From positions 1 through 64,000 of IMG/VR virus record IMGVR_UViG_3300020731_000015: 64,000 nucleotides of DNA; one strand, written 5' to 3'. Below are positions 1 through 64,000 of the stretch, one piece after another. The stretch comes from a virus. The notes under the pieces are model-generated. The model was given only the letters and a program-made list of their open reading frames with translations. It was not told the DNA's origin and ran no database searches. The stretch's first letter is position 1. Each line of letters begins with the position of its first letter. The translations under genes were made by a program, and so were the position numbers.

Positions 1-3000
1 TTCCACGGCAATCAATACACCCTCGGTATGGGCGGAACAACACCAGACGGTCGTTCATATGAGAAGTTGGAAGCAAGGGCTAAGGAAATCGCTAAGGAAC
101 TCGGCTACGGCGATTATCCAAAGTTTGCTGAAAACCTCGTACGAGTCGCTGCCAATTCCAAAACCCTAGCGGATTACGCAGGAGTGACTGAATCTGGTCG
201 AGGACACCTCAAACTAGCCAATCTGGTCTTTGACCGTATTGGGAACAACGAACCACCAAAGGTTCTATCCCAGAGTGAGTTCGACAAATACCGAAGCAAA
301 CTCCCACCACTCTTTACCGGAATCTCTACGCACCGTTCACCAGCCGAAGACAAGATTGCCGACTTCGCCTATGGCAAGGGAGTCAAAATCGGGGCGGGTG
401 CTTTTGGTCGCGCTTGGTATTCGACCACCAACGCCGAGAACGCCCAATACTACGCTTCATCAGCCCACAATGGAGAAGTTGATGGGGGCGTTATGAAACT
501 CAAACTCCAAGCAGATTCCAAAGTCCTTGATTACAACAAGGCCGTAAAAGCCCTCAACAACGCAGAGAGTAAAAGCGCCGACATCCTCAAGAACATAGAT
601 GCCGTTGCTGAAATGCTTTCGGCGGGCAAGCCACAACTCAAGGACATAGCCGAGACAGCAGCACAAACGATTGTGGCTGGCGATGAAAACATACGTCTAG
701 CGATGATGGGCGTAGATGCCCTAACAGCCAAAGTAGAAGAGAACGGCAACTCCTATGTGATGATTCTCAACCGAGGCAAGTTAGTTATGAGCGACACCTA
801 CGACAAGGTATCGCCAAGCGGCCTAGAGTCAAAACCAATACCTGCCGAGCCAAGTGATGTAATCAAGGGCGATAAGCCCGGTCACGAGTTTCACGGGAAT
901 CAATGGGTAATTCACGGAACCGATGGGGCGATTCTTCAGCACCAACGAACCTTTAAGGAACTATGGGAAGCACGAGGGCAGTTCCAATGGAAAATCTATA
1001 GCCAAATCCGCGATAGGGCTAACGAATCAAGAGAAAGCAACCAGATGTCTTTTGAGGGAAATATAAAGATGCTGGTAGCGCACGACCTCACACAGAAACT
1101 AGGCACGAAGTTTGATGACCGCCTCGTTGATAGTGCAGAGGTTGACCAAGTAGGAACATTCAAGGAGTTTTTAGCAACTCTTGGCAAAAACGATTTTGTC
1201 AAAGTATCTAGCCCCGGAGAGTTTGGCGGCAAGACCTCATATGACGGATACATCACCCAAATAAAAACCGACTCATTTAGCAATAAAACGCCGGCACAGC
1301 AATACAAGGATTATGTAAAGGGTCTAAAGAACGGAACGAGCAGTCCGCTAGAGCCTATCTTCAGAGCAACCGACCCCGCCCTTACCGATGCCGTTAGACA
1401 AATGAGCGTATCTAGAATCCTCAACGAGTGGGCGCAAACATCAAACGATGGCAACCCAACCTCGCTCGCTATTCAGCAAGCCGTAGCCGACCAATTCGGG
1501 CTCGAGAACACGGCAAGTTGGAAAATGTTGCCAGAACTAAAGAAAGCCGTTTCTAGCGAATATGAGAAGAACGGTGACTTGTATCGTGCGCTCGCAAAAG
1601 CCCAATACAAGAACACCCAAGACACGCTCAAAAAAGAGGGAATCAAAGATGTCCAAGTCTTTCGTGGCTACAAGTTCGCTAAGGGCGAAGAACCAAAGTG
1701 GGCTAAGAAATACGGCCTAGCGAATGTCAGCACACGGCCACTTTCGTCATTCGCTTCAGACTTCGCACAAGCCGAGAAGTTCGCTTTCCAAGCACAAACG
1801 ATTTTTGTGCCGGGTGCGAAAGAAGAGTTCCAAAAAGAAGACCTTTCCAATATTCACGGTGCTGTTATCACGGGCATAGTTCCAGCCAACAAGGTATTCT
1901 CACTCCCCTCGACAGGATTCGGTTGCTACAAGGAAAACGAAGTCACATTGTTGGGCGATACCCAACAATGGCAAGTAATCACCTCACCCGACCAATGGAT
2001 GGAAGTCGCACCACGACCCAAAGACGAAGACTTCGAAAATATTACCGAGAACTCAATTATCAAGGGCGAATCGGCAGGACACCCGTTTCGAGGTAATCAA
2101 TGGGAAACAGGAGAGGGCGATTCACCAATCTCGTTTATCCAAAGGAACATCAAAGAGTTCTACGATGCGGGCGGAAAGATAACAGTTGTATCGGGCGATA
2201 GAACTTCCGCTATCCAAAAAGTCAATGACGAAATCACCAAACTAAAGAAAAAAGAATACGAGAGTATGCCGAAACGCCAACAGTTAGGTATAGACCTAAT
2301 GGGTGCGGCAGTTAAAGATGTAAAGGGGAAAATCTATGACGAAGACCCAGACATCAAGGAGTGTTATCTACTTGTTGCTAGAGACAAGGATAAGAACCTA
2401 GCGGCAGTAGTGAGCGTCAGCGTAAAGGAAACGGAAAAATACGGAAACTATGTTGATGTCGGCTATTTGGGCTCAACAGGGAAAGTGCCGGGCGCAGCAA
2501 CGGCTATAGAAGAGCAAATTGCACAAATCGCAAACGATAGAGGATTGCCAGTTCAATCCAAATACATACCTGACTCAAAGCCGTATCACCAACTATTAGG
2601 TCGGTCACTAGAACCCGACAACAAGTGGTCGAAGTGGAACGAAGAACAGGCCCGCCAAATTGCGGCCCTAGAAAATCCAAAGGCACGAGTTCTAAAGGGC
2701 GAATCAGAGGGGCATCAATTTCACGGAAACCAACGGACCACAGGCGAAGCCGGTCACGCCAACACCTCGGTTATGGAAGAGGGCGTAATAGGCGACCTAA
2801 CCAAACTCTTTGGCAAACCAGATGGTCGTATACTCGGCTCTATGACACAGATAGATAACGAAGACTGGCTCAAATACAACTCGTGGGATTTATACCGAGT
2901 AGGCAAACTCATAACCACCTTGCCAGACCTACTCTGGTCACTAGGGGTATCAAACGGCACAACCACCCAGCAACTCGACGCCGTAGAGAACTTTACTCAC

Positions 3001-3066
3001 CTACCAGTTTGGAACGCCGCGCCACAAACACTCAAAGACGAAGTATCTAACTTCCTAAAGGACTAG
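1..3066 (+). CDS. Multi-domain tag protein (ART/ART/GNAT), 5' partial
   Basis: The frame is open from base 1, where it reads FHGNQYTLG, the tail of a GHxFxGNQ tag cut by the window edge, so the ATG at 28 is not the true start. Three more tags follow at 865-906, 2062-2103 and 2695-2736, dividing the protein into four modules. Module 1 (about residues 95-285) has G-x-G-x-F-G-R-A-W-Y and looks like an ADP-ribosyltransferase (ART). Module 2 is a clearer ART: VFRGYKF near 553, STRPLSSFAS near 577 and an ExE-type KENEV near 645, i.e. an R-S-E layout. Module 3 looks like a GNAT acetyltransferase (GYLGSTGKVPGAATA near 820). Module 4 is not recognised. Followed 7 bp later by another tag gene. The enzymatic folds are inferred from motifs; modification of host proteins after infection is a hypothesis. 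Confidence 0.85.
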   Translation, partial: FHGNQYTLGMGGTTPDGRSYEKLEARAKEIAKELGYGDYPKFAENLVRVAANSKTLADYAGVTESGRGHLKLANLVFDRIGNNEPPKVLSQSEFDKYRSKLPPLFTGISTHRSPAEDKIADFAYGKGVKIGAGAFGRAWYSTTNAENAQYYASSAHNGEVDGGVMKLKLQADSKVLDYNKAVKALNNAESKSADILKNIDAVAEMLSAGKPQLKDIAETAAQTIVAGDENIRLAMMGVDALTAKVEENGNSYVMILNRGKLVMSDTYDKVSPSGLESKPIPAEPSDVIKGDKPGHEFHGNQWVIHGTDGAILQHQRTFKELWEARGQFQWKIYSQIRDRANESRESNQMSFEGNIKMLVAHDLTQKLGTKFDDRLVDSAEVDQVGTFKEFLATLGKNDFVKVSSPGEFGGKTSYDGYITQIKTDSFSNKTPAQQYKDYVKGLKNGTSSPLEPIFRATDPALTDAVRQMSVSRILNEWAQTSNDGNPTSLAIQQAVADQFGLENTASWKMLPELKKAVSSEYEKNGDLYRALAKAQYKNTQDTLKKEGIKDVQVFRGYKFAKGEEPKWAKKYGLANVSTRPLSSFASDFAQAEKFAFQAQTIFVPGAKEEFQKEDLSNIHGAVITGIVPANKVFSLPSTGFGCYKENEVTLLGDTQQWQVITSPDQWMEVAPRPKDEDFENITENSIIKGESAGHPFRGNQWETGEGDSPISFIQRNIKEFYDAGGKITVVSGDRTSAIQKVNDEITKLKKKEYESMPKRQQLGIDLMGAAVKDVKGKIYDEDPDIKECYLLVARDKDKNLAAVVSVSVKETEKYGNYVDVGYLGSTGKVPGAATAIEEQIAQIANDRGLPVQSKYIPDSKPYHQLLGRSLEPDNKWSKWNEEQARQIAALENPKARVLKGESEGHQFHGNQRTTGEAGHANTSVMEEGVIGDLTKLFGKPDGRILGSMTQIDNEDWLKYNSWDLYRVGKLITTLPDLLWSLGVSNGTTTQQLDAVENFTHLPVWNAAPQTLKDEVSNFLKD

Positions 3067-3073
3067 CCCAACT

Positions 3074-3574
3074 ATGGAAACCATAGAGCAAGCAATAGCC
3101 CTATGGCTACGAGTAATCAAAGGCGATACTCAAGGACACGAGTTTCGGGGCAACCAATACACAGAGGGGGGAGAACACACTTCCCAACCAGCCCAATACC
3201 TCGTATCGGCAATTAGCCGAGTTCTAGATAGATACAAGAAGAACGAAATCGGGGAAGAGGGCATAAAGCAATTCCTCGACAATCCCCAAACCCCCAAAGC
3301 AACGGCTATCGGCGTTCATAGGGGAATCATCTCGGCCCATAACCAAATCGCCAATCAAGTCATATTCGACGCCCCTCACAAAATCGCCGCTCAACGCCAC
3401 CAAGAAGCACTACTAGGGGCTCAACAAGTCATAAGGGCAATAGACACTAATCAACCAAAGGCCGCAATACAAAAATCCCTAGAGAACTATCTCTCCCTAG
3501 CCACCAAAGCAAACAAATCTTCCTATGAGGCAGATACCCTCTCACCCATAGAGGAAGACCTAACTAAACGCTAG
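3074..3574 (+). CDS. Small GHEFRGNQ tag protein
   Basis: 166 aa. It starts with a short amphipathic helix (TIEQAIALWLRVIKGD) that runs into the tag KGDTQGHEFRGNQYT at about residues 16-30. The rest is helical and Ala/Gln-rich with no recognised enzyme motif. It begins 7 bp after the large tag protein, so it is probably co-transcribed. The helix-plus-tag layout matches the genes at 39.3-43 kb and 51.7 kb. Function unknown. Confidence 0.85.
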   Translation: METIEQAIALWLRVIKGDTQGHEFRGNQYTEGGEHTSQPAQYLVSAISRVLDRYKKNEIGEEGIKQFLDNPQTPKATAIGVHRGIISAHNQIANQVIFDAPHKIAAQRHQEALLGAQQVIRAIDTNQPKAAIQKSLENYLSLATKANKSSYEADTLSPIEEDLTKR

Positions 3575-3587
3575 TATCCTTATACCT

Positions 3588-3812
3588 ATGGATACAAAGA
3601 CCCAAGAACAACCAATCGCCTATACCAACAACGGAGTACTCCTATGCCTAAAGTGCGTAGAGCGCTTCGACCTCACTAATCCCCTAGAGCGAAACCCCGA
3701 AGATGAGTTTCTCCCTGTAGACAGAGAACTACTAAAGGCGAACGAAAGAATCTATGGGCGACCACTACGCTGCAACTCCCCTGTGTGCCAAGAGGCCATA
3801 GAAGCCTTATGA
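3588..3812 (+). CDS. Small Cys-pair protein
   Basis: 74 aa with CLKC near residue 20 and CNSPVC near the C-terminus, so a possible zinc-binding protein. The ATG has no Shine-Dalgarno sequence; a TATCCT hexamer ends 7 bp before it, which fits a leaderless transcript. The stop overlaps the next start (ATGA), suggesting translational coupling with the small-terminase-like gene. Function unknown. Confidence 0.75.
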   Translation: MDTKTQEQPIAYTNNGVLLCLKCVERFDLTNPLERNPEDEFLPVDRELLKANERIYGRPLRCNSPVCQEAIEAL

Positions 3813-4384
3813 CCGAGCAATACGACTTCCCAGAGCCAACCCCTATGGCAAAGAAAGCCGGGCGACCAGTCTTACTAAACGAAGACAAGATGAAAGCCAT
3901 AACGGATTTATTGGAGAGGGGCAATACCTATACCGCCTCGGCTAAGGCCGTAGGGATTAACCCAGCGACCCTTAGCCAATGGGTGCGCAAAGGCAAAGAA
4001 CTACAGATGTTATCTAGGGAGTTGGACACTACCGAACAACTATTCGTAGAGTTTTCTTTGGCAGTAGAAAAAGCAAGGGCAGTAGCAGAGGTAAGGGCAG
4101 TAGAGAAGATTAGACAAGCGGGCGATTCGTCTTGGCAAGCGGCGGCGTGGTATCTAGAACGAGCAAACCCTCAAGATTGGGGATTGGTGCGTAGGACAGA
4201 AATCACAGGGGCCGAGGGCGGGGCGATACAGATTGATGTGGAGTCGGTCAATCGCAAGTTAGAAGCCTTGATTGCGAATACGGTCATTGATGTAGAGGCC
4301 GTAGAGGCCTCGCTAGAGCCTCTAGAAAGCCCTACAGAGCCAGAGACACAGATAGACCCCCCATCTACCGATTTGGGCGAATAG
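3809..4384 (+). CDS. HTH protein, putative small terminase subunit
   Basis: 191 aa from the ATG in the ATGA overlap; an earlier in-frame start at 3785 would lie deep inside the previous gene. After KKAGRPVLL comes a homeodomain-like helix-turn-helix (TYTASAKAVGINPATLSQWV), then a helical segment ending in WQAAAWYLERANPQDWG, a pattern known from small terminase or HTH genes of actinophages. Such proteins bind the packaging site and deliver it to the large terminase, encoded here about 6 kb downstream. The C-terminal 50 residues are acidic and Pro-rich. Could instead be a generic DNA-binding regulator. Confidence 0.7.
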   Translation: MTEQYDFPEPTPMAKKAGRPVLLNEDKMKAITDLLERGNTYTASAKAVGINPATLSQWVRKGKELQMLSRELDTTEQLFVEFSLAVEKARAVAEVRAVEKIRQAGDSSWQAAAWYLERANPQDWGLVRRTEITGAEGGAIQIDVESVNRKLEALIANTVIDVEAVEASLEPLESPTEPETQIDPPSTDLGE

Positions 4385-4570
4385 AGGCCCCGGGTGGGCG
4401 TATAGGGGGGCGTAGGGGCGTGTGGGGTGCTTCGCCGTCAGTCCTCAACAACAATTCCTAGAATACTTGACAGGGGTTTAGTTATCTGCTAGGCGTGTGA
4501 CATACACGATGCCTGTGACACGGCAACGCGCGCTCGTCTTTCGTGGTCGGAGTGCTTAGGTGGCAGAAGA

Positions 4571-4610
4571 CCCACCCCCGCCGATATTGCGGGTGGGGGG
4601 CCTATTTTCC
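4571..4610 (+). terminator. GC-rich hairpin, possible terminator
   Basis: CCCACCCCCGC and GCGGGTGGGGG flank a CGATATT loop (9 of 11 positions pair) and are followed by CCTATTTT. It lies 190 bp after the last plus-strand gene. The T-tract is short, so this is tentative. Confidence 0.4.
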
Positions 4611-4707
4611 ACAGGGGGCATCCCACCCCACAATGGTTGACAAAGAATCCCTAACTACTAAACCCCCATACGCTACAAATTGTGGAGTGTTAAGACTGCA
4701 CTTTGGG

Positions 4708-4729
4708 GAGTGTGTATAGAGTGTGTATA
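4708..4729. repeat. Tandem 11-bp repeat
   Basis: GAGTGTGTATA occurs twice without spacing inside the intergenic region, just before an AC/GT-rich inverted segment. Iterons of this kind can bind a protein; no function is shown. Confidence 0.6.
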
Positions 4730-4758
4730 GAGCGCACACACTCGCTACTTTGGAATCC

Positions 4759-4794
4759 GTGCACAAGCGCATACAGATAACGCTATCTGTGCAC
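4759..4794. repeat. Nested inverted repeat
   Basis: The palindrome GTGCAC occurs at 4759-4764 and again at 4789-4794; between them CAGATA and TATCTG form a 6-bp hairpin around ACGC. An operator or origin-type site is possible. Confidence 0.5.
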
Positions 4795-4922
4795 GGTTAG
4801 GTACAACGGCTACTTCTTGTAGTGGTTGTGGAGTTGGATAAGGGTATTTACAACGGCGCAGAGAGCGAGTAGGTAGGTCATACCCCTAGCGTGTCGCAAT
4901 ACCCCCAACGGCGCATACGCCC

Positions 4923-5387
4923 CTAGTCGGGTATAACCGTAAACCAATCATTCGGCAACGAGATGTGCGGGGCCATATCTTGCCAATCACCACGGTCTTT
5001 ACGCCCAGCCCAAATAACTTCTGGCTTTAGGTCTGGCGTGACCTCTAGGTAGATAACTACCGTCTTGCCACCTTTGGGATATGACTGAACTATGTAGAAC
5101 GGCTTACCCGATTCCTCGGAGAACTTCTTACCTGTGAGCCACTTAGAGAATGGGAATATCCAATCAGAGTAGAACCCTGTGCGTTCTTTCACCTCTAGCC
5201 ACGCTTCGATAGTTCGGTCGTTCTTTACTACGGCGAAATCTAACTCGTAGAAGATTGGGAGTTTCTTTAGCCCCACCGACTTCCACCCTTGCCGTGACCA
5301 ACCGAGGTGTCCGTTGAGAACACGGGCTAGGGCTATCTCGCCCTCTAGGTCTTGGGCTGCGGCGATTGTGTCATTACGGCGTGTCAT
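4923..5387 (-). CDS. PD-(D/E)XK nuclease-like protein
   Basis: 154 aa. YELDFAVV followed by EAWLEVKER gives D50-x14-E65-x-K67, the core of a PD-(D/E)XK nuclease fold, as in Holliday-junction resolvases and restriction-type nucleases. The N-terminal helix (DLEGEIALARVLNGHLG) with a conserved-looking Glu also fits. It is the only minus-strand gene between 1 and 11.9 kb. A role in recombination or host DNA cleavage is inferred from the fold only. Confidence 0.7.
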   Translation of the reverse strand: MTRRNDTIAAAQDLEGEIALARVLNGHLGWSRQGWKSVGLKKLPIFYELDFAVVKNDRTIEAWLEVKERTGFYSDWIFPFSKWLTGKKFSEESGKPFYIVQSYPKGGKTVVIYLEVTPDLKPEVIWAGRKDRGDWQDMAPHISLPNDWFTVIPD

Positions 5388-5659
5388 TAGGGGTAGTCAA
5401 CTCTACTGCTCTTGGGTAGCCGAATCAAGAAAAGCCAAAAATAAAAAAATCGTTTTGAGAATCCCCCCAATTCCGGCGCACCCCCCTTAGAACCCCGCTT
5501 AGGTGACTGGGGTTTCCAAACTTCACTGTATAGTGAGAGGCCCCCGGGCTCAATAGGAACAGGCCCCCCTTGTTTCTCAAAGTAGTGGGGGCGGCATTTT
5601 TTTTACAAAGCGTGTGTGGAGATACTACACCCGTGTCTAGTTTGGAAAGGTAGTGCCAG
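5388..5659. other. Non-coding stretch with homopolymer runs
   Basis: No gene is supported. It contains an A-rich run (5437-5449), several C-runs, a TTTCCAAAC word near 5513, a TATAGT hexamer at 5529-5534 without a clear -35, and a hairpin with a T8 tract (listed separately). The small ORF on the minus strand here has no family features. Confidence 0.5.
5563..5604 (+). terminator. Possible intrinsic terminator
   Basis: GCCCCC (5563-5568) pairs with GGGGGC (5587-5592) and is followed by GGCA and eight Ts (5597-5604). No plus-strand gene ends nearby, so it may end a short transcript from this intergenic region or protect the genes beyond it. Confidence 0.45.
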
Positions 5660-5803
5660 ATGGAATGCAAGATTTGTAATGGACCAGTAGTGCGTAATCG
5701 CTTCGTGGTGAAGAGTTGGACTCACGTTAATCCCATAGCGGACATCTCACACCGAGCCGTTCCAAAAGCGTTTGTCGTAGAGCGCGAAAAAGTGAGCGCC
5801 TAG
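5660..5803 (+). CDS. 47-aa zinc-ribbon micro-protein
   Basis: MECKICNGP at the N-terminus has a CxxC knuckle; the rest is basic. A GGAAAGG lies 8 bp before the ATG and acts as ribosome-binding site. It precedes the DNA methyltransferase by 39 bp. Function unknown; similar CxxC micro-proteins recur downstream. Confidence 0.6.
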   Translation: MECKICNGPVVRNRFVVKSWTHVNPIADISHRAVPKAFVVEREKVSA

Positions 5804-5842
5804 CCCGACATAGGTAGTGGCGTTTAGCGTAGTATCTCTAGA

Positions 5843-6979
5843 GTGAAGTCTCTAATCCTCATAGGCGATGCTCGCAAACGCCTTACCGAAATCCCTAGTG
5901 GGTCGGTAAGAACTTGCGTGACTTCACCACCCTACTTTGGACTTAGGGATTACGGCACGGGTTCGTGGATTGGTGGCGATGAAGAGTGCGACCACAAGGT
6001 AGGCAGAGCCACTAGGGGCGGTCTATCGGGAAAGCAAGCGAGCAACTCTGGTTCCTTTGGTGATGAGGCCGTAGGGGAATGCCCTCATTGTGGGGCGAAG
6101 CGTGAAGACGAACAAATTGGTTTGGAAGATACGCCAGATGTTTATGTTGCAGCGATGGTTGAGTTGTTTCGTGAAGTTTGGAGAGTCCTTGCTGATGACG
6201 GAACTCTGTGGCTCAACATCGGAGACTCCTATGTGGGTGGCAAAGGGAAATCAAACCAAGAAGACCCAGAGAAGCAAGCCGAGAGAGTCGAGAGTGGCAA
6301 GAGTATCAATCAGGCCTATCACCAGATAGCGGGGCAAGGTAAGACTCGCCCAACTGATGACCGAGCCAAGATGCGTGAGGCTGGTCTAAAGCCTAAAGAC
6401 CTAATCGGTATCCCGTGGCGTTTGGCGTTTGCCCTACAAGCCGATGGTTGGTATTTGCGGTCGGACATTATTTGGGCCAAGCCCAACCCTATGCCAGAGA
6501 GCGTTCGTGACCGCCCGACTAAAAGCCACGAATACATTTTCCTACTAACCAAATCCCCCAAATACTTCTACGACCACGAAGCCATCAAGGAAGATGGTGT
6601 TATCCCTGCGGGAACGAAGTATGCCAAAGGTAGTGAGGAACGAGCCGCCCAACCGGGAGTCAATGCTCGCCCACCCGAATACAAAATTGCCGATGGCAAG
6701 AGGAACAAGCGAGATGTGTGGAACATCACCACCAAGCCGTTTAGGGGCGCGCACTTTGCGACTTTCCCAGAAGCCCTTGTAGAGCCTTGTGTCCTAGCCG
6801 GAAGCGAAGAGGGCGACACAATCCTTGACCCCTTTATTGGTTCGGGAACAGTAGCCGTAGTAGCCAATAGGTTTGGAAGAAACTTCGTGGGAACGGAACT
6901 AAATCCTGACTATGGTGAAATTGCCCGAAAGCGAATTATGGAAGCGGCCCCATTACTAAACGAAGTGGAGATTAGATGA
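5843..6979 (+). CDS. N4/N6 DNA methyltransferase (beta class)
   Basis: 378 aa from a GTG start. The catalytic motif TSPPYFGLRDYG is at residues 27-38 and the SAM-binding DPFIGSGT at 329-336, so the order is that of beta-class amino-methyltransferases (CcrM/HinfI type), which methylate N6 of adenine or N4 of cytosine. A CPHCG-like Cys pair (ECPHCGAKRED) lies within the inserted target-recognition region. It probably methylates phage DNA to escape host restriction. The stop overlaps the next gene (ATGA), starting a chain of coupled micro-genes. Target sequence cannot be read from the protein. Confidence 0.93.
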   Translation: MKSLILIGDARKRLTEIPSGSVRTCVTSPPYFGLRDYGTGSWIGGDEECDHKVGRATRGGLSGKQASNSGSFGDEAVGECPHCGAKREDEQIGLEDTPDVYVAAMVELFREVWRVLADDGTLWLNIGDSYVGGKGKSNQEDPEKQAERVESGKSINQAYHQIAGQGKTRPTDDRAKMREAGLKPKDLIGIPWRLAFALQADGWYLRSDIIWAKPNPMPESVRDRPTKSHEYIFLLTKSPKYFYDHEAIKEDGVIPAGTKYAKGSEERAAQPGVNARPPEYKIADGKRNKRDVWNITTKPFRGAHFATFPEALVEPCVLAGSEEGDTILDPFIGSGTVAVVANRFGRNFVGTELNPDYGEIARKRIMEAAPLLNEVEIR

Positions 6980-7119
6980 CCAATCTTGACTGTCTCAACT
7001 GCGGAAAACCAATATCCCAAGCATACGCACCCCTAGATGGCTACTATTGGGTTCATCAGAACACCAACTCAACCGAGTGCCTAGTCGGGACAACCAAAGC
7101 AGAACCGAGGGAAAAATGA
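6976..7119 (+). CDS. Zinc-finger micro-protein
   Basis: 47 aa (MTNLDCLNCGKPIS...). CLNCG near the N-terminus and a His/Cys pair (VHQN, TEC) could bind zinc. Start and stop both overlap neighbours by ATGA, so it is translated in a coupled chain after the methyltransferase. Function unknown. Confidence 0.65.
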   Translation: MTNLDCLNCGKPISQAYAPLDGYYWVHQNTNSTECLVGTTKAEPREK

Positions 7120-7307
7120 AATTAGTCAAAGAGTTTTCTGGCAAGAAGCGAGGGTATCGCTACGAGGGCTGGATAGAAGCAGCGATTGGCAACTTTGGAC
7201 TCGGCTTCAGCACCCATTCGTATCGAGGCAGGATTAGTCAAGGAACTAACCTCAATATTTCTTTTATCTTCCTAGACATACACATCGAGTTTTGGAAGCC
7301 ACGATGA
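7116..7307 (+). CDS. Hypothetical protein
   Basis: 63 aa (MKLVKEFSGKKRG...). The ATG overlaps the previous stop and its own stop overlaps the next ATG (ATGA both sides). It is beta-rich and aromatic, without recognised motif. An upstream in-frame start at 7047 would read through the zinc-finger gene and is less likely. Confidence 0.65.
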   Translation: MKLVKEFSGKKRGYRYEGWIEAAIGNFGLGFSTHSYRGRISQGTNLNISFIFLDIHIEFWKPR

Positions 7308-7450
7308 GTGGCGATTTCTTTAAGGATTTCGACGACTTCGTTGATGAGAACGAAATCAAGGCAGACGAGATGGCTGCGGCTTTTGCGGCGTTCCTAAATA
7401 AAACGTCTGGCTGGGATGGAAAGTATGAGGAGGTGAAAAATGACGATTGA
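7304..7450 (+). CDS. Acidic micro-protein
   Basis: 48 aa (MSGDFFKDFDDF...), strongly acidic and probably helical. ATGA overlap with the previous stop; the next gene starts 11 bp before its own stop, behind a GAGGAGG at 7428-7434. Function unknown. Confidence 0.6.
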   Translation: MSGDFFKDFDDFVDENEIKADEMAAAFAAFLNKTSGWDGKYEEVKNDD

Positions 7451-7553
7451 TTTGATTGAGAAGACGGAACAAGTTGATGTGGAGACTTGCCACCACCAGT
7501 ATTGGAACCTTGTTCGACTGACTTGCTGTATGAGATGTGGCGAAACCCGATGA
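7440..7553 (+). CDS. 37-aa zinc-knuckle peptide
   Basis: Starts after a strong Shine-Dalgarno (GAGGAGG, 5 bp spacing). It ends with CCMRCGETR, a CxxC knuckle, preceded by CHH. The stop overlaps the next ATG. Function unknown. Confidence 0.55.
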   Translation: MTIDLIEKTEQVDVETCHHQYWNLVRLTCCMRCGETR

Positions 7554-7624
7554 TTTGGGCCGGAATCACTTTTTACACTCTCTCGGTTGTGTATCTTGAG
7601 TATCACACAATGAAAGAGTGGTGA
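7550..7624 (+). CDS. 24-aa membrane peptide
   Basis: MIWAGITFYTLSVVYLEYH is a single hydrophobic segment of about 17 residues. It overlaps the previous stop (ATGA) and abuts the next ATG. One of several one-helix peptides in this chain; it is short enough to be chance, but the tight coupling supports it. Confidence 0.45.
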   Translation: MIWAGITFYTLSVVYLEYHTMKEW

Positions 7625-7765
7625 ATGACACCGGCGGAACTCACGGAGATTAGAGAACGACACGCAAAGAAAGTCAATCAAACAAAAACTGGCTACTGCC
7701 GATTTTGTTATGATGATTTTCCCTGCGACGCAATCAAGTTATTACAAGTAGTAGAGGGAAACTAA
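7625..7765 (+). CDS. 'PCD'-type zinc-binding small protein
   Basis: 46 aa with GYCRFCYDDFPCDAIKLL. The Cys-x2-Cys ... PCD ... LL pattern recurs in the gene at 18238-18414 (YQCLECEKQYPCDVAELL), so the two are paralogous. It overlaps the next gene by one base (TAATG). Function unknown. Confidence 0.65.
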   Translation: MTPAELTEIRERHAKKVNQTKTGYCRFCYDDFPCDAIKLLQVVEGN

Positions 7766-7944
7766 TGACCTACGCACAAAGACAAGAGTTGAGACAGAAG
7801 TGTGAGGCGGCTTTCGCCAAGCACTCACCAGAGTCGGATACTTACCAATGGGCAAAAAGGGTTGTCAAAGTCCTTGACTACCTTGACACGATTGAGCCAG
7901 CCCCTAGTGCTGAAATACCTATCAACTGGTTGGGTGGGAAGTAA
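7765..7944 (+). CDS. Hypothetical protein
   Basis: 59 aa (MTYAQRQELRQKC...). Its segment VVKVLDYLDTIEP resembles LLDYLDIVEP at the end of the 18238-18414 protein, so it may be the detached C-terminal half of the same family. TAATG overlap upstream. Confidence 0.65.
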   Translation: MTYAQRQELRQKCEAAFAKHSPESDTYQWAKRVVKVLDYLDTIEPAPSAEIPINWLGGK

Positions 7945-7957
7945 TGGCTAGGCGTGG

Positions 7958-8158
7958 TTGGAAGCCCAATGTTTTGTTTTGTTAGAGAGCCGGGTTGTGA
8001 CGGTATTGACCGCCATAGTTATCGCCTTTCTAATTTTGTTGTTCTCCTATGCGACCCAAACCACGCCACTCAATACAACGACAACCACGACAACAACCAC
8101 TACGGTTCACCACACTCCCTTTGGCACAGAGCCAGAGGTTGAGAACGGCGACCACTAG
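7958..8158 (+). CDS. Small membrane protein with poly-Thr tail
   Basis: Up to 66 aa from a TTG start. VVTVLTAIVIAFLILLFSYA is a clear transmembrane helix, followed by a run of about ten Thr and a short polar tail. The start is uncertain: an ATG at 7944 opens a 13-codon frame only, and a GTG inside the frame near 8000 is possible. A competing frame (7954-8142) has no membrane segment and is rejected. Confidence 0.5.
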   Translation: MEAQCFVLLESRVVTVLTAIVIAFLILLFSYATQTTPLNTTTTTTTTTTVHHTPFGTEPEVENGDH

Positions 8159-8258
8159 AGCGCGGCGTAGTCGAGGATAAATCTAGTCATCTGGGTTTTT
8201 TAGGGCCTCGGCTACGCCAGCAACAAAATAAAAATTACGGGGTATTGTAAATATTCCT

Positions 8259-8381
8259 ATGACAGACATCCTCAACATTGACTTCACCAACGGCGCAGTA
8301 GCGAAGACCAAGGAGTTCACTCCTGAAGAGGCTCTCGCTTGCTCACTAGAGAACCCTGAATACTGCGAGGCTTGCCAGTAG
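8259..8381 (+). CDS. 40-aa Cys-containing peptide
   Basis: MTDILNIDFTNGAV... ends with EYCEACQ. A TAAATA hexamer ends 5 bp before the ATG and no Shine-Dalgarno is visible, so it is probably leaderless. An intrinsic terminator follows immediately (8384-8405), making it a monocistronic unit. Function unknown. Confidence 0.65.
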   Translation: MTDILNIDFTNGAVAKTKEFTPEEALACSLENPEYCEACQ

Positions 8382-8383
8382 TT

Positions 8384-8405
8384 ATTGCGCCAGAGCGCAA
8401 TTTTT
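8384..8405 (+). terminator. Intrinsic terminator
   Basis: ATTGCGC (8384-8390), loop CAGA, GCGCAAT (8395-8401), then a T-run. A perfect 7-bp stem placed 2 bp after the stop of the 40-aa gene. Confidence 0.8.
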
Positions 8406-8468
8406 AGACCTCAAGGCCGAAGCGTATCTTTTATGGTACGCCCACGCCTATTCGGGTATTATTTGCTG

Positions 8469-8624
8469 ATGATGCACAAAACAAACTTTAAGGTTGACCT
8501 TGAGGCAATCCGCAGGGAAACCGAAAAGTCAATGTCGCCAGAAGAACTCAAGTATGCGGACAACCTCTGGCAAGCGGCCCTCGATGTAATCGGTGGCGGG
8601 CGAAAAAGAAAATCTAACCGATAG
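8469..8624 (+). CDS. Hypothetical protein
   Basis: 51 aa (MMHKTNFKVDLEAIRRETEKS...), helical with a basic end (GGGRKRKSNR). The longer frame from 8385 begins inside the terminator, so the paired ATGs at 8469 and 8472 are preferred. No strong ribosome-binding site. Function unknown. Confidence 0.55.
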   Translation: MMHKTNFKVDLEAIRRETEKSMSPEELKYADNLWQAALDVIGGGRKRKSNR

Positions 8625-8661
8625 CCTTGACGACAATACCCTACAAGGGTAGAGTGGTGAA

Positions 8662-8745
8662 ATGACTATTGGAAAATACGCCGTCATTTTTGTACTCGGT
8701 TGGTTGACCGGCGCGGCCTCGGCCTTTATTGGGAAGAGGAAGTAA
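8662..8745 (+). CDS. 27-aa membrane peptide
   Basis: MTIGKYAVIFVLGWLTGAAS is one hydrophobic helix, followed by a basic end (IGKRK) consistent with an N-out or N-in single-pass peptide. The stop overlaps the next ATG (TAATG). Confidence 0.5.
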   Translation: MTIGKYAVIFVLGWLTGAASAFIGKRK

Positions 8746-8822
8746 TGAGCACGACACAGATGATTATCTCGTTGGTTTGTATCTGGGCTTTGGCTGGTAT
8801 GGCGATTACGAGTCGTCGCTAA
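8745..8822 (+). CDS. 25-aa membrane peptide
   Basis: TQMIISLVCIWALAGMAI is a single hydrophobic segment ending in SRR. One-base overlaps on both sides tie it to the neighbouring micro-genes. Confidence 0.5.
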   Translation: MSTTQMIISLVCIWALAGMAITSRR

Positions 8823-8971
8823 TGTCCATCACCAACCGACTTAGACGATTTGCGATTCGCCACCGAGCGCGCAAGGCTTCTATCCGTGCGTATCAAGACC
8901 GCCAAGAGTATCTCTACTCCCTTGAGGAAGCAATTGCCCGAAGCCTAAAATACAAAGGCTCTCGTGGCTAG
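8822..8971 (+). CDS. Basic helical protein
   Basis: 49 aa (MSITNRLRRFAIRHRARKAS...), very rich in Arg and Lys and probably helical; nucleic-acid binding is possible. Starts in a TAATG overlap; a longer in-frame start at 8729 would overlap two genes. Confidence 0.6.
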   Translation: MSITNRLRRFAIRHRARKASIRAYQDRQEYLYSLEEAIARSLKYKGSRG

Positions 8972-9061
8972 ATGCCAAACGACCTAACTTGCCCGATTTG
9001 TGGGGAAGCCCGGTCACTAGGCTCGGACTACTGCCCGACTTGTGGTGAAATAGATTTATGA
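8972..9061 (+). CDS. 29-aa zinc ribbon
   Basis: CPICGEARSLGSDYCPTCGE holds two CxxC knuckles 12 residues apart, a complete minimal zinc ribbon. Starts right after the previous stop and overlaps the next gene by ATGA. Possibly a partner or regulator of a nucleic-acid enzyme; role not known. Confidence 0.7.
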   Translation: MPNDLTCPICGEARSLGSDYCPTCGEIDL

Positions 9062-9213
9062 GCGAAGGCATCAATCCAAATGAGTTGGAATACGCCGATA
9101 TCGTTGTTTCGCTATGGGCGATTGACGATGGTTTGGCGAAGATGGAACGCGCTCTACAAGGGATATCCGACTCTATCGAAGAGTTCCGCAAGAACCTAAA
9201 GGAAGACTGCTGA
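9058..9213 (+). CDS. Hypothetical helical protein
   Basis: 51 aa (MSEGINPNELEYADIVVSLWAID...), amphipathic and probably coiled coil at the C-terminus. ATGA overlap upstream. Function unknown. Confidence 0.65.
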   Translation: MSEGINPNELEYADIVVSLWAIDDGLAKMERALQGISDSIEEFRKNLKEDC

Positions 9214-9214
9214 A

Positions 9215-9403
9215 GTGGCTCTACAGTTCTCTAATTGGCTCGTAGAACACGATGCGTATGTTGAGGGTGCGTTTGAGAAGCATTATGTCGTGGCTCACAA
9301 GGAAGACCACGCTCTTTCTATCGTTCGTTCCAAAGCCCCCAACCTTGATTGGGAAAGCGGCCGATTCACAATTCGTATCACTTGGCTAGGTGTGGTGAAG
9401 TGA
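9215..9403 (+). CDS. Hypothetical protein
   Basis: 62 aa from GTG, one base after the previous stop. The mixed alpha/beta composition gives no family. The stop overlaps the next GTG (GTGA), coupling it to the glycosyltransferase. Confidence 0.6.
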   Translation: MALQFSNWLVEHDAYVEGAFEKHYVVAHKEDHALSIVRSKAPNLDWESGRFTIRITWLGVVK

Positions 9404-10236
9404 GCGAGAAGCCACTCGTTCTTGTCCACCTACTCGCCAAGAACAAAGCAAAGACACTCTCGCTCTATTTGGAAACTATGGATGCGTGGGATTATCCCAA
9501 AGACCGAATCGTTCTCTATGTCAAGACGAACAATAACGAAGACGGCACGGGAGAACTGCTGAAAGACTGGCTAGAGCCTCGCCAAGCAAACTACAACCGT
9601 GTAATTTTCGAGGACAACGACATACCTCGCCCAATCAACGGCACGGCAAATCACGATTGGACAACCGAGCGACTCAATGTGTTGCGAGGGCTACGAGACA
9701 AGGGCTTGCGAGTAGCCACCGAGTATGGGTGCGATTTCTACTTCGTGAGTGATGTAGATAACTATTTGCTTCCCCAGACCCTTTCCAAACTAGTCGATGC
9801 TGATTTGCCCGTTATCGCCCCAATGCTTCACTTGGCGACAGACGGCACAGAGGTTTACGACAGCGACCATATAGCCTTGGCCGCCAACCCAGAGAACTAC
9901 TCAAACTTCGATATCAATGTTGTGGATACTGGTGATACTCGCAACGGCGAGTTCCAACACTTGTTTGAGTCACACTACTACCAAATCTTTAGGCGAGAAA
10001 CGACCGGAATCTTCCAAGTTCCGATTGTCCACTGCACCTACCTAATGCGCCGAGATGCTTTCACCAGAGCCTCGTTCCAAAATGGAGTTGATGGCTACGA
10101 CTACATAATCCTTGCCTACAACTTACGGACATCGGGAATCCCACAGTTCATAGACAACCGAGAGGTTTATGGGTGTCTCACTTTGGCGGAGAACGCCGAT
10201 GCTTGTAGGAAGTATTTAGAAGTTCACGCAAACTAA
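9400..10236 (+). CDS. GT-A type glycosyltransferase
   Basis: 278 aa from the GTG overlapping the previous stop; the in-frame ATG at 9349 would lie inside the preceding gene. The N-terminus PLVLVHLLAKNKAKTL and the metal-site-like DFYFVSDVDNYLLPQTL (D-x-D-N) resemble GT-A glycosyltransferases of the procollagen-galactosyltransferase/Anp1 kind. It may glycosylate phage DNA, virion proteins or host surface. A second glycosyltransferase is at 18998-20104. The acceptor cannot be inferred. Confidence 0.75.
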   Translation: MSEKPLVLVHLLAKNKAKTLSLYLETMDAWDYPKDRIVLYVKTNNNEDGTGELLKDWLEPRQANYNRVIFEDNDIPRPINGTANHDWTTERLNVLRGLRDKGLRVATEYGCDFYFVSDVDNYLLPQTLSKLVDADLPVIAPMLHLATDGTEVYDSDHIALAANPENYSNFDINVVDTGDTRNGEFQHLFESHYYQIFRRETTGIFQVPIVHCTYLMRRDAFTRASFQNGVDGYDYIILAYNLRTSGIPQFIDNREVYGCLTLAENADACRKYLEVHAN

Positions 10237-10238
10237 CC

Positions 10239-10256
10239 CCTAGTTTCCAAACTAGG
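10239..10256. repeat. Inverted repeat, possible operator
   Basis: CCTAGTTT-CC-AAACTAGG is a perfect 8-bp inverted repeat directly after the glycosyltransferase stop and 17 bp before the next gene. It contains the TTTCCAAA word that is frequent in this window near gene starts. Confidence 0.5.
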
Positions 10257-10272
10257 CGATAGCATTGACCCT

Positions 10273-10356
10273 ATGAAGAACTTTATCCTTTTCGCAGAAG
10301 GCTTTGGGGTTGGCGTTGCGCTGATGCTCATTCTATCTTTCTTTCGCCACAGGTAA
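10273..10356 (+). CDS. 27-aa membrane peptide
   Basis: MKNFILFAEGFGVGVALMLI is hydrophobic and ends SFFRHR. The stop abuts the ATG of the terminase. No ribosome-binding site is evident; a GATAGC hexamer ends 9 bp before the ATG. Confidence 0.5.
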   Translation: MKNFILFAEGFGVGVALMLILSFFRHR

Positions 10357-11307
10357 ATGAACTCCACAATCCAAAAACTCCTTGCTTTGCCAAAGGCACA
10401 GCGCGAGGCGATTCTCAACTCCTTATCGCCCGAAGAACTCTACGCAGTCACGCAGGCGATTGAGGCCGAGGCGACCAAAATCCAACGGCATTGGTATTGC
10501 CCCCGTGAAACTTGCGATGGTGAACCACACGCCGGATTCCACTGGTGCGACCATCCGATTGACTCCGAAAACCACAAATCTTTTTGCAAACACGCCCGAA
10601 CCAGCCAACGCCCACCGAAGCAAGACCCGATGAACCCTTGGACAGTTTGGATGTATATGGGCGGTAGAGGCACTGGGAAAACGAGAAGTGGTGCTGAATG
10701 GGTGCTTGACCTAGTTTGGAATCAGGGCTATCGCCGTATTGCCCTTATCGGTAGAACGCCAGCCGATGTGCGAGATGTAATGATTGGCGGAGACTCTGGG
10801 ATTATGAATTGCTCTTCGCCCCACCCGAAGCCTCTCCACGAGCCCACGAAACGCCGACTCCTATTCGCCAACGGTGCTGAATGCTTTACATACTCGGCAG
10901 CGGCCCCCGACCAATTGCGTGGTCCACAGCACGATGCCGCTTGGGGTGACGAGATTGCGGCGTGGAGTGATGCGTTCCGAGGCGATGCTTTGGACACTTC
11001 GTATAACAACTTGATGCTCGGTCTTCGTCTAGGCGAGAAGCCACAGGCTCTTTTCACCACAACCCCTAAGCGAGTCAAACTCGTAAAGGAGATTTTGGGT
11101 AGAAAAAACACGACTATCACAAACGGTACGACCTACGAAAACCTAAAGAACCTCGCCCCATCGTTCCGAGAGAGCGTTATTCAGGCGTATGAGGGAACTC
11201 GTATTGGTCAGCAGGAGTTGATGGGCGTGATGATGACTGATGTTGACGGTTCGCTATGGACTTTGGAAATGATTGATTCCTGTCGTGGACAGTTGGCTAT
11301 CGTATGA
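10357..11307 (+). CDS. terL: Large terminase, ATPase half
   Basis: 316 aa. Walker A GGRGTGKT is at residues 102-109 and the Walker B region HDAAWGDE ends at D198-E199; LFTTTPKR is the coupling motif. This is the packaging ATPase of the large terminase. N-terminal to it lies a Cys/His cluster (CPRETCDGEPHAGFHWCDH), a possible zinc site, not usual for terminases. The ORF ends about where the nuclease domain should begin and overlaps that ORF by ATGA, so the two domains are on separate polypeptides. Confidence 0.93.
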   Translation: MNSTIQKLLALPKAQREAILNSLSPEELYAVTQAIEAEATKIQRHWYCPRETCDGEPHAGFHWCDHPIDSENHKSFCKHARTSQRPPKQDPMNPWTVWMYMGGRGTGKTRSGAEWVLDLVWNQGYRRIALIGRTPADVRDVMIGGDSGIMNCSSPHPKPLHEPTKRRLLFANGAECFTYSAAAPDQLRGPQHDAAWGDEIAAWSDAFRGDALDTSYNNLMLGLRLGEKPQALFTTTPKRVKLVKEILGRKNTTITNGTTYENLKNLAPSFRESVIQAYEGTRIGQQELMGVMMTDVDGSLWTLEMIDSCRGQLAIV

Positions 11308-11933
11308 TTTCCGTAAGTGCTGATGACTTCCTACGAATCGTTGTAGGCGTTGACCCCGCTATGACGAGTGGCGAGAACTCTGACGAGACCGGGATTATCG
11401 TTGCCGCATCAGGGCCGCATCAGCCAGATACTTGTAGTTTGGAACATTGTAAAGTTCACGGCTACATCTTGGAAGATGCCACTATCCCTAGAGGGCAAAA
11501 GGCAACACCTGAAAAGTGGGCCACGAGAGTCGTAGAAGCCTTTGACGAGTGGAACGCTGGCGTTGTTGTTGTAGAAAGCAACGCTGGTCACGAACTCTTG
11601 GAAATGACCCTACGCACGATTCGCCCGACCTTGCCAGTATTGCGACCCAATGCGGGCGAGGGAAAGCGGGCTCGTGCTGAACCTATCGTGGCTCTTTACG
11701 AGCAGGGGCGAGTTCATCACTTAGGCGACCCAACACAGTTCGCTACTTTGGAAGAACAGATGACAACTTGGGTTCCTGAAGCGGGCAAGCACAATTCACC
11801 AGACCGGCTTGATGCCCTTGTATGGGCATTGACCGAACTCAACCTGTCTGGGCGTAAGCCACGCAGGGCTTTGCCTGATGTTATGCCTATAGATATGCCC
11901 CAGCCTAATGTGTGGCGAGGTATGAGCCTCTAA
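11304..11933 (+). CDS. terL: Large terminase, nuclease half
   Basis: 209 aa with an RNase H-like nuclease core: IVVGVDPAMT (D17), VVVVESNAG (E91) and SPDRLDAL (D167/D170), the acidic residues that bind metal and cut DNA during headful packaging. It starts with ATG overlapping the ATPase stop. In most phages the two halves are one protein of about 500 residues; summed length here is 525, so nothing is missing. Its end overlaps the convergent minus-strand gene by 4 bp. Confidence 0.92.
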   Translation: MISVSADDFLRIVVGVDPAMTSGENSDETGIIVAASGPHQPDTCSLEHCKVHGYILEDATIPRGQKATPEKWATRVVEAFDEWNAGVVVVESNAGHELLEMTLRTIRPTLPVLRPNAGEGKRARAEPIVALYEQGRVHHLGDPTQFATLEEQMTTWVPEAGKHNSPDRLDALVWALTELNLSGRKPRRALPDVMPIDMPQPNVWRGMSL

Positions 11934-12172
11934 ACGAGCGCGTAGTGAGCCTGTGTGCCGTTTCCTGACCATCTAGACCAGACTTGGGAGTATCCGACTA
12001 TCCGAATCTTTCCGTCGCTCTCAAGGCGGTCTAGAAGCCAAGTTAGGCTCGGCTCAAAGATGTTTGTATCGCTGCTGATTTCCTCAACCGACAATCCGTT
12101 GGGATTACGCTCTAGGTCGTTCAGAATCTTCTCTTGATTCGCTATGACCCACTCTGATTGGAGAGTATTCAT
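11930..12172 (-). CDS. Winged-helix-like small protein
   Basis: 80 aa. NPNGLSVEEISSDTNIFEPSL followed by LLDRLESDGKIR resembles a winged helix (helix-turn-helix plus wing), so DNA binding is possible. Last gene of the minus-strand unit 12833-11930; ATGA overlap with the preceding gene. Confidence 0.65.
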   Translation of the reverse strand: MNTLQSEWVIANQEKILNDLERNPNGLSVEEISSDTNIFEPSLTWLLDRLESDGKIRIVGYSQVWSRWSGNGTQAHYALV

Positions 12173-12576
12173 AGTGGATTCCCATCAAAGTCCGTGACGG
12201 TAATTCTCAAGTAATCCTCGATATTGAGATTGGGAACGGTCACGCTCTCTTCGTAGGCGAGAAGCGTAGCGAGTTGCTCGTCTGTCAGACCAAGCGTTTC
12301 ACCACCGAGGTTCGCGCCACCTGTGAAGATAACATTTCCGACCATAACATCAGTTGGGCCGTAGTTCTCTACCCAAAGGGCGGTAGCCATAGGGTTCTGA
12401 ACAATCTCGCCAGCGTATTTACCCTCTTCGTTGACCCACATATCTATACCGAGCGATGGCAGGTGGACACGCTCAATAAATCCGCCTACGGCTTCGCTCA
12501 AAACATCTAGAGATGTCGCTTTGCTGAAATCAACAACTTCACGCTTGTTATCGGTAGATACCTTTAGGGCTTTCAT
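12169..12576 (-). CDS. DUF3846-like protein
   Basis: 135 aa. The order SEAVGGFIERVHLP, MWVNEEGKYAG and ATALWVENYGPTDVMVGNV is that of DUF3846 proteins found in phages and plasmids; their function is unknown. Coupled to both neighbours by 1- to 4-bp overlaps. Confidence 0.75.
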   Translation of the reverse strand: MKALKVSTDNKREVVDFSKATSLDVLSEAVGGFIERVHLPSLGIDMWVNEEGKYAGEIVQNPMATALWVENYGPTDVMVGNVIFTGGANLGGETLGLTDEQLATLLAYEESVTVPNLNIEDYLRITVTDFDGNPL

Positions 12577-12833
12577 TAGTTGCCCTGCTTTACGAAAGTG
12601 AGCGCGTAGGTGGCAAATCGCTTGCGGGCTAGTGCCGTGTTTTCGATTCCGTGAAAGACCTCTTTGAGAGCCGGGTCGCCGTTGCTGAAATCAAAATCCA
12701 TAGCGAGGGTCACGCCAGTCTCATCAAGATAAAGTTCCCCACGAAGCGTTGAGCCATCGCTACGAACGACCGATGACTCTAAGCACTTGATACCGGGAAC
12801 CCATACTGGTTCGGTAATTGTTGTGTTTGGCAT
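12576..12833 (-). CDS. Hypothetical protein, first of a minus-strand unit
   Basis: 85 aa (MPNTTITEPVWVPGIKC...), beta-rich, no recognised motif. An AAAGGAGAT ribosome-binding site precedes the ATG and a promoter at 12861-12890 drives it. Confidence 0.7.
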   Translation of the reverse strand: MPNTTITEPVWVPGIKCLESSVVRSDGSTLRGELYLDETGVTLAMDFDFSNGDPALKEVFHGIENTALARKRFATYALTFVKQGN

Positions 12834-12860
12834 TTGTATCTCCTTTATTTGCCTAACCCT

Positions 12861-12890
12861 AGTTTAGTGTCTAGGAACACCTCAAAGCAA
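12861..12890 (-). promoter_or_regulatory. Sigma70-like promoter
   Basis: On the minus strand TTGCTT, an 18-bp spacer and TAAACT, followed by AGGGTT and then AAAGGAGAT before the ATG of the 12833 gene. Confidence 0.65.
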
Positions 12891-12893
12891 GGG

Positions 12894-13259
12894 CTATTCG
12901 CCGCCCTCTATCTTCTCTACAAAGAAACGGAGTTTGCCCGCCTCTAGAGAATCAACAACCATTTTGTTTAGTTGGTTTGTAGCGTTTTGTAGATTGGCAT
13001 TGACCTCATCATTTAGGCGAGTGGTCTTATCCAGCAGCAAGGCCGCTTGCTCGGAGTAGTCAGCGAGACTAATTTCCCCATCTAGATACTTCTTGAGCAA
13101 GACCGCCCCAAGTGATGAGTGAGTCGCTAGGTTCTCGTGCTTTTTATCCTTTGCTCGTTGCTGAAATGAATACTCAACGGTCGCTACGAGATAGCCGAGT
13201 TTCTCGGCCTGATGCTCGATAGAGCCAAAGGTGGAAGAGTCGAACGAGTCGCTACTCAC
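12894..13259 (-). CDS. Hypothetical helical protein
   Basis: 121 aa from the GTG at 13259, which overlaps the end of the upstream gene; the ATG at 13301 would overlap it by 50 bp. Helical, with KYLDGEISLADYSEQAALL. Function unknown. Confidence 0.65.
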   Translation of the reverse strand: MSSDSFDSSTFGSIEHQAEKLGYLVATVEYSFQQRAKDKKHENLATHSSLGAVLLKKYLDGEISLADYSEQAALLLDKTTRLNDEVNANLQNATNQLNKMVVDSLEAGKLRFFVEKIEGGE

Positions 13260-13578
13260 CGGCACTTTCGCCCTCTTCTGCCATACCAACGACACTCTCA
13301 AGGTCTTCTACATACTCCTTGATTCGTTGCTCTAGGAACTTCAGCACGAAGTTAAACGAGTTGATAGCCCCGAACCTCTGTTGCCCCTCGGCGGTGTCTG
13401 TCGTGCCACCTGAAGTGACAACGGCATTGTGCTCGTCAGTCAGGTTATTGATATTGGCTACCAAGACATTGTGAATGAACATCAACTCTGCCCCAACCGC
13501 CGCTTCCTTGCTAGGCATAGCCTTAGCGGTTTCGGAGTTGGGGTAGGTGATATTCTCGTTAGTGGGTGCGTCGCTCAT
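13252..13578 (-). CDS. Hypothetical protein
   Basis: 108 aa (MSDAPTNENITYPNSE...), mostly helical and acidic at the end. Overlaps the next gene upstream by 4 bp and the following one by 8. Function unknown; part of the amidoligase-headed operon. Confidence 0.7.
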   Translation of the reverse strand: MSDAPTNENITYPNSETAKAMPSKEAAVGAELMFIHNVLVANINNLTDEHNAVVTSGGTTDTAEGQQRFGAINSFNFVLKFLEQRIKEYVEDLESVVGMAEEGESAGE

Positions 13579-13961
13579 TCTTTGAGGCTATCGGCTTTGG
13601 GTAGAACGGTCAAGTTCGCCGGTTCCTTGTGGACTCCGAAAGCCCGGTTAAATAGTTCGTGGATGTCCATAGCCTCAACCTCGGCTGGTGAATCCTCGTC
13701 ATCTGACTCGTAGTGAGCGCAAGTGTCATCGTGTTGCCAAGCGTAGAACTCCGTGTTGGGAGTGTTGCCGAGCCAACGGTCATCTTCGGGGGTCTTCGCC
13801 CAGTCCGCATAACTCTCGCAGCAATTCTCGTAGGCAACCAAGACCTCTGCTGAAACGGTCTTGTCGCTAGAACTAAGCAAGTAGTTGTAGTTCCAAGTGG
13901 ATGGGTCGGTGTCGCTCTCAACTTCGAGAACAACCACATACTTCTTCTTATTGGTATCCAT
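13575..13961 (-). CDS. Hypothetical acidic protein
   Basis: 128 aa (MDTNKKKYVVVLEVES...), acidic, with three Cys (NCCES, DTC) and no known motif. Preceded by AAAGGAGATACCT. An AGAGTAGGGTTTAGT element like that found at other promoters lies just upstream. Confidence 0.7.
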   Translation of the reverse strand: MDTNKKKYVVVLEVESDTDPSTWNYNYLLSSSDKTVSAEVLVAYENCCESYADWAKTPEDDRWLGNTPNTEFYAWQHDDTCAHYESDDEDSPAEVEAMDIHELFNRAFGVHKEPANLTVLPKADSLKE

Positions 13962-13998
13962 AGGTATCTCCTTTACTAAACCCTACTCTACTAGTGTA

Positions 13999-14934
13999 TC
14001 AGGCCGCTGTGACAGTCGAGCGGATTTCCTCGCCTAGAACGACAGAATCCCCGTTATCAAAGGAAAGTGTCACGGGTCCGATTTCCTCGGCCAACTTCGT
14101 AAGGCGATTGGTGATTTCTCTTTCTAGTTCGCCCAAGAACTTCTTGTAGATAGTCAAGATAATTCGCCGGGAAGACTGAATCGCTTGCTCGAAGTCTGTT
14201 TCGATTAGGCAACCGTTGGGAAGCAACCGACTGATGTAGTCGTTGTTAGGGGTGCTGAAATGCTGGGCGGCCTTACTAAAAATTGTGTAGCGATGTGAGC
14301 CCAACTTGACCTTGTAGCGGGTATCCATTTCGCCGTTATTTCCAAATTGGATAAACGGAGTAATCGTCAACAAAGTAATGTCCATTCGAGGAACGCCAAC
14401 GAGGACTAACTCGCCGCTAGTAGATGGCTCGACCACTACCCCTTGCTGATTTATTTTCTCAATGTGCCAAACAATTTTGTTGTAGTCAGCCACGAGGGTA
14501 TCAACGCTTTCCGTAGGGAACACTCCGTATCCGCCACTACTACCAGTCATAAGCCGAAGGGCGGGGAGAATCGTGCTATTGACCCGATTGGCGCGAAAAG
14601 ATGCGATTGCTTCTTCCATATCTTTTAAGAACCGAGTCAGGGCTCGCTTTACAACTGGTGAAGCGTTCTGCTTTTCTCTAAAGGCATCTTCTTTGGCTGC
14701 CACGACATCATCAACGAGCAAGAAAGTATTACCGCCCCGATAGAACTGGTCGCAGTCGTAGTCAAGAACATCAGCAACGGTGTATCCGCTACCAGCGGGC
14801 ATACAAACCTTGATTGGGGGCAAAACCCCAGAGGCTTCATCTCGCTCGGCCTTTTGCCGACCATACGCCGTAATCTGTCTGATTATTGGGTTTAGGTCTT
14901 TTGTGATTTGGATTCCCTTTGGAAAATTAGTCAT
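13999..14934 (-). CDS. Hypothetical protein of the amidoligase operon
   Basis: 311 aa. Start chosen at the ATG at 14934, behind AAAGGAGAT; a longer frame from 14994 begins inside the upstream gene. Mixed alpha/beta; the only salient segments are CMPAGSGYTVADVL and MTGSSGGYGVFP. No family recognised. Could be the substrate or an accessory factor of the amidoligase, by position only. Confidence 0.75.
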   Translation of the reverse strand: MTNFPKGIQITKDLNPIIRQITAYGRQKAERDEASGVLPPIKVCMPAGSGYTVADVLDYDCDQFYRGGNTFLLVDDVVAAKEDAFREKQNASPVVKRALTRFLKDMEEAIASFRANRVNSTILPALRLMTGSSGGYGVFPTESVDTLVADYNKIVWHIEKINQQGVVVEPSTSGELVLVGVPRMDITLLTITPFIQFGNNGEMDTRYKVKLGSHRYTIFSKAAQHFSTPNNDYISRLLPNGCLIETDFEQAIQSSRRIILTIYKKFLGELEREITNRLTKLAEEIGPVTLSFDNGDSVVLGEEIRSTVTAA

Positions 14935-15253
14935 TGTTCTCAATCTCCTTTTGGTGAAATGACTCGTAAAAATCTCTGGCTTCTGTGAGCACATCAGGCA
15001 AGGGCTTGCCAGTCACGCTCAACCTAATAACGCCATACTCGGCTAGACCGATAAGGAACTCTTCTTCGGTTAGGTCGGGGTCAATGATTACTCCATACTG
15101 AACCCACACCCGATAGGCGATTCCCCGCTTGGGATACTTGGCGTCGGCGGGCGAATACGAACGCTCACCGATAATCGCTAGAACATCGAAAGCCGATGGG
15201 GCAGTGATAGTTTCACCACCCCATACGACTTTCCAAGTGGCTTCCTTACGCAT
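14927..15253 (-). CDS. Hypothetical protein of the amidoligase operon
   Basis: 108 aa (MRKEATWKVVWGGETITAPSA...). Starts one base inside the stop of the amidotransferase gene and overlaps the next start by 8 bp. No family recognised. Confidence 0.7.
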   Translation of the reverse strand: MRKEATWKVVWGGETITAPSAFDVLAIIGERSYSPADAKYPKRGIAYRVWVQYGVIIDPDLTEEEFLIGLAEYGVIRLSVTGKPLPDVLTEARDFYESFHQKEIENND

Positions 15254-15981
15254 TAGGCAATCGCTTTCAGACTCTCGCCAATCTTGCGAACATCAAGAAT
15301 ATTGCCGTTGCGGATTCGCATATAGGTATAAGGCTTGATATTTTCTATCCACTCCAACTTCACGCCAGCATCCTCGCAAGCGTTCACTAGCAAGGGGATA
15401 GTGGAAGCGAATACCAACGAACCCTTTGGGGTCACGCCGATAGCAAGTGGTGAATCGGTCACACGGGCAAGGTGTAGGTCACGCTTATCCTTGGCATCGA
15501 ACCACGCTAAGGCGGCCCGACCCTTGAGAGACTTCAGAACCTTGTTAGGGGCGTGAACCGTGTTGGCAAGCAAGGCAAACGCCGCTTCGCTATCCACTTC
15601 ACCATAACGCTCGCAGCGTAGGGTGTCGAAGATTGCGTTGTCATTCGCCAAGTGTCCGTTGTGAACCCCCACGACCCGGCCCGAAACAATCGGGTGGTTG
15701 TTGAGGTTGTCCTGTGGTGAACCCTGCGTAGCGTAGCGAGTGTGAAGGATAGCCCTACGAGTATCCGTAGGCATCTCCGCCAAGTATGGCTCAAACTCCC
15801 AAGCGGGGACAGGGGCCTTACTAACAGCGATAGAAGCCTTTTTGTTGCCGTCCTTGAATACCCACGCCGCACCGGTGGCGTGTTCACCACGCTCAACGAT
15901 TTGATTTAGTAGGCACTCGGATAGAAGTTGGGCATCTATCTTTTCGTTTTGCGTGAAGCAAAATCCAGCAATTCCACACAT
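15253..15981 (-). CDS. Class II glutamine amidotransferase-like enzyme
   Basis: 242 aa. MCGIAGF gives the N-terminal nucleophile Cys2; HTRYATQG, NNHPI, VHNGHLAN and EVDSEA are the glutamine-binding and oxyanion motifs of the GATase_6 (Ntn hydrolase) family. It stops after the glutaminase domain, with no synthetase domain, so it would hydrolyse glutamine (or a gamma-glutamyl amide) and supply ammonia, or cleave amide bonds, for a partner. The amidoligase gene lies immediately upstream (11 bp gap) in the same operon. Confidence 0.9.
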   Translation of the reverse strand: MCGIAGFCFTQNEKIDAQLLSECLLNQIVERGEHATGAAWVFKDGNKKASIAVSKAPVPAWEFEPYLAEMPTDTRRAILHTRYATQGSPQDNLNNHPIVSGRVVGVHNGHLANDNAIFDTLRCERYGEVDSEAAFALLANTVHAPNKVLKSLKGRAALAWFDAKDKRDLHLARVTDSPLAIGVTPKGSLVFASTIPLLVNACEDAGVKLEWIENIKPYTYMRIRNGNILDVRKIGESLKAIA

Positions 15982-15992
15982 TGTTATCTCCT

Positions 15993-17090
15993 TTAGTTAG
16001 ATGTTGCTCGTGCGCGGGCTTCGTCACGGCTACGCTCTAAGCGCTCGGCGCGACGGGTGAGGAAAGTGCGAGTCTCCGAGTGGAGTGGCAAGCCGTTCAG
16101 CAATCCGTCAAGGGAAGTGAGGTCGGTTGCCGTGTCCATAGTGACTGACTTCTCAACCATAGCCATAAGGAACTTGACCCACGAAGTCACCTTTTCGCCG
16201 TTGAGCGTTCCTTGGTGCTGACGGAACTCAACGGTTCCATACTTGGCGTAGGAAGCAAGGTTGACAGCGTGGTAGCGGTCGTAGTGGCTAAGCGTTGGGC
16301 GCAAGCGGCGAGTGTCGCTCGCACTATCAGCGTTCTCAAACGCCACCACAGTATTGCTATTGCGAGTGTAGCGGTCCATCGGCTGGCAGTAGATATTGGT
16401 CCAACGACTACGAGCAATCAACTTGTTGATGTGCTCTTGGTTGGCCGAGTAGAGGTCAAGGGTCTTGACAATCTGCTTCCCGGTCAAACCGTCCATACCG
16501 ATATGAATGTGTAAGCCACAAGTTTTGTCGGTCTTACCACCGGCGTTCTGTAGGGCGTTGACCGCTTTGGCAGCGAGAACCAATCCCTCTTCACCTCGTA
16601 GGACTGGCGAAACCAATTCCATACCACGACCAAGACCCGTGCCACGACCGTTAACGCTCTGGTCGTAAACCAACTTCCAACCGCTAACGGTGTTAGTCGA
16701 GACATCGTGGTTGTAGCCAACATAAGGGGCGGTGATTCCGATAGCGGCGAGAGCGGCCGTTGCTTCGGTAGGTGTGATACCGAAGAACTCCGCTTCGAAA
16801 CCGAAAGTGCGGTTCGAGGGAAGCATAGGGAACTCACCGTTAGCCACCGAGTAGTCGGTAGTGGTGCTGTTGCCAAGTGCCATACGGCGGGCTACCGCAC
16901 GAACGGCCTCGGCTGCTGATTGTGCCTTTGGATTGCCGAGCGCGTCAACATAACCGAGTTGGCGGGCAATCTCAATGTATGACACTCCGTTTTGGCGAAG
17001 CGTGTAGGCCGCTTCTTGGCGCAAGCGAGTTGCTGCGCGTGAGCGGTCAATGTTCGACCAGTTGTAATTGTTAGGCCGGTTCTGTGGCAT
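15993..17090 (-). CDS. Amidoligase (GS-like COOH-NH2 ligase)
   Basis: 365 aa. An N-terminal helix-turn-helix-like segment (YIEIARQLGYVD) precedes a glutamine-synthetase-like amidoligase domain: FGFEAEFF (96-103), GMELVSPVL (157-165), CGLHIHIG (192-199), RYHAVNL (273-279) and EFRQHQG (289-295), the acid, HxH and Arg positions of this family. Such enzymes use ATP to make amide or isopeptide bonds. Family work links them with GATase and AIG2-like proteins; both occur in this window. First gene of the minus-strand operon, behind a promoter at 17134-17163. Substrate unknown. Confidence 0.88.
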   Translation of the reverse strand: MPQNRPNNYNWSNIDRSRAATRLRQEAAYTLRQNGVSYIEIARQLGYVDALGNPKAQSAAEAVRAVARRMALGNSTTTDYSVANGEFPMLPSNRTFGFEAEFFGITPTEATAALAAIGITAPYVGYNHDVSTNTVSGWKLVYDQSVNGRGTGLGRGMELVSPVLRGEEGLVLAAKAVNALQNAGGKTDKTCGLHIHIGMDGLTGKQIVKTLDLYSANQEHINKLIARSRWTNIYCQPMDRYTRNSNTVVAFENADSASDTRRLRPTLSHYDRYHAVNLASYAKYGTVEFRQHQGTLNGEKVTSWVKFLMAMVEKSVTMDTATDLTSLDGLLNGLPLHSETRTFLTRRAERLERSRDEARARATSN

Positions 17091-17133
17091 CGGTGTCTCC
17101 TTTTTCCTTTTGTTTATCCGACAACTAAACCTT

Positions 17134-17163
17134 ACTATAGTTTGGAAACCAATGTCAAGTCAA
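17134..17163 (-). promoter_or_regulatory. Sigma70-like promoter of the amidoligase operon
   Basis: Minus strand: TTGACT, 18-bp spacer, TATAGT, then AAGGTTTAGTTG and AAAAAGGAGA before the ATG at 17090. Confidence 0.75.
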
Positions 17164-17232
17164 TTTGGAAAAAACTTCTAAAGCCTTGTAAATAAAGGGT
17201 TTTGGGGCTTTACCAACTTTTCCAAACAATCC

Positions 17233-17261
17233 TTGACCCCCGAACCCCACTCTAGTATTAT
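17233..17261 (+). promoter_or_regulatory. Sigma70-like promoter
   Basis: TTGACC, 17-bp spacer, TATTAT; 31 bp on lies the ATG at 17293 behind AAAGGAGACACT. Divergent from the amidoligase promoter. Confidence 0.75.
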
Positions 17262-17292
17262 GGATTCTGTCGGATACAACAAAGGAGACACT

Positions 17293-17580
17293 ATGCGACA
17301 GGTATCACCAAACAAAAGGAAGCGCGGCAACGAGTGGACTAGCACGATTTGGGGCTGGTCGGCGTTCTTGGGCTTCTTGGAATTGCGAATTGCGATGCAC
17401 TTCTACAAGTCAATCAACCTCAACACCTTTGGTGCTGAAGCCCGGCTCGCAGTTGTGTATGGCGGGCTCACGGCTCTGACGGCAATCGTTATCGCCGGGA
17501 TTTGCTCGGAGGTTCGTATCGTTCGCCGCCGTGCCGAGCAAAAGATTTTGGCGAAAGCCAACAAAACTTTAATCAAGTAG
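17293..17580 (+). CDS. Small membrane protein, two TM helices
   Basis: 95 aa. Start chosen at the ATG behind AAAGGAGACACT; the longer frame from 17233 would overlap the promoter. Hydrophobic segments are STIWGWSAFLGFLELRIAM and VVYGGLTALTAIVIAGI, with a basic C-terminus. Membrane function not known. Confidence 0.75.
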   Translation: MRQVSPNKRKRGNEWTSTIWGWSAFLGFLELRIAMHFYKSINLNTFGAEARLAVVYGGLTALTAIVIAGICSEVRIVRRRAEQKILAKANKTLIK

Positions 17581-17591
17581 GTATCACCTAG

Positions 17592-17621
17592 TAGCCCCCT
17601 ACATACTAGAGTGGGGGGCTA
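17592..17621 (+). promoter_or_regulatory. Hairpin over a start codon
   Basis: TAGCCCCC (17592-17599) can pair with GGGGGCTA (17614-17621). The 3' arm includes the G-rich ribosome-binding stretch and the A of the ATG at 17621. It could end the upstream transcript or hide the start from ribosomes. Confidence 0.4.
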
Positions 17622-18238
17622 TGGGTGGACCCACAAAAGGCATAGCATCATTTGAGGAACGGCAGGCTACCGAAGCCCGCGCGTTGCCTATTATCAGGCG
17701 ATACATCAACTCGCTTGACTTCACCCTCGACCTAGAAGATGTAGATGTCGAAACGCAAAAATCTGACGACATAGATTTCTATTGGATTCGCTCTAACAAG
17801 GGCAAACACGAAACAATCACTATTGAGGTCAAAGCGGATACGAAAATAGCCGGGAGTGGGAACTTTGCTTTCGAGACAATCAGCAACGAGATAAAGTTCA
17901 CGCAAGGTTGCTTTATGCGAAGCAAGGCCGACTACTTCTACTACTTCGCTCTCGAAACTAATGAACTTTGGATTTTCCCGCTTGATGTAGTTCGCCAGTG
18001 GTTTATTCGTGAGATGAGTAGCCGACCCAATCGCTTTCCACAATTTAGGACTCATACACGGATTGCTTACAATAAGTTCTACACGGCTCGTGGCTACCTA
18101 GTTCCTATCGTAGAACTCCAACAGGCCTTTGGAACGGAACTTCGGTATCGTGACCTAAGTGCGTTCGCAACCGTGCCATCACCAAAAGAAACGATTATGT
18201 CCGTATTCGGCTCTAGTGCGAAAGTAGTCGAGGAATAA
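17621..18238 (+). CDS. PD-(D/E)XK nuclease-like protein
   Basis: 205 aa. DIDFYWIRSNKGKHETITIEVKADT gives D52-x16-E69-x-K71, the catalytic core of PD-(D/E)XK nucleases; ERQATEARALPIIRRYI at the N-terminus could provide the extra Glu. No DNA-binding domain is recognised. Its last 23 bases recur at the end of the next gene. A role in DNA repair, recombination or host DNA degradation is possible. Confidence 0.65.
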   Translation: MGGPTKGIASFEERQATEARALPIIRRYINSLDFTLDLEDVDVETQKSDDIDFYWIRSNKGKHETITIEVKADTKIAGSGNFAFETISNEIKFTQGCFMRSKADYFYYFALETNELWIFPLDVVRQWFIREMSSRPNRFPQFRTHTRIAYNKFYTARGYLVPIVELQQAFGTELRYRDLSAFATVPSPKETIMSVFGSSAKVVEE

Positions 18239-18241
18239 TGA
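18219..18241 (+). repeat. 23-bp direct repeat, copy 1
   Basis: The 23 bases from 18219 (starting CGAAAGTAGTCGAGG) recur exactly at 18395-18417. Both copies encode a K-V-V-E-E C-terminus plus the TAATGA stop-start junction. Confidence 0.85.
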
Positions 18242-18414
18242 CCCCATCACAGCGCCGACACTATCGGGCGAAGCACACACCACGTTGGAACGAACAAACG
18301 CCTAGAGGCGAATACCAATGCTTAGAGTGCGAAAAGCAATACCCTTGCGACGTTGCCGAGTTGTTGGACTACCTAGACATCGTTGAGCCACTACCGAAAG
18401 TAGTCGAGGAATAA
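18238..18414 (+). CDS. 'PCD'-type zinc-binding small protein
   Basis: 58 aa with YQCLECEKQYPCDVAELL; paralogue of 7625-7765, with a tail like that of 7765-7944. TAATG overlaps on both sides. The C-terminal KVVEE matches the end of the preceding protein because of the 23-bp repeat. Confidence 0.7.
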   Translation: MTPSQRRHYRAKHTPRWNEQTPRGEYQCLECEKQYPCDVAELLDYLDIVEPLPKVVEE

Positions 18415-18417
18415 TGA
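18395..18417 (+). repeat. 23-bp direct repeat, copy 2
   Basis: Exact copy of 18219-18241, 176 bp away. It spans the stop of one gene and the ATG of the next, so recombination between copies would delete exactly the PCD gene and keep the junction intact. Confidence 0.85.
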
Positions 18418-19001
18418 AACTCTCCGAACTACAGGAACTCGCTCTAATCACCACTCTCTATCCTTGGGAGAACGAAGCGGCTATCGCCGTAGGCAAGGGC
18501 AGAACCCAGCAAAATCTAACCAAGAGCAATCGCCACTCCTACGATGAATCAAAGTTGATGGCGGATAACGAGTTGGCGAATATCCACTCGGCCGCTGCTG
18601 AAATCGGTTCGTTCCGTTTGATAGGCGGATATTGCTTTAATGGAATCTGGCTCAAGGAAGACCACGCCAAGTATCGGGAACTACCTGACGGCTTGCTAGG
18701 TGCTACCGAGGTGGAAATCAAGTGGCGTAGGAACGCCCATTCAATGCCGGTTGACCTAAAGGACTCCGAGCGCAACCGACTAGTTCTATGGGCCGAGAGT
18801 CGCATAGCGGGCTGTGTCTGCGAGGTATGTGCTGATTACCCACCGCGCCCGGCCACGAAAGTTCGCCTACTAGGTGGGGGCTGGGCTCGAGAACTCTACC
18901 CACTCGGAACGGCATACAACGGCGACCCAAAGCGAGTAAAAGTCTCCGTTAACGAACTAACCCCTATCTCACTACTTCTTTCTAACGAGGTGAAAGTATG
19001 A
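18414..19001 (+). CDS. Hypothetical protein
   Basis: 195 aa. N-terminal helices, a central WLKEDHAKYRELPDG segment, and CVCEVCADYPPRP, a Cys cluster. No family recognised. Overlaps its neighbours by 1 and 4 bp; it sits before the glycosyltransferase. Confidence 0.75.
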   Translation: MKLSELQELALITTLYPWENEAAIAVGKGRTQQNLTKSNRHSYDESKLMADNELANIHSAAAEIGSFRLIGGYCFNGIWLKEDHAKYRELPDGLLGATEVEIKWRRNAHSMPVDLKDSERNRLVLWAESRIAGCVCEVCADYPPRPATKVRLLGGGWARELYPLGTAYNGDPKRVKVSVNELTPISLLLSNEVKV

Positions 19002-20104
19002 AACTCTCCCTAGCGATGATTGTCCGGGATAACGAAAGTGTCTTGGGCCAGACTTTGGAATCAATCCAGTCCTTTGTTGATGAAATCATTATCGTTGACA
19101 CGGGCTCACTAGACAATACGAAAGCCGTTGCTGAATCGTATGGGGCAAAGGTCTATGACTTCGAGTGGATAGACGACTTCGCCGCAGCAAGAAACTTCTC
19201 GTTCGAGAAAGCCACGAATGATTGGGTTATGTGGCTAGATAGTGGTGATATCGTTCCGCCCAACTCCGCCAAGATAATTATCTCGGAGTTTAAGAACAAC
19301 CCTTTCTTCAATAATCCAAATACGGATGCTGAGGGCGCGATGTTCCGTATGAATCGCCTAATCACTGACGAGGGCGAAGTAATCAGTTGGTATATGATTT
19401 GCCGAATCGCTCGCAAATCAGCAGGGGCTAAGTGGGTAGAGCCAATCCACGAAACACTAGCGACCGACAACAATCGCTTCTACGGAATCGACACGGCCTA
19501 TGTAAATGACCCGCTCGCTATCCATCAGGGCGTATCAGACCGAAACCTCAATATCTTGCTACGCCTACGCGCTCGAGAAGAGGTATCCACCCGAACCCAT
19601 TACTACTTGGGCCAAGAACTCGTAGCCCATCAGCGACTTGACGAGGCTATCCCAGAGTTCCTATCGGTTTTGGAAAAGCAGGACTACACCTACCAACGCT
19701 ATGTCTCACTAATGAACCTAGCGATGATTTACTTCGCCAAGCAGGACTTCGGCAAGTATGTGGAGTATCTCCTACAGGCGGCGTTCTTCGATTCTTCCAA
19801 ACCTGATGCCTTTATCAACTTAGGTGATGTGTTCTTTAACAACAGCGACTGGCTCAAGGCTATGCCGTTCTACAAAGCCACTATCGGTATGAAGCCGATT
19901 AGCGATGGCTCGCAAGCCAACGAACACTTCTACGGCTACTACCCGCACGGCAAGTTGGGCTTCTGTTATCTCGGCTTAGGTGATAACAAGCAAGCGCTCT
20001 ACCACTTTAAGGAAGCGGCCCGAACCTCGGCGGGGGAAATCAAAGATAAGTATATGAAACTCGTTAGAGATTTCACCTTAGAGAGAAAGAACAAAAAGAA
20101 ATGA
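18998..20104 (+). CDS. GT2 glycosyltransferase with TPR region
   Basis: 368 aa. Residues 1-100 are a GT2 nucleotide-sugar domain: LSLAMIVRDNES, IIIVDTGSLDNT, FAAARNFSFEKA and WVMWLDSGDIV; the usual D-x-D is replaced by LDSGD. From about residue 190 helical TPR-like repeats follow (YYLGQELVAHQRLDEAIPEF; KLGFCYLGLGDNKQALYHF). GT2-TPR proteins glycosylate proteins or peptides in bacteria. Acceptor unknown; ATGA overlaps at both ends. Confidence 0.88.
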   Translation: MKLSLAMIVRDNESVLGQTLESIQSFVDEIIIVDTGSLDNTKAVAESYGAKVYDFEWIDDFAAARNFSFEKATNDWVMWLDSGDIVPPNSAKIIISEFKNNPFFNNPNTDAEGAMFRMNRLITDEGEVISWYMICRIARKSAGAKWVEPIHETLATDNNRFYGIDTAYVNDPLAIHQGVSDRNLNILLRLRAREEVSTRTHYYLGQELVAHQRLDEAIPEFLSVLEKQDYTYQRYVSLMNLAMIYFAKQDFGKYVEYLLQAAFFDSSKPDAFINLGDVFFNNSDWLKAMPFYKATIGMKPISDGSQANEHFYGYYPHGKLGFCYLGLGDNKQALYHFKEAARTSAGEIKDKYMKLVRDFTLERKNKKK

Positions 20105-20535
20105 GACTTTTACTAGAGGTAGATAAGAATGTCGGCAAGATTCGACTGGCTCGTGCCAACGAAGAGGGCTTCTTAGTTAGTCAGCGCGATATCGCCACTA
20201 TCGAGAACTCCGATACAGATGCGAACCGAGTAGCGGCACTCAAGGTAGCGAAAGTCTATGGCTGGGCTCAAGCCGATGAGTGGGGAACTAACGAAGACGG
20301 AACTATCAATTGGTGCTATGTAGAACCGACCCCAATCAAGATTTCGTTTGTCGGTGCTGATATCCCAAACGAACTCGCACTTGCCTACGCTAAGGCCGCC
20401 GATTACAAGGTCACATCAGTTATTGACCGAGAGCCGTTGCCTGACGAGGGCAAGATTGCCTTTACCTTTACGATTAACGAACCGCACGGCTGGTCATACG
20501 AGTCGTTCACAACCAACGAACCTTTCGATGTATAA
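20101..20535 (+). CDS. Hypothetical protein
   Basis: 144 aa (MRLLLEVDKNVGKIRLARA...). beta-rich with no recognised motif. ATGA overlap with the glycosyltransferase and 8-bp overlap with the deaminase gene suggest co-translation. Confidence 0.7.
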   Translation: MRLLLEVDKNVGKIRLARANEEGFLVSQRDIATIENSDTDANRVAALKVAKVYGWAQADEWGTNEDGTINWCYVEPTPIKISFVGADIPNELALAYAKAADYKVTSVIDREPLPDEGKIAFTFTINEPHGWSYESFTTNEPFDV

Positions 20536-21022
20536 CATCTACGAAAGGGCTATGCGGGATTGTTTTGTCACCGCACTCCAATCGCCAGACCGTGCGACCC
20601 AGAACGCTTCGGTGCTGATACGCAACGACTGGATTCTTCGCCCGACCTACGCCTACAACGACTTCCCAAAGGGCCTTAGAACGCCCCCAGAGCGCCTAGA
20701 ACCCCCGACTAAGTATCTCTATACCGAACACGCCGAGAGGAACTCTCTCTACGCCGCAGCGAGGGCTGGTATCAGCACGGCGGGCTTGACGATGGTGGCT
20801 ATCTGGGCTTCCTGTGCGGATTGTGCTCGAGGGATTATCCAAAGTGGAGTCACGACTCTGGTTCGCTACAAGATTGATACCCCCGAACGCTGGGGGGAAT
20901 CTATCGAGGCTGGTGAAACAATGCTTCGGGAAGCGGGCGTGGAAATAGTAGGGATTTCCAAACTATTTCCTGATGTAAAACCCCTTCTTCGTAGTGGGGA
21001 ATACTGGATACCAAATAAATAA
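20528..21022 (+). CDS. dCMP/cytidine deaminase-like protein
   Basis: 164 aa from the ATG at 20528; the longer frame from 20348 runs across the previous gene. HAERN (H68, E70) and ASCADC (C96, C99) are the zinc ligands and proton shuttle of the deoxycytidylate deaminase superfamily. It would convert dCMP to dUMP for thymidylate synthesis, common in phages. The PCxxC of classical enzymes is SCxxC here. Confidence 0.85.
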   Translation: MYNIYERAMRDCFVTALQSPDRATQNASVLIRNDWILRPTYAYNDFPKGLRTPPERLEPPTKYLYTEHAERNSLYAAARAGISTAGLTMVAIWASCADCARGIIQSGVTTLVRYKIDTPERWGESIEAGETMLREAGVEIVGISKLFPDVKPLLRSGEYWIPNK

Positions 21023-21025
21023 TCC

Positions 21026-21053
21026 TTGCTTTGTCACTCAACCCTGCTATAGT
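21026..21053 (+). promoter_or_regulatory. Promoter giving a leaderless transcript
   Basis: TTGCTT, 16-bp spacer, TATAGT; the ATG at 21060 is 6 bp after the -10, so transcription should begin at or next to the start codon. Confidence 0.7.
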
Positions 21054-21059
21054 GGGTAT

Positions 21060-21215
21060 ATGGCATATAAAACCATAAGAGAGATTGATGACGCAGACCT
21101 TGAGGGCGTAGTGGCTTGCTACTGCGGTTGCAAGTACTGGGAGAACTTACGCTGTATTTCTTGCGGCGACCGAGTTGAGCCCGAACTGCTGATTCAACTA
21201 AAGGAGACAATGTAA
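21060..21215 (+). CDS. 51-aa zinc-finger protein
   Basis: MAYKTIREIDDADLEG then CYCGCKYWENLRCISCGD, three Cys pairs. Probably leaderless (no Shine-Dalgarno, -10 just upstream); the longer frame from 20994 overlaps the promoter. Overlaps the next gene by one base. Confidence 0.7.
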   Translation: MAYKTIREIDDADLEGVVACYCGCKYWENLRCISCGDRVEPELLIQLKETM

Positions 21216-21349
21216 TGAGCAACAAAGAGGAAATCATCAAGGGTCTTGAGAAGTTCCGCCCGCTTGAGTTGGGCGACGACCCTATGGCTTGGCGACAGAG
21301 CGATACTCTCGACCGAGTAATCGCCTATCTGAACGAGGTGCTGAACTAA
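21215..21349 (+). CDS. Hypothetical protein
   Basis: 44 aa (MSNKEEIIKGLEKFRPLELG...), helical. AAGGAGACAATGTA upstream provides the ribosome-binding site; one-base overlaps with both neighbours. Function unknown. Confidence 0.65.
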   Translation: MSNKEEIIKGLEKFRPLELGDDPMAWRQSDTLDRVIAYLNEVLN

Positions 21350-21648
21350 TGTCAGACCTTATGATTCAGGCCGACCCGCCCGCCTCTAAGCGAGGCCGTA
21401 AGCCGAGTGCCAAAGTCGGGGTTCGCCGTGAGCAACTTCACCAAAACCCCGGCACTTGGTTCCTATGGCAAAACGATGCCAAGAACCCCTCATACTCTCG
21501 CAAGACAGCGTGGCAACTTTTGGAACTAAAGCAGGGCGACAAAATCAAGATGAAGCAAATCCCCTACGAGTTCCGTTCAATAAAGAACGAGAACGACTCG
21601 TGCTACACCCTGTATGTACGATACATTCCAACGAAAGGGCAACAATGA
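21349..21648 (+). CDS. Basic protein with AT-hook-like motif
   Basis: 99 aa from the ATG at 21349. KRGRKPSAK is an AT-hook-like sequence and the rest is basic and beta-rich, so DNA or RNA binding is possible. ATGA overlap with the oligoribonuclease gene. Confidence 0.65.
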   Translation: MSDLMIQADPPASKRGRKPSAKVGVRREQLHQNPGTWFLWQNDAKNPSYSRKTAWQLLELKQGDKIKMKQIPYEFRSIKNENDSCYTLYVRYIPTKGQQ

Positions 21649-22256
21649 TTGTTTGGATAGACACCGAAACCACAGGGCTTGACTACAAGAAAGAAGCATT
21701 GTTGGAAATCGCCGTGCTGATTACCGATGACGAACTCAATGAGGTCGGCTCATACTCCACGATTATCAAGACCCCTAAGCGTAAGTTGCGCCGTATGGAC
21801 AACTATGTGACAGAGATGCACAATCGTTCGGGCTTGCTTGACGACCTCGAGCACTTCGGCGGTCGTAATATCAAGGTTGCTGAAATGGAAATCTTGGCAC
21901 TCCTTGACCAGCACGGTCTAGGCAAGGGCTTGCTACTCGGCGGCAATAGCGTTCACTTTGACCGCCGTATGCTTGAGACTCGTATGCCACGCCTTATGGC
22001 TCGATTCACTCATCAGAACCTTGATGTGTCATCTATCGGGCTCACAATCAAGCGTTGGGCTCCGCACGTCTACGATTTGGTGAAACTAGAGAGCAAGGGG
22101 CGCGAACACGCCAACCCCCACCGGGCGTTATCCGACTTGATTGACTGCGTTCATTCGCTTAGGCGATACCGCCACTTGACCTTTACAACGGCTTCAGAAG
22201 AGTATCTGATTGCCACTAGAGGCTATGCCGAAGACACAACAGGAGAGGTGAACTAA
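21645..22256 (+). CDS. orn: Oligoribonuclease (DEDDh exonuclease)
   Basis: 203 aa from the ATG overlapping the previous stop. WIDTETTGLD (D6, E8) is Exo I, GGNSVHFDRRML is Exo II and HRALSDLID is Exo III with the DEDDh histidine. Length and motif spacing fit Orn, a 3'-5' exonuclease that degrades 2- to 5-nt RNA and DNA to mononucleotides. In a phage it may recycle nucleotides from degraded host nucleic acid or clear signalling dinucleotides. Confidence 0.9.
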   Translation: MIVWIDTETTGLDYKKEALLEIAVLITDDELNEVGSYSTIIKTPKRKLRRMDNYVTEMHNRSGLLDDLEHFGGRNIKVAEMEILALLDQHGLGKGLLLGGNSVHFDRRMLETRMPRLMARFTHQNLDVSSIGLTIKRWAPHVYDLVKLESKGREHANPHRALSDLIDCVHSLRRYRHLTFTTASEEYLIATRGYAEDTTGEVN

Positions 22257-22537
22257 TGGACCCGAATGAATTGGACAAACTTTACAAGAAGCGTGAAAAG
22301 GACACCCTACGCGCTATTCGACAGACTCGCTGGCGTCGTAAGACCACCGCTCAAAAGTTTGCCGATATTTGGCTACGGATTATCGGCTGGGCTATGTTTA
22401 CCGCTTGCGCAACGGTGCTTCTCGGAATCCTCGTAATCTTTGCGGCTGATTCCAAAATCCCCCTAGTCTCAAAACTTCTAGTCGGCTTGATTATCGTGAT
22501 ACTCGGTGTCTCGGTCTGGGCTCTAGAGAACCAATAG
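22256..22537 (+). CDS. Membrane protein, two TM helices
   Basis: 93 aa. A basic cytoplasmic N-terminus is followed by IIGWAMFTACATVLLGILVIF and LLVGLIIVILGVSVWAL. TAATG overlap with orn. A holin-like role cannot be excluded, but it is far from the endolysin. Confidence 0.75.
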   Translation: MDPNELDKLYKKREKDTLRAIRQTRWRRKTTAQKFADIWLRIIGWAMFTACATVLLGILVIFAADSKIPLVSKLLVGLIIVILGVSVWALENQ

Positions 22538-22548
22538 AAAGGAACACA

Positions 22549-22797
22549 ATGGGAAGAAAAATTGATGAGGCGTTCTATCGCCTAAGCGTAGAGGCCAATC
22601 ACCACATACGCCTATCACAAACAAAGCAGGAAGACTACGAAAACGGTTTCGCACAGGGATTCGTAGAGGCTCTCCGTATCGTTGGGAATATTAGGAATCA
22701 AAAGGTTCCGACCAAGACACGAAACTTGTTCCCAGAGGGAATGCTTATCGTTCGCCACACGGACACGAAGCCTCGCCGTTTCAGCAAAAAGAAGTAG
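22549..22797 (+). CDS. Hypothetical protein
   Basis: 82 aa (MGRKIDEAFYRLSVEANHH...), basic C-terminus (PRRFSKKK). AGAAAGGAACACA upstream serves as ribosome-binding site. Function unknown. Confidence 0.7.
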   Translation: MGRKIDEAFYRLSVEANHHIRLSQTKQEDYENGFAQGFVEALRIVGNIRNQKVPTKTRNLFPEGMLIVRHTDTKPRRFSKKK

Positions 22798-22799
22798 GC

Positions 22800-23210
22800 G
22801 TGTCAAAGCGAGTGCCTAAATACAGAGCCAAAGTTCCCGGCGTATTCCAAACGGATTTCGATATCCGAGCGGATAAGACTACGGATTATTGGTTCTGTTA
22901 TGGCGGCAACACTTTCGTAGGCACATACACATACCGGGGCAAGACCCTAGATATCTATTGCTGTGGTGAAATGCGTATGACCCACAAGGGCGATATCTGG
23001 CGATACTCCGATGACATAAACATCAGACCCAAGAATGATACGAAGTTGGCCGAACTAATCCAAAGCGGTCAAATCCAGCAAGATAATAACTGCTGGTTCG
23101 AGGTCTTCTACCAAGATGACGAAGAGTGGGGCGATGACACAACTAACATCATTGGCGGGAGCCTAGATGAAGTTATGTCATACGCCCACAAACTTCTATC
23201 GGCGGGCTGA
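22800..23210 (+). CDS. Hypothetical protein
   Basis: 136 aa from GTG (VSKRVPKYRAKVPGVF...). Aromatic, beta-rich, with YCCGEMRM. Its last 15 bp overlap the convergent minus-strand gene. No family recognised. Confidence 0.7.
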   Translation: MSKRVPKYRAKVPGVFQTDFDIRADKTTDYWFCYGGNTFVGTYTYRGKTLDIYCCGEMRMTHKGDIWRYSDDINIRPKNDTKLAELIQSGQIQQDNNCWFEVFYQDDEEWGDDTTNIIGGSLDEVMSYAHKLLSAG

Positions 23211-23507
23211 TTCCTCACCCTTGAGGGCATCAATCGCTGTGCTTATCCAAGCGTTGCGTGGGCGATAGTTGGCATCGGCCTGAATCTTGCCGAGGACGCG
23301 GTCGATTGCTTCCTGCCAAGAGTCGCCGTTCTTTCCCACTTTGGTAGTGGTGCGACCCTTTGCGAGCGAGAGGAAGAAAGCCATCTGCTTGTCGCTGGCG
23401 GGCTTGTCGGCAATCTTGCGCTGTGCTTCAGCACGGCGAGTTAGTCGCTGCTCGACTTCCCACTCGTAGCGAAGTTCCGCGCTTTTGTCTGCCTTTGTAT
23501 AACTCAT
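23196..23507 (-). CDS. SDKQ-motif small protein
   Basis: 103 aa. PASDKQMAFFLSLAKGR resembles ATDKQIAYINDLLNSR of the protein at 29978-30595; such segments recur in phage proteins with DUF6011-type fingers. Own promoter at 23540-23568 and an AAGGAGACACT ribosome-binding site. Confidence 0.7.
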   Translation of the reverse strand: MSYTKADKSAELRYEWEVEQRLTRRAEAQRKIADKPASDKQMAFFLSLAKGRTTTKVGKNGDSWQEAIDRVLGKIQADANYRPRNAWISTAIDALKGEESARR

Positions 23508-23539
23508 AGTGTCTCCTTATCACTAAACCCTACTCTATT

Positions 23540-23568
23540 ACTTTACCAAAGGGGTGTGACATTAGCAA
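23540..23568 (-). promoter_or_regulatory. Sigma70-like promoter
   Basis: Minus strand TTGCTA, 17-bp spacer, TAAAGT, followed by TAGGGTTTAGTG and AAGGAGACACT before the ATG at 23507. Confidence 0.7.
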
Positions 23569-23600
23569 GGACCGCCCAAACCCCTTGTTATTGTTGGGCT

Positions 23601-23807
23601 ATGGAACCCGACCTATTTGACGAGCAATCATTTCTGACCCAATTCAGCAAAGAGGAAATCCGCTTCGGAATTGACCAGTTCGCAGAAGTCAAACTCGGTA
23701 TGACCGGGGAAGTATTTATTTCCAAAGTTCGTGCTGGCGAGCCCGTTCACCAACTCCATAAAAAAGCCCAAGAGGTAGCAAATCTGGTATCCCTGTTGGA
23801 TAACTAG
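23601..23807 (+). CDS. Hypothetical acidic protein
   Basis: 68 aa (MEPDLFDEQSFLTQF...). Start at 23601 is 6 bp after a TATTGT hexamer and has no Shine-Dalgarno, so it is probably leaderless; the frame from 23556 is rejected. Function unknown. Confidence 0.65.
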   Translation: MEPDLFDEQSFLTQFSKEEIRFGIDQFAEVKLGMTGEVFISKVRAGEPVHQLHKKAQEVANLVSLLDN

Positions 23808-23824
23808 CGTGTAGTGTTCTACCT

Positions 23825-24142
23825 ATGAACCGACTCACTATCAGAGAGCGACTCGCCCTTTGGTTGGTAAGGAAACGCCCGATTGATGACGGATTCTTAC
23901 CCGATGGCTTACAGATGCGCATCGCCAAAGACGAGGCTCTGATTTCTGCCGTTAGCCTTGCCGTGATTCAGCAAGGTCTTCTACACAATCTAGTTATGTC
24001 TCTCAACGAGATGGGGATTGTGATAGCGACCGACAGCGATATTCACGAAGAGATGACTCGGTTGGTGGAATCGCTACACGCTTCGCAAAATGTGATGGCA
24101 GAAGTAGCCGGAATAAAAGACCTCAAGACGGAGACAGTATGA
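23825..24142 (+). CDS. Hypothetical helical protein
   Basis: 105 aa (MNRLTIRERLALWLVRKR...). A TAGTGT hexamer ends 7 bp before the ATG (possible leaderless start). Predicted helical; ATGA overlap with the next gene. Function unknown. Confidence 0.7.
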   Translation: MNRLTIRERLALWLVRKRPIDDGFLPDGLQMRIAKDEALISAVSLAVIQQGLLHNLVMSLNEMGIVIATDSDIHEEMTRLVESLHASQNVMAEVAGIKDLKTETV

Positions 24143-24462
24143 CAGACGAAAACGCAACCACACCAGACCCCAACGAGGCTACTAAAACCAATTTGGATTT
24201 CGAGGGCCTCGACCCCGGCAAGATTGCGGTCAAGTTAGGTCTTGAGCAAGTTCTTCGCATCCACGAGATTGAGCGCACAATGCTTTCGCGCGCTATCCAA
24301 GTAATCCACGAATTGACCAAGCAGAGTGCTGAAGAGATTATCGCCAAGTTGTCAAAGGGTCTAAACGGAGAATATGACGAGGCCGTAGAAACGGCTAAGA
24401 CCGCAACCCAAGTTGCCAAGTTGTATATCCCGCAGAAGAAGATTATCAACCCGGGTCTTTAG
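24139..24462 (+). CDS. Hypothetical helical protein
   Basis: 107 aa (MTDENATTPDPNEATK...). LGLEQVLRIHEIERTMLSRAI resembles LRSAITLDNLRLDMLNRAV of 31937-32191, so the two may be related. Ends 4 bp into the convergent gene. Confidence 0.7.
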   Translation: MTDENATTPDPNEATKTNLDFEGLDPGKIAVKLGLEQVLRIHEIERTMLSRAIQVIHELTKQSAEEIIAKLSKGLNGEYDEAVETAKTATQVAKLYIPQKKIINPGL

Positions 24463-24851
24463 TTTTCCTTTAGCCACTCTTCGGGGATAGTCAAATCCTT
24501 TGGAACAACGCCACATACGACTGGAACCGAACTCTTGCTGAAATGGGTGGCCGCTGCGCCATAGAACGCCGAGATAACGGCGTAGTAATCAATACCCGTT
24601 TCATTACTAAAGGCAGTGCAAAGGAATTGGAAGTAAGCGATAGTCTCGCTCTCGTTTGGGTCAAGGGTTTCGCCCGCCTCTTCCAAACTATTTTTCATAG
24701 CCTTACGCATATAGATATCTAGAACCGAAAGATTCGGGGTTTCCCTAGTTTCTTTGGCGAAGAAAGCGGCGAGGCTTCCGAGTGCGATACCCGCAGCAAA
24801 CGAATCAACGAGTGCGGATTCTTCTGGTGAAAACTGAAGTTCGTCTGACAT
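24459..24851 (-). CDS. Hypothetical protein
   Basis: 130 aa (MSDELQFSPEESALVD...), helical, no motif recognised. Third gene of the minus-strand unit that begins with the GGCT-like gene; one-base overlap with its upstream neighbour. Confidence 0.7.
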   Translation of the reverse strand: MSDELQFSPEESALVDSFAAGIALGSLAAFFAKETRETPNLSVLDIYMRKAMKNSLEEAGETLDPNESETIAYFQFLCTAFSNETGIDYYAVISAFYGAAATHFSKSSVPVVCGVVPKDLTIPEEWLKEN

Positions 24852-25318
24852 TACTTGATAATCACAAAGTAGTGAGGAACTGGCTTCTTAGCCTTAGCCG
24901 TGAGGCCTGTTCCCAACTTGTTCCGACCTCTTGGCTTCGTGGCAAGTGCCTTACGGAGTGGCGTAGGTGGAGAGTATTTGCTGAAAGTGCTTGTCCAAAG
25001 GTCTTGCTCTTCCTCGACCGTTGAGCCGAAAGCCTCAATCAGTTCATCAAACCGTTCGTTGATAGAGAAGTCATCTTCATACTCAAAGTTTTCAGCAAAG
25101 CCGTCTAGGAGAGCCATAAACTCGGCATCTTCGCTCAACTCGTTCATACGAGCATCACCGAAGAGGTAGTAAGGCAAGTCTTCGGGGGTGCAATCAAAGA
25201 AGTCGAACCACTCGACATCTTTCATACCCCGAACTTGGTTCATATCCATACCGAATTGACTAGAGCAATAGTCGTAATCTTCTTCGTTCATAAATTGTGA
25301 AAACTGATTCTTTGGCAT
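24851..25318 (-). CDS. Hypothetical acidic protein
   Basis: 155 aa from the ATG at 25318 (TAATG overlap with the GGCT-like gene); the frame from 25351 is less likely. Very acidic N-terminal two thirds, then a basic Pro/Lys-rich tail. Function unknown. Confidence 0.7.
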   Translation of the reverse strand: MPKNQFSQFMNEEDYDYCSSQFGMDMNQVRGMKDVEWFDFFDCTPEDLPYYLFGDARMNELSEDAEFMALLDGFAENFEYEDDFSINERFDELIEAFGSTVEEEQDLWTSTFSKYSPPTPLRKALATKPRGRNKLGTGLTAKAKKPVPHYFVIIK

Positions 25319-25755
25319 TATCGCCACCACTCTTTCCTCTCGACCGAACACCAGTCGTTGTTCGGAACTTCATCTCCGACTTCATATTGCCAAGTGCAAA
25401 CGGTAGCCTCTAGCAACTCGCCGCTAGGAGTCTCCACACTTGCCTCATTAATTGTGTAGCCCGCACCCGACTCCATTCGCAACATAGCGATTGTGTCATC
25501 GTTGAGGGTGAGTTCATACAATTCACCTACGGCCTTGTCAGCGATAGACCCACTCCACCGAAGAACCGGGTAAGAGCGATGACCACGCTGGTAGTAAAGT
25601 TTCGCCCCCTTGATTACAATCGGGCCGAGGTCATTAATAATTGACTGCTCAATCCAGTTGTGTAAGGGCTCGCCTTTGCGTAGCGTTCCGTAGGCAACGA
25701 ACAGGATTGTTTCCTGCGTTGGTGCTGATTCTTTTTCTTGTTGGTCTAATGACAT
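25318..25755 (-). CDS. GGCT/AIG2-like gamma-glutamyl cyclotransferase
   Basis: 145 aa. VAYGTLRKGEPLH (YGTLRKG at 22-28) is the substrate loop and AVGELYEL (E78) the catalytic-Glu strand of the GGCT/AIG2 fold, which cleaves gamma-glutamyl amides to 5-oxoproline. AIG2-like genes often accompany amidoligases, as here at 8 kb distance on the same strand. It could remove or edit gamma-glutamyl linkages. Two unknown genes follow in the same unit. Confidence 0.88.
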   Translation of the reverse strand: MSLDQQEKESAPTQETILFVAYGTLRKGEPLHNWIEQSIINDLGPIVIKGAKLYYQRGHRSYPVLRWSGSIADKAVGELYELTLNDDTIAMLRMESGAGYTINEASVETPSGELLEATVCTWQYEVGDEVPNNDWCSVERKEWWR

Positions 25756-25806
25756 AACCCTAGTTTAGTCGGCGGCCACAACCAAAGTCAAGAATGCTCT
25801 GAATAC

Positions 25807-25835
25807 TTGACTAGGGTTTAGTTTGGAACTATAAT
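25807..25835 (+). promoter_or_regulatory. Strong sigma70-like promoter
   Basis: TTGACT, 17-bp spacer beginning AGGGTTTAGTTTGG, TATAAT. AAAGGAGACAAG and the ATG at 25861 follow. Confidence 0.85.
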
Positions 25836-25860
25836 CTATTCATCAGACAAAGGAGACAAG

Positions 25861-25965
25861 ATGACTGATTTCACCAACCACGAAACCGAAGAAGAGATGG
25901 CCGTGCGACTTGGCTTTGACAAGTTCAATGCTTTGCTTGCCGGGCAATACAAAGACGAGGAATAA
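25861..25965 (+). CDS. 34-aa acidic peptide
   Basis: MTDFTNHETEEEMAVRLGF...; it sits behind the strong promoter and AAAGGAGACAAG. The stop overlaps the next ATG. Function unknown. Confidence 0.7.
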   Translation: MTDFTNHETEEEMAVRLGFDKFNALLAGQYKDEE

Positions 25966-26030
25966 TGTTCTTCGCTTCTATTGCGCTGTTCGTCACGGTC
26001 GTTGCCGTTCTAGCGGGATACGACAAGTAG
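25965..26030 (+). CDS. 21-aa membrane peptide
   Basis: MFFASIALFVTVVAVLAGYDK is one hydrophobic helix. It overlaps the previous stop by one base; the next promoter follows immediately. Confidence 0.5.
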   Translation: MFFASIALFVTVVAVLAGYDK

Positions 26031-26034
26031 GTTC

Positions 26035-26064
26035 TTGACAAGAGTGGTGCGCTCGCACTAGTGT
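26035..26064 (+). promoter_or_regulatory. Sigma70-like promoter
   Basis: TTGACA, 18-bp spacer, TAGTGT, then AAAAGGAGAACAACT before the ATG at 26096. Confidence 0.65.
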
Positions 26065-26095
26065 CTCCGACAACATCAACAAAAGGAGAACAACT

Positions 26096-26353
26096 ATGGG
26101 TAGCCCCACAGATAATGTCGTCGTATTTTCGCTTCCGCCGAATAACGACCCCTACAAACTTTATGTAGGAAAGGGCGACCAACGAGTTGCCGATATGGTC
26201 CACCTTTGGACCGCGCCGGGTGCGCCAGAGTTCACGCCAGAATTGGTTGCTGAAATCGAAGACCACCTTTTCACGAAGCACAACATTGTTGTTGTATCCC
26301 CTTGGGAGTCTGAAGAGATTGAGTATCGCGTCGCCTATTACGACCACGCCTAG
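26096..26353 (+). CDS. Hypothetical protein
   Basis: 85 aa (MGSPTDNVVVFSLPPNN...). Behind its own promoter and an AGGAGA site. No family recognised. Overlaps the next GTG by one base. Confidence 0.7.
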   Translation: MGSPTDNVVVFSLPPNNDPYKLYVGKGDQRVADMVHLWTAPGAPEFTPELVAEIEDHLFTKHNIVVVSPWESEEIEYRVAYYDHA

Positions 26354-26622
26354 TGACTGTCGTAAGGCGAACCATCTATCGCCGTATCAACCCCAATAGA
26401 AGTATTGGTGGAGTGGCAGATGGCTACCTCGTAGAACGATACAAGGGAGTATTAGCGGGGCGCATCACGCCGCTCGGCTACATACCCACCGACAAAGAAG
26501 ACTTTGCTGAAATGCTTTATGAGAACAACAACTTGACCCCCTCTGGCTCTTGGTCGGAAACAAAGGTTGAGGGATTACAAAAGATTCGTTGCGTTATTAG
26601 CAGCGACTTTTCCCAAGACTAG
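26353..26622 (+). CDS. Hypothetical protein
   Basis: 89 aa from GTG (VTVVRRTIYRRINPNRS...), basic N-terminus. Followed 8 bp later by the WhiB-like gene. Function unknown. Confidence 0.65.
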   Translation: MTVVRRTIYRRINPNRSIGGVADGYLVERYKGVLAGRITPLGYIPTDKEDFAEMLYENNNLTPSGSWSETKVEGLQKIRCVISSDFSQD

Positions 26623-26630
26623 GAGAACTG

Positions 26631-27071
26631 GTGGCTAAATACACCAATGATGATATTCGTAATTGGTCAGAAAAAAGGAGTTGCGTAGGAATCGGCCCAA
26701 GTGCTTTCTATCCAATTAGGGAACAAGAAATCTCTATAGATATTCTCCAACTCTGTGATACTTGCCCTGTAAACGAGAAGTGTGCTGAACAAGCAATAGC
26801 GACCGAAGAGCCATCTGGCTATTGGGGTGGATTAAATATGAGCGAGCGCAATCGCATTATGGCGGCGCGTAGACACTTAGCAGCGAACCCAAACTTCGAG
26901 CCCGAAGAACCACCGTGCCGAAACAAAATCAAGGTGCGTGGAACTGGATTTAAGTTGCACATCGACTTAGGTGAAGTTCCGTGTAGAGCGTGTCGCATTG
27001 TTTATAGAGAAAAGCAAATCGCTAAACGAGCATCTATTCAGAAATCACTTTTGGCGAAGATGGCGAATTAG
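26631..27071 (+). CDS. WhiB-like iron-sulfur regulator
   Basis: 146 aa from GTG behind TAGGAGAACT. C18, C42, C45 and C51 (CDTCPVNEKC) are the 4Fe-4S ligands and GYWGGLNMSERNRI is the WhiB turn motif that contacts sigma factor. WhiB proteins are restricted to actinobacteria and their phages and act with the primary sigma factor. A C-terminal extension (CRNKI, CRACRIV) has three more Cys. It could redirect host RNA polymerase. Confidence 0.92.
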   Translation: MAKYTNDDIRNWSEKRSCVGIGPSAFYPIREQEISIDILQLCDTCPVNEKCAEQAIATEEPSGYWGGLNMSERNRIMAARRHLAANPNFEPEEPPCRNKIKVRGTGFKLHIDLGEVPCRACRIVYREKQIAKRASIQKSLLAKMAN

Positions 27072-27103
27072 GATTTTCCAAACCTCATTGTAAATTGTGA
27101 GGT

Positions 27104-28186
27104 ATGGCGCACCCCTTAAAACACTTATCTGTATTTGTCGTATGGCTACTGTTATCAGCATCGCTAGTTATGGGGTTTGGAGATACTGCCTATGGCACTC
27201 CAAGTGTCTGTGCCAAAGCGAATTGGGTGAGCATTATCGATGTCTCATCAAACAATGTTCACCCGATTGGCTGGGGCAAACTCCTAGTCGCTGGCGTGGC
27301 TGGTGCTTACATCAAAAACTCCGATGGCTACCACTACATCAACCCTTATTGGGCTGCTGATACCAAAGCCGCTACCAAAGCCGGTATCCCTTACGGCAAC
27401 TACTACTTCGCCCAACCTAAGACCACCGACCCCACCCTTGCAGCCAACTTTTTCGTCAAGAGTGGTGGGGCGAGCGGTCAGTTGCCACCGGCCCTAGACC
27501 TTGAGGTTGAGGGTAAATCACCAGCAGCGACCGCACAATGGGCCGTCACTTGGCTCAACCGAGTTCGCTACCTAACCAATCGCACCCCAATCATCTACAC
27601 GGGGGCTTTCCAGCCTTGGTCATCATCTCTGCTATTCAAGGGTTGGACCCTCTGGCTTCCGGCCTATCCGCTCGGCTACAAAAAGGTCACGAGTGTCTGC
27701 ACCCTGCCCCTGCCCGTTCTCCCTGCCGCTTGGCGTGGCGTTGGCTGGTCTATGTGGCAATACACGAGCGTTGCCCGACTCCTCGGCACGAAGAACCCAA
27801 ATGATGTGAGCGTGGCTGTGGCCGCTTGGTTCGCTCGTTGGACTGGTGCTGGTGTTCAGCCCCCACAACCCGGCATAAACAAAATACCAACCCCGCTTTA
27901 CACGAGTGGTTCGTATGGTGTGAAAGTTGTAGCGATTCAGAAAGTCTTGATTACTGCTGGCCTGCTTCCCGCTGGCTCTGCTGATGGCTACTTTGGAAGA
28001 ACCACGAAAATTGCCCTTGAGAAGTGGCAAAAGACTATTGGCGTACAGGCTGATGGTGAATGGTCCGCCGCAACCCAAACCGCAAGTTCGTTCTATCTAA
28101 GCCACGGCTTTACACTTACCCAAGCAACAAATATGGCGGCTATGGGTGCTGTCCTTAAGGCGAATCAATACAAGGTGGTCTTCTAA
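27104..28186 (+). CDS. GH25 endolysin with peptidoglycan-binding domain
   Basis: 360 aa. An N-terminal hydrophobic signal or signal-anchor (about 8-28) is followed by a glycoside hydrolase 25 domain with D46 (SIIDVSS) and LDLEVEG (D132, E134), IIYTG, LWLPAY and MWQYTS. A C-terminal peptidoglycan-binding repeat (SYGVKVVAIQKVL ... DGYFGRTTKIALEKWQK) spans about 270-330. It would hydrolyse the glycan backbone of the host wall; a signal sequence means export may not need a holin pore. TAAATT ends 7 bp before the ATG, so probably leaderless. Confidence 0.93.
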   Translation: MAHPLKHLSVFVVWLLLSASLVMGFGDTAYGTPSVCAKANWVSIIDVSSNNVHPIGWGKLLVAGVAGAYIKNSDGYHYINPYWAADTKAATKAGIPYGNYYFAQPKTTDPTLAANFFVKSGGASGQLPPALDLEVEGKSPAATAQWAVTWLNRVRYLTNRTPIIYTGAFQPWSSSLLFKGWTLWLPAYPLGYKKVTSVCTLPLPVLPAAWRGVGWSMWQYTSVARLLGTKNPNDVSVAVAAWFARWTGAGVQPPQPGINKIPTPLYTSGSYGVKVVAIQKVLITAGLLPAGSADGYFGRTTKIALEKWQKTIGVQADGEWSAATQTASSFYLSHGFTLTQATNMAAMGAVLKANQYKVVF

Positions 28187-28503
28187 TGTTCGGTCTAGTA
28201 GTCAATCAGAACACATACAACATTTGGCAAACGGTTCTTGCCTTTGTGCTGATGTCTGGCGCGCTCATTGGCGGGTTTTCCAAACTAAACAAGAACCTTG
28301 CCAAGAAAGAAGACATTGACAAACTCCGTGAGCAGTTGGCCGAGGTCAAAGAGGGCAACACAAAAGAAAACACTCGGATTATCGCAATCGTTGAGGATAT
28401 CAAGGAAGATATCCAAAATAGCGAACGCCGCCTAGACCGACACATTGACTTAGGCGGTCACGGAAAAGTCAAGCGAAACCACTTAGACGGTGCTGATGAG
28501 TAA
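28186..28503 (+). CDS. Putative holin-like membrane protein
   Basis: 105 aa. One TM helix (QTVLAFVLMSGALIGGF) near the N-terminus, then a charged coiled coil (LREQLAEVKEGNTKENTRI). TAATG overlap with the endolysin, a usual place for a holin or spanin-like lysis gene. Single-helix topology with cytoplasmic coil is seen in some holins; not proven. Confidence 0.6.
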   Translation: MFGLVVNQNTYNIWQTVLAFVLMSGALIGGFSKLNKNLAKKEDIDKLREQLAEVKEGNTKENTRIIAIVEDIKEDIQNSERRLDRHIDLGGHGKVKRNHLDGADE

Positions 28504-28939
28504 TCACGAGCCCACGCCCGTCCATATCCAAAAGGTCACGCACAACTACGCAATCCGCTTCCCTGAACACGAAGCGCGCGAAGATGACCCAAACTATGTA
28601 GATTTCAACCACATCCGCCGAGAGTGGCAGAAAGACCCCGTGAAGTGGCAGTGCCACATTGGAATCGTTCGTGGTGATTTCTCCGAGTGCTCGCTAGACA
28701 AGCCCCTAGAACTCCACCACGCCCACATCGAGTTCGCCATTATGAACTCCGTTGACCTTGGTTGGCTAGAACGCCAATACCCGGGCGTATCCGACCCCGA
28801 CAAGTTGGGTGCTTGGGTTGAGAGTGCTGAAAACCTATTGGTCCTATGCGAGTTCCACCACCGAGGTCACGCCGGTATCCACGTTGCCTCTTCGAGTGAC
28901 TATGAGGGATTAAAATTCGTGCGTAATCTGATAGTCTAA
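28496..28939 (+). CDS. HNH endonuclease-like protein
   Basis: 147 aa from the ATG at 28496. LELHHAHIEFA and ENLLVLCEFHHRGHAGIH form an HNH (beta-beta-alpha metal) nuclease motif, with CHIG and CS upstream as possible zinc ligands. It overlaps the lysis gene by 8 bp. Possibly a homing endonuclease or packaging-associated nicking enzyme. Confidence 0.8.
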   Translation: MSNHEPTPVHIQKVTHNYAIRFPEHEAREDDPNYVDFNHIRREWQKDPVKWQCHIGIVRGDFSECSLDKPLELHHAHIEFAIMNSVDLGWLERQYPGVSDPDKLGAWVESAENLLVLCEFHHRGHAGIHVASSSDYEGLKFVRNLIV

Positions 28940-28968
28940 CGAAATGACCAGAGGAATACGAGTCGTAG

Positions 28969-29130
28969 GGTGTTCACCACATAAACGGTGATAGGGCAGA
29001 CAACAGAATAGAAAACCTAGAACTTTGGGTAGTATCTCAACCAGCGGGTAAACGCCCAGCGGATTTAGTTGCGTATGCGAAAGAGATTCTCAACACATAT
29101 AGCGAAGAGGTCGAGAGAGGTATCATATGA
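28969..29130 (+). pseudogene. HNH endonuclease C-terminal remnant
   Basis: Open frame with no start codon that reads VHHINGDRADNRIENLELW, the HNH_3 motif (HHxNGxxxDNRxxNL) normally near the C-terminus of a 150- to 200-aa homing-type nuclease, then a helical tail ending at a TGA that overlaps the next ATG. A tiny ORF (28944-28991) lies in another frame just before it. Probably a decayed homing endonuclease; a frameshift in this sequence is an alternative. Confidence 0.7.
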
Positions 29131-29510
29131 AAATTGCCCTAATCACATTCTTCTGTTTTATCTTTTCCAATATCGCCTCTACGCTGATGGTTCAGGCCGA
29201 GAGCCGCAACCGAGCAATCTTGAGCGGTATGTTCGAGGCTATCTACGCCCTATTTTGGATTTACGCCGCCAAGTATGCGCTCTCAACATCACCAATCGAA
29301 ATCGGTGCTTTGATTGGTGGCAACTTTCTTGGTGCGGTCGTGGGAGTCAAGTTTGGCGAGAAGTGGGTAGCCGACCACGATGATTTGGAAACCAAGCAGC
29401 GACTTGCTGAAACGGAAGCGGCACTCTTGCTCGCACATCAGTCCCTAGAAGAACTCAACGATGAAGTTGAGATGCACCACGAACTAGACGAAGAGAACCA
29501 CACCCACTAA
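29127..29510 (+). CDS. Membrane protein with coiled-coil tail
   Basis: 127 aa. Hydrophobic segments at about 3-20, 33-52 and 58-78 (IGALIGGNFLGAVVGVKFG), then a charged coiled coil ending in His-rich DEENHTH. ATGA overlap with the HNH remnant. Could be a second lysis-associated membrane protein. Confidence 0.75.
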   Translation: MKIALITFFCFIFSNIASTLMVQAESRNRAILSGMFEAIYALFWIYAAKYALSTSPIEIGALIGGNFLGAVVGVKFGEKWVADHDDLETKQRLAETEAALLLAHQSLEELNDEVEMHHELDEENHTH

Positions 29511-29538
29511 AGCAAAAAGCCCACCCAATCGGGCGGGC
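29511..29538 (-). terminator. Intrinsic terminator between convergent genes
   Basis: GCCCACCC (29519-29526), loop AATC, GGGCGGGC (29531-29538). On the minus strand it is followed by a T5 tract, so it ends the 29792-29559 gene and may block plus-strand read-through as well. Confidence 0.75.
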
Positions 29539-29558
29539 TAAGTGCTGATTTGGAAAAT

Positions 29559-29792
29559 CTACTTCGTTTTGGTGTCCTCAACAAAAATGAAGCCAGCGTC
29601 GTTGCCCTCTTCGTCTGAACTTGGAATCAAAGCCTTGCCGTTGTCCAAGAAGATGACGAAAGGAACTGCGCCGAAGCGTGAATCCCAACCGTAGGCTTCG
29701 GTTTCAGCATCAGTGAGCGGGCGAACATTTGTAATCTTCGCCCCCACGAGTGAGCCGAACTCTGCCTTGATGTATTCCTGTGATGTAGCCAT
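29559..29792 (-). CDS. Hypothetical protein
   Basis: 77 aa (MATSQEYIKAEFGSLVGAK...). FVIFLDNGKALIPSSDEEGN suggests a small beta-sheet domain seen in phage hypothetical proteins. AAAGGAGACAT ribosome-binding site and its own promoter. Function unknown. Confidence 0.75.
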   Translation of the reverse strand: MATSQEYIKAEFGSLVGAKITNVRPLTDAETEAYGWDSRFGAVPFVIFLDNGKALIPSSDEEGNDAGFIFVEDTKTK

Positions 29793-29823
29793 CTATGTCT
29801 CCTTTGTAAATACCTACATAAAT

Positions 29824-29852
29824 ATCTTACACCAATACTAAACCCTAGTCAA
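29824..29852 (-). promoter_or_regulatory. Sigma70-like promoter
   Basis: Minus strand TTGACT, 17-bp spacer beginning AGGGTTTAGT, TAAGAT. The first part is the same as in the promoter at 25807. Confidence 0.8.
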
Positions 29853-29917
29853 GTATCTAGATTATCCTTGTAAATCAGCCAAAATCGGGCGGATTCTCAA
29901 GAAATCTAGGGAAATCC

Positions 29918-29946
29918 TTGCTTATGTCACTACACCCCTGTATAGT
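29918..29946 (+). promoter_or_regulatory. Sigma70-like promoter
   Basis: TTGCTT, 17-bp spacer, TATAGT, followed by AAAGGAGACACT and the ATG at 29978. Closely related to the promoter at 21026. Confidence 0.8.
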
Positions 29947-29977
29947 GGATTATGTAGAAACAAGTAAAGGAGACACT

Positions 29978-30595
29978 ATGACTACAACGATGAATGAAGT
30001 AAAGGCGACTGACAAGCAGATTGCCTACATCAACGACTTGCTCAACTCACGAGTTGCGCCAGCCGAACTACAGGCGTTGACTATCGACTTGCTTTCCCGC
30101 GCGGATGCGAGCCAAGTCATCGAGACTCTCTTGGCTTCACCACGCAAGTCTGTCTCTGGCCGCACCGAGAACACGAATGTTCTCCCCAACACCGCACCAA
30201 TCAACAAGATTCCAGTTGGCATCTACACGGTAGAACACGGTGACGGAACCCACACCACCCTCAAGTTCAGCGAAGAGGCTTGGGCCGACAACAAGATTAT
30301 CGTTGCCGTTCTCACCGGCCCTAACAACGAACTAAACTACACCAAGTTCGGTTTCTTGACCGAGCAAGGCGTAAAGAAGTGGGCGAGCAAGCAAGTGAGC
30401 GAGAAGACCCTCGCTGCTGTTCAGTATCTCTTGACCGGTGGCGTTGACAAGGCTCGTGAGACTTTCCTCGCACAAGCCGAGGCTCACGCTTTCGAGTCGG
30501 GCAACTGCTTGGCTTGCCTCAAGACCTTGACTGTCCCCGCCTCACGGCACAGGGGTTTGGGTCCAGTATGCGCGAAGCGATTGGGGGTGCTGTAA
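29978..30595 (+). CDS. DUF6011-like zinc-finger protein
   Basis: 205 aa from the ATG behind AAAGGAGACACT. N-terminal ATDKQIAYINDLL helix, a central beta domain, and a C-terminal finger CLACLKTLTVPASRHRGLGP then VCAKRLG, the pattern of DUF6011 (CxxC ... SRxxGxGPxC). Probably nucleic-acid binding. Own promoter, suggesting strong or early expression. Confidence 0.8.
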   Translation: MTTTMNEVKATDKQIAYINDLLNSRVAPAELQALTIDLLSRADASQVIETLLASPRKSVSGRTENTNVLPNTAPINKIPVGIYTVEHGDGTHTTLKFSEEAWADNKIIVAVLTGPNNELNYTKFGFLTEQGVKKWASKQVSEKTLAAVQYLLTGGVDKARETFLAQAEAHAFESGNCLACLKTLTVPASRHRGLGPVCAKRLGVL

Positions 30596-30873
30596 TGAGT
30601 AGCGGATACTCCGTAATAGTTATGGGTAGGTATGCTCAATTAGTGCCTGCCTATGACTACCAAGTTGTTCGTATCGTTGATGGCTCTATTGCCGCAACCG
30701 TAGATGAATCGTTCACCCCGGTTGGACCAATAGACGGACTTGAGCAATACAAGTATCTAGACGAAAGACTAGAACAGATAGGCTTCGAGCGCGTAGGTGA
30801 TTTCCAAGCGTTCGGCCCATACGACAAGTCATACATTTGCCAAATCAAGAAGAAAGAAGAGAGCGATGCCTAA
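30595..30873 (+). CDS. Hypothetical protein
   Basis: 92 aa from the ATG in a TAATG overlap. Aromatic, beta-rich (SVIVMGRYAQLVPAYDYQVV). Overlaps the next gene by 8 bp. Function unknown. Confidence 0.7.
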   Translation: MSSGYSVIVMGRYAQLVPAYDYQVVRIVDGSIAATVDESFTPVGPIDGLEQYKYLDERLEQIGFERVGDFQAFGPYDKSYICQIKKKEESDA

Positions 30874-31453
30874 TTGGTGCTACAACATCGTTGGAATTAC
30901 TGGCGACAAGGAAAAGATAGAAGCCTTGCGTGACAAACTCGGCAAGCCCTACGAGATTAAGGGAGAAACCGTAGAATCACCATTCTCTTTTTGGAACATA
31001 GTCGCACCGACCGACCTCGTGGCTTACAACGAGGTCGTAGGATTCCCCGGTCGTGAGATGAATGACGAACTCGGTTGGTATGGGTGGAACATCAAGAATT
31101 GGGGTTGTAAATGGGACGCGATAGATGCCACCCTTGAGGAACTCCCACAAATCGATGGGCGTATCCACCTCTCGTATCACTTCCAAACTCCTTGGAGTCC
31201 ACCAGAGAAGATTATGGAATGGCTATTTCAGCACGGCAAGGAAAACGGCTTTACCGTCTATTGGCACTACGAGGAAGAACAAGGCTGGGGCGGAGAAAGA
31301 GAACTCCGAGATGGTGAACTCACCGAAGAGACTTGGGATATTCCAAGTAGCCACGCCGAGTATGTGGCGAGGAATCAGGAGTGCTTCTGTGAGTGGGCCG
31401 CACCTGAAGTTGCCTTTCCCGACTGTCCAAAGCCCGAAGAAGCCAACGCCTAA
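30866..31453 (+). CDS. Api92/DUF1281-like protein
   Basis: 195 aa. The start MPNWCYNIVGITGD and the later WYGWNIKNWGCKWDA are hallmarks of Api92-like ferredoxin-fold proteins in phages and plasmids; their role is unknown. The start at 30866 is fixed by that N-terminus. A GCCTC-GCTA-GAGGC hairpin (31464-31477) follows. Confidence 0.85.
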   Translation: MPNWCYNIVGITGDKEKIEALRDKLGKPYEIKGETVESPFSFWNIVAPTDLVAYNEVVGFPGREMNDELGWYGWNIKNWGCKWDAIDATLEELPQIDGRIHLSYHFQTPWSPPEKIMEWLFQHGKENGFTVYWHYEEEQGWGGERELRDGELTEETWDIPSSHAEYVARNQECFCEWAAPEVAFPDCPKPEEANA

Positions 31454-31519
31454 CTGGATTTGGGCCTCGCTAGAGGCTAGGCTTACGCCATAGATTTGTA
31501 ATAGTTATAAAGGAGAGAA

Positions 31520-31873
31520 GTGCTTACTCAAGGTGAAGTTCAGGAACGGATTGAGAAGTTAGAGGAACACATTGAGGCATTGACAGACGAGATTCGGGCC
31601 GCTGGTCACGACGCTGCGATTGCTGAAACTGATTACGAAACGGCTTACGCCCAACAACGATTGCTCGCACGATTTAATGCGAACGAAGAGGGTAAGAAAA
31701 TAACCGCCCCCGCCGTTGATGACACTGCTGTTGTAGCAACTAGCGAACTTCGACGCGCGGCGTTGCTTGCTCGCAACAACCTATCCACCTTGCGTGAGGC
31801 TCTAGCGGCCGCCAAAACTAATATGGACGGGCTAAGAACTCTTGCGGCTTCTCACCGAAGCGTTGCCCCATAA
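31520..31873 (+). CDS. Coiled-coil protein
   Basis: 117 aa from GTG behind AAAGGAGAGAA. Mostly coiled coil (VQERIEKLEEHIEALTDEI ... LRRAALLARNNLSTLREAL). No enzyme motif. Function unknown. Confidence 0.7.
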   Translation: MLTQGEVQERIEKLEEHIEALTDEIRAAGHDAAIAETDYETAYAQQRLLARFNANEEGKKITAPAVDDTAVVATSELRRAALLARNNLSTLREALAAAKTNMDGLRTLAASHRSVAP

Positions 31874-31936
31874 ATAACTTGCTTTCGGCGGTAGTTTTTC
31901 CAAACTAGCGTGTTATCGTCAGTGGTGAAGACCACT

Positions 31937-32191
31937 ATGGAAAAGCCACCAATAACCGAGCAAGATATCAAGTTAATTGCCTTAGAAGAGGGTCTTCGCT
32001 CGGCTATCACTTTGGATAACCTACGCTTGGATATGCTGAATCGAGCCGTTCAATGGCTTGAGGAAGAAACTGGTTTGGAAACCTACGAAATCCGGCAAGA
32101 AATAATTTCCCAAAAGGCTGGACAAGTGAAGCGCTCTCTTGATACAATTAAAGCCGTTCGTCATTTACTTCAAGATGATGGGCGAAACTAA
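31937..32191 (+). CDS. Hypothetical helical protein
   Basis: 84 aa (MEKPPITEQDIKLIALEEG...). LRLDMLNRAVQWLEEETGL resembles a segment of 24139-24462. Start uncertain (GTGs 12-15 bp upstream in frame). Not far from a TTTTTCCAAAC stretch. Function unknown. Confidence 0.65.
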   Translation: MEKPPITEQDIKLIALEEGLRSAITLDNLRLDMLNRAVQWLEEETGLETYEIRQEIISQKAGQVKRSLDTIKAVRHLLQDDGRN

Positions 32192-32223
32192 ACGCATTAC
32201 CTATTAGAGAGAGAGGACTTTCA

Positions 32224-32664
32224 ATGTCCAACGGTGCAAACACCACAGTAGTAGGCAACCTAGTTGCTGACCCAGAAATCAAGTTCTTCACGAGCGGAGA
32301 TGCTTACTGCAACATCACAGTTGCCGTATCCAGCCGCAAGAAGGACGACGCAGGAAACTGGGTTGACGGAGAAGTGTCATATTTTGACGCAACTCTTGTT
32401 GGCTCGCTTGCTGAAAACTTTGTCAACTCGTTGTCAAAGGGAACTCGTGTCTTCGTGACCGGAACCCAGACTCAACGCCATTGGGAAGACAAGGACGGCA
32501 ACAAGCGCAGTTCCTACGGCATCAAGGTTGACTCGGCAGGCCCAGACCTTCGTTGGTCAACTGCTTCTGTCACAAAGGTCGTTCGTGGCGAGGGTGGTGC
32601 TTCCAAGCCCGCTTCAGCACCGGCCGCCACTGCCCAGAGTTCCTTTGACGAGGAGCCCTTTTAA
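32224..32664 (+). CDS. ssb: Single-stranded DNA-binding protein
   Basis: 146 aa. OB-fold core (TTVVGNLVADPEIKFF, NITVAVSSRK, VSYFDATLVG, GTRVFVTGTQTQRHWEDK), a flexible Ala/Pro linker and an acidic tip DEEPF, as in bacterial SSBs, where the tip recruits replication and repair proteins. GAGAGGACTTTCA precedes the ATG. Binds ssDNA during phage replication. Confidence 0.93.
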   Translation: MSNGANTTVVGNLVADPEIKFFTSGDAYCNITVAVSSRKKDDAGNWVDGEVSYFDATLVGSLAENFVNSLSKGTRVFVTGTQTQRHWEDKDGNKRSSYGIKVDSAGPDLRWSTASVTKVVRGEGGASKPASAPAATAQSSFDEEPF

Positions 32665-32734
32665 GGCACAAGGTTGATGGCGGATTCCGTTTGGGAAGCC
32701 TCGGCTGACCCTAAGAACCGCTAATCAAAGAGTT

Positions 32735-32838
32735 TCCCCTAGACCTAGCGAGTTTCTGGTTTTACCCCTTTTTACCAGAGAACAAGCGAACACACGAAGC
32801 CTTTTGTCTCCTCTTGGCGAGTGAACCGGTCTAGGGGA
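32735..32838. other. Candidate structured RNA element
   Basis: TCCCCTAGACC (32735-32745) and GGTCTAGGGGA (32828-32838) are perfect 11-bp complements closing about 82 nt, with an inner hairpin TCTGGT (32755-32760)/ACCAGA (32774-32779). It lies in the 225-bp gap before the WhiB-portal genes. Hexamers that could serve as -10 (TAATCA plus strand; TTTTAT minus strand) place a start near either stem end, so the strand is not decided. Confidence 0.5.
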
Positions 32839-32889
32839 TTTCTCACATAAAAAGTCAATTTCACAACATTTCAGCAAAAAGATGCTGTA

Positions 32890-33318
32890 GTGTTTCCAAA
32901 CGTGACCTTTCCAAACCACGGCGACAATAAAGAAGACGAGTTCGGCTTTACGCCCGACTTCGACTTCCCTGAAACGCCGATTTACCTTGAGTTTGATTTA
33001 TTCAAGGCTTTCTTTGGGTCAGTTTGGAAACAAGATGCTTTATGTAAGACCCCTAACGCCGAGCACTTGGATAAGTTCTATCCCGAAGCCGGGGTTCACG
33101 GTGGGAATCACCTCGCCGCGCCGAGAAAACTTTGTTTGGAATGCCCGGTCCGATACGAGTGTTTGGAAGAGGGAATCGATGAGCCTTTCGGAGTTTGGGG
33201 CGGACATTCGCCAAGTCAACGACGCCGGATTAGTTCAATGCTGAAAAAGGGTAGTAGCCTTATAGAAGCAAGCCAATTTATAGACCAACGGAGTAGAGAT
33301 GCCCGACGACCAGAGTAA
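32890..33318 (+). CDS. WhiB-like iron-sulfur regulator
   Basis: 142 aa from GTG. C52, C82, C85 and C91 (CLECPVRYEC) are the cluster ligands and GVWGGHSPSQRRR the WhiB motif. A 40-residue acidic/aromatic N-terminal extension is unusual, so translation may begin later. It overlaps the portal start by 20 bp, so it may control or be co-expressed with head genes. Second WhiB of the window. Confidence 0.88.
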   Translation: MFPNVTFPNHGDNKEDEFGFTPDFDFPETPIYLEFDLFKAFFGSVWKQDALCKTPNAEHLDKFYPEAGVHGGNHLAAPRKLCLECPVRYECLEEGIDEPFGVWGGHSPSQRRRISSMLKKGSSLIEASQFIDQRSRDARRPE

Positions 33319-34912
33319 GGTAAATAATTACGCCGAACTCGGTGCTTCCGGTCTTTGGCGCACCGGTGGATTCGTCATTGACGATATCCTTCCTCAACTC
33401 CGAGGAAAACAAGCCCTTACTGCTTACCGTGATATGTCGGAGAACGACCCAATCGTGGGTGCGATGCTGTTCGCTATTGAGCGCATTATTCTCCAAGTTG
33501 ACTGGCGTGTTGACCCTTACGATGATGCGACTGGCACAACACCAACTGATGAAGACCGTGCGATAGCGTTGTTTGTCCAAGAGTGTATGGATGATATGAG
33601 TCACTCGTGGCACGAGTTTATGATTGCAATTCTTTCGTTCTTGCCTTACGGCTTTTCTTTCTTCGAGATTGTTTACAAACAGCGCAAGGGGCCGAATCAG
33701 AAAGACCCATCACAGCGCTCTAAGTTCTCCGACAACAAAATCGGTTGGCGAAAGATTGTTATGCGCGCGCAAGACTCCTTGTGGCAGTGGCAATTCGATG
33801 AGAGCGGCGGAATCAAAGCGTTCATTCAGCGCGACCCCACTACTGGTCGCCTCAATGTAATCCCGATTGAAAAGGGTTTGCTGTTCCGCACGACTTCGGC
33901 TCGTGGAAACCCAGAGGGTCGTTCTATTCTTCGCAACGCCTTTAAGTCTTGGTATTACAAGCGTCGTATCGAAGAGTTCGAGGCGGTCGGAGTAGAGCGT
34001 GACCTCGCTGGTTTGCCAGTCGCTTATGTTCCCGCCGAGTGGCTAAGTTCCAACGCCACCCCTGCTGAAAAGATGGCACTACAAGCGATGCAGCAAATCG
34101 TTCGTAATGTCAAGCGCAACGAAACAGAGGGAATCGTTCTCCCTACCTTGTTTGATGAGAACGGCAAGCAACTAATCGACTTTAAGTTGCTGAATAGCGG
34201 TGGAAACCGTCAGTTCAATACCGACCAGATTATTTCTCGCTACAACCAGCAAATCTCAATGACCGTCTTGGCTGACTTCATTATGTTGGGTCACGAGAGC
34301 GTGGGCTCGTTCTCACTAGGAACTTCCAAAGTAGAACTCTTTATGGCCGCCGTTGAGTCGTGGGTTCGCCTAATTGCTGAAGTTATCAATAGCCACGCTA
34401 TTCCTCGCCTAATGAACCTAAACGGATTCGACACCGAGCGTTGCCCCACCCTTTCTTATGGTCAGGTCACAGCCGTTGACCTACAGGAACTCGGCGGATT
34501 CTTGGGAACCCTTACCCAGAACAAGTTGATTACACCAGACAACAACTTGGAAGACTTCCTGCGAGAACTCGCTGGTCTGCCCGATTTTATGTCACAGCCA
34601 GATGGTATGGCCCAAAACCTACGCTACGGCGATGGTGGTCAGTTCGCTCAAGACCAAATTATGCAAGGGAAACACCCCTTTATTGGCGTAAAGGGCGACT
34701 CTTCAGGTGGCGACGACTCAACTGACGGACCAGTTCAGAACCCACAGGGCGGGGTCAACGACCAATCGGGCGGTAGCGGAATCCAATCGGAAATCAGCAG
34801 CCACGGCTATCCCGGTGAGACTGGACAAGTTCCACCATCGGCTAAGGGCAAGACCAAAGACGACAAGGGTATGAACGGCCCTCTAACCAACAATCAAGGC
34901 CCGACTTCGTAA
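33299..34912 (+). CDS. Portal protein (DUF935-like)
   Basis: 537 aa. Typical portal features: ALTAYRDMSENDPIVGAMLF, an ERIILQVDWRVDP core, LPYGFSFFEIVYK, a long stem region with LPTLFDENGKQLIDF, and FIMLGHESVGSFSLG, which match DUF935-type portals. Portals form the dodecameric vertex through which DNA is packaged and ejected. The Gly/Ser/Gln-rich C-terminal 80 residues are disordered. It is 21 kb from the terminase, an unusually large separation. Confidence 0.9.
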   Translation: MPDDQSKVNNYAELGASGLWRTGGFVIDDILPQLRGKQALTAYRDMSENDPIVGAMLFAIERIILQVDWRVDPYDDATGTTPTDEDRAIALFVQECMDDMSHSWHEFMIAILSFLPYGFSFFEIVYKQRKGPNQKDPSQRSKFSDNKIGWRKIVMRAQDSLWQWQFDESGGIKAFIQRDPTTGRLNVIPIEKGLLFRTTSARGNPEGRSILRNAFKSWYYKRRIEEFEAVGVERDLAGLPVAYVPAEWLSSNATPAEKMALQAMQQIVRNVKRNETEGIVLPTLFDENGKQLIDFKLLNSGGNRQFNTDQIISRYNQQISMTVLADFIMLGHESVGSFSLGTSKVELFMAAVESWVRLIAEVINSHAIPRLMNLNGFDTERCPTLSYGQVTAVDLQELGGFLGTLTQNKLITPDNNLEDFLRELAGLPDFMSQPDGMAQNLRYGDGGQFAQDQIMQGKHPFIGVKGDSSGGDDSTDGPVQNPQGGVNDQSGGSGIQSEISSHGYPGETGQVPPSAKGKTKDDKGMNGPLTNNQGPTS

Positions 34913-35016
34913 TGAAGCGAATTATGTTTATCAGTCCTAAGTTTGCTAAGAAGCGCAAAAGCGTATTGCGAGTTCAATCACCACTCAAGGCCGCTAGGCG
35001 ACCACGCTCTAACTAA
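34912..35016 (+). CDS. 34-aa basic peptide
   Basis: MKRIMFISPKFAKKRKSVLRV... is nearly one third Lys/Arg. TAATG overlap with the portal. Could bind DNA inside the head; nothing proves it. Confidence 0.55.
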   Translation: MKRIMFISPKFAKKRKSVLRVQSPLKAARRPRSN

Positions 35017-35076
35017 ACAGAGATTTGGAAAGAGTGGGGTAAAGTAATGAACGAACTAACCACAAGGGAGTCGGCC

Positions 35077-36951
35077 GTGTCACAAGTGAGCATCTTTGAT
35101 GTAGTTGCTGATGTCGCTTTGGGCGACATTATTAAGAACCAGAACCTAAACGCAGATGTGCGTGAGGGTGCTGCCGACCTCTTACGAGAGGGCTACCTCA
35201 CCGCAGATGTTATGGCTGTTTCTAAGGGCGAGGGCGAAATGTCCGTTGTTCTTATTCCCAACGAGGAAGTCAAAGACGAGTCGCCAATTTGGAAAAAGTT
35301 GGCTGGCAAGGTATTTGGCGAAACCGAACTTTCGGCTGGTGCTGAACAGCGTTTGATTTCTCGCAATATCGCTAAGGGCTTGGCTTCCGTGTCACACCCC
35401 TTTGTTAAGAGCGCCAATGCCTTTGGCGGCGTTCACGCTTGCGTAGTCTGTGGCTCAACCGCCGAGACTGATGTATGTGAGCCGCTAGACAAGGCCGTAG
35501 GCTTCCCATTCTCCTTTGCCCCTAGCCCCGTAGAGCCAACTGCTGATATGAACGATGATGGCGCGGTCCAAGTCCAACTCGACCCACAGACAGTTGCCTC
35601 AATTATCGGTGCGGTTCAGACTCCCGACAACACCGATAACTCATCAAGCGAGAGCGAGAGTTCATCTTCATCAAGTAGCAGTAGTAGTTCCTCATCATCT
35701 TCTAGTAGCAGCGACTCCACCGAGGAATCATCTTCCTCAAGCAGTTCCTCTTCCTCATCATCAAGCAGTAGCAGTAGCGACAGCGAATACTCAAGTGCTG
35801 ATGACTCATCAAGTAGTTCCTCTAGTTCGAGTAGTTCCTCATCTTCCTCAAGTTCGAGCAGTTCGTCTTCTTCGTCTAGCGATGATGCGATTCTTGGCGA
35901 CAGTTGGAAAGACGGCCTTGACCCTTGGCAGGTAGAACTTGCTGAAAGCCTTGACGAAATCGTTGAGGATATCGGTCGTATCCCTACTACCGAGGCTAAC
36001 TACACCGACGTCTCTCCATACCAAGCATCCGGCCAGAACTGTAAGAACTGTATTGCTTACGATGGCGGTTGTGACTGGGTAGCCGTTCAGCCAGCCGAGG
36101 GCGGATGGTGCAAGTTCAATATTGTTCCAGTCCTTATCAAGTCTTCTGCTGAAACCGAAGCCTTTATGAAGAACCCATCGGTTTCCAAAGTAGAGAGTAT
36201 GGCTTACGGCGACTTGCCAGAGGACTCAAGCGATTCAGAAGACGAATCCTCAAACCCTTTTGGAATGAGCATTAACGCCGATGGCACTTACGGCGCGCCC
36301 ATTACCGACCCCAACTCTGCCCCTAGCCGTGACTCACTCGCTAGTGGCCCGATGCTGAAATCGCAGCCAAGTTCGGGCTCGGTTCACGTTGACTCAACTT
36401 CTTGGAACGGCAAATACGAGCCAGAGATGCCAGAGAATATGACTATTCTTGACGAGCAGATGCCAGAGCCACTCAACGAGTTTGGTGAAGTCGCAGAAGA
36501 CGAAGACGACAGTATTCCCGGCACTATCCGTAAGGATGCCGACCTGCGCTACACGCTCGGCCCTTGGTATGTTCCATACTCATCAGATGCACACGGCGAA
36601 TGGACCGACCCATCAGAACTTCAGCAAGCCCTTTGGGGTTATGTCCGTTCAGGCGACCGTGATATCCGACTCCAACACAATGTAGATATCGTTGCTGGTG
36701 AGTGGGTAGAGGCTATGACTTGGCCTTACGAAGTGACCTTGCCAATGGTTCAGGCCGGGACTGGTGCTGTTTCCAATACTAAGTTCCCCGCTGGAACCGT
36801 TTTCCTCGGCGTTCTTTGGAAGCCTTGGGCTTGGGAATTGGTGAAGCAAGGAAAGATTGGTGGCTACTCAATGGGTGGCACAGGCGCGGGCGTAGAAGTT
36901 GATATGCCAGCCCCAACCGATATTCCGACTTTCCCTGCTGTTAACAACTAA
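35077..36951 (+). CDS. XkdF-like prohead protease with poly-Ser linker
   Basis: 624 aa from the GTG at 35077, six bases after AAGGGAG; the ATG at 35047 directly abuts a TAAAGT and has no ribosome-binding site. Order: N-terminal alpha domain, a CVVC pair, an 80-residue almost pure Ser linker (189-268), a Cys cluster (NCKNCIAYDGGCDW ... GWCKF), and a C-terminal XkdF-like serine-protease domain with H534 (RLQHN), an acidic VEAM strand and S598 (GGYSMGG). Such enzymes process scaffold and capsid during head maturation. Position between portal and cargo/capsid genes fits. Confidence 0.8.
   Translation: MSQVSIFDVVADVALGDIIKNQNLNADVREGAADLLREGYLTADVMAVSKGEGEMSVVLIPNEEVKDESPIWKKLAGKVFGETELSAGAEQRLISRNIAKGLASVSHPFVKSANAFGGVHACVVCGSTAETDVCEPLDKAVGFPFSFAPSPVEPTADMNDDGAVQVQLDPQTVASIIGAVQTPDNTDNSSSESESSSSSSSSSSSSSSSSSSDSTEESSSSSSSSSSSSSSSSSDSEYSSADDSSSSSSSSSSSSSSSSSSSSSSSSSDDAILGDSWKDGLDPWQVELAESLDEIVEDIGRIPTTEANYTDVSPYQASGQNCKNCIAYDGGCDWVAVQPAEGGWCKFNIVPVLIKSSAETEAFMKNPSVSKVESMAYGDLPEDSSDSEDESSNPFGMSINADGTYGAPITDPNSAPSRDSLASGPMLKSQPSSGSVHVDSTSWNGKYEPEMPENMTILDEQMPEPLNEFGEVAEDEDDSIPGTIRKDADLRYTLGPWYVPYSSDAHGEWTDPSELQQALWGYVRSGDRDIRLQHNVDIVAGEWVEAMTWPYEVTLPMVQAGTGAVSNTKFPAGTVFLGVLWKPWAWELVKQGKIGGYSMGGTGAGVEVDMPAPTDIPTFPAVNN
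35641..35880 (+). repeat. Poly-serine coding tract
   Basis: 80 codons, nearly all Ser with a few Asp/Glu/Tyr. All six Ser codons are mixed, so the DNA itself is only weakly repetitive. Confidence 0.9.
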
Positions 36952-37027
36952 TCCCCCTATCTACGACTAGGGTTTTCCAAAGTAGGGGATAGTATCTACC
37001 CAGAAACTTCCCCACTTGGAGGCCGCC

Positions 37028-39343
37028 GTGTCAGAAAACATCTTCTCGCAGATTGAGTCTTGGATTCGCATCGTTAAAGATGCCAACGAGTCGCTCGCAA
37101 CGGTTATGCGACACGACCAAGACCACGACAATTGGCACAGAATGCACGGTGACGCACCTTGCACTTCAGAGGCAGACTGCGCAGCAAAGCGCGCCAAATA
37201 CGCAGAGGTGAAAGACGAGCAGGCAGTCACTAAGGGAGACTTGCCGGGCCACGAGTTCCACGGGAACCAGTACGAGGCTGGAGAGGGCGGTGGTGGAAAT
37301 CTCACCCCCTCTGGGCACCGTCCGTTGAACGAGATTGCTCGTGACATCGAAAAGGTTTGGAATGCGAACAGCAAGAATGGCGTTCACTATACCGCCAAAC
37401 CATACCTAGACGCACTAAAGCAACTCCACGACATCAAAGACAACTATATGTTTGACAGTGCCAAGAGCGTTGTCAACTACTTGCTCTCCAATATGGGAAC
37501 TTTCCGTGGTGAAGGCGCCCCCGAATTAAAAAACGAATTAAAAGCACTGGTCAAACAATACACCGCAGGTAGTGGTGGCGGGAAGACCGCTCAAATCACT
37601 AGTGACTCAAAAACCAAGCCGACCGCAAGCGGCCCAGCAGCAAACCTCGCTAGGACTCACACGAGTATCAACAACGCACTAAAGGCTGCGGTATCAGCAA
37701 ACGGCGACCTCAAAGACTTGATTAGTACTTCTAAGTCATCAAAGACACGGGGCTACTACGGAACCGTTGGTGATGACGACCTTATGTGGGGAACACACCT
37801 AGACCTCAAGGACGCCCACGAAAAGTTGGCCGCCTTGCACACACGCGCCGCAACACAGGCAACCAAAGTTGGCGACACGGAACTAGCAAACGCTCATATT
37901 CAGGCGGCCAATGCTCACCGTTTGGCTGCTGAAACGGCAAACGACCGCCGTAATCGTGGTGGCGACACCACCCCTAGCCAAGCAGAAGTCAAGGAAGCGC
38001 AAGACACCGCTAGAAAGAGCGCTCGTGCTATTTCGGCCTCGCAGAAAATCCTAGATGGCTCGAAGACCGCTCAAATCACCAGCGATTCGCAAACTAGAAG
38101 CGGAACATCCAATGTAAAGTTTGGACCATCTGAAACAAGCAAGATGCGTAGCGAGGCTGCTCGCCTTTCCAACCAAGTTCTTCACAAAGAAGACGCAGAG
38201 ACAGATGCGCACGTTGCTCACATCGAACTCGCTAATAGCCACGCTAACGCCGCTAGGAGTGCTAGGGAAGATGGGCTAAACAAATTAGCCAACGCTCACC
38301 AGAACGCTGCGAACGCTCACGCTAATGCTGCTGTTGCCACTACTTTGGGTGGCGACAACTACCCCAAACTCGCTCAAGCCGCTGGTGTTGCGACTGCTAA
38401 GGCCGACAACATCAACTACGAGCGCCCTATCAATGACGGAATTGCTGGTGGCATTATCGCTAGTGACTCGCAGACCAAGCCAAGCACAAGTGGCTTGGCT
38501 GACCGTGCTAACGACTTGGCAGAAAACGCCGAGCGAATGGAGCCAGAAGAGGTCGCCCAAGAACACGATGAAATCGCACAGGGCCACAAGGATGCCGCTA
38601 GCGATGCTAAGGCGGCCCTAGACACTTTTAAGGCAGAAAACGAAAAGAATCCAGTTGTTTCAGCAGACAAGCACATCGCTGACCTGCAAAACGAGATTGA
38701 CGCACACAAGCAAGCGGCCGAAGAGCACGAAATGGCCGCCGATAGCCAAAGAGCCTCTGCGGGAAATAACTATGAATATCAAGAAGCCGCTCAAGGTGCT
38801 ACTGACTCGGCTGCTGATGCTTCGGTTAGGGCCACTAAAGCATCGGATATTGCTAGTGGAACTATTACTAAGGCCGACCAAATGGGCCACGAGTTCCGAG
38901 GCAACCAATATTCACAAGGACAAGGTGGCGGTTCAGCACCAGCGCGCCGTGTAGATGAGGGTCGTTGGAATCCCGGCGACTGGAATCCCGGCGACCACCC
39001 GGTTTTGCCACTACACCCCGACTTCCCCGAACACCGAGTAGGAAGCCCATTCCAAACTAATCAGTGGGAGCCGCCAATACACAGAACGCCGGATGCGCCC
39101 TACACCACTAGGCCAACTATTTCACCAGACGGCCATCAAGAACCCGAAGCAGGCAATCCTTTCCGCTCTAACCAATGGCACCCAGATGGAACTCGCCTAC
39201 ACGGAATGCCAGAAATCACACAACCAGAACAAGGGCCATCTACTCATCAAGAGGGTGGCGTGGGAAACCGATTCAACCCCACTAGCCCAAGCAAAGTTCT
39301 AGATTACTTGCGCTCCAAGTATAGAGCCCGTGACAATGGCTAA
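37028..39343 (+). CDS. Helical tag protein with multiple GHEFxGNQ motifs
   Basis: 771 aa from GTG, five bases after GGAGG. N-terminal helix SENIFSQIESWIRIVKD, then tag KGDLPGHEFHGNQYE near residue 71 and KADQMGHEFRGNQYS near 617. Between them are Ala-rich helical repeats of the type N-A-H-x-x-A-A-x-A-H, separated by AQITSDS(K/Q)T linkers. The last 120 residues have degenerate tags: VGSPFQTNQWE, AGNPFRSNQWH, VGNRFN. Stop overlaps the next gene. Probably a structural or packaged protein; no enzyme domain is seen. Confidence 0.8.
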   Translation: MSENIFSQIESWIRIVKDANESLATVMRHDQDHDNWHRMHGDAPCTSEADCAAKRAKYAEVKDEQAVTKGDLPGHEFHGNQYEAGEGGGGNLTPSGHRPLNEIARDIEKVWNANSKNGVHYTAKPYLDALKQLHDIKDNYMFDSAKSVVNYLLSNMGTFRGEGAPELKNELKALVKQYTAGSGGGKTAQITSDSKTKPTASGPAANLARTHTSINNALKAAVSANGDLKDLISTSKSSKTRGYYGTVGDDDLMWGTHLDLKDAHEKLAALHTRAATQATKVGDTELANAHIQAANAHRLAAETANDRRNRGGDTTPSQAEVKEAQDTARKSARAISASQKILDGSKTAQITSDSQTRSGTSNVKFGPSETSKMRSEAARLSNQVLHKEDAETDAHVAHIELANSHANAARSAREDGLNKLANAHQNAANAHANAAVATTLGGDNYPKLAQAAGVATAKADNINYERPINDGIAGGIIASDSQTKPSTSGLADRANDLAENAERMEPEEVAQEHDEIAQGHKDAASDAKAALDTFKAENEKNPVVSADKHIADLQNEIDAHKQAAEEHEMAADSQRASAGNNYEYQEAAQGATDSAADASVRATKASDIASGTITKADQMGHEFRGNQYSQGQGGGSAPARRVDEGRWNPGDWNPGDHPVLPLHPDFPEHRVGSPFQTNQWEPPIHRTPDAPYTTRPTISPDGHQEPEAGNPFRSNQWHPDGTRLHGMPEITQPEQGPSTHQEGGVGNRFNPTSPSKVLDYLRSKYRARDNG

Positions 39344-40487
39344 TGACTTCTTTGCTGAAATAGAGGCGTGGGTTCGTATTGCTAAGGCAAAGCCCGACTA
39401 CACCGAGTTGATTTCAGACCGCAAAGGCGAGCCTGACAACCAGAAGTTATACGACCAAGTAAAGGCCGATGCCCAGAAGAAGTTTGATGTCTATCCATCA
39501 GCAGTGGCAAACGGCTGGGTCGTTCAGGAATACAAGCGTCGTGGCGGAACATACTCCAAGCCAGTAGCCAAAGGCGACTTACCGGGTCACGAGTTTCGAG
39601 GAAACCAATATGCGTCGGCTGGCGGAACGGCACAAATCACTAGCGAATCACAGACCGCACCACTAAACGCTGCTAGTGCTGCGAAAGACCTCGCTACTAA
39701 GGCAAACGACCTTTACGAGAAGAACCAGATTGACAAGTTCGACAAGACTATGCCCGCTAGTGTCGCTTCCAAGATTGGAAAAGACCATTGGGATATGGCT
39801 ATCGAACACCAAAAAGAAGCAGAGCGTTTGTCAAACGAAGACGAGACTCACCTCAACTCTGAAATCGGTCACGCCGACGCTTCTGATGAGCACTACAACG
39901 CCGCTAAACGGTGGGGCGTAGTTGCCGATATGCTGAATGGCACATACGGCCCAAGTCAACTCAATGTTGATAGCGCTATCGCTGCGGCCAAAGAAGCATC
40001 TGGCTCTGCTACTGATGCCTCTTCTAACATTATCCCAGAAGCGGCTCACGAAGACACTATTGCTCAAAACGGCGGTCCAAATGTCGCTAAGCCACTATAC
40101 GGTTTTAGTGTCAAAAACGCAGGAAACATCAAGAGCGATGTCGAGGCGAGTTATATCGCTTCTGCCCTCCACGAACACCTAGTAATAGGTGCTGGACACC
40201 CAGACGACACAGAAGTTCGCACCCCAGCGGATTACAAAGTGGGTGCGAGTCAGCACTATCAGTTGGCCCAGTATTACGCAGGGAAAGCACAAAGCGGCCC
40301 ACAGAAAGCCGAATACCAAAAGGCTGCTGATGCTCACATTGCTGCGTATAAAGCCTGTGAAAAAGCGGCTAGTGCTGGAACGAAAGAGCCATCAAAGGCA
40401 AGCGTGGCTGCCGTTGCTGACACAGCGAGGGTTGCCGATAGGGCATCGTTTAATCTGGGCGAAACCTATATGAACAATAGAAAGTAA
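39336..40487 (+). CDS. Helical tag protein
   Basis: 383 aa. Start fixed by similarity with its neighbour (MANDFFAEIEAWVRIAKA versus MARDFFAEVESWIRVAKG). A short charged insert (about 20-80) precedes the tag KGDLPGHEFRGNQYA; AQITSESQT follows, then Ala-rich helices with HYNAA and SQHYQLAQYYAGKAQ repeats. 8-bp overlap with the previous gene. Function unknown. Confidence 0.8.
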   Translation: MANDFFAEIEAWVRIAKAKPDYTELISDRKGEPDNQKLYDQVKADAQKKFDVYPSAVANGWVVQEYKRRGGTYSKPVAKGDLPGHEFRGNQYASAGGTAQITSESQTAPLNAASAAKDLATKANDLYEKNQIDKFDKTMPASVASKIGKDHWDMAIEHQKEAERLSNEDETHLNSEIGHADASDEHYNAAKRWGVVADMLNGTYGPSQLNVDSAIAAAKEASGSATDASSNIIPEAAHEDTIAQNGGPNVAKPLYGFSVKNAGNIKSDVEASYIASALHEHLVIGAGHPDDTEVRTPADYKVGASQHYQLAQYYAGKAQSGPQKAEYQKAADAHIAAYKACEKAASAGTKEPSKASVAAVADTARVADRASFNLGETYMNNRK

Positions 40488-40491
40488 AACA

Positions 40492-41841
40492 ATGGCTAGG
40501 GATTTCTTTGCTGAAGTAGAATCGTGGATTCGTGTTGCCAAGGGCGATGTGGTTGGCCACGAGTTTCACGGGAACCAGTATCAGTCGGCTAGCGAAACGA
40601 CACAAATCACTAGTGAATCGCAGACTAGCCCCGCTAGCCGTGCTTCGGAAATCGCTGCTAGGGCTAACGCACTAGTTGATGGTATCTGGCACGACCCGGG
40701 TTCACCAGTATTACGAGATGAACACTCTGAAATAGCAGATGAACACTTTGCGGAAGCCAATAGAGTTCGTTCTACCAACCCAGCGTTGGCTGACGCCCAC
40801 GTAGAGGCCGGCAACGCTCACGAGGATGCCCACAACGCTCACTCAATGGCACACACTTACATTAGTGATGAGAACGATGACCGTGCTGAAGCCGCAACTA
40901 GTAGGGCTATTCGGGCTAGTAGGAATGTCGAAGCACTAGCCAACGGAACTGCCACCGCCCCAAGTGCTACTCCAACACCTACCCCAAACCCCAATAAGTT
41001 CTCGCACCCTTATCAGACTCAATACAGCGCGCCAAACTACCTAGCGCAAGCGGCCAAGAATGTTGCTGATAGGCATCTAGATGTTGCGGTCGCTGGCGAT
41101 AAGCCAGAAGACCTAAACGCCCTTGCTGACGAGCACCAAAAAATTGCCGAGGGTCTTCGTGATGTCGCTGACCAGAAAGCGATTGCTGCTAGAACTGCCC
41201 AGACACAGGCGGCATCATTGGGCCGCCAAGACCCTGATGAGGGTGAGAAACTCGGAACCGGGCGTGAAGCAACGGAACGACCAGCCAACGTGACTGCTGA
41301 ATCATTAGCCGACAAGTATTCCCCAGCAGGCGCATCGAACTCGGATGCGAACCGTAATCGGATTGCCGGTATGACTTCTAGCCGTTTGGAAGACCTAAAG
41401 TTGGCCTCAAACTCGATGTCCAAACTTGCTGATATGAGTCACGGCTACGCATCTAGCCGAGTTCGTGGCGAATTGGGAAGTATCCGAGAGGCTATCCAAA
41501 GCCGAATCACAGACCTCAAGAACGAGGCAAAGGCCGGTGGCTCTAAGTTCGTTCAGGGTCAAGGAAACCAGCCAACTCGCACTTCTGCTGATTACAAGAA
41601 CCTGATTTCCAAACTAACTAGTGCTTCTAAGTCCGTTTCTGAACTACGCAACGCTATTCGTAGCACGAATCTCCAAAGCACGAACCACTACTACCACTCT
41701 GGTCAATTTGCCAAAGATGCCCCAGCCGTAGCCGATAAGGTGGCGGACGCTACACAGGCCTACAACGATTTCTATCGTGGAACTGATGGCAAGGATACGG
41801 GCTACTTCGCAAATGACCGATTTAAGAAGTCGGTTGGCTGA
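40492..41841 (+). CDS. Helical tag protein
   Basis: 449 aa. MARDFFAEVESWIRVAKG runs directly into tag KGDVVGHEFHGNQYQ, then the TQITSESQTSP linker and Ala/His-rich helices (VEAGNAHEDAHNAHSMAHT), a Pro/Thr linker near 165 and a second helical half. This is the simplest form of the helix-tag-linker-domain layout. Function unknown. Confidence 0.82.
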   Translation: MARDFFAEVESWIRVAKGDVVGHEFHGNQYQSASETTQITSESQTSPASRASEIAARANALVDGIWHDPGSPVLRDEHSEIADEHFAEANRVRSTNPALADAHVEAGNAHEDAHNAHSMAHTYISDENDDRAEAATSRAIRASRNVEALANGTATAPSATPTPTPNPNKFSHPYQTQYSAPNYLAQAAKNVADRHLDVAVAGDKPEDLNALADEHQKIAEGLRDVADQKAIAARTAQTQAASLGRQDPDEGEKLGTGREATERPANVTAESLADKYSPAGASNSDANRNRIAGMTSSRLEDLKLASNSMSKLADMSHGYASSRVRGELGSIREAIQSRITDLKNEAKAGGSKFVQGQGNQPTRTSADYKNLISKLTSASKSVSELRNAIRSTNLQSTNHYYHSGQFAKDAPAVADKVADATQAYNDFYRGTDGKDTGYFANDRFKKSVG

Positions 41842-41871
41842 AAAATCACAACCCTGTGAAAGAATAGAACT

Positions 41872-43092
41872 ATGGAAAACTTTGCTGCTGAAATCGAATC
41901 TTGGGTCCGAATCGCTAAGGGCGGGCCGGGCTCGGGAGATACCCCCGGTCACGAGTTCAATGGAAACCAATACACCGACGCGAGTGGTGCTATCGCGGGC
42001 ATTTCCAAACTTCGTGGGCTTTCAGGAGAACTCAAGTCAATAGTTGATGAACTAAATGGCAAGTTTTACCCACAGGGATTTACGCTGCGAGCCAAACCAG
42101 CAGATAAGTACGACAAAGACAGAATGTATGGGGAAAACTCATATAGTTCTTTTGCGCGCTATGTCACCCCAGAGAAACTAAAAGAAACACAGAGCAAACT
42201 TGAGGGGTTGGCCGACCAAGTGGATTCTCTAGTTGCTGGAGTTCGCCGTTCAGCAGCCGTTCACTCGGACACATCACCCACGATAGACAAGTTTGGTGGA
42301 GGCGAGTGGAAACTCGGACAAGACGAAGTTGGTAAGCACTTTTTAGAAGCCTCTAAGTCGCTTGAGGCTTTATCAGACAACTTGCGTGGTGCGGCATCCA
42401 TAATGAGCCACTCGGCAAACAAGGCGGTTTCAGTCAAATCACCTCGCCCAATGGCGGATGATGGCTATCCTGCTTTCGGCTCTTCCGAACCAAAAGCCTT
42501 TGACGCCGTTAAAGGCGAGGATGTTCTATCAACGAAGTTGGCGATTTCACGCTATTCGGGTCACGAAAGCAGTTTGGGAGAACAAGTTGATGCGATTTCC
42601 AAACTCTTTGACAAGTCGGAACTATCGCTTTCTCGTGCGGCTATCGCTATAGCGAAAGACCCCTCAAAAGAACCTAACGAGGCAAAGGCCGCTTCTGATT
42701 CAGCCAAGTTCGAGTCGAAGTCAAAGGAGTACACTGCTTCTGCTGATGCTATGGAAAAAGACATTGAGGCTAAGTACGATATGGTCAAAAAAGACTATGA
42801 CCTCGATGAAGACGGTAGGCCTATTCGTTATGGCCCCCAACACTCGGAAGAACTAGATGAATACGAAGAGGCAAAAGACAAGCAAGATGTCGTTCTCTCA
42901 CGCGCCAAAGTAGCGGCGGTATCGGCTAGTAATGCCTACTCTGTAATGGCTCACTTTGCTTCGCAGCGTGGCGACACCGAAGCCGCCAAGCAAGCGCAAG
43001 AAAAAGCCAGCGAAATGCTGAAAGTGGCGCGCTATAGCGAATCTCGCTGGCCAGATGCGGTCAATCATTACGATGACTACGATGGCGAATAA
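41872..43092 (+). CDS. Helical tag protein
   Basis: 406 aa. MENFAAEIESWVRIAKGG then GDTPGHEFNGNQYT, with Asn in place of His/Arg. Long helices follow with few sequence repeats. AAGAAT ends 6 bp before the ATG and no clear Shine-Dalgarno is seen. Function unknown. Confidence 0.8.
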   Translation: MENFAAEIESWVRIAKGGPGSGDTPGHEFNGNQYTDASGAIAGISKLRGLSGELKSIVDELNGKFYPQGFTLRAKPADKYDKDRMYGENSYSSFARYVTPEKLKETQSKLEGLADQVDSLVAGVRRSAAVHSDTSPTIDKFGGGEWKLGQDEVGKHFLEASKSLEALSDNLRGAASIMSHSANKAVSVKSPRPMADDGYPAFGSSEPKAFDAVKGEDVLSTKLAISRYSGHESSLGEQVDAISKLFDKSELSLSRAAIAIAKDPSKEPNEAKAASDSAKFESKSKEYTASADAMEKDIEAKYDMVKKDYDLDEDGRPIRYGPQHSEELDEYEEAKDKQDVVLSRAKVAAVSASNAYSVMAHFASQRGDTEAAKQAQEKASEMLKVARYSESRWPDAVNHYDDYDGE

Positions 43093-43098
43093 CAACAA

Positions 43099-45396
43099 AT
43101 GTCATCTATCCAAGATGTCCGAAAGTTCCTTGTTAGAGAACGGTTTGTGGTCCTCAAGGGCGACTATGTTGGCCACCCCTTTCGTGGAAACCAATACTCC
43201 GACTTAGGCTCTGCTGAACACCTACAAGAAGCGAATAGAGCCGCTAGAGAAACGGATTCGCTCAAAAGAGAGGGCCGTCGTAGGTATGGTCGTTCTCACG
43301 GATATTCCCTTGATGGCGACCTAGCAAAAGCATCGCTCGATGCCCTTGACCACGCGGCATCAGCAAAAGCCAAAGTAGGCGTTCTTAAAACAACAATATC
43401 TGAACTAGAAGAAAAGATTAAGAGAAACGGTGGCGACCCCAAAACTCCGATAGACGGATTCCACGACTCCGTTGAGGTGCGACAACTCAAAGACAACTTA
43501 CAGCGTTCCCAAGAACAGTTAAGCCATATAACTAGCGGGAATATGAAGTTTCGTATTTCTTGGAACAAATCACTAACTAGCGAGCAAATGAGCAAGCAGG
43601 CCGCATCCGCGCTGAATCGTGGATACAAGGAAGTTCTCAACAAATTATCTTCGATGCCCGGCGTGACTATGCCGAAAGCCAAGTCGCTTCTTGACAACAA
43701 GAACAACCCTCGCCCAGAGGCTCTAAAGGTTCTTCAGAACGATGTCAAGCAGATAGACTCAATCGCCAAGAAAGATGCCAAAACAGCGCAAGACGAAAGT
43801 GCGAGCCCAGAAGATAGGTATAACGCAACTGTCGGCTTGCGAAACTCATCGAAGAACGCCCTCTCTGCCCACACCTTTCTTGAGCAAGTCTATCGGATTA
43901 GTGGAGACACTACTAACCAAGATGCTGAAGCAAAAATCGTTGAGAAAGCAAAAGCGTCTATTGGGAAAGCGGACGAACATTACACAAATAATTTCGCTCA
44001 AATAACACTTTCATACGCCAAAGAGAGCATCGATAAGGCTAGTAAGACGATTGACCTAAGTGGAGTCAACCTATTCAGCATCAGCCCGGAACAGAAACAA
44101 ACGATTTCCGATGCAAAAAGTCTTTACTCGAACGCCTACAGAATACTTAGTGATGCCAGACTAGGCAATACTGATGAGGCTAGGTTGGCAAGAGACAATT
44201 CTCAACAAGCAAACGCACTCCTAAATACCGCTAGGTCTAACGAACTAAAAGCAACCCTAGACGGGTCAATGAAGAACATAGGTAAGGCAACTGCTGATAA
44301 GAGCGCCTATGAGAACACCCAAAAGGCCGAGCGCGATTATCGCACTTTCCAATCGGCGGTTGGCGAGGCTAAGTCGAATTGGAACGGCCTATTATCTAAC
44401 TACGGTGGTGCTTCATCACCAGAGTTAAATGCAAAAGCACAGAGCAACGCTATCGGATTAGCGAACCAACTAGAACTCGTACAAAAGACCGCTGGTTTGG
44501 CTATCGGTAAGGAATACCTAAAAACGGCTAGTGACTCCCTAAAGTTCGTTCGTGAAAACCTCGGAAACACAGACCCAGCCGTGGCGGAAAAGGCCGACAA
44601 ACTTATTACCGAAGCATCAAGTGCAGCCAATACAGCAAGAGGGCTATTCTCAAAAGAATCTCGCTACTATTCATCAAGCGCACCAGCGACAAGTGGTTTG
44701 GAAAACGAGTGGAATCAGGCATCTAGGTTTGAGAAAGAATGCACCGCCTACTCCAATGCTGTTCGTGGAACATCTCTTTTGGAAAAAGGTCTAGCGGAAA
44801 CAAGGAGTATGCCCGAAAAGGTGGATATGAGTGACATCGGCCAAGATGACCCCAATAGTTATGTATCCCTAAAGGCTAAAGCCGCGGGAACTTTGGATGA
44901 CTCGTTCGGCTACCTAACGCGCGGAGTTGAAGCAATCGACAAATCAGACCTTTTCAGCAAAGACGAAAAACAAGAACTTATTGGCAAACTTAAGGACCAA
45001 GCCACCCAAGCGGGTAAGGAACTTGCCGATATCAACTTTAAGTTCTATAGAGATGGTCTTGACTCTATGGTTGTCAACGGTAGTAAGGAATTGGAAAAAT
45101 CCAAAGACACCGATGACGATAACCCTATGTATGCCTCTACTAAGGCAGAAAAACTATTGGTGCAGGCTACCTATCTTGCTGATTCTATAGAAAACAGTAT
45201 CGCTCACAAGGAACTTAGTGGTTCGCTACTAGTTGGTCACTTCCAAGACAAGACCCCGCTACAACTCAATTCCGAGCAAGTAAAGCAACTCAAGGAAACC
45301 CTCGCCAAGCATAGTGTTGCTGAAATCCAGCAAAAAGCCGATGAAGCGAAGCAGGGCCAGCGCGCTTTCTATCGCCTACGCCAATACGCCCTGTAA
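43099..45396 (+). CDS. Large coiled-coil tag protein
   Basis: 765 aa. Short N-terminus VRKFLVRERFVVLKGD, then tag GHPFRGNQYSD near residue 30. The rest is almost all alpha-helical and rich in Ala, Lys, Ser and Glu, with no hydrophobic membrane segment. It lacks the AQITS linker of its neighbours. Could be an internal head or tape-measure-like protein; the tag favours the former group. Confidence 0.8.
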   Translation: MSSIQDVRKFLVRERFVVLKGDYVGHPFRGNQYSDLGSAEHLQEANRAARETDSLKREGRRRYGRSHGYSLDGDLAKASLDALDHAASAKAKVGVLKTTISELEEKIKRNGGDPKTPIDGFHDSVEVRQLKDNLQRSQEQLSHITSGNMKFRISWNKSLTSEQMSKQAASALNRGYKEVLNKLSSMPGVTMPKAKSLLDNKNNPRPEALKVLQNDVKQIDSIAKKDAKTAQDESASPEDRYNATVGLRNSSKNALSAHTFLEQVYRISGDTTNQDAEAKIVEKAKASIGKADEHYTNNFAQITLSYAKESIDKASKTIDLSGVNLFSISPEQKQTISDAKSLYSNAYRILSDARLGNTDEARLARDNSQQANALLNTARSNELKATLDGSMKNIGKATADKSAYENTQKAERDYRTFQSAVGEAKSNWNGLLSNYGGASSPELNAKAQSNAIGLANQLELVQKTAGLAIGKEYLKTASDSLKFVRENLGNTDPAVAEKADKLITEASSAANTARGLFSKESRYYSSSAPATSGLENEWNQASRFEKECTAYSNAVRGTSLLEKGLAETRSMPEKVDMSDIGQDDPNSYVSLKAKAAGTLDDSFGYLTRGVEAIDKSDLFSKDEKQELIGKLKDQATQAGKELADINFKFYRDGLDSMVVNGSKELEKSKDTDDDNPMYASTKAEKLLVQATYLADSIENSIAHKELSGSLLVGHFQDKTPLQLNSEQVKQLKETLAKHSVAEIQQKADEAKQGQRAFYRLRQYAL

Positions 45397-45444
45397 TTTA
45401 TCAACTGTGGTCTATTATCTATAACGAACGCAAGGGAGTTGCCT

Positions 45445-46866
45445 ATGTCTGATGAAATCCTCAACGCCGCATCCGAATGGATTGGCTCTGTGAACAAGGG
45501 TCTTTACGGCGCACTCTTTAACGAGTCGCTCACCTTTGGTCAGGACAATGCCGCTAAGGCCGAGTCACTCTACGCAGTTGCCCTCACTGCTGAAATGGCT
45601 GGCGACAAGGCTAAGGCGACTAACGCCCTTATGACTGCTTCGCAACTCCACCTCACTTCTGCCGACTACTACTTACGCGCCTCTTCTTACGGAACGATTG
45701 AGCGCACCCAACTACTCGCCCTCTCACAAGAACAAAATGCACTCGCACAAAAGGCGATTGAGGCCGTTCATCTTCTTGAGAACACTCCTGCTGAATCAAC
45801 TACCGATGCTGGTCTTGATGGCGTGACCGTTGATGAGGCCGACACTTACCCTATTGATACTGCGAACAACCTAGATGCCCGTGACCACGCACCCGACCTG
45901 CCAGATATGTATAAGTCAGTTGGCGGGTTTGCTGAAATCGCAGAAGACGGCGTAGAGGTTTGGAACTTCGACATCGCAAAGGGTGACACACCCGGCCACG
46001 AGTTCCGTGGAAATCAATACACCGAGGGAACTGGAAAACTATCTGGCCGTGCTGATGATGTTGCCGATAGAGCAAATGACGAGGGTGCTAGCAAGTCAAT
46101 CGCTGCGGAACACAAGAGCATCGCTGAAGGACACAAGAGTATCGCTATGGAACTCGCTGACCAAGCAGCCGAAATGCCACTAACGCAAGCGGAAAAACCA
46201 CTTGTGGCAAAAGCCGCTATTGACAACTTCAAGGCTTTTATTGCTCACGCTAACGCCGCAGACGCACACGAAGAAGCGGCAAAAGCACTTGCGAACGACC
46301 CACACTCGGAGAGTGCGCTAGATGCTGAGGAAGCAGCACAGCGCACTAGCGATGATGCCGCAACTGCGAGCGCCGAGGCTCACGGGGGAACCTCGATTGC
46401 GGCCAATGCTGAAAAGGTTGCCCCAACAAGCACTAGTGGCACGACTACCCAAATCACTAGCGAGGCTCGTAGCAACCCCTCAAGCGTTAAGTACATCAAG
46501 CCAGTCAACCTTACGGCCGCTAACACCTTGCGTGAAAGGGCCGCAAGTCTCGCTTTGGAAACAGGGCGCACCGTGCCAAACCAAGCCTTCGTGCAAGAAC
46601 ACACTCAAATCGCTAAGGAACACACGAAACTTGCAAAGGCAAATGACAAGGCTGGAAATAGCGATATTGCCGAGGCCCACCGAGATGCCGCTCACGCACA
46701 CGAGGTTGCCGCTGCTTTTACTAAGGATGCTATTGGGGTTTCACCAGACGGAACCGACCAAAAGGCTATTGATGCCGAGCAGAAGAGCCAAGAGGCCTTT
46801 ACCGCTAGTGGTGAGGCCGCTCGTCTTGAGAGAGCCAATATTTTCCCCGACACTAGTTCTTACTGA
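45445..46866 (+). CDS. Helical tag protein with internal tag
   Basis: 473 aa; the ATG lies 6 bp after AAGGGAG, and the TTG at 45439 is not preferred. An N-terminal TPR-like helical domain (about 1-115) is followed by an acidic linker, tag KGDTPGHEFRGNQYT near residue 178, and Ala/His-rich helices (AAEHKSIAEGHKSIAMELAD) with the TQITSEARSNP linker. Here the tag joins two domains rather than being N-terminal. Confidence 0.8.
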   Translation: MSDEILNAASEWIGSVNKGLYGALFNESLTFGQDNAAKAESLYAVALTAEMAGDKAKATNALMTASQLHLTSADYYLRASSYGTIERTQLLALSQEQNALAQKAIEAVHLLENTPAESTTDAGLDGVTVDEADTYPIDTANNLDARDHAPDLPDMYKSVGGFAEIAEDGVEVWNFDIAKGDTPGHEFRGNQYTEGTGKLSGRADDVADRANDEGASKSIAAEHKSIAEGHKSIAMELADQAAEMPLTQAEKPLVAKAAIDNFKAFIAHANAADAHEEAAKALANDPHSESALDAEEAAQRTSDDAATASAEAHGGTSIAANAEKVAPTSTSGTTTQITSEARSNPSSVKYIKPVNLTAANTLRERAASLALETGRTVPNQAFVQEHTQIAKEHTKLAKANDKAGNSDIAEAHRDAAHAHEVAAAFTKDAIGVSPDGTDQKAIDAEQKSQEAFTASGEAARLERANIFPDTSSY

Positions 46867-46879
46867 TACTAGAAAATCC

Positions 46880-47092
46880 GTGCGAAACCCCTTTGAGATA
46901 GAGGAACTCCTAAAATCCCCGCTTTACAAGCAGGTAGTTGACGGAGTGGTGAAACAGCCTCGCTATGTGCCTTTGGCCGAGCAACGCAAACACCCACAGG
47001 ATTTCGGCTGGCTAGATGATGCCGTGCCAGATAACTATGTATTCCCAGAGGAAGACTCCGAAGACCCTATGGGCGAATCACCTCTAGGGTAG
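46880..47092 (+). CDS. Hypothetical small acidic protein
   Basis: 70 aa from GTG (VRNPFEIEELLKSPLYKQV...), ends with acidic PEEDSEDPMGESPLG. The much longer frame from 46322 is a shadow of the preceding gene. No tag. Function unknown. Confidence 0.65.
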   Translation: MRNPFEIEELLKSPLYKQVVDGVVKQPRYVPLAEQRKHPQDFGWLDDAVPDNYVFPEEDSEDPMGESPLG

Positions 47093-47156
47093 GTAAGCAA
47101 TAGCGATTTGGAAATCGTAGTGTAGCCTTTCTCGTAGAGCGAAAGGAACTCCTTTT

Positions 47157-49148
47157 ATGAATATTGGCGACCGATTCAAGCCGGTTTACACCCCACGCAA
47201 CCAAGCATCTATTGATGCCGAGATTGCCAGCAAGCAGATTGCTAAGACTGCTCGTAGTGAGGTTGAGGCTATGTCAGCACTAGACAACGCTAACTTCCGT
47301 CTTCGTAAGGCTACAGAGTCTTTGAGCGAAGCACAGGTGGCTTACTTTGCCGCCGTTGAGAAGTCAGCAAGCAACGCTACTGAACTCCGTGCTGCCTACA
47401 ACAACGCACTTGCCGGATTCCGTGACAGCGAGAAAATCGCCGCTGTCGCTGCTGATGAGGTTCGCAAGGCTAAGGCCGCTCTCGCAGGTCTTCGCAAGAA
47501 GGCTTCTATGGAAGATGACTATGAGGATGACTCATCAGACGATGACTCATCAGAGTACGATGAGGATGAGAAGAAGAAGTCTTTTGGTGGCTCTAGCGAC
47601 CAAGAAGATGCTGCTGATGCTATGGCTGGCGATGACCCAGAGGGCGCAGTAAAGGTTCTTGACTCACTTGCCGACACCCACGAGCGCCTCGCAGGTATGG
47701 CTCGTAAGACTGGCAATATGGATGCTCACTCGGCTCACGCTGCTGAAGCCGGTCGCATTCGCTCAAAGATTGTTTCTCTTCGTGGCAAGGCCAACAACAA
47801 GGAAGTTGTAAAGTCTGCTTCAGATTTCATCACTAAGCGTGAGTTCTCTGACACCAAGCGCGCTCAACTCGCTGATTTGCTTGAAGACTGGAAAGTTTCT
47901 AAGGCTGCAATGTTGATTGTTTGCCCATCTTGTATGGGTGACGGTGGCTCGTGCTGTGAAAACGGAATGATTAGCCCCGATGACCTTTCAGACCACGTTC
48001 AGTTGGCAGACGAGATGCCAGTTGCTATGAGTGCTTTCAGCACCTCTTCGCTTCTGACCCGTGACTTCCAAAAGTCGGCCGCTTACCAAGAGTATGTCTT
48101 GGCTAAGGGTGATGTTGATGGTCACGAGTTCCACGGAAACCAGTACACCGCAGGTGGTGGCGGAAAGACTGCTCAAGTCGCTAGCAACTCGCAGACCGCA
48201 CCAAAGACCGATGCCGAGCGTTTGGGTAATGTCCCGGGCGCTAGCAAGGCACTACTCACTCAAGATGCGATAGACAAGTTCCAAAGTGGCAAGATTGACC
48301 ACAAGGCTTTGGCAAATGCTCACGATGCTCTTGCTGCTGCCCACCTTTCTGCCGCTAAAGAGGCACGGCTAGTTGGTGACAAGAAAGGTATCGCCCTCCA
48401 CATCGCCGCCGCCAACGCTCACCTTTCTGCCGCTACTGCCCACCTAACTGCAGACGGAGAGGGCTACGAGCCCTATGTTGACAAAAACGGTAATGAGGTC
48501 AAGACCGAGGGTATGTCATACGGCGAACTAGCCAACTTGCCAACCGCTTCAGACCGACTTTCAGCAAACGCCGCTGATGCTTCTAAGGCCGCAGACAAGC
48601 ACGATGTAGAGATGGAGCAGGAAACCGCTCAAATCACTAGCGAAGCCCGCACCGTTCCAATCAAGCCCGGCCAAGCCGCACAGACCCGTGACCCCAACTG
48701 GAACCCACGCACTAGTGGCGCGTTGATAAATATGCCAAAGGCGGGAACCCAAAAGGGTTTTAACACCATCGTTGGTGGCTACGAAAAGAACATTCCAGTT
48801 CAACTTGGACTCGCTAAGCAAGCAGAGGAAGAATCAAAGAAAGCCGTTGCTGATGGCGACCTTGAGACTGCCACTGCGAAGATGGAAGAGGCTGTGAAGG
48901 CTTATGAGGCCGCCGCCGGAAACGCTCGTGGAATCTTTATGATGCACGAGAAGTTCCAAGGTCAGGTCAAGCAGGCAAACCCTGAAGACCCAAAGGTAGC
49001 CGCTTTCCGTGAACAGGCTCGTTCTATTCGTGCTAACGAAAAGGCTTCGGCACAGGAAAAGGCTGCTGAACTTGGAAAGAAGTTTAAGGAACAAGAGGCC
49101 GCCAAAATCGCCGCTGCTAAGGATGCCCAGAAAATCGTAGGCGAGTAA
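47157..49148 (+). CDS. Tag protein with Cys cluster and coiled coils
   Basis: 663 aa behind GAAAGGAACTCC. N-terminal coiled coil (1-125), acidic Asp/Ser stretch near 125-140, a helical domain, a zinc-finger-like CPSCMGDGGSCCENG near 260, then tag KGDVDGHEFHGNQYT near 318, AQVASNSQTAP and AQITSEARTVP linkers and Ala-rich helices. The Cys cluster recalls DnaJ-type CxxCxGxG repeats but is only half of one. Function unknown. Confidence 0.8.
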   Translation: MNIGDRFKPVYTPRNQASIDAEIASKQIAKTARSEVEAMSALDNANFRLRKATESLSEAQVAYFAAVEKSASNATELRAAYNNALAGFRDSEKIAAVAADEVRKAKAALAGLRKKASMEDDYEDDSSDDDSSEYDEDEKKKSFGGSSDQEDAADAMAGDDPEGAVKVLDSLADTHERLAGMARKTGNMDAHSAHAAEAGRIRSKIVSLRGKANNKEVVKSASDFITKREFSDTKRAQLADLLEDWKVSKAAMLIVCPSCMGDGGSCCENGMISPDDLSDHVQLADEMPVAMSAFSTSSLLTRDFQKSAAYQEYVLAKGDVDGHEFHGNQYTAGGGGKTAQVASNSQTAPKTDAERLGNVPGASKALLTQDAIDKFQSGKIDHKALANAHDALAAAHLSAAKEARLVGDKKGIALHIAAANAHLSAATAHLTADGEGYEPYVDKNGNEVKTEGMSYGELANLPTASDRLSANAADASKAADKHDVEMEQETAQITSEARTVPIKPGQAAQTRDPNWNPRTSGALINMPKAGTQKGFNTIVGGYEKNIPVQLGLAKQAEEESKKAVADGDLETATAKMEEAVKAYEAAAGNARGIFMMHEKFQGQVKQANPEDPKVAAFREQARSIRANEKASAQEKAAELGKKFKEQEAAKIAAAKDAQKIVGE

Positions 49149-49174
49149 GAGCCTTAGTGTTCTAAGGTTTACTC

Positions 49175-51460
49175 GTGAACTACAAAGATATTCTCTCTAT
49201 CCTTAAGGCTGGCGTTGCTGGTCAATCTGGTGATAAAGACGGTCACGACTTTCGTGGCAATCAATGGACTGTTATGGGCCCTTGGGGTCAACCAGTTCCA
49301 CGACCCCGTGACCCAGCGACTAACAAGCCCCTAAAGGGCGCAGCGTTGGCTGCTGAATTGGCACGACTCTATCCGAGCCCGAACACGCCTATTCCAAACG
49401 CCCCTAAAACGACTGCCAAACCAGCCCCACCAAAGGTATCTGGCTCGACCCCTAAATCACCAAAAGCCCCCAAAGCACCAAAGGCTACGCCAGCACTCGC
49501 ACCAACCCCTACACCGGTCGCTACAACCCCTACAACGCCCCCTAAGCCCGTTGATGAAGCACCAAAGGCCGAAGCCCCAAAGGTAGAGGAAGTCAAGCCA
49601 GAAGAGCCTAAAAAGGTCGAGGATAACCGAGTTATCACGGAAGAGGGTCAGAAGTCTATTCAGGAACGAATTGCCGATGCTGAAAAGTGGGAACCCAAAA
49701 CTGATTTGGAAAAGCGGGCTTCCGAAGCCGCCTCGAAAATCGCCGCCGCAATCCTCGTTCCAAAAGAACGCCGACCCCTATTCGTAAAGAATCTCACTAC
49801 GGTTCTCACCCAGCCAAAGGCTTTTAGAGATGCCGTTGCACAAGCCAAAACCGTAGAAGTCAACGACCGTGTTAGAGACAACGCAGCGATGCTGAAAATG
49901 ATTGGCTTTACGGGTCTTCCAAAGGTCGTATCGGAAGCAGAGTTTAAGGCCACACCCGGCAAGGTCGCCTACTCTGGTCTTTCGTACACTCGGAGTTCTA
50001 CCCAAACACTTCAGCAGAAGTTAGCGACGCTTTACAACGGGGAGTTCCCACGCTACGGCGGTCCTATGTTCGGTGCGGCGTTCTACACATCCGAGAGCAA
50101 AGATGTGCCGGTTTCATACGCCCAAAAGAATGGGGCTAGTGGAACAAATACCTGTATCTTTCGCAACAAGTTAGTTGACCCCAACAATGTCTATAACGCA
50201 TCTGGCAACGGCCCAATGATTAAATTGGATGTCTTATCAGCAACGGCTAGGGAAGACCACGGCAAGTATTCGGCTATGGACCACCCTGACTACAATCTCC
50301 GAGAAATTATGTCGGATGCTGGATACACCGATGACGAAATCAACCGAATTGATGGCAAGGGAAGCCAGCAAGGTATCTTTAGTGGAGACAACAACTGTAA
50401 GAGTATCGGCCCAGCCCTAGCGGGATACGATGCGCTGAAAGATACCCACCACAACTACACAATGGTTCTAAATCGTGGGGCTATGGTCCTACCTGACACC
50501 TACGCAACCAATATCCAACATCAAGGTTCGTTTGGGCCAGAGGGAGCAGCAAATGTGTCTGACAATGTTCCTGTGGATTCGGCTTACGCAATCTCCGTGC
50601 CTACGCCAAAAGCACCCGAAGATGATGAGCAAGATGTCGCTAAAGGTGAATCTGACGGACACCCTTATCGTGGCAACCAATATGGGCCGGGCAAGAGTGA
50701 TGGCACTCCTGAAAAGCCAAAGCCACTACCCGGGTCTGAAGAAGAAACGGAAGAAGTAGTAAAGAAACTCACCGAGGATATGAAGTTGCCTCCTGCTGTT
50801 ATCCGTATGGGTATCCAAGTAGCCCGACCACTTCTCGCAGAAGCCGCTAAATACGAACCGGCTATCACCAAAGCGATTTCTCAATCCGTAAAAGAGAGTG
50901 GCGGAACTCGAAAGCGCGCTCAATCTGCCGTAAAGTCACTCTCTAGTGCTACCGAAAAGGCGGTTAGGGATACCGCCGATTCTGTCCAAAAGGGCTTGAC
51001 TGCTGAAATCACATCTAACTCCCTTTCCAAAGAAGCCGGAGAAATCCACGACCTCGTTCGCTATACGGTTATCTGGCCACAAAAGGAAATAGCAAGCGGC
51101 GCGAACAAGATGATACAGAGCCTCGCCAATAAGGGCTTCGTTCCATACAAAGACGAGAACGGCACGGAGATGGTGAAAAACTACTTCCACGATAGGCCGG
51201 GAAACTCATACCGAGGCATCAATGCCAACTTCGTTGACCCCAAGAGTGGAATGGTCTTTGAGGTTCAGTTCCACACACTCCAAAGCCTTGATACTGCTGA
51301 AAAGATGCACAAAATATATGACAGTATTCGCAAACTAGATAAGACCGACCCAGTTTACGAAAAGGGGCAGGAAAAGATGCGAGCGGGCTTCGCACAGGTA
51401 AAAATCCCACCGGGAATTGACTCGGTTGGAAATGTCTGGTTCAAGAAGGCTATAATTTAG
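49175..51460 (+). CDS. Tag protein with ART-like and RelA/SpoT-like domains
   Basis: 761 aa from GTG. Tag QSGDKDGHDFRGNQWT near residue 17, then a Pro/Ala/Lys-rich linker (50-155). Residues about 240-440 form an ADP-ribosyltransferase-like domain (VAYSGLSYTRSS; FGAAFYTSESKDVPVSYAQ). A second tag KGESDGHPYRGNQYG lies near 490. The C-terminal domain has DLVRYTVIW (about 626), NSYRGINANF (about 679) and EVQFHT (696), the pattern of RelA/SpoT-type pyrophosphokinases (YRG, E-x-Q). It might make alarmones or pyrophosphorylate tRNA in the host; activity is not shown. Confidence 0.78.
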   Translation: MNYKDILSILKAGVAGQSGDKDGHDFRGNQWTVMGPWGQPVPRPRDPATNKPLKGAALAAELARLYPSPNTPIPNAPKTTAKPAPPKVSGSTPKSPKAPKAPKATPALAPTPTPVATTPTTPPKPVDEAPKAEAPKVEEVKPEEPKKVEDNRVITEEGQKSIQERIADAEKWEPKTDLEKRASEAASKIAAAILVPKERRPLFVKNLTTVLTQPKAFRDAVAQAKTVEVNDRVRDNAAMLKMIGFTGLPKVVSEAEFKATPGKVAYSGLSYTRSSTQTLQQKLATLYNGEFPRYGGPMFGAAFYTSESKDVPVSYAQKNGASGTNTCIFRNKLVDPNNVYNASGNGPMIKLDVLSATAREDHGKYSAMDHPDYNLREIMSDAGYTDDEINRIDGKGSQQGIFSGDNNCKSIGPALAGYDALKDTHHNYTMVLNRGAMVLPDTYATNIQHQGSFGPEGAANVSDNVPVDSAYAISVPTPKAPEDDEQDVAKGESDGHPYRGNQYGPGKSDGTPEKPKPLPGSEEETEEVVKKLTEDMKLPPAVIRMGIQVARPLLAEAAKYEPAITKAISQSVKESGGTRKRAQSAVKSLSSATEKAVRDTADSVQKGLTAEITSNSLSKEAGEIHDLVRYTVIWPQKEIASGANKMIQSLANKGFVPYKDENGTEMVKNYFHDRPGNSYRGINANFVDPKSGMVFEVQFHTLQSLDTAEKMHKIYDSIRKLDKTDPVYEKGQEKMRAGFAQVKIPPGIDSVGNVWFKKAII

Positions 51461-51462
51461 GT
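51451..51462 (+). promoter_or_regulatory. -10 element of a leaderless start
   Basis: Consensus TATAAT at 51451-51456 inside the end of the preceding gene, 6 bp before the ATG at 51463. A TTGGAA 19 bp upstream is the only -35 candidate. Confidence 0.55.
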
Positions 51463-51678
51463 ATGGATTGGATTTACTACGAACGCCGATACAAAGACGG
51501 CTCTTTGGCCGCTGGGTATCGCTATGACAACGAGCATCGTGGTGAAATCCTTACGGCTAACGGCTGGCAACACTCCGACAACTTCTTCCACAAACTAATC
51601 ACGGGCGACAACGCCCTACGCCAATTAGAGGGAATCCCCGGTTGGGCCTATAACGAACAGGGAAACTTGATTCAGTAG
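51463..51678 (+). CDS. Hypothetical protein
   Basis: 71 aa (MDWIYYERRYKDGSLAAGYR...), aromatic and without tag. Probably leaderless. It breaks the run of tag genes. Function unknown. Confidence 0.7.
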   Translation: MDWIYYERRYKDGSLAAGYRYDNEHRGEILTANGWQHSDNFFHKLITGDNALRQLEGIPGWAYNEQGNLIQ

Positions 51679-51716
51679 GGTAAAGTATCGGGAATCCTAG
51701 TTTGGAAAGGCCCGTT

Positions 51717-52604
51717 ATGACTTCGGACATCAATGCTGAAATCTTGGCGTGGGTCCGACTAGCAAAGGCTGGCGATACCAAAGGTCACGCTTTTCACGGC
51801 AATCAGTATCAAGAGGGCGAGAGTGGTGGCGAAGCCCCAGCCCGACAGGTAGATTCGAGTCGCTATCAGGCAAATGGTCGCTACGGAACTGCTGAAACCA
51901 CCGAATCAATCAAGCCGACAGTTGCCGAAAAGCCAAAGCCCGCCGAACTTCCAAACCACGACACCCGCATAAAGAGCGACCCAGCCGATACCTCTCCAAA
52001 AGGCATAAAGAATTGGGCTCGAGAAATCCACTTCGCGCTCACTCGTGGCGAGCAACCCATTATCTCCGCCCAGCACTTCCCCGCCTTGATTGCTGAAATG
52101 GCCCGAACGAACTCAAAGGGCAACGACATAACCAACATCCGTATTGACGGAACTCGCCTTATGGGATTAGACGGAAAGGGCTACTCTCGCAGCAAAATGC
52201 CCCAAATTGACGAGAGCGAACGCCCCCAATTCCTAAAGGATATTGAGAAGTCAGACGGAATCACCGTAAAGCCAATGTCCGTTGACCCCACGACCCTAAA
52301 GCCAATCCAAAAGGAAATCAACGGCGACAAGTCTGGGGCGATTATGAAGAAGAACCCAGATGGTATTCCCGACAATATGCGAATCTTGGTTTCCAAAGAT
52401 GGTTATGTAGTGGATGGACACCACACTTGGGCCGCTGCCGTTGCGCTGAAATTGGCAGGAAAGTCGGCTCAATTCCCGGTCTATCAACTCTCCTGTGACT
52501 GGAAGAAAGCGATGGATGTCGGCCTCGCTTGGGATAAGGAACACAATGTTCCCCTACAAGGATTTGATACCAAGCCACCGGTTTTATCAAAATCCGTGAA
52601 ATAA
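51717..52604 (+). CDS. Tag protein with ParB-like domain
   Basis: 295 aa from the ATG behind GGAAAGG. Helix DINAEILAWVRLAKA, tag GDTKGHAFHGNQYQ, a Pro/Lys linker (40-90), then a domain with LKPIQKEING and ILVSKDGYVVDGHHTWAAAV. LxPxQ...I and VDGHHxWxAA resemble ParB/sulfiredoxin-like folds, some of which bind CTP or phosphorylate or cut. A paralogous domain is in 53009-57256 (residues about 735-915). Activity unknown. Confidence 0.75.
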   Translation: MTSDINAEILAWVRLAKAGDTKGHAFHGNQYQEGESGGEAPARQVDSSRYQANGRYGTAETTESIKPTVAEKPKPAELPNHDTRIKSDPADTSPKGIKNWAREIHFALTRGEQPIISAQHFPALIAEMARTNSKGNDITNIRIDGTRLMGLDGKGYSRSKMPQIDESERPQFLKDIEKSDGITVKPMSVDPTTLKPIQKEINGDKSGAIMKKNPDGIPDNMRILVSKDGYVVDGHHTWAAAVALKLAGKSAQFPVYQLSCDWKKAMDVGLAWDKEHNVPLQGFDTKPPVLSKSVK

Positions 52605-52611
52605 TAGGATT

Positions 52612-53019
52612 ATGACGAACGCATCAGATTTCAGCAGAGGCAATTTGCTTGGCCCAGATGGGGTTTATCGTGAGTTCATCAAGGGTGATTTCTCTGGCCA
52701 CGTCTTTCGTGGCAACCAGCACTCGGTCGGTGGCGTAGGTCACTTCGACCCTTGGCGCGCAACCCTAATGACTATCTGTGCTTCGGGCCACCAGAACACC
52801 ATCGGCGTTCCCCCAACTTGGATTGAGCGTGATGCTCAAGGTAAGCCAACTGGTCAGTTCACGGCGGGAACCCAGAGCCGTATGTGCGCTACTTGTTCCA
52901 AACCTCTACCTAACCGTTGGAAGTTGATAAACGGACAGAAGTTTATTCAGCCCGACAAGCAACCCGTGACGAGCGCAAACCAATGGCTTTACGGTGGAGT
53001 AAAGAACTATGTCAAGTAG
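52612..53019 (+). CDS. Small tag protein with Cys pairs
   Basis: 135 aa. Tag KGDFSGHVFRGNQHS near residues 24-38; later ICASGHQN and MCATCSKP could bind zinc. 11-bp overlap with the next gene. TAATAG lies 4 bp before the ATG. Function unknown. Confidence 0.75.
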   Translation: MTNASDFSRGNLLGPDGVYREFIKGDFSGHVFRGNQHSVGGVGHFDPWRATLMTICASGHQNTIGVPPTWIERDAQGKPTGQFTAGTQSRMCATCSKPLPNRWKLINGQKFIQPDKQPVTSANQWLYGGVKNYVK

Positions 53020-56000
53020 TTTGGAAAAGCAAGTCTTCCAGCCGAACTTCGTAAAGTTCACCAACACGGAAATCGTTGACCGCAACCCTATTTCTGGCAC
53101 GACTTTCTTTGGAAACCAGAACAACGGCTTCCAACTCGTTAAGTTTGCTGATGGCTCTAACGGAGTTGAGAAGCGACTCAAGCATTGGGTCGGGAACAAG
53201 ACTGGTCGCCTCTATCGTGGCGAACTTCTCGGTGCGCAGGAATACCTAGCGGCTCGTGTGGGCGAAGTAATGAACGCCCCTATCCGTGACTGCCACTTCA
53301 CTAGCAAAGACGCACAGAGTATCGTTATGCCGTTTATTGATGGGCGCTCTGGTGCTGAAATGAACGATAAGGATATCCCCGACACTCCACAAGGAGTAGC
53401 CCTACGACTATTTGACTACCTAGTAGCCAACGCAGACCGACGCCCCAAGAATATTATGTTTGCTGATAACGGAAACATAGTGGGTATTGACCACGCCCTT
53501 TGTAATTTCCGGCCTCGTGAGCCTAAGCCAGAGTTGATTACTATCCTTTGGAACGGCGGAGTCACCCTAAGTAGTTTGGAAATCCTAAAGCCAAAACTGC
53601 TTGCTCTCGGTGGTTTGTTTTCCCAAATGGGTATGACAGAAAAGTTTGGAAACCTAATCGGCAACCTCGACCGATTGATTGCGGCTTTCACCAAAATCCA
53701 AAATATCGCGGTGGCTAAGGCCGCCTTTGACTCACAGACCCCACCACAAGCCGTTCAACAAGCAGCGAAACAGGCTTTGGAGTGGATAGCAGACGGCAAG
53801 GCTGGTAGGAACTTTACCTCGGTAGGTCGTAAAAGGGCTTCAGACCTCGCTCACGGACACCCAGTATCCCTAGAAACCCTAAAGCGTATGAAAGCCTACT
53901 TTGATAGGCACGGCGTTGATAAGCAGACCCCACATTGGAACGAGCCAAGCCCCGGCAAGGTGGCGTGGTATGCGTGGGGTGGAGATGCTGGCTACTCGTG
54001 GGCTAAGAAGATGGTCGCTCGTGCTGAAAAGGCCGCAGAAGCGGTCCGTAAAGATGCCGACACCGATAGGAAAAAAGCGGACGCGAAACTAAAGGAAGCA
54101 GAAGCACTAGCGGCAGAAGCCTTTGATTTTCGCCGTAGGGAACACTTTGAGTCGGCCGCCAACGCTCACGCCAATGCCTCACGCTTATTCTTTGAGGCTT
54201 CCAAACTCTACGGAAATGACGAGAATGGTGATGCCGTAAGCGCACTCGCTAGGGGAAACTCGGAGAAAGACCTAGCCGAATCCGCCCGATTTACAGACCA
54301 GATGGGCGAACAACACAGTCCTGCTGAAATCCACGATGGAACTTGGGTGGATGGGGGTGCTTGGGCTGGCGGAACCGACCCGGTGGAAAAGGGAGATGTC
54401 GTAGGACACGAGTTCCACGGGAATCAATGGACCGGAGATGAATACGACTTCAATAAGGATTCTTACGACCACAATGCTTGGGGTTCGCCACTCAAGTATG
54501 ACTCTTGGACAGGGGCAACGACCGAAGACAAGTCAGAAAAAGTTGGTGATTATGTCTTTAATTCTAGGTTGCCTAGTAGCGAATACATCGCTTATATGAA
54601 GTCGCACTTTTCATACAACAACATACCAACGCCAGACAAACTAACCACTAACTGGAAAGATGAAATGGCGAAAGCACGGAGTAAGTATGTCGTTAGTGAT
54701 GTATGGGCTACGAAAATAAACGACAAATTGCGAAAAGACAAAGCACTTAGCCCCAAGCAACAAACGGAGTTTGAGGCCGTAAAGAAATGGGCCGAGTCAG
54801 AAACGATTATCAAACCGGTATCGCTATACCGAGTGTCTATCTTGCCTGATGCTGTTTTGGACAAACTGCAGCCCGGAACTTCCTACTTGGAAAAAGGATT
54901 CCAATCCACTTCCATATCACCATCAGATATGATTAATTACGGAGTATCCCGAAGATTGGGTGGGGATACCCATACGGCTATTAGCGGCAATAGGGTTTAT
55001 TTTAGGCTCAACGCACCAAAGGGAACGAAAGCCGTTGACGCTTACTCGGAAGAAGTGGTATTGCCACCCAACACGCAAGTTTCAGTCACTAGCCGAGCAA
55101 CCGACAAGATGGGTAATACCTACATCACGGCAGATATCAATAATAGCACGGAAGTCAAAAAGGGCGACTCGCCCGGTCACGAGTTTCACGGCAATCAGTA
55201 CGAGGCAGGTATCGTTTCCAAACTAGATGCTGGCGAGAGCCCCGAAATCGCTTCTGCTGATTTGCCCGGTCTGGTTTCTGGCATCCACGACTTAGGTTCT
55301 CGTGGTCACGGATACGACATTACGAACCTAAAAGTTGATGGAGAAAAGCCTTTCCAAACTGACCACGATGCTGATTTGCTTCGTGAGCATATGCCCCAAA
55401 TACTCCCAAGCCAACGAGCAGAGTTCCTCAAGGATATTCAGAGCGAATACGGAATTGTAAGCAAGGCAGAAGAGGTCAACCCCAAAACCCTAAAGCCCTC
55501 ACAAACAGAGATTGATGGTTGGAAGACGGGTGGCGTTTATAAGGAGTTTGCTGAAAAGGGCATACCCGCCGAGCGCGCTCCACTCGTTTCTAGCGACAAC
55601 TACATTATTGACGGACACCACTATTGGTCGGCGGCAATCGCCCTAAAAGCCGCAAACCCCGACTACAAACTCCCTATTCGCCGTTTATCCTGCGACCTAG
55701 ACACGGCACTAAAGGTTGCTAACCAATGGCACGACAAGGTTGGCAACCCACGCCTATCGCTGGGCGATACCCAAGTTTCCAAATCAGGAGTAGCCGGACA
55801 ATCTGGTGATAAAGAGGGCCACGCCTTTAGAGGCAACCAATGGTGGATGATGGGGCCAGACGGAGTTCCAGTTCCACGCCCTCGAGCACCTAAAACCGAT
55901 ACGGGAGACAAGACACCAGCGGCCCCTAAAGCCCCAAGGGTATCAACCCCACGCGCTCCAAAAGCCACGCCAACTGCTGAAACGCCTAAGCCTATCTACC

Positions 56001-57256
56001 AAGAAGACCTCAAAGTTCCATACGGCAAGGGAGTTATTCCGCCGGGCTGGAAGAAAACTGGCACGACTTCGGTAGTTATCCCGTCTAGAGATTGGAGTAA
56101 GCCGCCGAAGATAGTTAATTGCACAACCTTTTCTTCAGCAAAGGGCAACACCGCTATTATCGGCACAAGAGCGCGTGGGTGGAAGATAGGCGACCGATAC
56201 ACCAATACCGTCTTGATGACGATTGACAGATTTGCTACGGGAAAGCAAGTTGAGTTTGTTCACACTCTAAGACAAGGCGCGAACACCCTTGCTTCTGTCT
56301 CTTTGGGAAATCCAAACTCCCTAATGATTGGCCGCTATGGAATTATTGGTAGAGACTTAAAGGCGGGCATAGAAAAGTATCGCCCCAACTACCAAACAGA
56401 TGATACGACACCAGAGGCAATCAAGGCTCAAGCCGATTGGGATTCCCTAAAGGATACGGCAGTCGCACAGGCAAAGGGTGAAATCAACACCCAAGAGGGT
56501 CGTGATGCTTTGGATAAGGTCGAGGCAACGCTTCAGGCTACTGATAATTCCAATTTGGCTAAGGGCTTTACGATTGACAAGTTGGGCCGAACTTGGAACA
56601 CGGGCGACCTATTTATGTCCTCCCAACGCCGTATTGAGTCAACGATTATCCACGAACTAGGCCACTCCAACTTCTTTAGTGATGGCAAAAAAATAACCGA
56701 TGTAATCCCAGAACTCCAAAAGTCTTTGGGTAGCAAAGTAGACCTTTCTAAAGAAAACGAGAGCGGCAAAAGGGGTTTCGTAAGAAACATCAAGACCCCC
56801 GCCCTCAATTTCGGTGGAAAGACAATAGTTCCTAGAGGTGAAGTTAAAGACTTTCTAGATAAACACGAGCCCGGCATCTACCCTCTCTCGTTGGATACAA
56901 CGAAAGCCCTCAAAGCGATTGGTGGAACCAAATACGGAACGAGCAGTCTCCAAGAGTTAGGTGCTGAATCGTTCGCCCAATTCCAACTAGGGATAACCCA
57001 ATCGCCCATAACCCAAGCCTTTGCTACCTCTCTCGGCTGGCAACAGGCTGGAACTACGGTAGCCAAGTCTGGTAGCGTTGCTGATATGAGTCAATCCCAA
57101 TCCCCCAATGTTTACTACTCGCCAGAGTTCGGTGGGGAAGTCGCACGGGTATTCCTAGAGGATTCCCTTGATGGCCCACGCCTTGTGGTTGGTGATTCGG
57201 TGGAAAACTACGGCCACCCAGACCAGACTGACGACTCGACTGAAGACGAGGAATAA
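53009..57256 (+). CDS. Giant tag protein: kinase-like, ART, ParB-like, zincin
   Basis: 1415 aa. Residues 10-250: PI3K/HipA-like kinase fold with NADRRPKNIMF (141-151) and VGIDHALCNF (158-167), the catalytic and metal loops. About 265-345: a DLAHGHPVSLETLKRM ... AWGGDAGYSWA module known from other phage head-region proteins. Tag 1 at 461; an ART-like domain about 475-715 (LYRVSIL, FQSTSIS, AYSEEVVLP; the residue two before the catalytic Glu is Ser, not Glu/Gln). Tag 2 at 718; ParB-like domain to about 915 (IDGHHYWSAAI). Tag 3 near 930; a Pro-rich linker, then a metalloprotease-like IIHELGHSNFF (H1215, E1216, H1219). A hairpin terminator follows, though it lacks a plus-strand T-run. Confidence 0.8.
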   Translation: MSSSLEKQVFQPNFVKFTNTEIVDRNPISGTTFFGNQNNGFQLVKFADGSNGVEKRLKHWVGNKTGRLYRGELLGAQEYLAARVGEVMNAPIRDCHFTSKDAQSIVMPFIDGRSGAEMNDKDIPDTPQGVALRLFDYLVANADRRPKNIMFADNGNIVGIDHALCNFRPREPKPELITILWNGGVTLSSLEILKPKLLALGGLFSQMGMTEKFGNLIGNLDRLIAAFTKIQNIAVAKAAFDSQTPPQAVQQAAKQALEWIADGKAGRNFTSVGRKRASDLAHGHPVSLETLKRMKAYFDRHGVDKQTPHWNEPSPGKVAWYAWGGDAGYSWAKKMVARAEKAAEAVRKDADTDRKKADAKLKEAEALAAEAFDFRRREHFESAANAHANASRLFFEASKLYGNDENGDAVSALARGNSEKDLAESARFTDQMGEQHSPAEIHDGTWVDGGAWAGGTDPVEKGDVVGHEFHGNQWTGDEYDFNKDSYDHNAWGSPLKYDSWTGATTEDKSEKVGDYVFNSRLPSSEYIAYMKSHFSYNNIPTPDKLTTNWKDEMAKARSKYVVSDVWATKINDKLRKDKALSPKQQTEFEAVKKWAESETIIKPVSLYRVSILPDAVLDKLQPGTSYLEKGFQSTSISPSDMINYGVSRRLGGDTHTAISGNRVYFRLNAPKGTKAVDAYSEEVVLPPNTQVSVTSRATDKMGNTYITADINNSTEVKKGDSPGHEFHGNQYEAGIVSKLDAGESPEIASADLPGLVSGIHDLGSRGHGYDITNLKVDGEKPFQTDHDADLLREHMPQILPSQRAEFLKDIQSEYGIVSKAEEVNPKTLKPSQTEIDGWKTGGVYKEFAEKGIPAERAPLVSSDNYIIDGHHYWSAAIALKAANPDYKLPIRRLSCDLDTALKVANQWHDKVGNPRLSLGDTQVSKSGVAGQSGDKEGHAFRGNQWWMMGPDGVPVPRPRAPKTDTGDKTPAAPKAPRVSTPRAPKATPTAETPKPIYQEDLKVPYGKGVIPPGWKKTGTTSVVIPSRDWSKPPKIVNCTTFSSAKGNTAIIGTRARGWKIGDRYTNTVLMTIDRFATGKQVEFVHTLRQGANTLASVSLGNPNSLMIGRYGIIGRDLKAGIEKYRPNYQTDDTTPEAIKAQADWDSLKDTAVAQAKGEINTQEGRDALDKVEATLQATDNSNLAKGFTIDKLGRTWNTGDLFMSSQRRIESTIIHELGHSNFFSDGKKITDVIPELQKSLGSKVDLSKENESGKRGFVRNIKTPALNFGGKTIVPRGEVKDFLDKHEPGIYPLSLDTTKALKAIGGTKYGTSSLQELGAESFAQFQLGITQSPITQAFATSLGWQQAGTTVAKSGSVADMSQSQSPNVYYSPEFGGEVARVFLEDSLDGPRLVVGDSVENYGHPDQTDDSTEDEE

Positions 57257-57286
57257 GAAACCCCCCAACCGAAGTCAGGGGGTTTC
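57257..57286 (-). terminator. Hairpin terminator of the small RNA
   Basis: GAAACCCCC (57257-57265) and GGGGGTTTC (57278-57286), a 9-bp stem. Read on the minus strand it is followed by TTATT. It may also slow plus-strand transcripts from the tag genes. Confidence 0.6.
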
Positions 57287-57405
57287 AGCGACTAGGCAGT
57301 ATCCGGTTCCGAAAGCGACATCCGGCTAGGCTTGCGGACCGGTGGCTCTCGCCACGCAGCGTTCAAGGTTCGCCCCGTGTCCGTCCTTTCAGCGGCGGAT
57401 ACTAC
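57257..57405 (-). ncRNA. Candidate structured small RNA
   Basis: A minus-strand promoter (57413-57441) places the start at about 57406. The RNA opens with GTAGTATCCG (57405-57396), which pairs with CGGATACTGC (57305-57296; one G-U), encloses a GTGGC-GAGA-GCCAC hairpin and other GC-rich helices, and ends in a GAAACCCCC/GGGGGTTTC hairpin followed by TTATT. Nothing coding is seen. It matches no RNA class I recognise and is antisense to nothing except the gap after the giant tag gene. Promoter, closing stem and terminator agree in position, which supports it. Confidence 0.65.
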
Positions 57406-57412
57406 ATAAGTA

Positions 57413-57441
57413 ATACTATACCCCTATCTAGTGTTTGTCAA
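57413..57441 (-). promoter_or_regulatory. Promoter of the small RNA
   Basis: Minus strand TTGACA, 17-bp spacer, TAGTAT. The -35 is perfect and the spacing ideal. Confidence 0.75.
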
Positions 57442-57578
57442 GTCTTTATCCCCACTATTTTCGGGCTCTCCAACGGCATAAATCCTTGTAAATAAAGGGA
57501 TTTCAGCAGTTGCTTGCTTCGGATACCCCAACCGACTAGGATGGTTAAAACCCCCAATGGGCGACCAAAGGAGGCGTT
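57442..57578. other. Gap before the Rpf-like gene
   Basis: Together with the RNA locus this makes a 322-bp stretch without a gene. GGAGG at 57570-57574 is the ribosome-binding site of the GTG at 57579. No clear plus-strand promoter was found. Confidence 0.4.
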
Positions 57579-58172
57579 GTGACAAGCAACCCTGTAGTAA
57601 TGCGCAGTGTTATTCGTAGTATCTGGCAAGACTTATGTGATGGTGTCGAAGAGATGGGCGCGAAAGCGGCCTCGGCGGTGGCTCTAGGGCTAGCGATTAT
57701 CTTCGCCGTGAGCGGGCTACAACCGATAGCCCAAGCAAGCACCCCAACTAGGGCAATCACCCCTATAGTCGTAAACGCTAAAGCGGTGTCTAGCCCCTAT
57801 GCCAACTTCCCCAAACTAATCAACTATGAGATTGGTGATTCCAAGTGGCGAACTTGGACTTGGGATAAGACCGCCTATAGGCCGTCTTTGGTTGACCCCA
57901 CACGAGCCCTACCGCTCAAGGCCCAAGTCACCTTTGCCTGTATCCGATACGCCGAAAGCCGTAATCACCCCAACGATACGAACCAGCAATCGGGTGCAGA
58001 GGGCCTTTACCAATTCCTGCCCTACCTATGGCAATATGGGGCAAAAGCCCTCGGTATCAAGGCCGTTAGTGCCAATAACGCCACCCCCGAACAGCAGAGT
58101 GCCGTAGCCGTTTGGTATTACAAACGAAACGCTGGCTTCTACCCCGAATGGGTGGATGGCTGCACGGGCTAA
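57579..58172 (+). CDS. Rpf/transglycosylase-like secreted protein
   Basis: 197 aa from GTG behind AAAGGAGGCGTT. A membrane anchor or signal (ASAVALGLAIIFAVSGL, 31-47) is followed by a lysozyme-like domain: FACIRYAESRNH with catalytic E126 and C121, SGAEGLYQFLPYLW, and TPEQQSAVAVWYYKRNAGFY ending in a Cys that could pair with C121. This matches resuscitation-promoting-factor or transglycosylase-like domains of actinobacteria and their phages, which cut peptidoglycan. It could act in DNA entry or lysis. Confidence 0.85.
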   Translation: MTSNPVVMRSVIRSIWQDLCDGVEEMGAKAASAVALGLAIIFAVSGLQPIAQASTPTRAITPIVVNAKAVSSPYANFPKLINYEIGDSKWRTWTWDKTAYRPSLVDPTRALPLKAQVTFACIRYAESRNHPNDTNQQSGAEGLYQFLPYLWQYGAKALGIKAVSANNATPEQQSAVAVWYYKRNAGFYPEWVDGCTG

Positions 58173-58237
58173 GTCGAAAGTCGCTATAGTGGATGCCGAA
58201 AGGCGTTCCTTTCCAAATCATCAGTATCAGCAAAAAG

Positions 58238-58266
58238 TCCTCACGAAAGGTTCGTGGGGATTTTTT
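58238..58266 (+). terminator. Intrinsic terminator
   Basis: TCCTCACGAA (58238-58247), loop AGG, TTCGTGGGGA (58251-58260; one G-U), then T6. It ends the Rpf-like gene transcript. Confidence 0.9.
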
Positions 58267-58276
58267 GTTTATTGGC

Positions 58277-58305
58277 TTGATTTGCCCCACCACATCAGTT
58301 ATCAT
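58277..58305 (+). promoter_or_regulatory. Promoter of the C5 methyltransferase, leaderless
   Basis: TTGATT, 17-bp spacer, TATCAT; the ATG at 58313 is 7 bp after the -10 and has no Shine-Dalgarno. Confidence 0.7.
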
Positions 58306-58312
58306 TAGTCCT

Positions 58313-59071
58313 ATGGCTAACGAAACCAAACAGATGACTGCGGTTTCACTATTTGCGGGCGTGGGCGGTTTCGACTTAGCACTAGAGCGCAACGGAGTGA
58401 ATGTCGTAGCGGCAGTAGAAATTGACAAACACGCACAAGCAGTGTTGGCAAAGCAGTTCCCAAATACAAAACTATTCAACGATGTCACGGAGGTATCGGG
58501 TGAGCAACTTATTTCAGCAGGATTTGACCCAAGAAACGGAATCCTTGTCGGTGGATTCCCCTGCCAAGACCTTTCCGTTGCCGGAAGACGTGCAGGGCTG
58601 GCTGGAAAGAGAAGCGGCCTCTTCTACGAAGTCGCGCGCATCATCGAAGAACTCCAACCGGAGTGGTTCGTCCTCGAAAATGTCCCCGGCCTTTTATCAA
58701 GTCAGCAGGGAGCAGATATGGGAGCAGTTGTCGGAACGCTGGTTGACCTCGGGTACGGCGTCAGTTGGCGGGTGTTGGATGCTCAATACTTCGGAGTTCC
58801 CCAGCGGCGGCGTCGTGTCTTCATCGTTGGCCGACGTTCTGGAGACTGGAGAAGTACCGCAAAAGTATTATTTGAGCGCGAAAGCGTGTGCGGGGATTCT
58901 GACCAGAGCCGAGCGACGGGGGAAGAAACTACCCGAACCGCTTTTACAAGCATTGAAAGCACAAGCGGCGGATTACAAGCCGGAGTAGCAAAGGGGGGAG
59001 TGTCCGTCACAGATGAGAACACGACCAACCCTTTTACAAGTCAGGATTTGCTGAATACTCAACAGGTGTAG
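58313..59071 (+). CDS. C5-cytosine DNA methyltransferase, catalytic half
   Basis: 252 aa from the leaderless ATG. Motif I FAGVGGFD (14-21), motif IV GFPCQDLS with nucleophile C84, motif VI ENV (122-124) and motif VIII PQRRRR (163-168) are intact. It transfers a methyl group to cytosine C5. The ORF stops in the target-recognition region before motifs IX and X; these occur three times in the ORFs that follow. A C_CCT_TTT slippery heptamer at 59029-59035 would shift ribosomes -1 into the next piece (59017-59361). Active enzyme probably needs frameshifting or assembly with a separate C-terminal module. Confidence 0.9.
   Translation: MANETKQMTAVSLFAGVGGFDLALERNGVNVVAAVEIDKHAQAVLAKQFPNTKLFNDVTEVSGEQLISAGFDPRNGILVGGFPCQDLSVAGRRAGLAGKRSGLFYEVARIIEELQPEWFVLENVPGLLSSQQGADMGAVVGTLVDLGYGVSWRVLDAQYFGVPQRRRRVFIVGRRSGDWRSTAKVLFERESVCGDSDQSRATGEETTRTAFTSIESTSGGLQAGVAKGGVSVTDENTTNPFTSQDLLNTQQV
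58482..58988 (+). CDS. Overprinted ORF inside the methyltransferase
   Basis: 168 aa in another frame within the methyltransferase gene. Its segments DSPAKTFP, CWMLNTSEFPS, LADVLETGEVPQKYYLSAKA and CAGILTRAERRGKKLP resemble a recurrent phage protein family (LSDVLETGxVPxxYxLSxKACAGILRRAExRGKxLP) usually found next to DNA methyltransferase genes. The methyltransferase frame over the same bases (AKVLFERESVCGDSDQSR) is also family-typical. Either both frames are translated or one is a fossil of the other. Start not certain. Confidence 0.5.
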   Translation: MSRRYRVSNLFQQDLTQETESLSVDSPAKTFPLPEDVQGWLEREAASSTKSRASSKNSNRSGSSSKMSPAFYQVSREQIWEQLSERWLTSGTASVGGCWMLNTSEFPSGGVVSSSLADVLETGEVPQKYYLSAKACAGILTRAERRGKKLPEPLLQALKAQAADYKPE

Positions 59072-59361
59072 GCACACTACGCGCCTCATCTTCGCAAGAA
59101 GACCACATTCTTGTTGAGCAAATCGGCTTTTCCGGTAGCAACTTTAACGGTTATGCTGAAACGCCCCAAATGGCTACCCTCGTGGCGACCGATAGCAAGA
59201 GAAGCGACAAGGTAGTTGTAGAGCGCCGAGTCAACTCTATGTATGGTGAAAAGATTGCCCCTACCCTCACGGCAAGTGGCAACGACTACATCGGGCTAGG
59301 CGTTCCTATGGTTTCCGTTGATACGCAAGAGCCAGTATTCGGTGCTTTTGAGGAACTATGA
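59017..59361 (+). CDS. Methyltransferase recognition-domain piece (-1 frame)
   Basis: No good start codon of its own. It reads PFYKSGFAEYSTGVGTLRAS, then NGYAETPQMATLV and KIAPTLTASGNDY, the GTLRA/PTLTA-type repeats found in target-recognition regions of phage C5 methyltransferases. It is in the -1 frame relative to the catalytic half and joins it at the slippery site. Its TGA overlaps the ATG of the next module. An alternative is a disrupted gene. Confidence 0.6.
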   Translation, partial: EHDQPFYKSGFAEYSTGVGTLRASSSQEDHILVEQIGFSGSNFNGYAETPQMATLVATDSKRSDKVVVERRVNSMYGEKIAPTLTASGNDYIGLGVPMVSVDTQEPVFGAFEEL

Positions 59362-60410
59362 GCGAGAACGACCCAATCGTTATCCCAATCCAAGACGGTC
59401 GGGGTATGAATCAGAAGCAAAACGGATTTGGAGTTGGTGAAGAGGGCGACCCTGCTTACACACTCACAGCCGTTGGCGGTGCTTCGGTAGCCGTTGCCTT
59501 TGATGAATACAACTTCTCGATTAGCGATACTCACCACACACTTCGGGCCGGAACTCCACAATCCACTGGCGTTATCCAGCCTGTCGTATTTGAGCCGGGT
59601 GCTATGAGCCGTATTGAGGGTCACGACCCTGCTGAAATAGCCCCAACCCTACGAGCCCATATGGGAGACAATCAGTTGGCACTCTTTTACGAAGAAGAAC
59701 TACCAGCAACCCCTACGGGGAATCTAACCCCTTGGCCAGAGATGGGTCAGCCAAATATGGTTTATCGCACCGATACCGTGACTAGGACAGTCGATAACAA
59801 TCGCCACCTAATCCTCACGCAAGCGGGGCAAGAAACGCCAACTGCTGAAAACAATTCAGAGACAGGTTGCCTAACCCCTTGGCCCGAAATGCCCCAGCCC
59901 TACAGAGTTTACGGAACAGAAACGGTGACAAGAACTGTGGACAACAACCGACACAACATACTTACGACTATTCCTATTGACATCAGAAACGCAACACGAC
60001 CACCAGACGGAGAACAAGGTATGGGTATTGGCGACAACGGCGACCCCTCAACAACAATCACCACAGGCCGAGTGCCGGGTGTATTCGCAGAGGGCGAGGA
60101 ATCATTCTCGGTCTATGAGAACCAGCGTTCAGAGGTTCGTGAGCAAACGGTATTTAACGCCCTAACGCTCGGTGGCGGAAAGCCCGGTCAGGGATACCCC
60201 ACAATCAGAACTCGCTCGGTAGTTCGCCGCCTCACTCCTATCGAGTGCGAGCGCCTACAGGGATTCCCAGACGACCACACGCTTCTCCGTGCTGATGGCA
60301 AGGAACAAGCCAATGTCCATCGCTACAAGCAGATGGGTAATGCCGTTGCTGTTCCTGTTGTTGAGTGGGTAATCGCCGGAATCGTTGAGGTTCACAACAA
60401 AGATGAGTGA
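59358..60410 (+). CDS. Methyltransferase recognition plus C-terminal module 1
   Basis: 350 aa. Many GDPAYTLTA, APTLRAHMGDNQ and GGGKPGQGYPTI-type repeats (recognition region), including a duplicated stretch around LTPWPEM and TVTRTVDNNRH, then motif IX VRRLTPIECERLQGFPDDH and motif X YKQMGNAVAVPVVEW. No motif I or IV, so it cannot methylate alone. ATGA overlap with the preceding piece. Probably the main specificity and C-terminal subunit for the catalytic half. Confidence 0.82.
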   Translation: MSENDPIVIPIQDGRGMNQKQNGFGVGEEGDPAYTLTAVGGASVAVAFDEYNFSISDTHHTLRAGTPQSTGVIQPVVFEPGAMSRIEGHDPAEIAPTLRAHMGDNQLALFYEEELPATPTGNLTPWPEMGQPNMVYRTDTVTRTVDNNRHLILTQAGQETPTAENNSETGCLTPWPEMPQPYRVYGTETVTRTVDNNRHNILTTIPIDIRNATRPPDGEQGMGIGDNGDPSTTITTGRVPGVFAEGEESFSVYENQRSEVREQTVFNALTLGGGKPGQGYPTIRTRSVVRRLTPIECERLQGFPDDHTLLRADGKEQANVHRYKQMGNAVAVPVVEWVIAGIVEVHNKDE

Positions 60411-60804
60411 GAATAAAGACGAAATGGTGATGCCGACCCTATTGGCTGGTATGGGCGATTCTGCCGTAGGAACGACCCAAGATGCCTACATACTCAAGTA
60501 TCTTGCCTATTCGATTAGGGAAGATGCCAAAGCAAATACCTTTAGCGCCACACCCGTAGATGTTGCTGGCACTATTTCAGCACATCAACCAAGCGTTCAG
60601 AGCCACCACGCTCAAGTGTTCGCTATCCACCCAAAGCCACGCCGTCTTCTACCCGAAGAGTGCGAGCAACTACAAGGCTTCCCTATCGGGTGGACAGACA
60701 ACGGCCAAATTGACCGATACCGATTTAAGCAAATGGGCAACGCAGTCGCCGTGCCAGTCGTTGATTGGGTCATCAAAGGAATCGTAGATGTCCACAACCG
60801 ATAA
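60403..60804 (+). CDS. Methyltransferase C-terminal module 2
   Basis: 133 aa from the ATG overlapping module 1 by 8 bp. A short recognition part (VMPTLLAGMGDSAVGTT, AGTISAHQPSV) is followed by RRLLPEECEQLQGFPIGW (IX) and FKQMGNAVAVPVVDW (X). Second copy of the module. Confidence 0.8.
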   Translation: MSENKDEMVMPTLLAGMGDSAVGTTQDAYILKYLAYSIREDAKANTFSATPVDVAGTISAHQPSVQSHHAQVFAIHPKPRRLLPEECEQLQGFPIGWTDNGQIDRYRFKQMGNAVAVPVVDWVIKGIVDVHNR

Positions 60805-61195
60805 CGACAGTCTTTATGTGACCAATCGTAGGACTGGCGCTGTAGATGAACACAAGGGCGTTTCACCAACCTTGTTGGCGTTTATGGGAACCGGTGGCGG
60901 AAATGTTCCAATTCTCGGCGGCCAACACCCACACGCAGCCGTAGGAGAGGGCGTTTCACCAACTCTTACTGCCGCTTCAGGTGGCGGTGGCGGTCACACG
61001 CCAGTAATCGCTAGTGAACTATCGGTTCGCCGTTTGACACCAGAAGAGTGCGAAGCCCTACAAGGTTTTCCTCGTGGCTGGACAGAAATCAACTCCACCA
61101 CCAACCGATACAAGGAAATGGGAAATGCCGTAGCCGTGCCTGTGGTGAATTGGATTATTGAGGGAATCGTAAAGGTTCACAATGAGCGTAAGTAG
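60788..61195 (+). CDS. Methyltransferase C-terminal module 3
   Basis: 135 aa, 17-bp overlap with module 2. Recognition part with VSPTLLAFMGTGGGN and VSPTLTAASGGGGGHTP, then VRRLTPEECEALQGFPRGW (IX) and YKEMGNAVAVPVVNW (X). Third copy. The three modules share IX-X but differ in the recognition part, suggesting exchangeable specificity. Confidence 0.8.
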   Translation: MSTTDNDSLYVTNRRTGAVDEHKGVSPTLLAFMGTGGGNVPILGGQHPHAAVGEGVSPTLTAASGGGGGHTPVIASELSVRRLTPEECEALQGFPRGWTEINSTTNRYKEMGNAVAVPVVNWIIEGIVKVHNERK

Positions 61196-61361
61196 GAAAG
61201 TGGCGTTCTGGTCTGGTAGCGGCTTCTTTATCGAAACCTTTGCCGATGGTGATGGTGCGTTCAGACTAGTAATTCACACCCCAGACTTTGATACGCTAGA
61301 ACAGGCTCAAAAGGCCGAGACTTATTTCCAAAACCTAGTGATGAAGAGAACCAATGGCTAA
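61182..61361 (+). CDS. Hypothetical small protein
   Basis: 59 aa (MSVSRKVAFWSGSGFFIETF...), ATG 14 bp before the previous stop; ends 8 bp into the next gene. Function unknown. Confidence 0.65.
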   Translation: MSVSRKVAFWSGSGFFIETFADGDGAFRLVIHTPDFDTLEQAQKAETYFQNLVMKRTNG

Positions 61362-61509
61362 ATGCGCAGGACACAAGTGGATGCTGAACTTGAGTATGAA
61401 CCCCAATGTTTTCTGCTCTCTTTGCTATGTCCAATTTAAGCCAGAGAACCAGCAGATTCCTTATTACGGAGTAGTTCCAAACAAGTTTAAGGACAACCAA
61501 AATGGCTAG
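61354..61509 (+). CDS. 51-aa zinc-knuckle protein
   Basis: MAKCAGHKWML ... VFCSLCYVQF: CAGH plus CSLC form a plausible zinc site. Overlaps both neighbours by 8 bp. Function unknown. Confidence 0.65.
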   Translation: MAKCAGHKWMLNLSMNPNVFCSLCYVQFKPENQQIPYYGVVPNKFKDNQNG

Positions 61510-61855
61510 GGGCGATAAGCGTAGTTTGGAAAAACTTGCCGATGCGCTCGAGAAGCAAGCAGAGAACTCTTCGATTATGGCAAAGAGTCTCCAAGTAGCC
61601 AGTATCTCCAACCGTGCGCTAGCGGAGTCTTATGCTGAAATGGAAGCCGAGCGAGACCATTATCGGATGGCGTTTAACCTAGCCGTTGGGCGTTTGGCGG
61701 CCTATACCCCTAACATTCCGTCACAGGCTCTCGTAGAGGGAATCTTGGGCGAAGCGTTTGCTGAAATCACGAACAGGCGTTCGGAAACTGTGCTATCCTC
61801 TTTAGATGACTTACCAGACACGAAACTACCTCACGCCAGAGGAATCCCACAATAG
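61502..61855 (+). CDS. Coiled-coil protein
   Basis: 117 aa (MARGDKRSLEKLADALEKQ...), coiled coil to about residue 65. The end overlaps the LexA-like gene by 50 bp, an unusually long overlap, so its C-terminal part constrains the other start. Function unknown. Confidence 0.7.
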   Translation: MARGDKRSLEKLADALEKQAENSSIMAKSLQVASISNRALAESYAEMEAERDHYRMAFNLAVGRLAAYTPNIPSQALVEGILGEAFAEITNRRSETVLSSLDDLPDTKLPHARGIPQ

Positions 61856-62210
61856 AGATGAGAAAGTAGTCCAATACATCATTTGGTATTGGGAGAAGTA
61901 TGGCTTTCCACCCTCAATCCGTTCTATTGGCAAGGCCGTAGGAATCCCCGGTCCGGCTACCACTCACGAAGTCATCAACCGACTAGTTCGCCAGAAGCGA
62001 ATCGTTCGTGACCCCGTAAACCACAAAATCCGTATCGTAAATAACGGAAAGAAAGAAACCTGCGTTCACGACTGGCGAGTGAAAAAGATAGTCAAGGGCA
62101 TAGCCAAACTCATCTGTGCCGACTGTCGGCACACGACCGAGGCGGAATACGCCCCAGACGAAGACACGCCGTTAAAGGATTTGCTGAAATACCCCGGCAA
62201 AATCAACTAG
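61806..62210 (+). CDS. LexA-like HTH protein with zinc knuckle
   Basis: 134 aa. Residues 10-75 match the LexA winged helix (VVQYIIWYWEKYGFPPSIRS, KAVGIPGPATTHEVINRLV, IVRDP). There is no S24 protease domain; instead CVHDWRV and ICADCRHT give a small zinc ribbon. A repressor or activator of phage genes is likely. Start by the first ATG, inside the preceding gene. Confidence 0.75.
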   Translation: MTYQTRNYLTPEESHNRDEKVVQYIIWYWEKYGFPPSIRSIGKAVGIPGPATTHEVINRLVRQKRIVRDPVNHKIRIVNNGKKETCVHDWRVKKIVKGIAKLICADCRHTTEAEYAPDEDTPLKDLLKYPGKIN

Positions 62211-62234
62211 GGTAGAAGCACACAAGGAGTAATA

Positions 62235-62501
62235 ATGATTCTCAATTGGGAAGAACTAGATTTCAATCAAATCCGCGCCAAGAACGGCCCATACGAGTTC
62301 GTTCTTTGGACACCCGAAGACGAGGGCAAACTATCGGAACTTCGTATTATTCGTCGGGAGAACACGGGCGGAATGATTACGCCTATCCAAGACTTCTCAC
62401 TCTTCGTTCGCAACCAAGAGGGCGGCAAGGAAGTTGCTGAAGCGATTATGGCTGTATTCCAAACTGTCTCGGAATACAACGAGTTCACCCCACTCCAATA
62501 A
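62235..62501 (+). CDS. Hypothetical protein
   Basis: 88 aa (MILNWEELDFNQIRAKNG...), behind CAAGGAGTAATA. No family recognised. Precedes the RecB-like nuclease. Confidence 0.7.
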   Translation: MILNWEELDFNQIRAKNGPYEFVLWTPEDEGKLSELRIIRRENTGGMITPIQDFSLFVRNQEGGKEVAEAIMAVFQTVSEYNEFTPLQ

Positions 62502-62546
62502 GACCCTCAATCACAGGGGCATCCAAGTTCTGTGACACCCATTGAG

Positions 62547-62559
62547 TAAGATAGAACCT
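62547..62559 (+). promoter_or_regulatory. -10 element of a leaderless start
   Basis: TAAGAT at 62547-62552, 7 bp before the ATG at 62560; no Shine-Dalgarno and no clear -35. Confidence 0.5.
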
Positions 62560-63375
62560 ATGGAATCCACACCAGTCTCGCTCGGCCCTAAGCCATACGG
62601 CGTATCACCAAGCCGAGTAAATCAGATTGAGACTTGCCCTCGCCAATACCAATACTCCACTATCCAACGCTTGCCCGAGCGCAAGAAGATGGAGACATAC
62701 CGAGGAACGGTATTCCACGCAATCCTCGAAGAGATGTTCAATCGAACTGCTGAAACGCCAGAAGAGCGAACCCTTGACTACACCCTTGCCTTGATGCGAG
62801 AGATTTTTCGTGGGCTCGTGACCCAAGAGTTTGCTGAAGAGATGGGAATAGACGAACAGGGTATCCAAGTGTTCGGTCGTGACCTAGCCAAATACATACG
62901 CACCTACTTCACTATGGAAGACCCAACCCAAGTGGTAAACGAGGGTATAGAGATAGAGATGAAAGCGGATATGGGCGGATGGATTCTCAAGGGAATCCTC
63001 GACCGCCTAGACCGAGATGACAAGGGCAACCTAATTATCGTGGACTACAAGACGGGCAAAGTGCCGGGCGACAAATACAAAGCATCAGCACTTCTGCCAG
63101 CCAAAATCTATGCCTACCTCTGTGAGACAGTTCTAGGTGAGCGGCCTACGGAAATCCGATTGCTCTATGTCCAGTTTGGAAAAACCCTCGTAGTAGAAGT
63201 GACCGATGAAGATGTCACCTACGCCGAGAAGCGAGTTCGTGAGGCTTGGGCCAAGATTGAGAATTGGTATGACCTACAGTTCTTCCCGCCAGTTCCAAAC
63301 AACTTGTGCGAGAAATGGTGTTCCTTTAAGGAAATCTGTCCTGTCTTCGCCGTTCCTGAATATTCTCCTTTCTAA
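62560..63375 (+). CDS. RecB/Cas4-like PD-(D/E)XK exonuclease
   Basis: 271 aa from the ATG at 62560. SPSRVNQIETCPRQYQY (C26), RGTVFHAILEE (H53), LDRLDRDD (D148) and VDYKTG (D162, K164) form the RecB-type nuclease core; three C-terminal Cys (C250, C254, C260) with C26 form a 4Fe-4S site as in AddB and Cas4. It degrades or resects DNA ends, probably for phage recombination. No other CRISPR gene is nearby, so a CRISPR role is unlikely. Confidence 0.9.
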   Translation: MESTPVSLGPKPYGVSPSRVNQIETCPRQYQYSTIQRLPERKKMETYRGTVFHAILEEMFNRTAETPEERTLDYTLALMREIFRGLVTQEFAEEMGIDEQGIQVFGRDLAKYIRTYFTMEDPTQVVNEGIEIEMKADMGGWILKGILDRLDRDDKGNLIIVDYKTGKVPGDKYKASALLPAKIYAYLCETVLGERPTEIRLLYVQFGKTLVVEVTDEDVTYAEKRVREAWAKIENWYDLQFFPPVPNNLCEKWCSFKEICPVFAVPEYSPF

Positions 63376-63469
63376 GTAATAATCCCCTTTTCAGCACTTG
63401 TTTGCGAGTAGAAACACGCCCCTAAGAGTTCAACCCTTGACGATTTGGAAAATGCCTCTACGCTTTTCA

Positions 63470-63498
63470 TTGTCAAGACCTTTGGTATTCGCTAAAGG
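63470..63498 (+). promoter_or_regulatory. Sigma70-like promoter of the head gene
   Basis: TTGTCA, 17-bp spacer, TAAAGG, followed by TTAGGAGAA and the GTG at 63520. A second TTGACG lies at 63437. Confidence 0.55.
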
Positions 63499-63519
63499 TG
63501 AAAGTTCTTAGGAGAAGAT

Positions 63520-64000
63520 GTGGCACGAAAGTTAGTGCGACTCGCTATCAAGGAGACGTCGGGCGTTGACCGTCCGGCCCACCTACACGATGGTTGGGCT
63601 GTAATGAAGTCTGCCTCTCAATCCGACGTGACCGCCGTTCTTGACGAACTGCGCCCTGAAATCCCTTCCGTGATGGAAGCGGTTGAGGGGACCCCAGCCG
63701 AAGTTGAGAAATCAACGGAAGCAACGGTAGAGGCGACCGCCTCTGCTGAAATTATCCAGACTCCACAGGAGGACACTATGAGCGAACTGCTCAAGGCAAC
63801 CCCAGAGGTTGTAGTAATCCCAGAGGCTGCGAGCGAGGAAGAGATTATCAAGGCGATGCCCGCCGTTATCAAGAAAATGCTTGATGACTCAAAGGCTGCT
63901 GCTGAAGAGGCTCTTCTAAAGGCTGCTGCGAACGAGCGCGCCCTTATCAACGAGCGTGAAGCCCGTGCTGATGAGGCCGCTGTAATCAAGGCTGCCGAAT
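63520..64000 (+). CDS. Scaffold-like head-assembly protein, 3' partial
   Basis: Opens with GTG behind AGGAGAA and runs past the window end. IKETSGVDRPAHLHDGWAVMK is an N-terminal motif seen in XkdF/scaffold-type head proteins of actinophages; the rest is acidic, Ala/Glu-rich and helical, as in scaffolds. An in-frame ATG at 63778 sits behind ACAGGAGGACACT, a better ribosome-binding site than that of the first start, so a shorter form lacking the first 86 residues may be made. Confidence 0.7.
   Translation, partial: MARKLVRLAIKETSGVDRPAHLHDGWAVMKSASQSDVTAVLDELRPEIPSVMEAVEGTPAEVEKSTEATVEATASAEIIQTPQEDTMSELLKATPEVVVIPEAASEEEIIKAMPAVIKKMLDDSKAAAEEALLKAAANERALINEREARADEAAVIKAAE

Follow-up and report, generated by a model that had tools for sequence, protein, structure and literature searches.

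Can a single stretch of phage DNA encode two proteins under selection in different reading frames, and if so, what is the second protein and how is it related to the first? The question was raised by a locus in a 64,000-nucleotide stretch (hereafter the window) of the 75,270-base IMG/VR virus record IMGVR_UViG_3300020731_000015. The plus-strand frame from 58313 to 59071 (frame 0) encodes the N-terminal half of a C5-cytosine DNA methyltransferase (MTase), with motifs I-VIII in 252 aa (PF00145, E 1.8e-57; TIGR00675, E 1.6e-56; PHROG 116, E 3.8e-71). The frame one base ahead (+1, hereafter alt) is open from 58422 to 58988, and the ATG at 58482 gives a product of 168 aa. The original prediction was that two family-like proteins are read from the same DNA at 58482-58988, and this observation is confirmed, as both translations are present in the sequence as given. 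In this register the alt codon positions 1, 2, 3 are MTase positions 2, 3, 1, so that the silent third position of the MTase is the most informative second position of the alt frame.

In order to determine whether the alt frame is conserved, a first scan was made with the alt core, which identified at least 599 related viral contigs. All 80 that were kept, as well as eight phage records, hold the core in the same +1 register over an MTase or MTase fragment. In this set the alt ORF is open on average 118 codons upstream of the core, against 51 in codon shuffles. Because these loci were chosen on the alt frame, we repeated the search with no ASCERTAINMENT by the alt frame, using only the MTase residues of 58331-58834. 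Of the 51 loci with a canonical motif VIII obtained in this way, 48 visibly carry the same +1 core, and a core HMM hits the +1 ORF of 65 of 66 non-redundant homologues. In this set the entropy of the MTase third codon position is about 1.6-1.85 bits over most of the upstream part, falls to about 1.0 from about 58703 and to 0.40 near 58883, while first-position entropy rises to 1.65, the signature of a protein read in +1.

Dual coding was then tested with the MTase amino acids held fixed and synonymous codons shuffled. The +1 frame of the 66 homologues is expected to hold 207 stops between about 58529 and 58945 (minimum of 200 shuffles 177), whereas one was observed. Alt identity exceeds the shuffles by z of about 7 or more, mostly above 10, from 58511, by 28-52 from 58709, and by 62-85 at 58871-58951. 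In 40 independent close pairs, changes silent in the MTase but altering alt occur at 0.123 per opportunity before the alt gene (double-silent rate 0.131), 0.082 (0.173) in the alt N-part, 0.053 (0.173) around motif VIII, and 0.026 (0.135) in the core, a fall from 0.94 to 0.19 of the double-silent rate. Changes altering the MTase but silent in alt run at 0.0585 in the core, 0.43 of the double-silent rate. In the stretch 58700-58835, which comprises the MTase region through motif VIII and the alt N-part, both frames are strongly constrained, with MTase-silent/alt-changing and MTase-changing/alt-silent rates of 0.30 and 0.12 of the double-silent rate, respectively. Both frames are thus under purifying selection at the protein level, the alt frame more strongly in the core (about 58835-58955), where it is the MTase frame that is relaxed, and there is no general slow-down of the DNA. 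A near-identical virus (L089; 99.5% over 58174-60395 of the window) differs from the window at three core positions, all of them alt-silent and two of them MTase-changing. MTases carrying the corresponding segment in frame, used as a negative control, show no +1 stop avoidance and little or no excess conservation (z below 5). The condition that had been named in advance as counting against overprinting, conservation of only one frame with third-position changes breaking the other, was examined in these data and did not refute it.

The start of the alt gene is best placed slightly downstream of the ATG. Constraint and stop avoidance begin at about 58511-58529, and a Shine-Dalgarno (SD) sequence, GGAGG at 58489-58493 (GGAGGT scored at 5-nt spacing), precedes GTG 58500, so that the product, ending at TAG 58988, is probably 162 aa rather than the 168 aa from ATG 58482, which remains the alternative start. 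Of the 66 homologues, 27 have an SD match of 6 nt or more ahead of an alt start, often TAAGGAG seven bases before TTG or ATG at the same place, against 2 of 63 in the +2 control frame. Although the GTG start and SD are not equally strong in every homologue, this favours internal initiation over frameshifting.

The alt protein has an N-terminal region of ~100 residues modelled by AF2 with low confidence, followed by a mostly helical region at residues ~108-157 with pLDDT of about 80-98; the model is thus confident only for ~50 residues. Comparison of the model with the PDB gave no Foldseek match at E <= 0.001 and a best VIA-align Z of 3.0, and searches of Pfam, NCBIfam and PADLOC returned no convincing family. 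The alt protein of the window does match PHROG 16143 (E 9.3e-9). The alt core domain (58827-58967; LADVLETGEVPQKYYLSAKACAGILTRAERRGKKLPEPLLQALKAQ; motif LxDILE..VPxKYYLSxKA) resembles the segment that ordinary phage C5-MTases (L257-L336 in our set) carry in frame after motif VIII, for example LLRDVLENDVPEKYYLSDKMLKWLTRHSEKRG in L257. Profile-profile comparison with hhalign gave Prob 97.4 over 35 columns, with E 1.1e-11 for this single comparison. One in-frame relative (L320) aligns with M.HhaI 148-210 (E 2.6e-10), that is, from motif VIII into what we take to be the hinge and the start of the target-recognition domain (TRD). By the two HMMs, the segment is in frame in 43-49 of 49 ordinary MTases and never in their +1 frame, and in the +1 frame in 45-65 of 66 overlap-type MTases and never in their frame 0. 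The HMMs were built from these sets and the in-frame examples were fetched by a motif resembling the core, so the positives are in-sample and the zeros are the informative part.

The interpretation in the original prediction is therefore partly supported. True overprinting under dual constraint holds, as does the claim that both products belong to recurrent phage families (PF00145 for the MTase, PHROG 16143 for the alt product). However, the two are not simply one family turned into the other by a frame change, as was proposed. The alt core is the hinge/TRD-start segment of C5-MTases themselves, which sits in frame in ordinary members and out of frame here, without the direction or steps of that change being shown by these data. 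Neither is the arrangement rare, as the prediction held true overprinting to be, since in addition to the at least 599 viral contigs it was found in 282 stretches of bacterial genomes. It also lies unannotated in dmt of phage P1 (dmt 66412-68676 of NC_005856, alt ORF 66713-67201), and a search with the alt protein of a relative matched 448 Escherichia plasmid records, those listed lying under Dam-family methyltransferase genes. No free-standing copy was found among the alt-selected loci, the MTase-selected loci or 80 genome loci, over 200 loci in all; the few apparent exceptions are contig ends, runs of N, variant motif VIII or a broken MTase frame. In the mycobacteriophages Thibault (L006) and KashFlow (L096), an HNH endonuclease gene inserted at motif VIII lies in a third frame, while the MTase frame stays open across the insertion and the alt core persists as a short free ORF, annotated as gp104 in Thibault.

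In the window the MTase is followed by three tandem C-terminal halves with motifs IX-X, at 59358-60410 (PF00145 profile positions 269-322, E 1.1e-11), 60385-60804 (E 7.4e-10) and 60788-61195 (E 2e-12), all on the plus strand. L089, with the corresponding region at 1318-3490, has one extra 117-aa C-module inserted between modules 1 and 2 at a short repeat, suggesting gain and loss of modules by recombination. Related phage contigs (L009-L018, L037, L043, L044, L049, L058 and L097-L112) mostly have the MTase split into an N ORF and a C ORF, the latter usually in +1 relative to the former and thus in the frame of the alt gene, while a few (L099, L107 and L113) are fused. In Pseudomonas abyssi (L183) and in L254, another homologous locus, the alt ORF runs on into motif IX-X while frame 0 stops without it. 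Elsewhere in the window, nineteen copies of a peptide motif like KGDxxGHEFHGNQY occur across many large plus-strand ORFs (880-3134 and 37247-55817), and a 634-aa ORF (35047-36951) has long runs of serine (SSSSSSSS) in its middle.

We consider it more likely than not that the +1 frame is a separately translated gene, with ribosomes starting at GTG 58500, and that its product is a small subunit that binds the MTase and supplies in trans the hinge/TRD-start segment missing from the MTase chain, as needed for target recognition or activity. The analysis itself establishes purifying selection on both frames, which makes the existence of the gene under selection near certain, together with the initiation signals, the homology of the core to the in-frame segment and the mutual exclusion of the two arrangements; that the protein is made, that it binds the MTase and that methylation requires it are inferences from sequence. 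C5-MTases tolerate such a division, as M.AquI and M.EcoHK31I are naturally two polypeptides, and fragments of M.SssI complement best when split between motif VIII and the TRD (PMC3404938; for the natural split of M.EcoHK31I also PMC3439449). On the other hand, frame 0 of many overlap-type MTases is otherwise complete (motifs I-X) and could work alone. This, together with the discrete and separately initiated nature of the alt protein and the persistence of the core as gp104 in Thibault, leaves room for an independent factor, for instance an autorepressor, inhibitor or DNA-binding regulator derived from the MTase segment. We regard this as unlikely, since an independent regulator does not predict a gene never found away from an MTase and present exactly where the in-frame segment is missing.

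Programmed +1 frameshifting near the end of motif VIII would restore the ancestral order of motif VIII, hinge and TRD, and in L183 and L254 the resulting hybrid MTase would be complete. It is nevertheless improbable, as alt-frame constraint and stop avoidance begin ~300 nt upstream of the end of motif VIII, an SD-start pair is enriched there, and in most genomes the hybrid would lack motifs IX-X. That the conservation is merely a by-product of MTase conservation, codon usage, base composition or an RNA/DNA signal, with no protein made, can be all but dismissed. Parts of the alt N-terminus are indeed dictated by conserved MTase motifs, but the shuffles hold the MTase protein and codon usage fixed, the in-frame control gives no signal, and an RNA/DNA signal would need a constraint sparing exactly the double-silent sites, which evolve at normal rates in the core. 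A broader reading remains possible, although we hold it only tentatively: nested +1-frame subunits may be a general and overlooked feature of phage C5-MTases, the hinge/TRD-start, motif IX and motif X having each moved between overlapping frames in different lineages, so that the working enzyme, including P1 Dmt, would be assembled from two proteins of one stretch of DNA.

Long same-strand overlapping genes with demonstrated dual selection are few in prokaryotes and their phages, and here the source of the conserved domain of such a gene can be named, namely the hinge/TRD-start of the enzyme family itself. The finding predicts that many phage cytosine MTases studied or expressed as single chains may lack a subunit. 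No open-access paper describing an overlapping gene in phage C5-MTases was found, which does not prove it unknown. PHROG 16143, labelled DNA methyltransferase, matches 97 of 106 alt proteins (best E 2.3e-15) and, near full length, the alt ORF of one related locus (L128; E 1.2e-28). It appears mislabelled, as the label describes the overlapped gene rather than this protein. In the ordinary phage C5-MTases the same segment (LKDILE..VDEKYYLSDK) is in the MTase chain, and the +1 frame is closed and unconstrained.

A second overlap was found with PHROG 1008. In Clostridia the hits of this profile are also +1 ORFs (174-248 aa) over a different C5-MTase subfamily (L361-L450), in the same register and starting near motif IV. 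In 48 viral homologues chosen on the MTase, the +1 frame is again essentially stop-free over about 170 aligned codons and conserved beyond shuffles, with z up to 53. These alt proteins have a longer C-terminus, with motif IX in 41 of 68 loci; motif IX lies in the +1 ORF and motif X in frame 0 in 31 of the 68, the motifs sit in different frames in different genomes, and frame 0 has both in none. The N-termini of the two alt types look alike, but a common ancestry is not supported, as the hhalign score of 54.2 equals that of codon-shuffled controls (54.5 +/- 1.8) and is no more than MTase homology forces.

Among characterized enzymes, M.AquI resembles the window in that motifs I-VIII and IX-X lie on separate polypeptides, but two polypeptides share the variable region in M.AquI (PMC3404938), whereas the window adds a nested +1 gene and three tandem C-terminal modules. 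M.EcoHK31I is likewise a C5-MTase with a second polypeptide, the gene for which is reported to overlap the large one in another frame (Lee et al. 1995), as the alt gene does in the window and over 200 loci. The small polypeptide of M.EcoHK31I carries motif IX and the large one the predicted TRD (PMC3404938); motif IX in the +1 ORF with motif X in frame 0, as in the PHROG 1008 type, is the motif layout described for M.EcoHK31I. The alt protein of the window, in contrast, ends before any motif IX and carries the hinge/TRD-start segment, while motifs IX-X lie in frame 0 or in separate ORFs, and it may thus represent an overlapping-gene partner like that of M.EcoHK31I in principle, but with a different part of the enzyme on the small protein.
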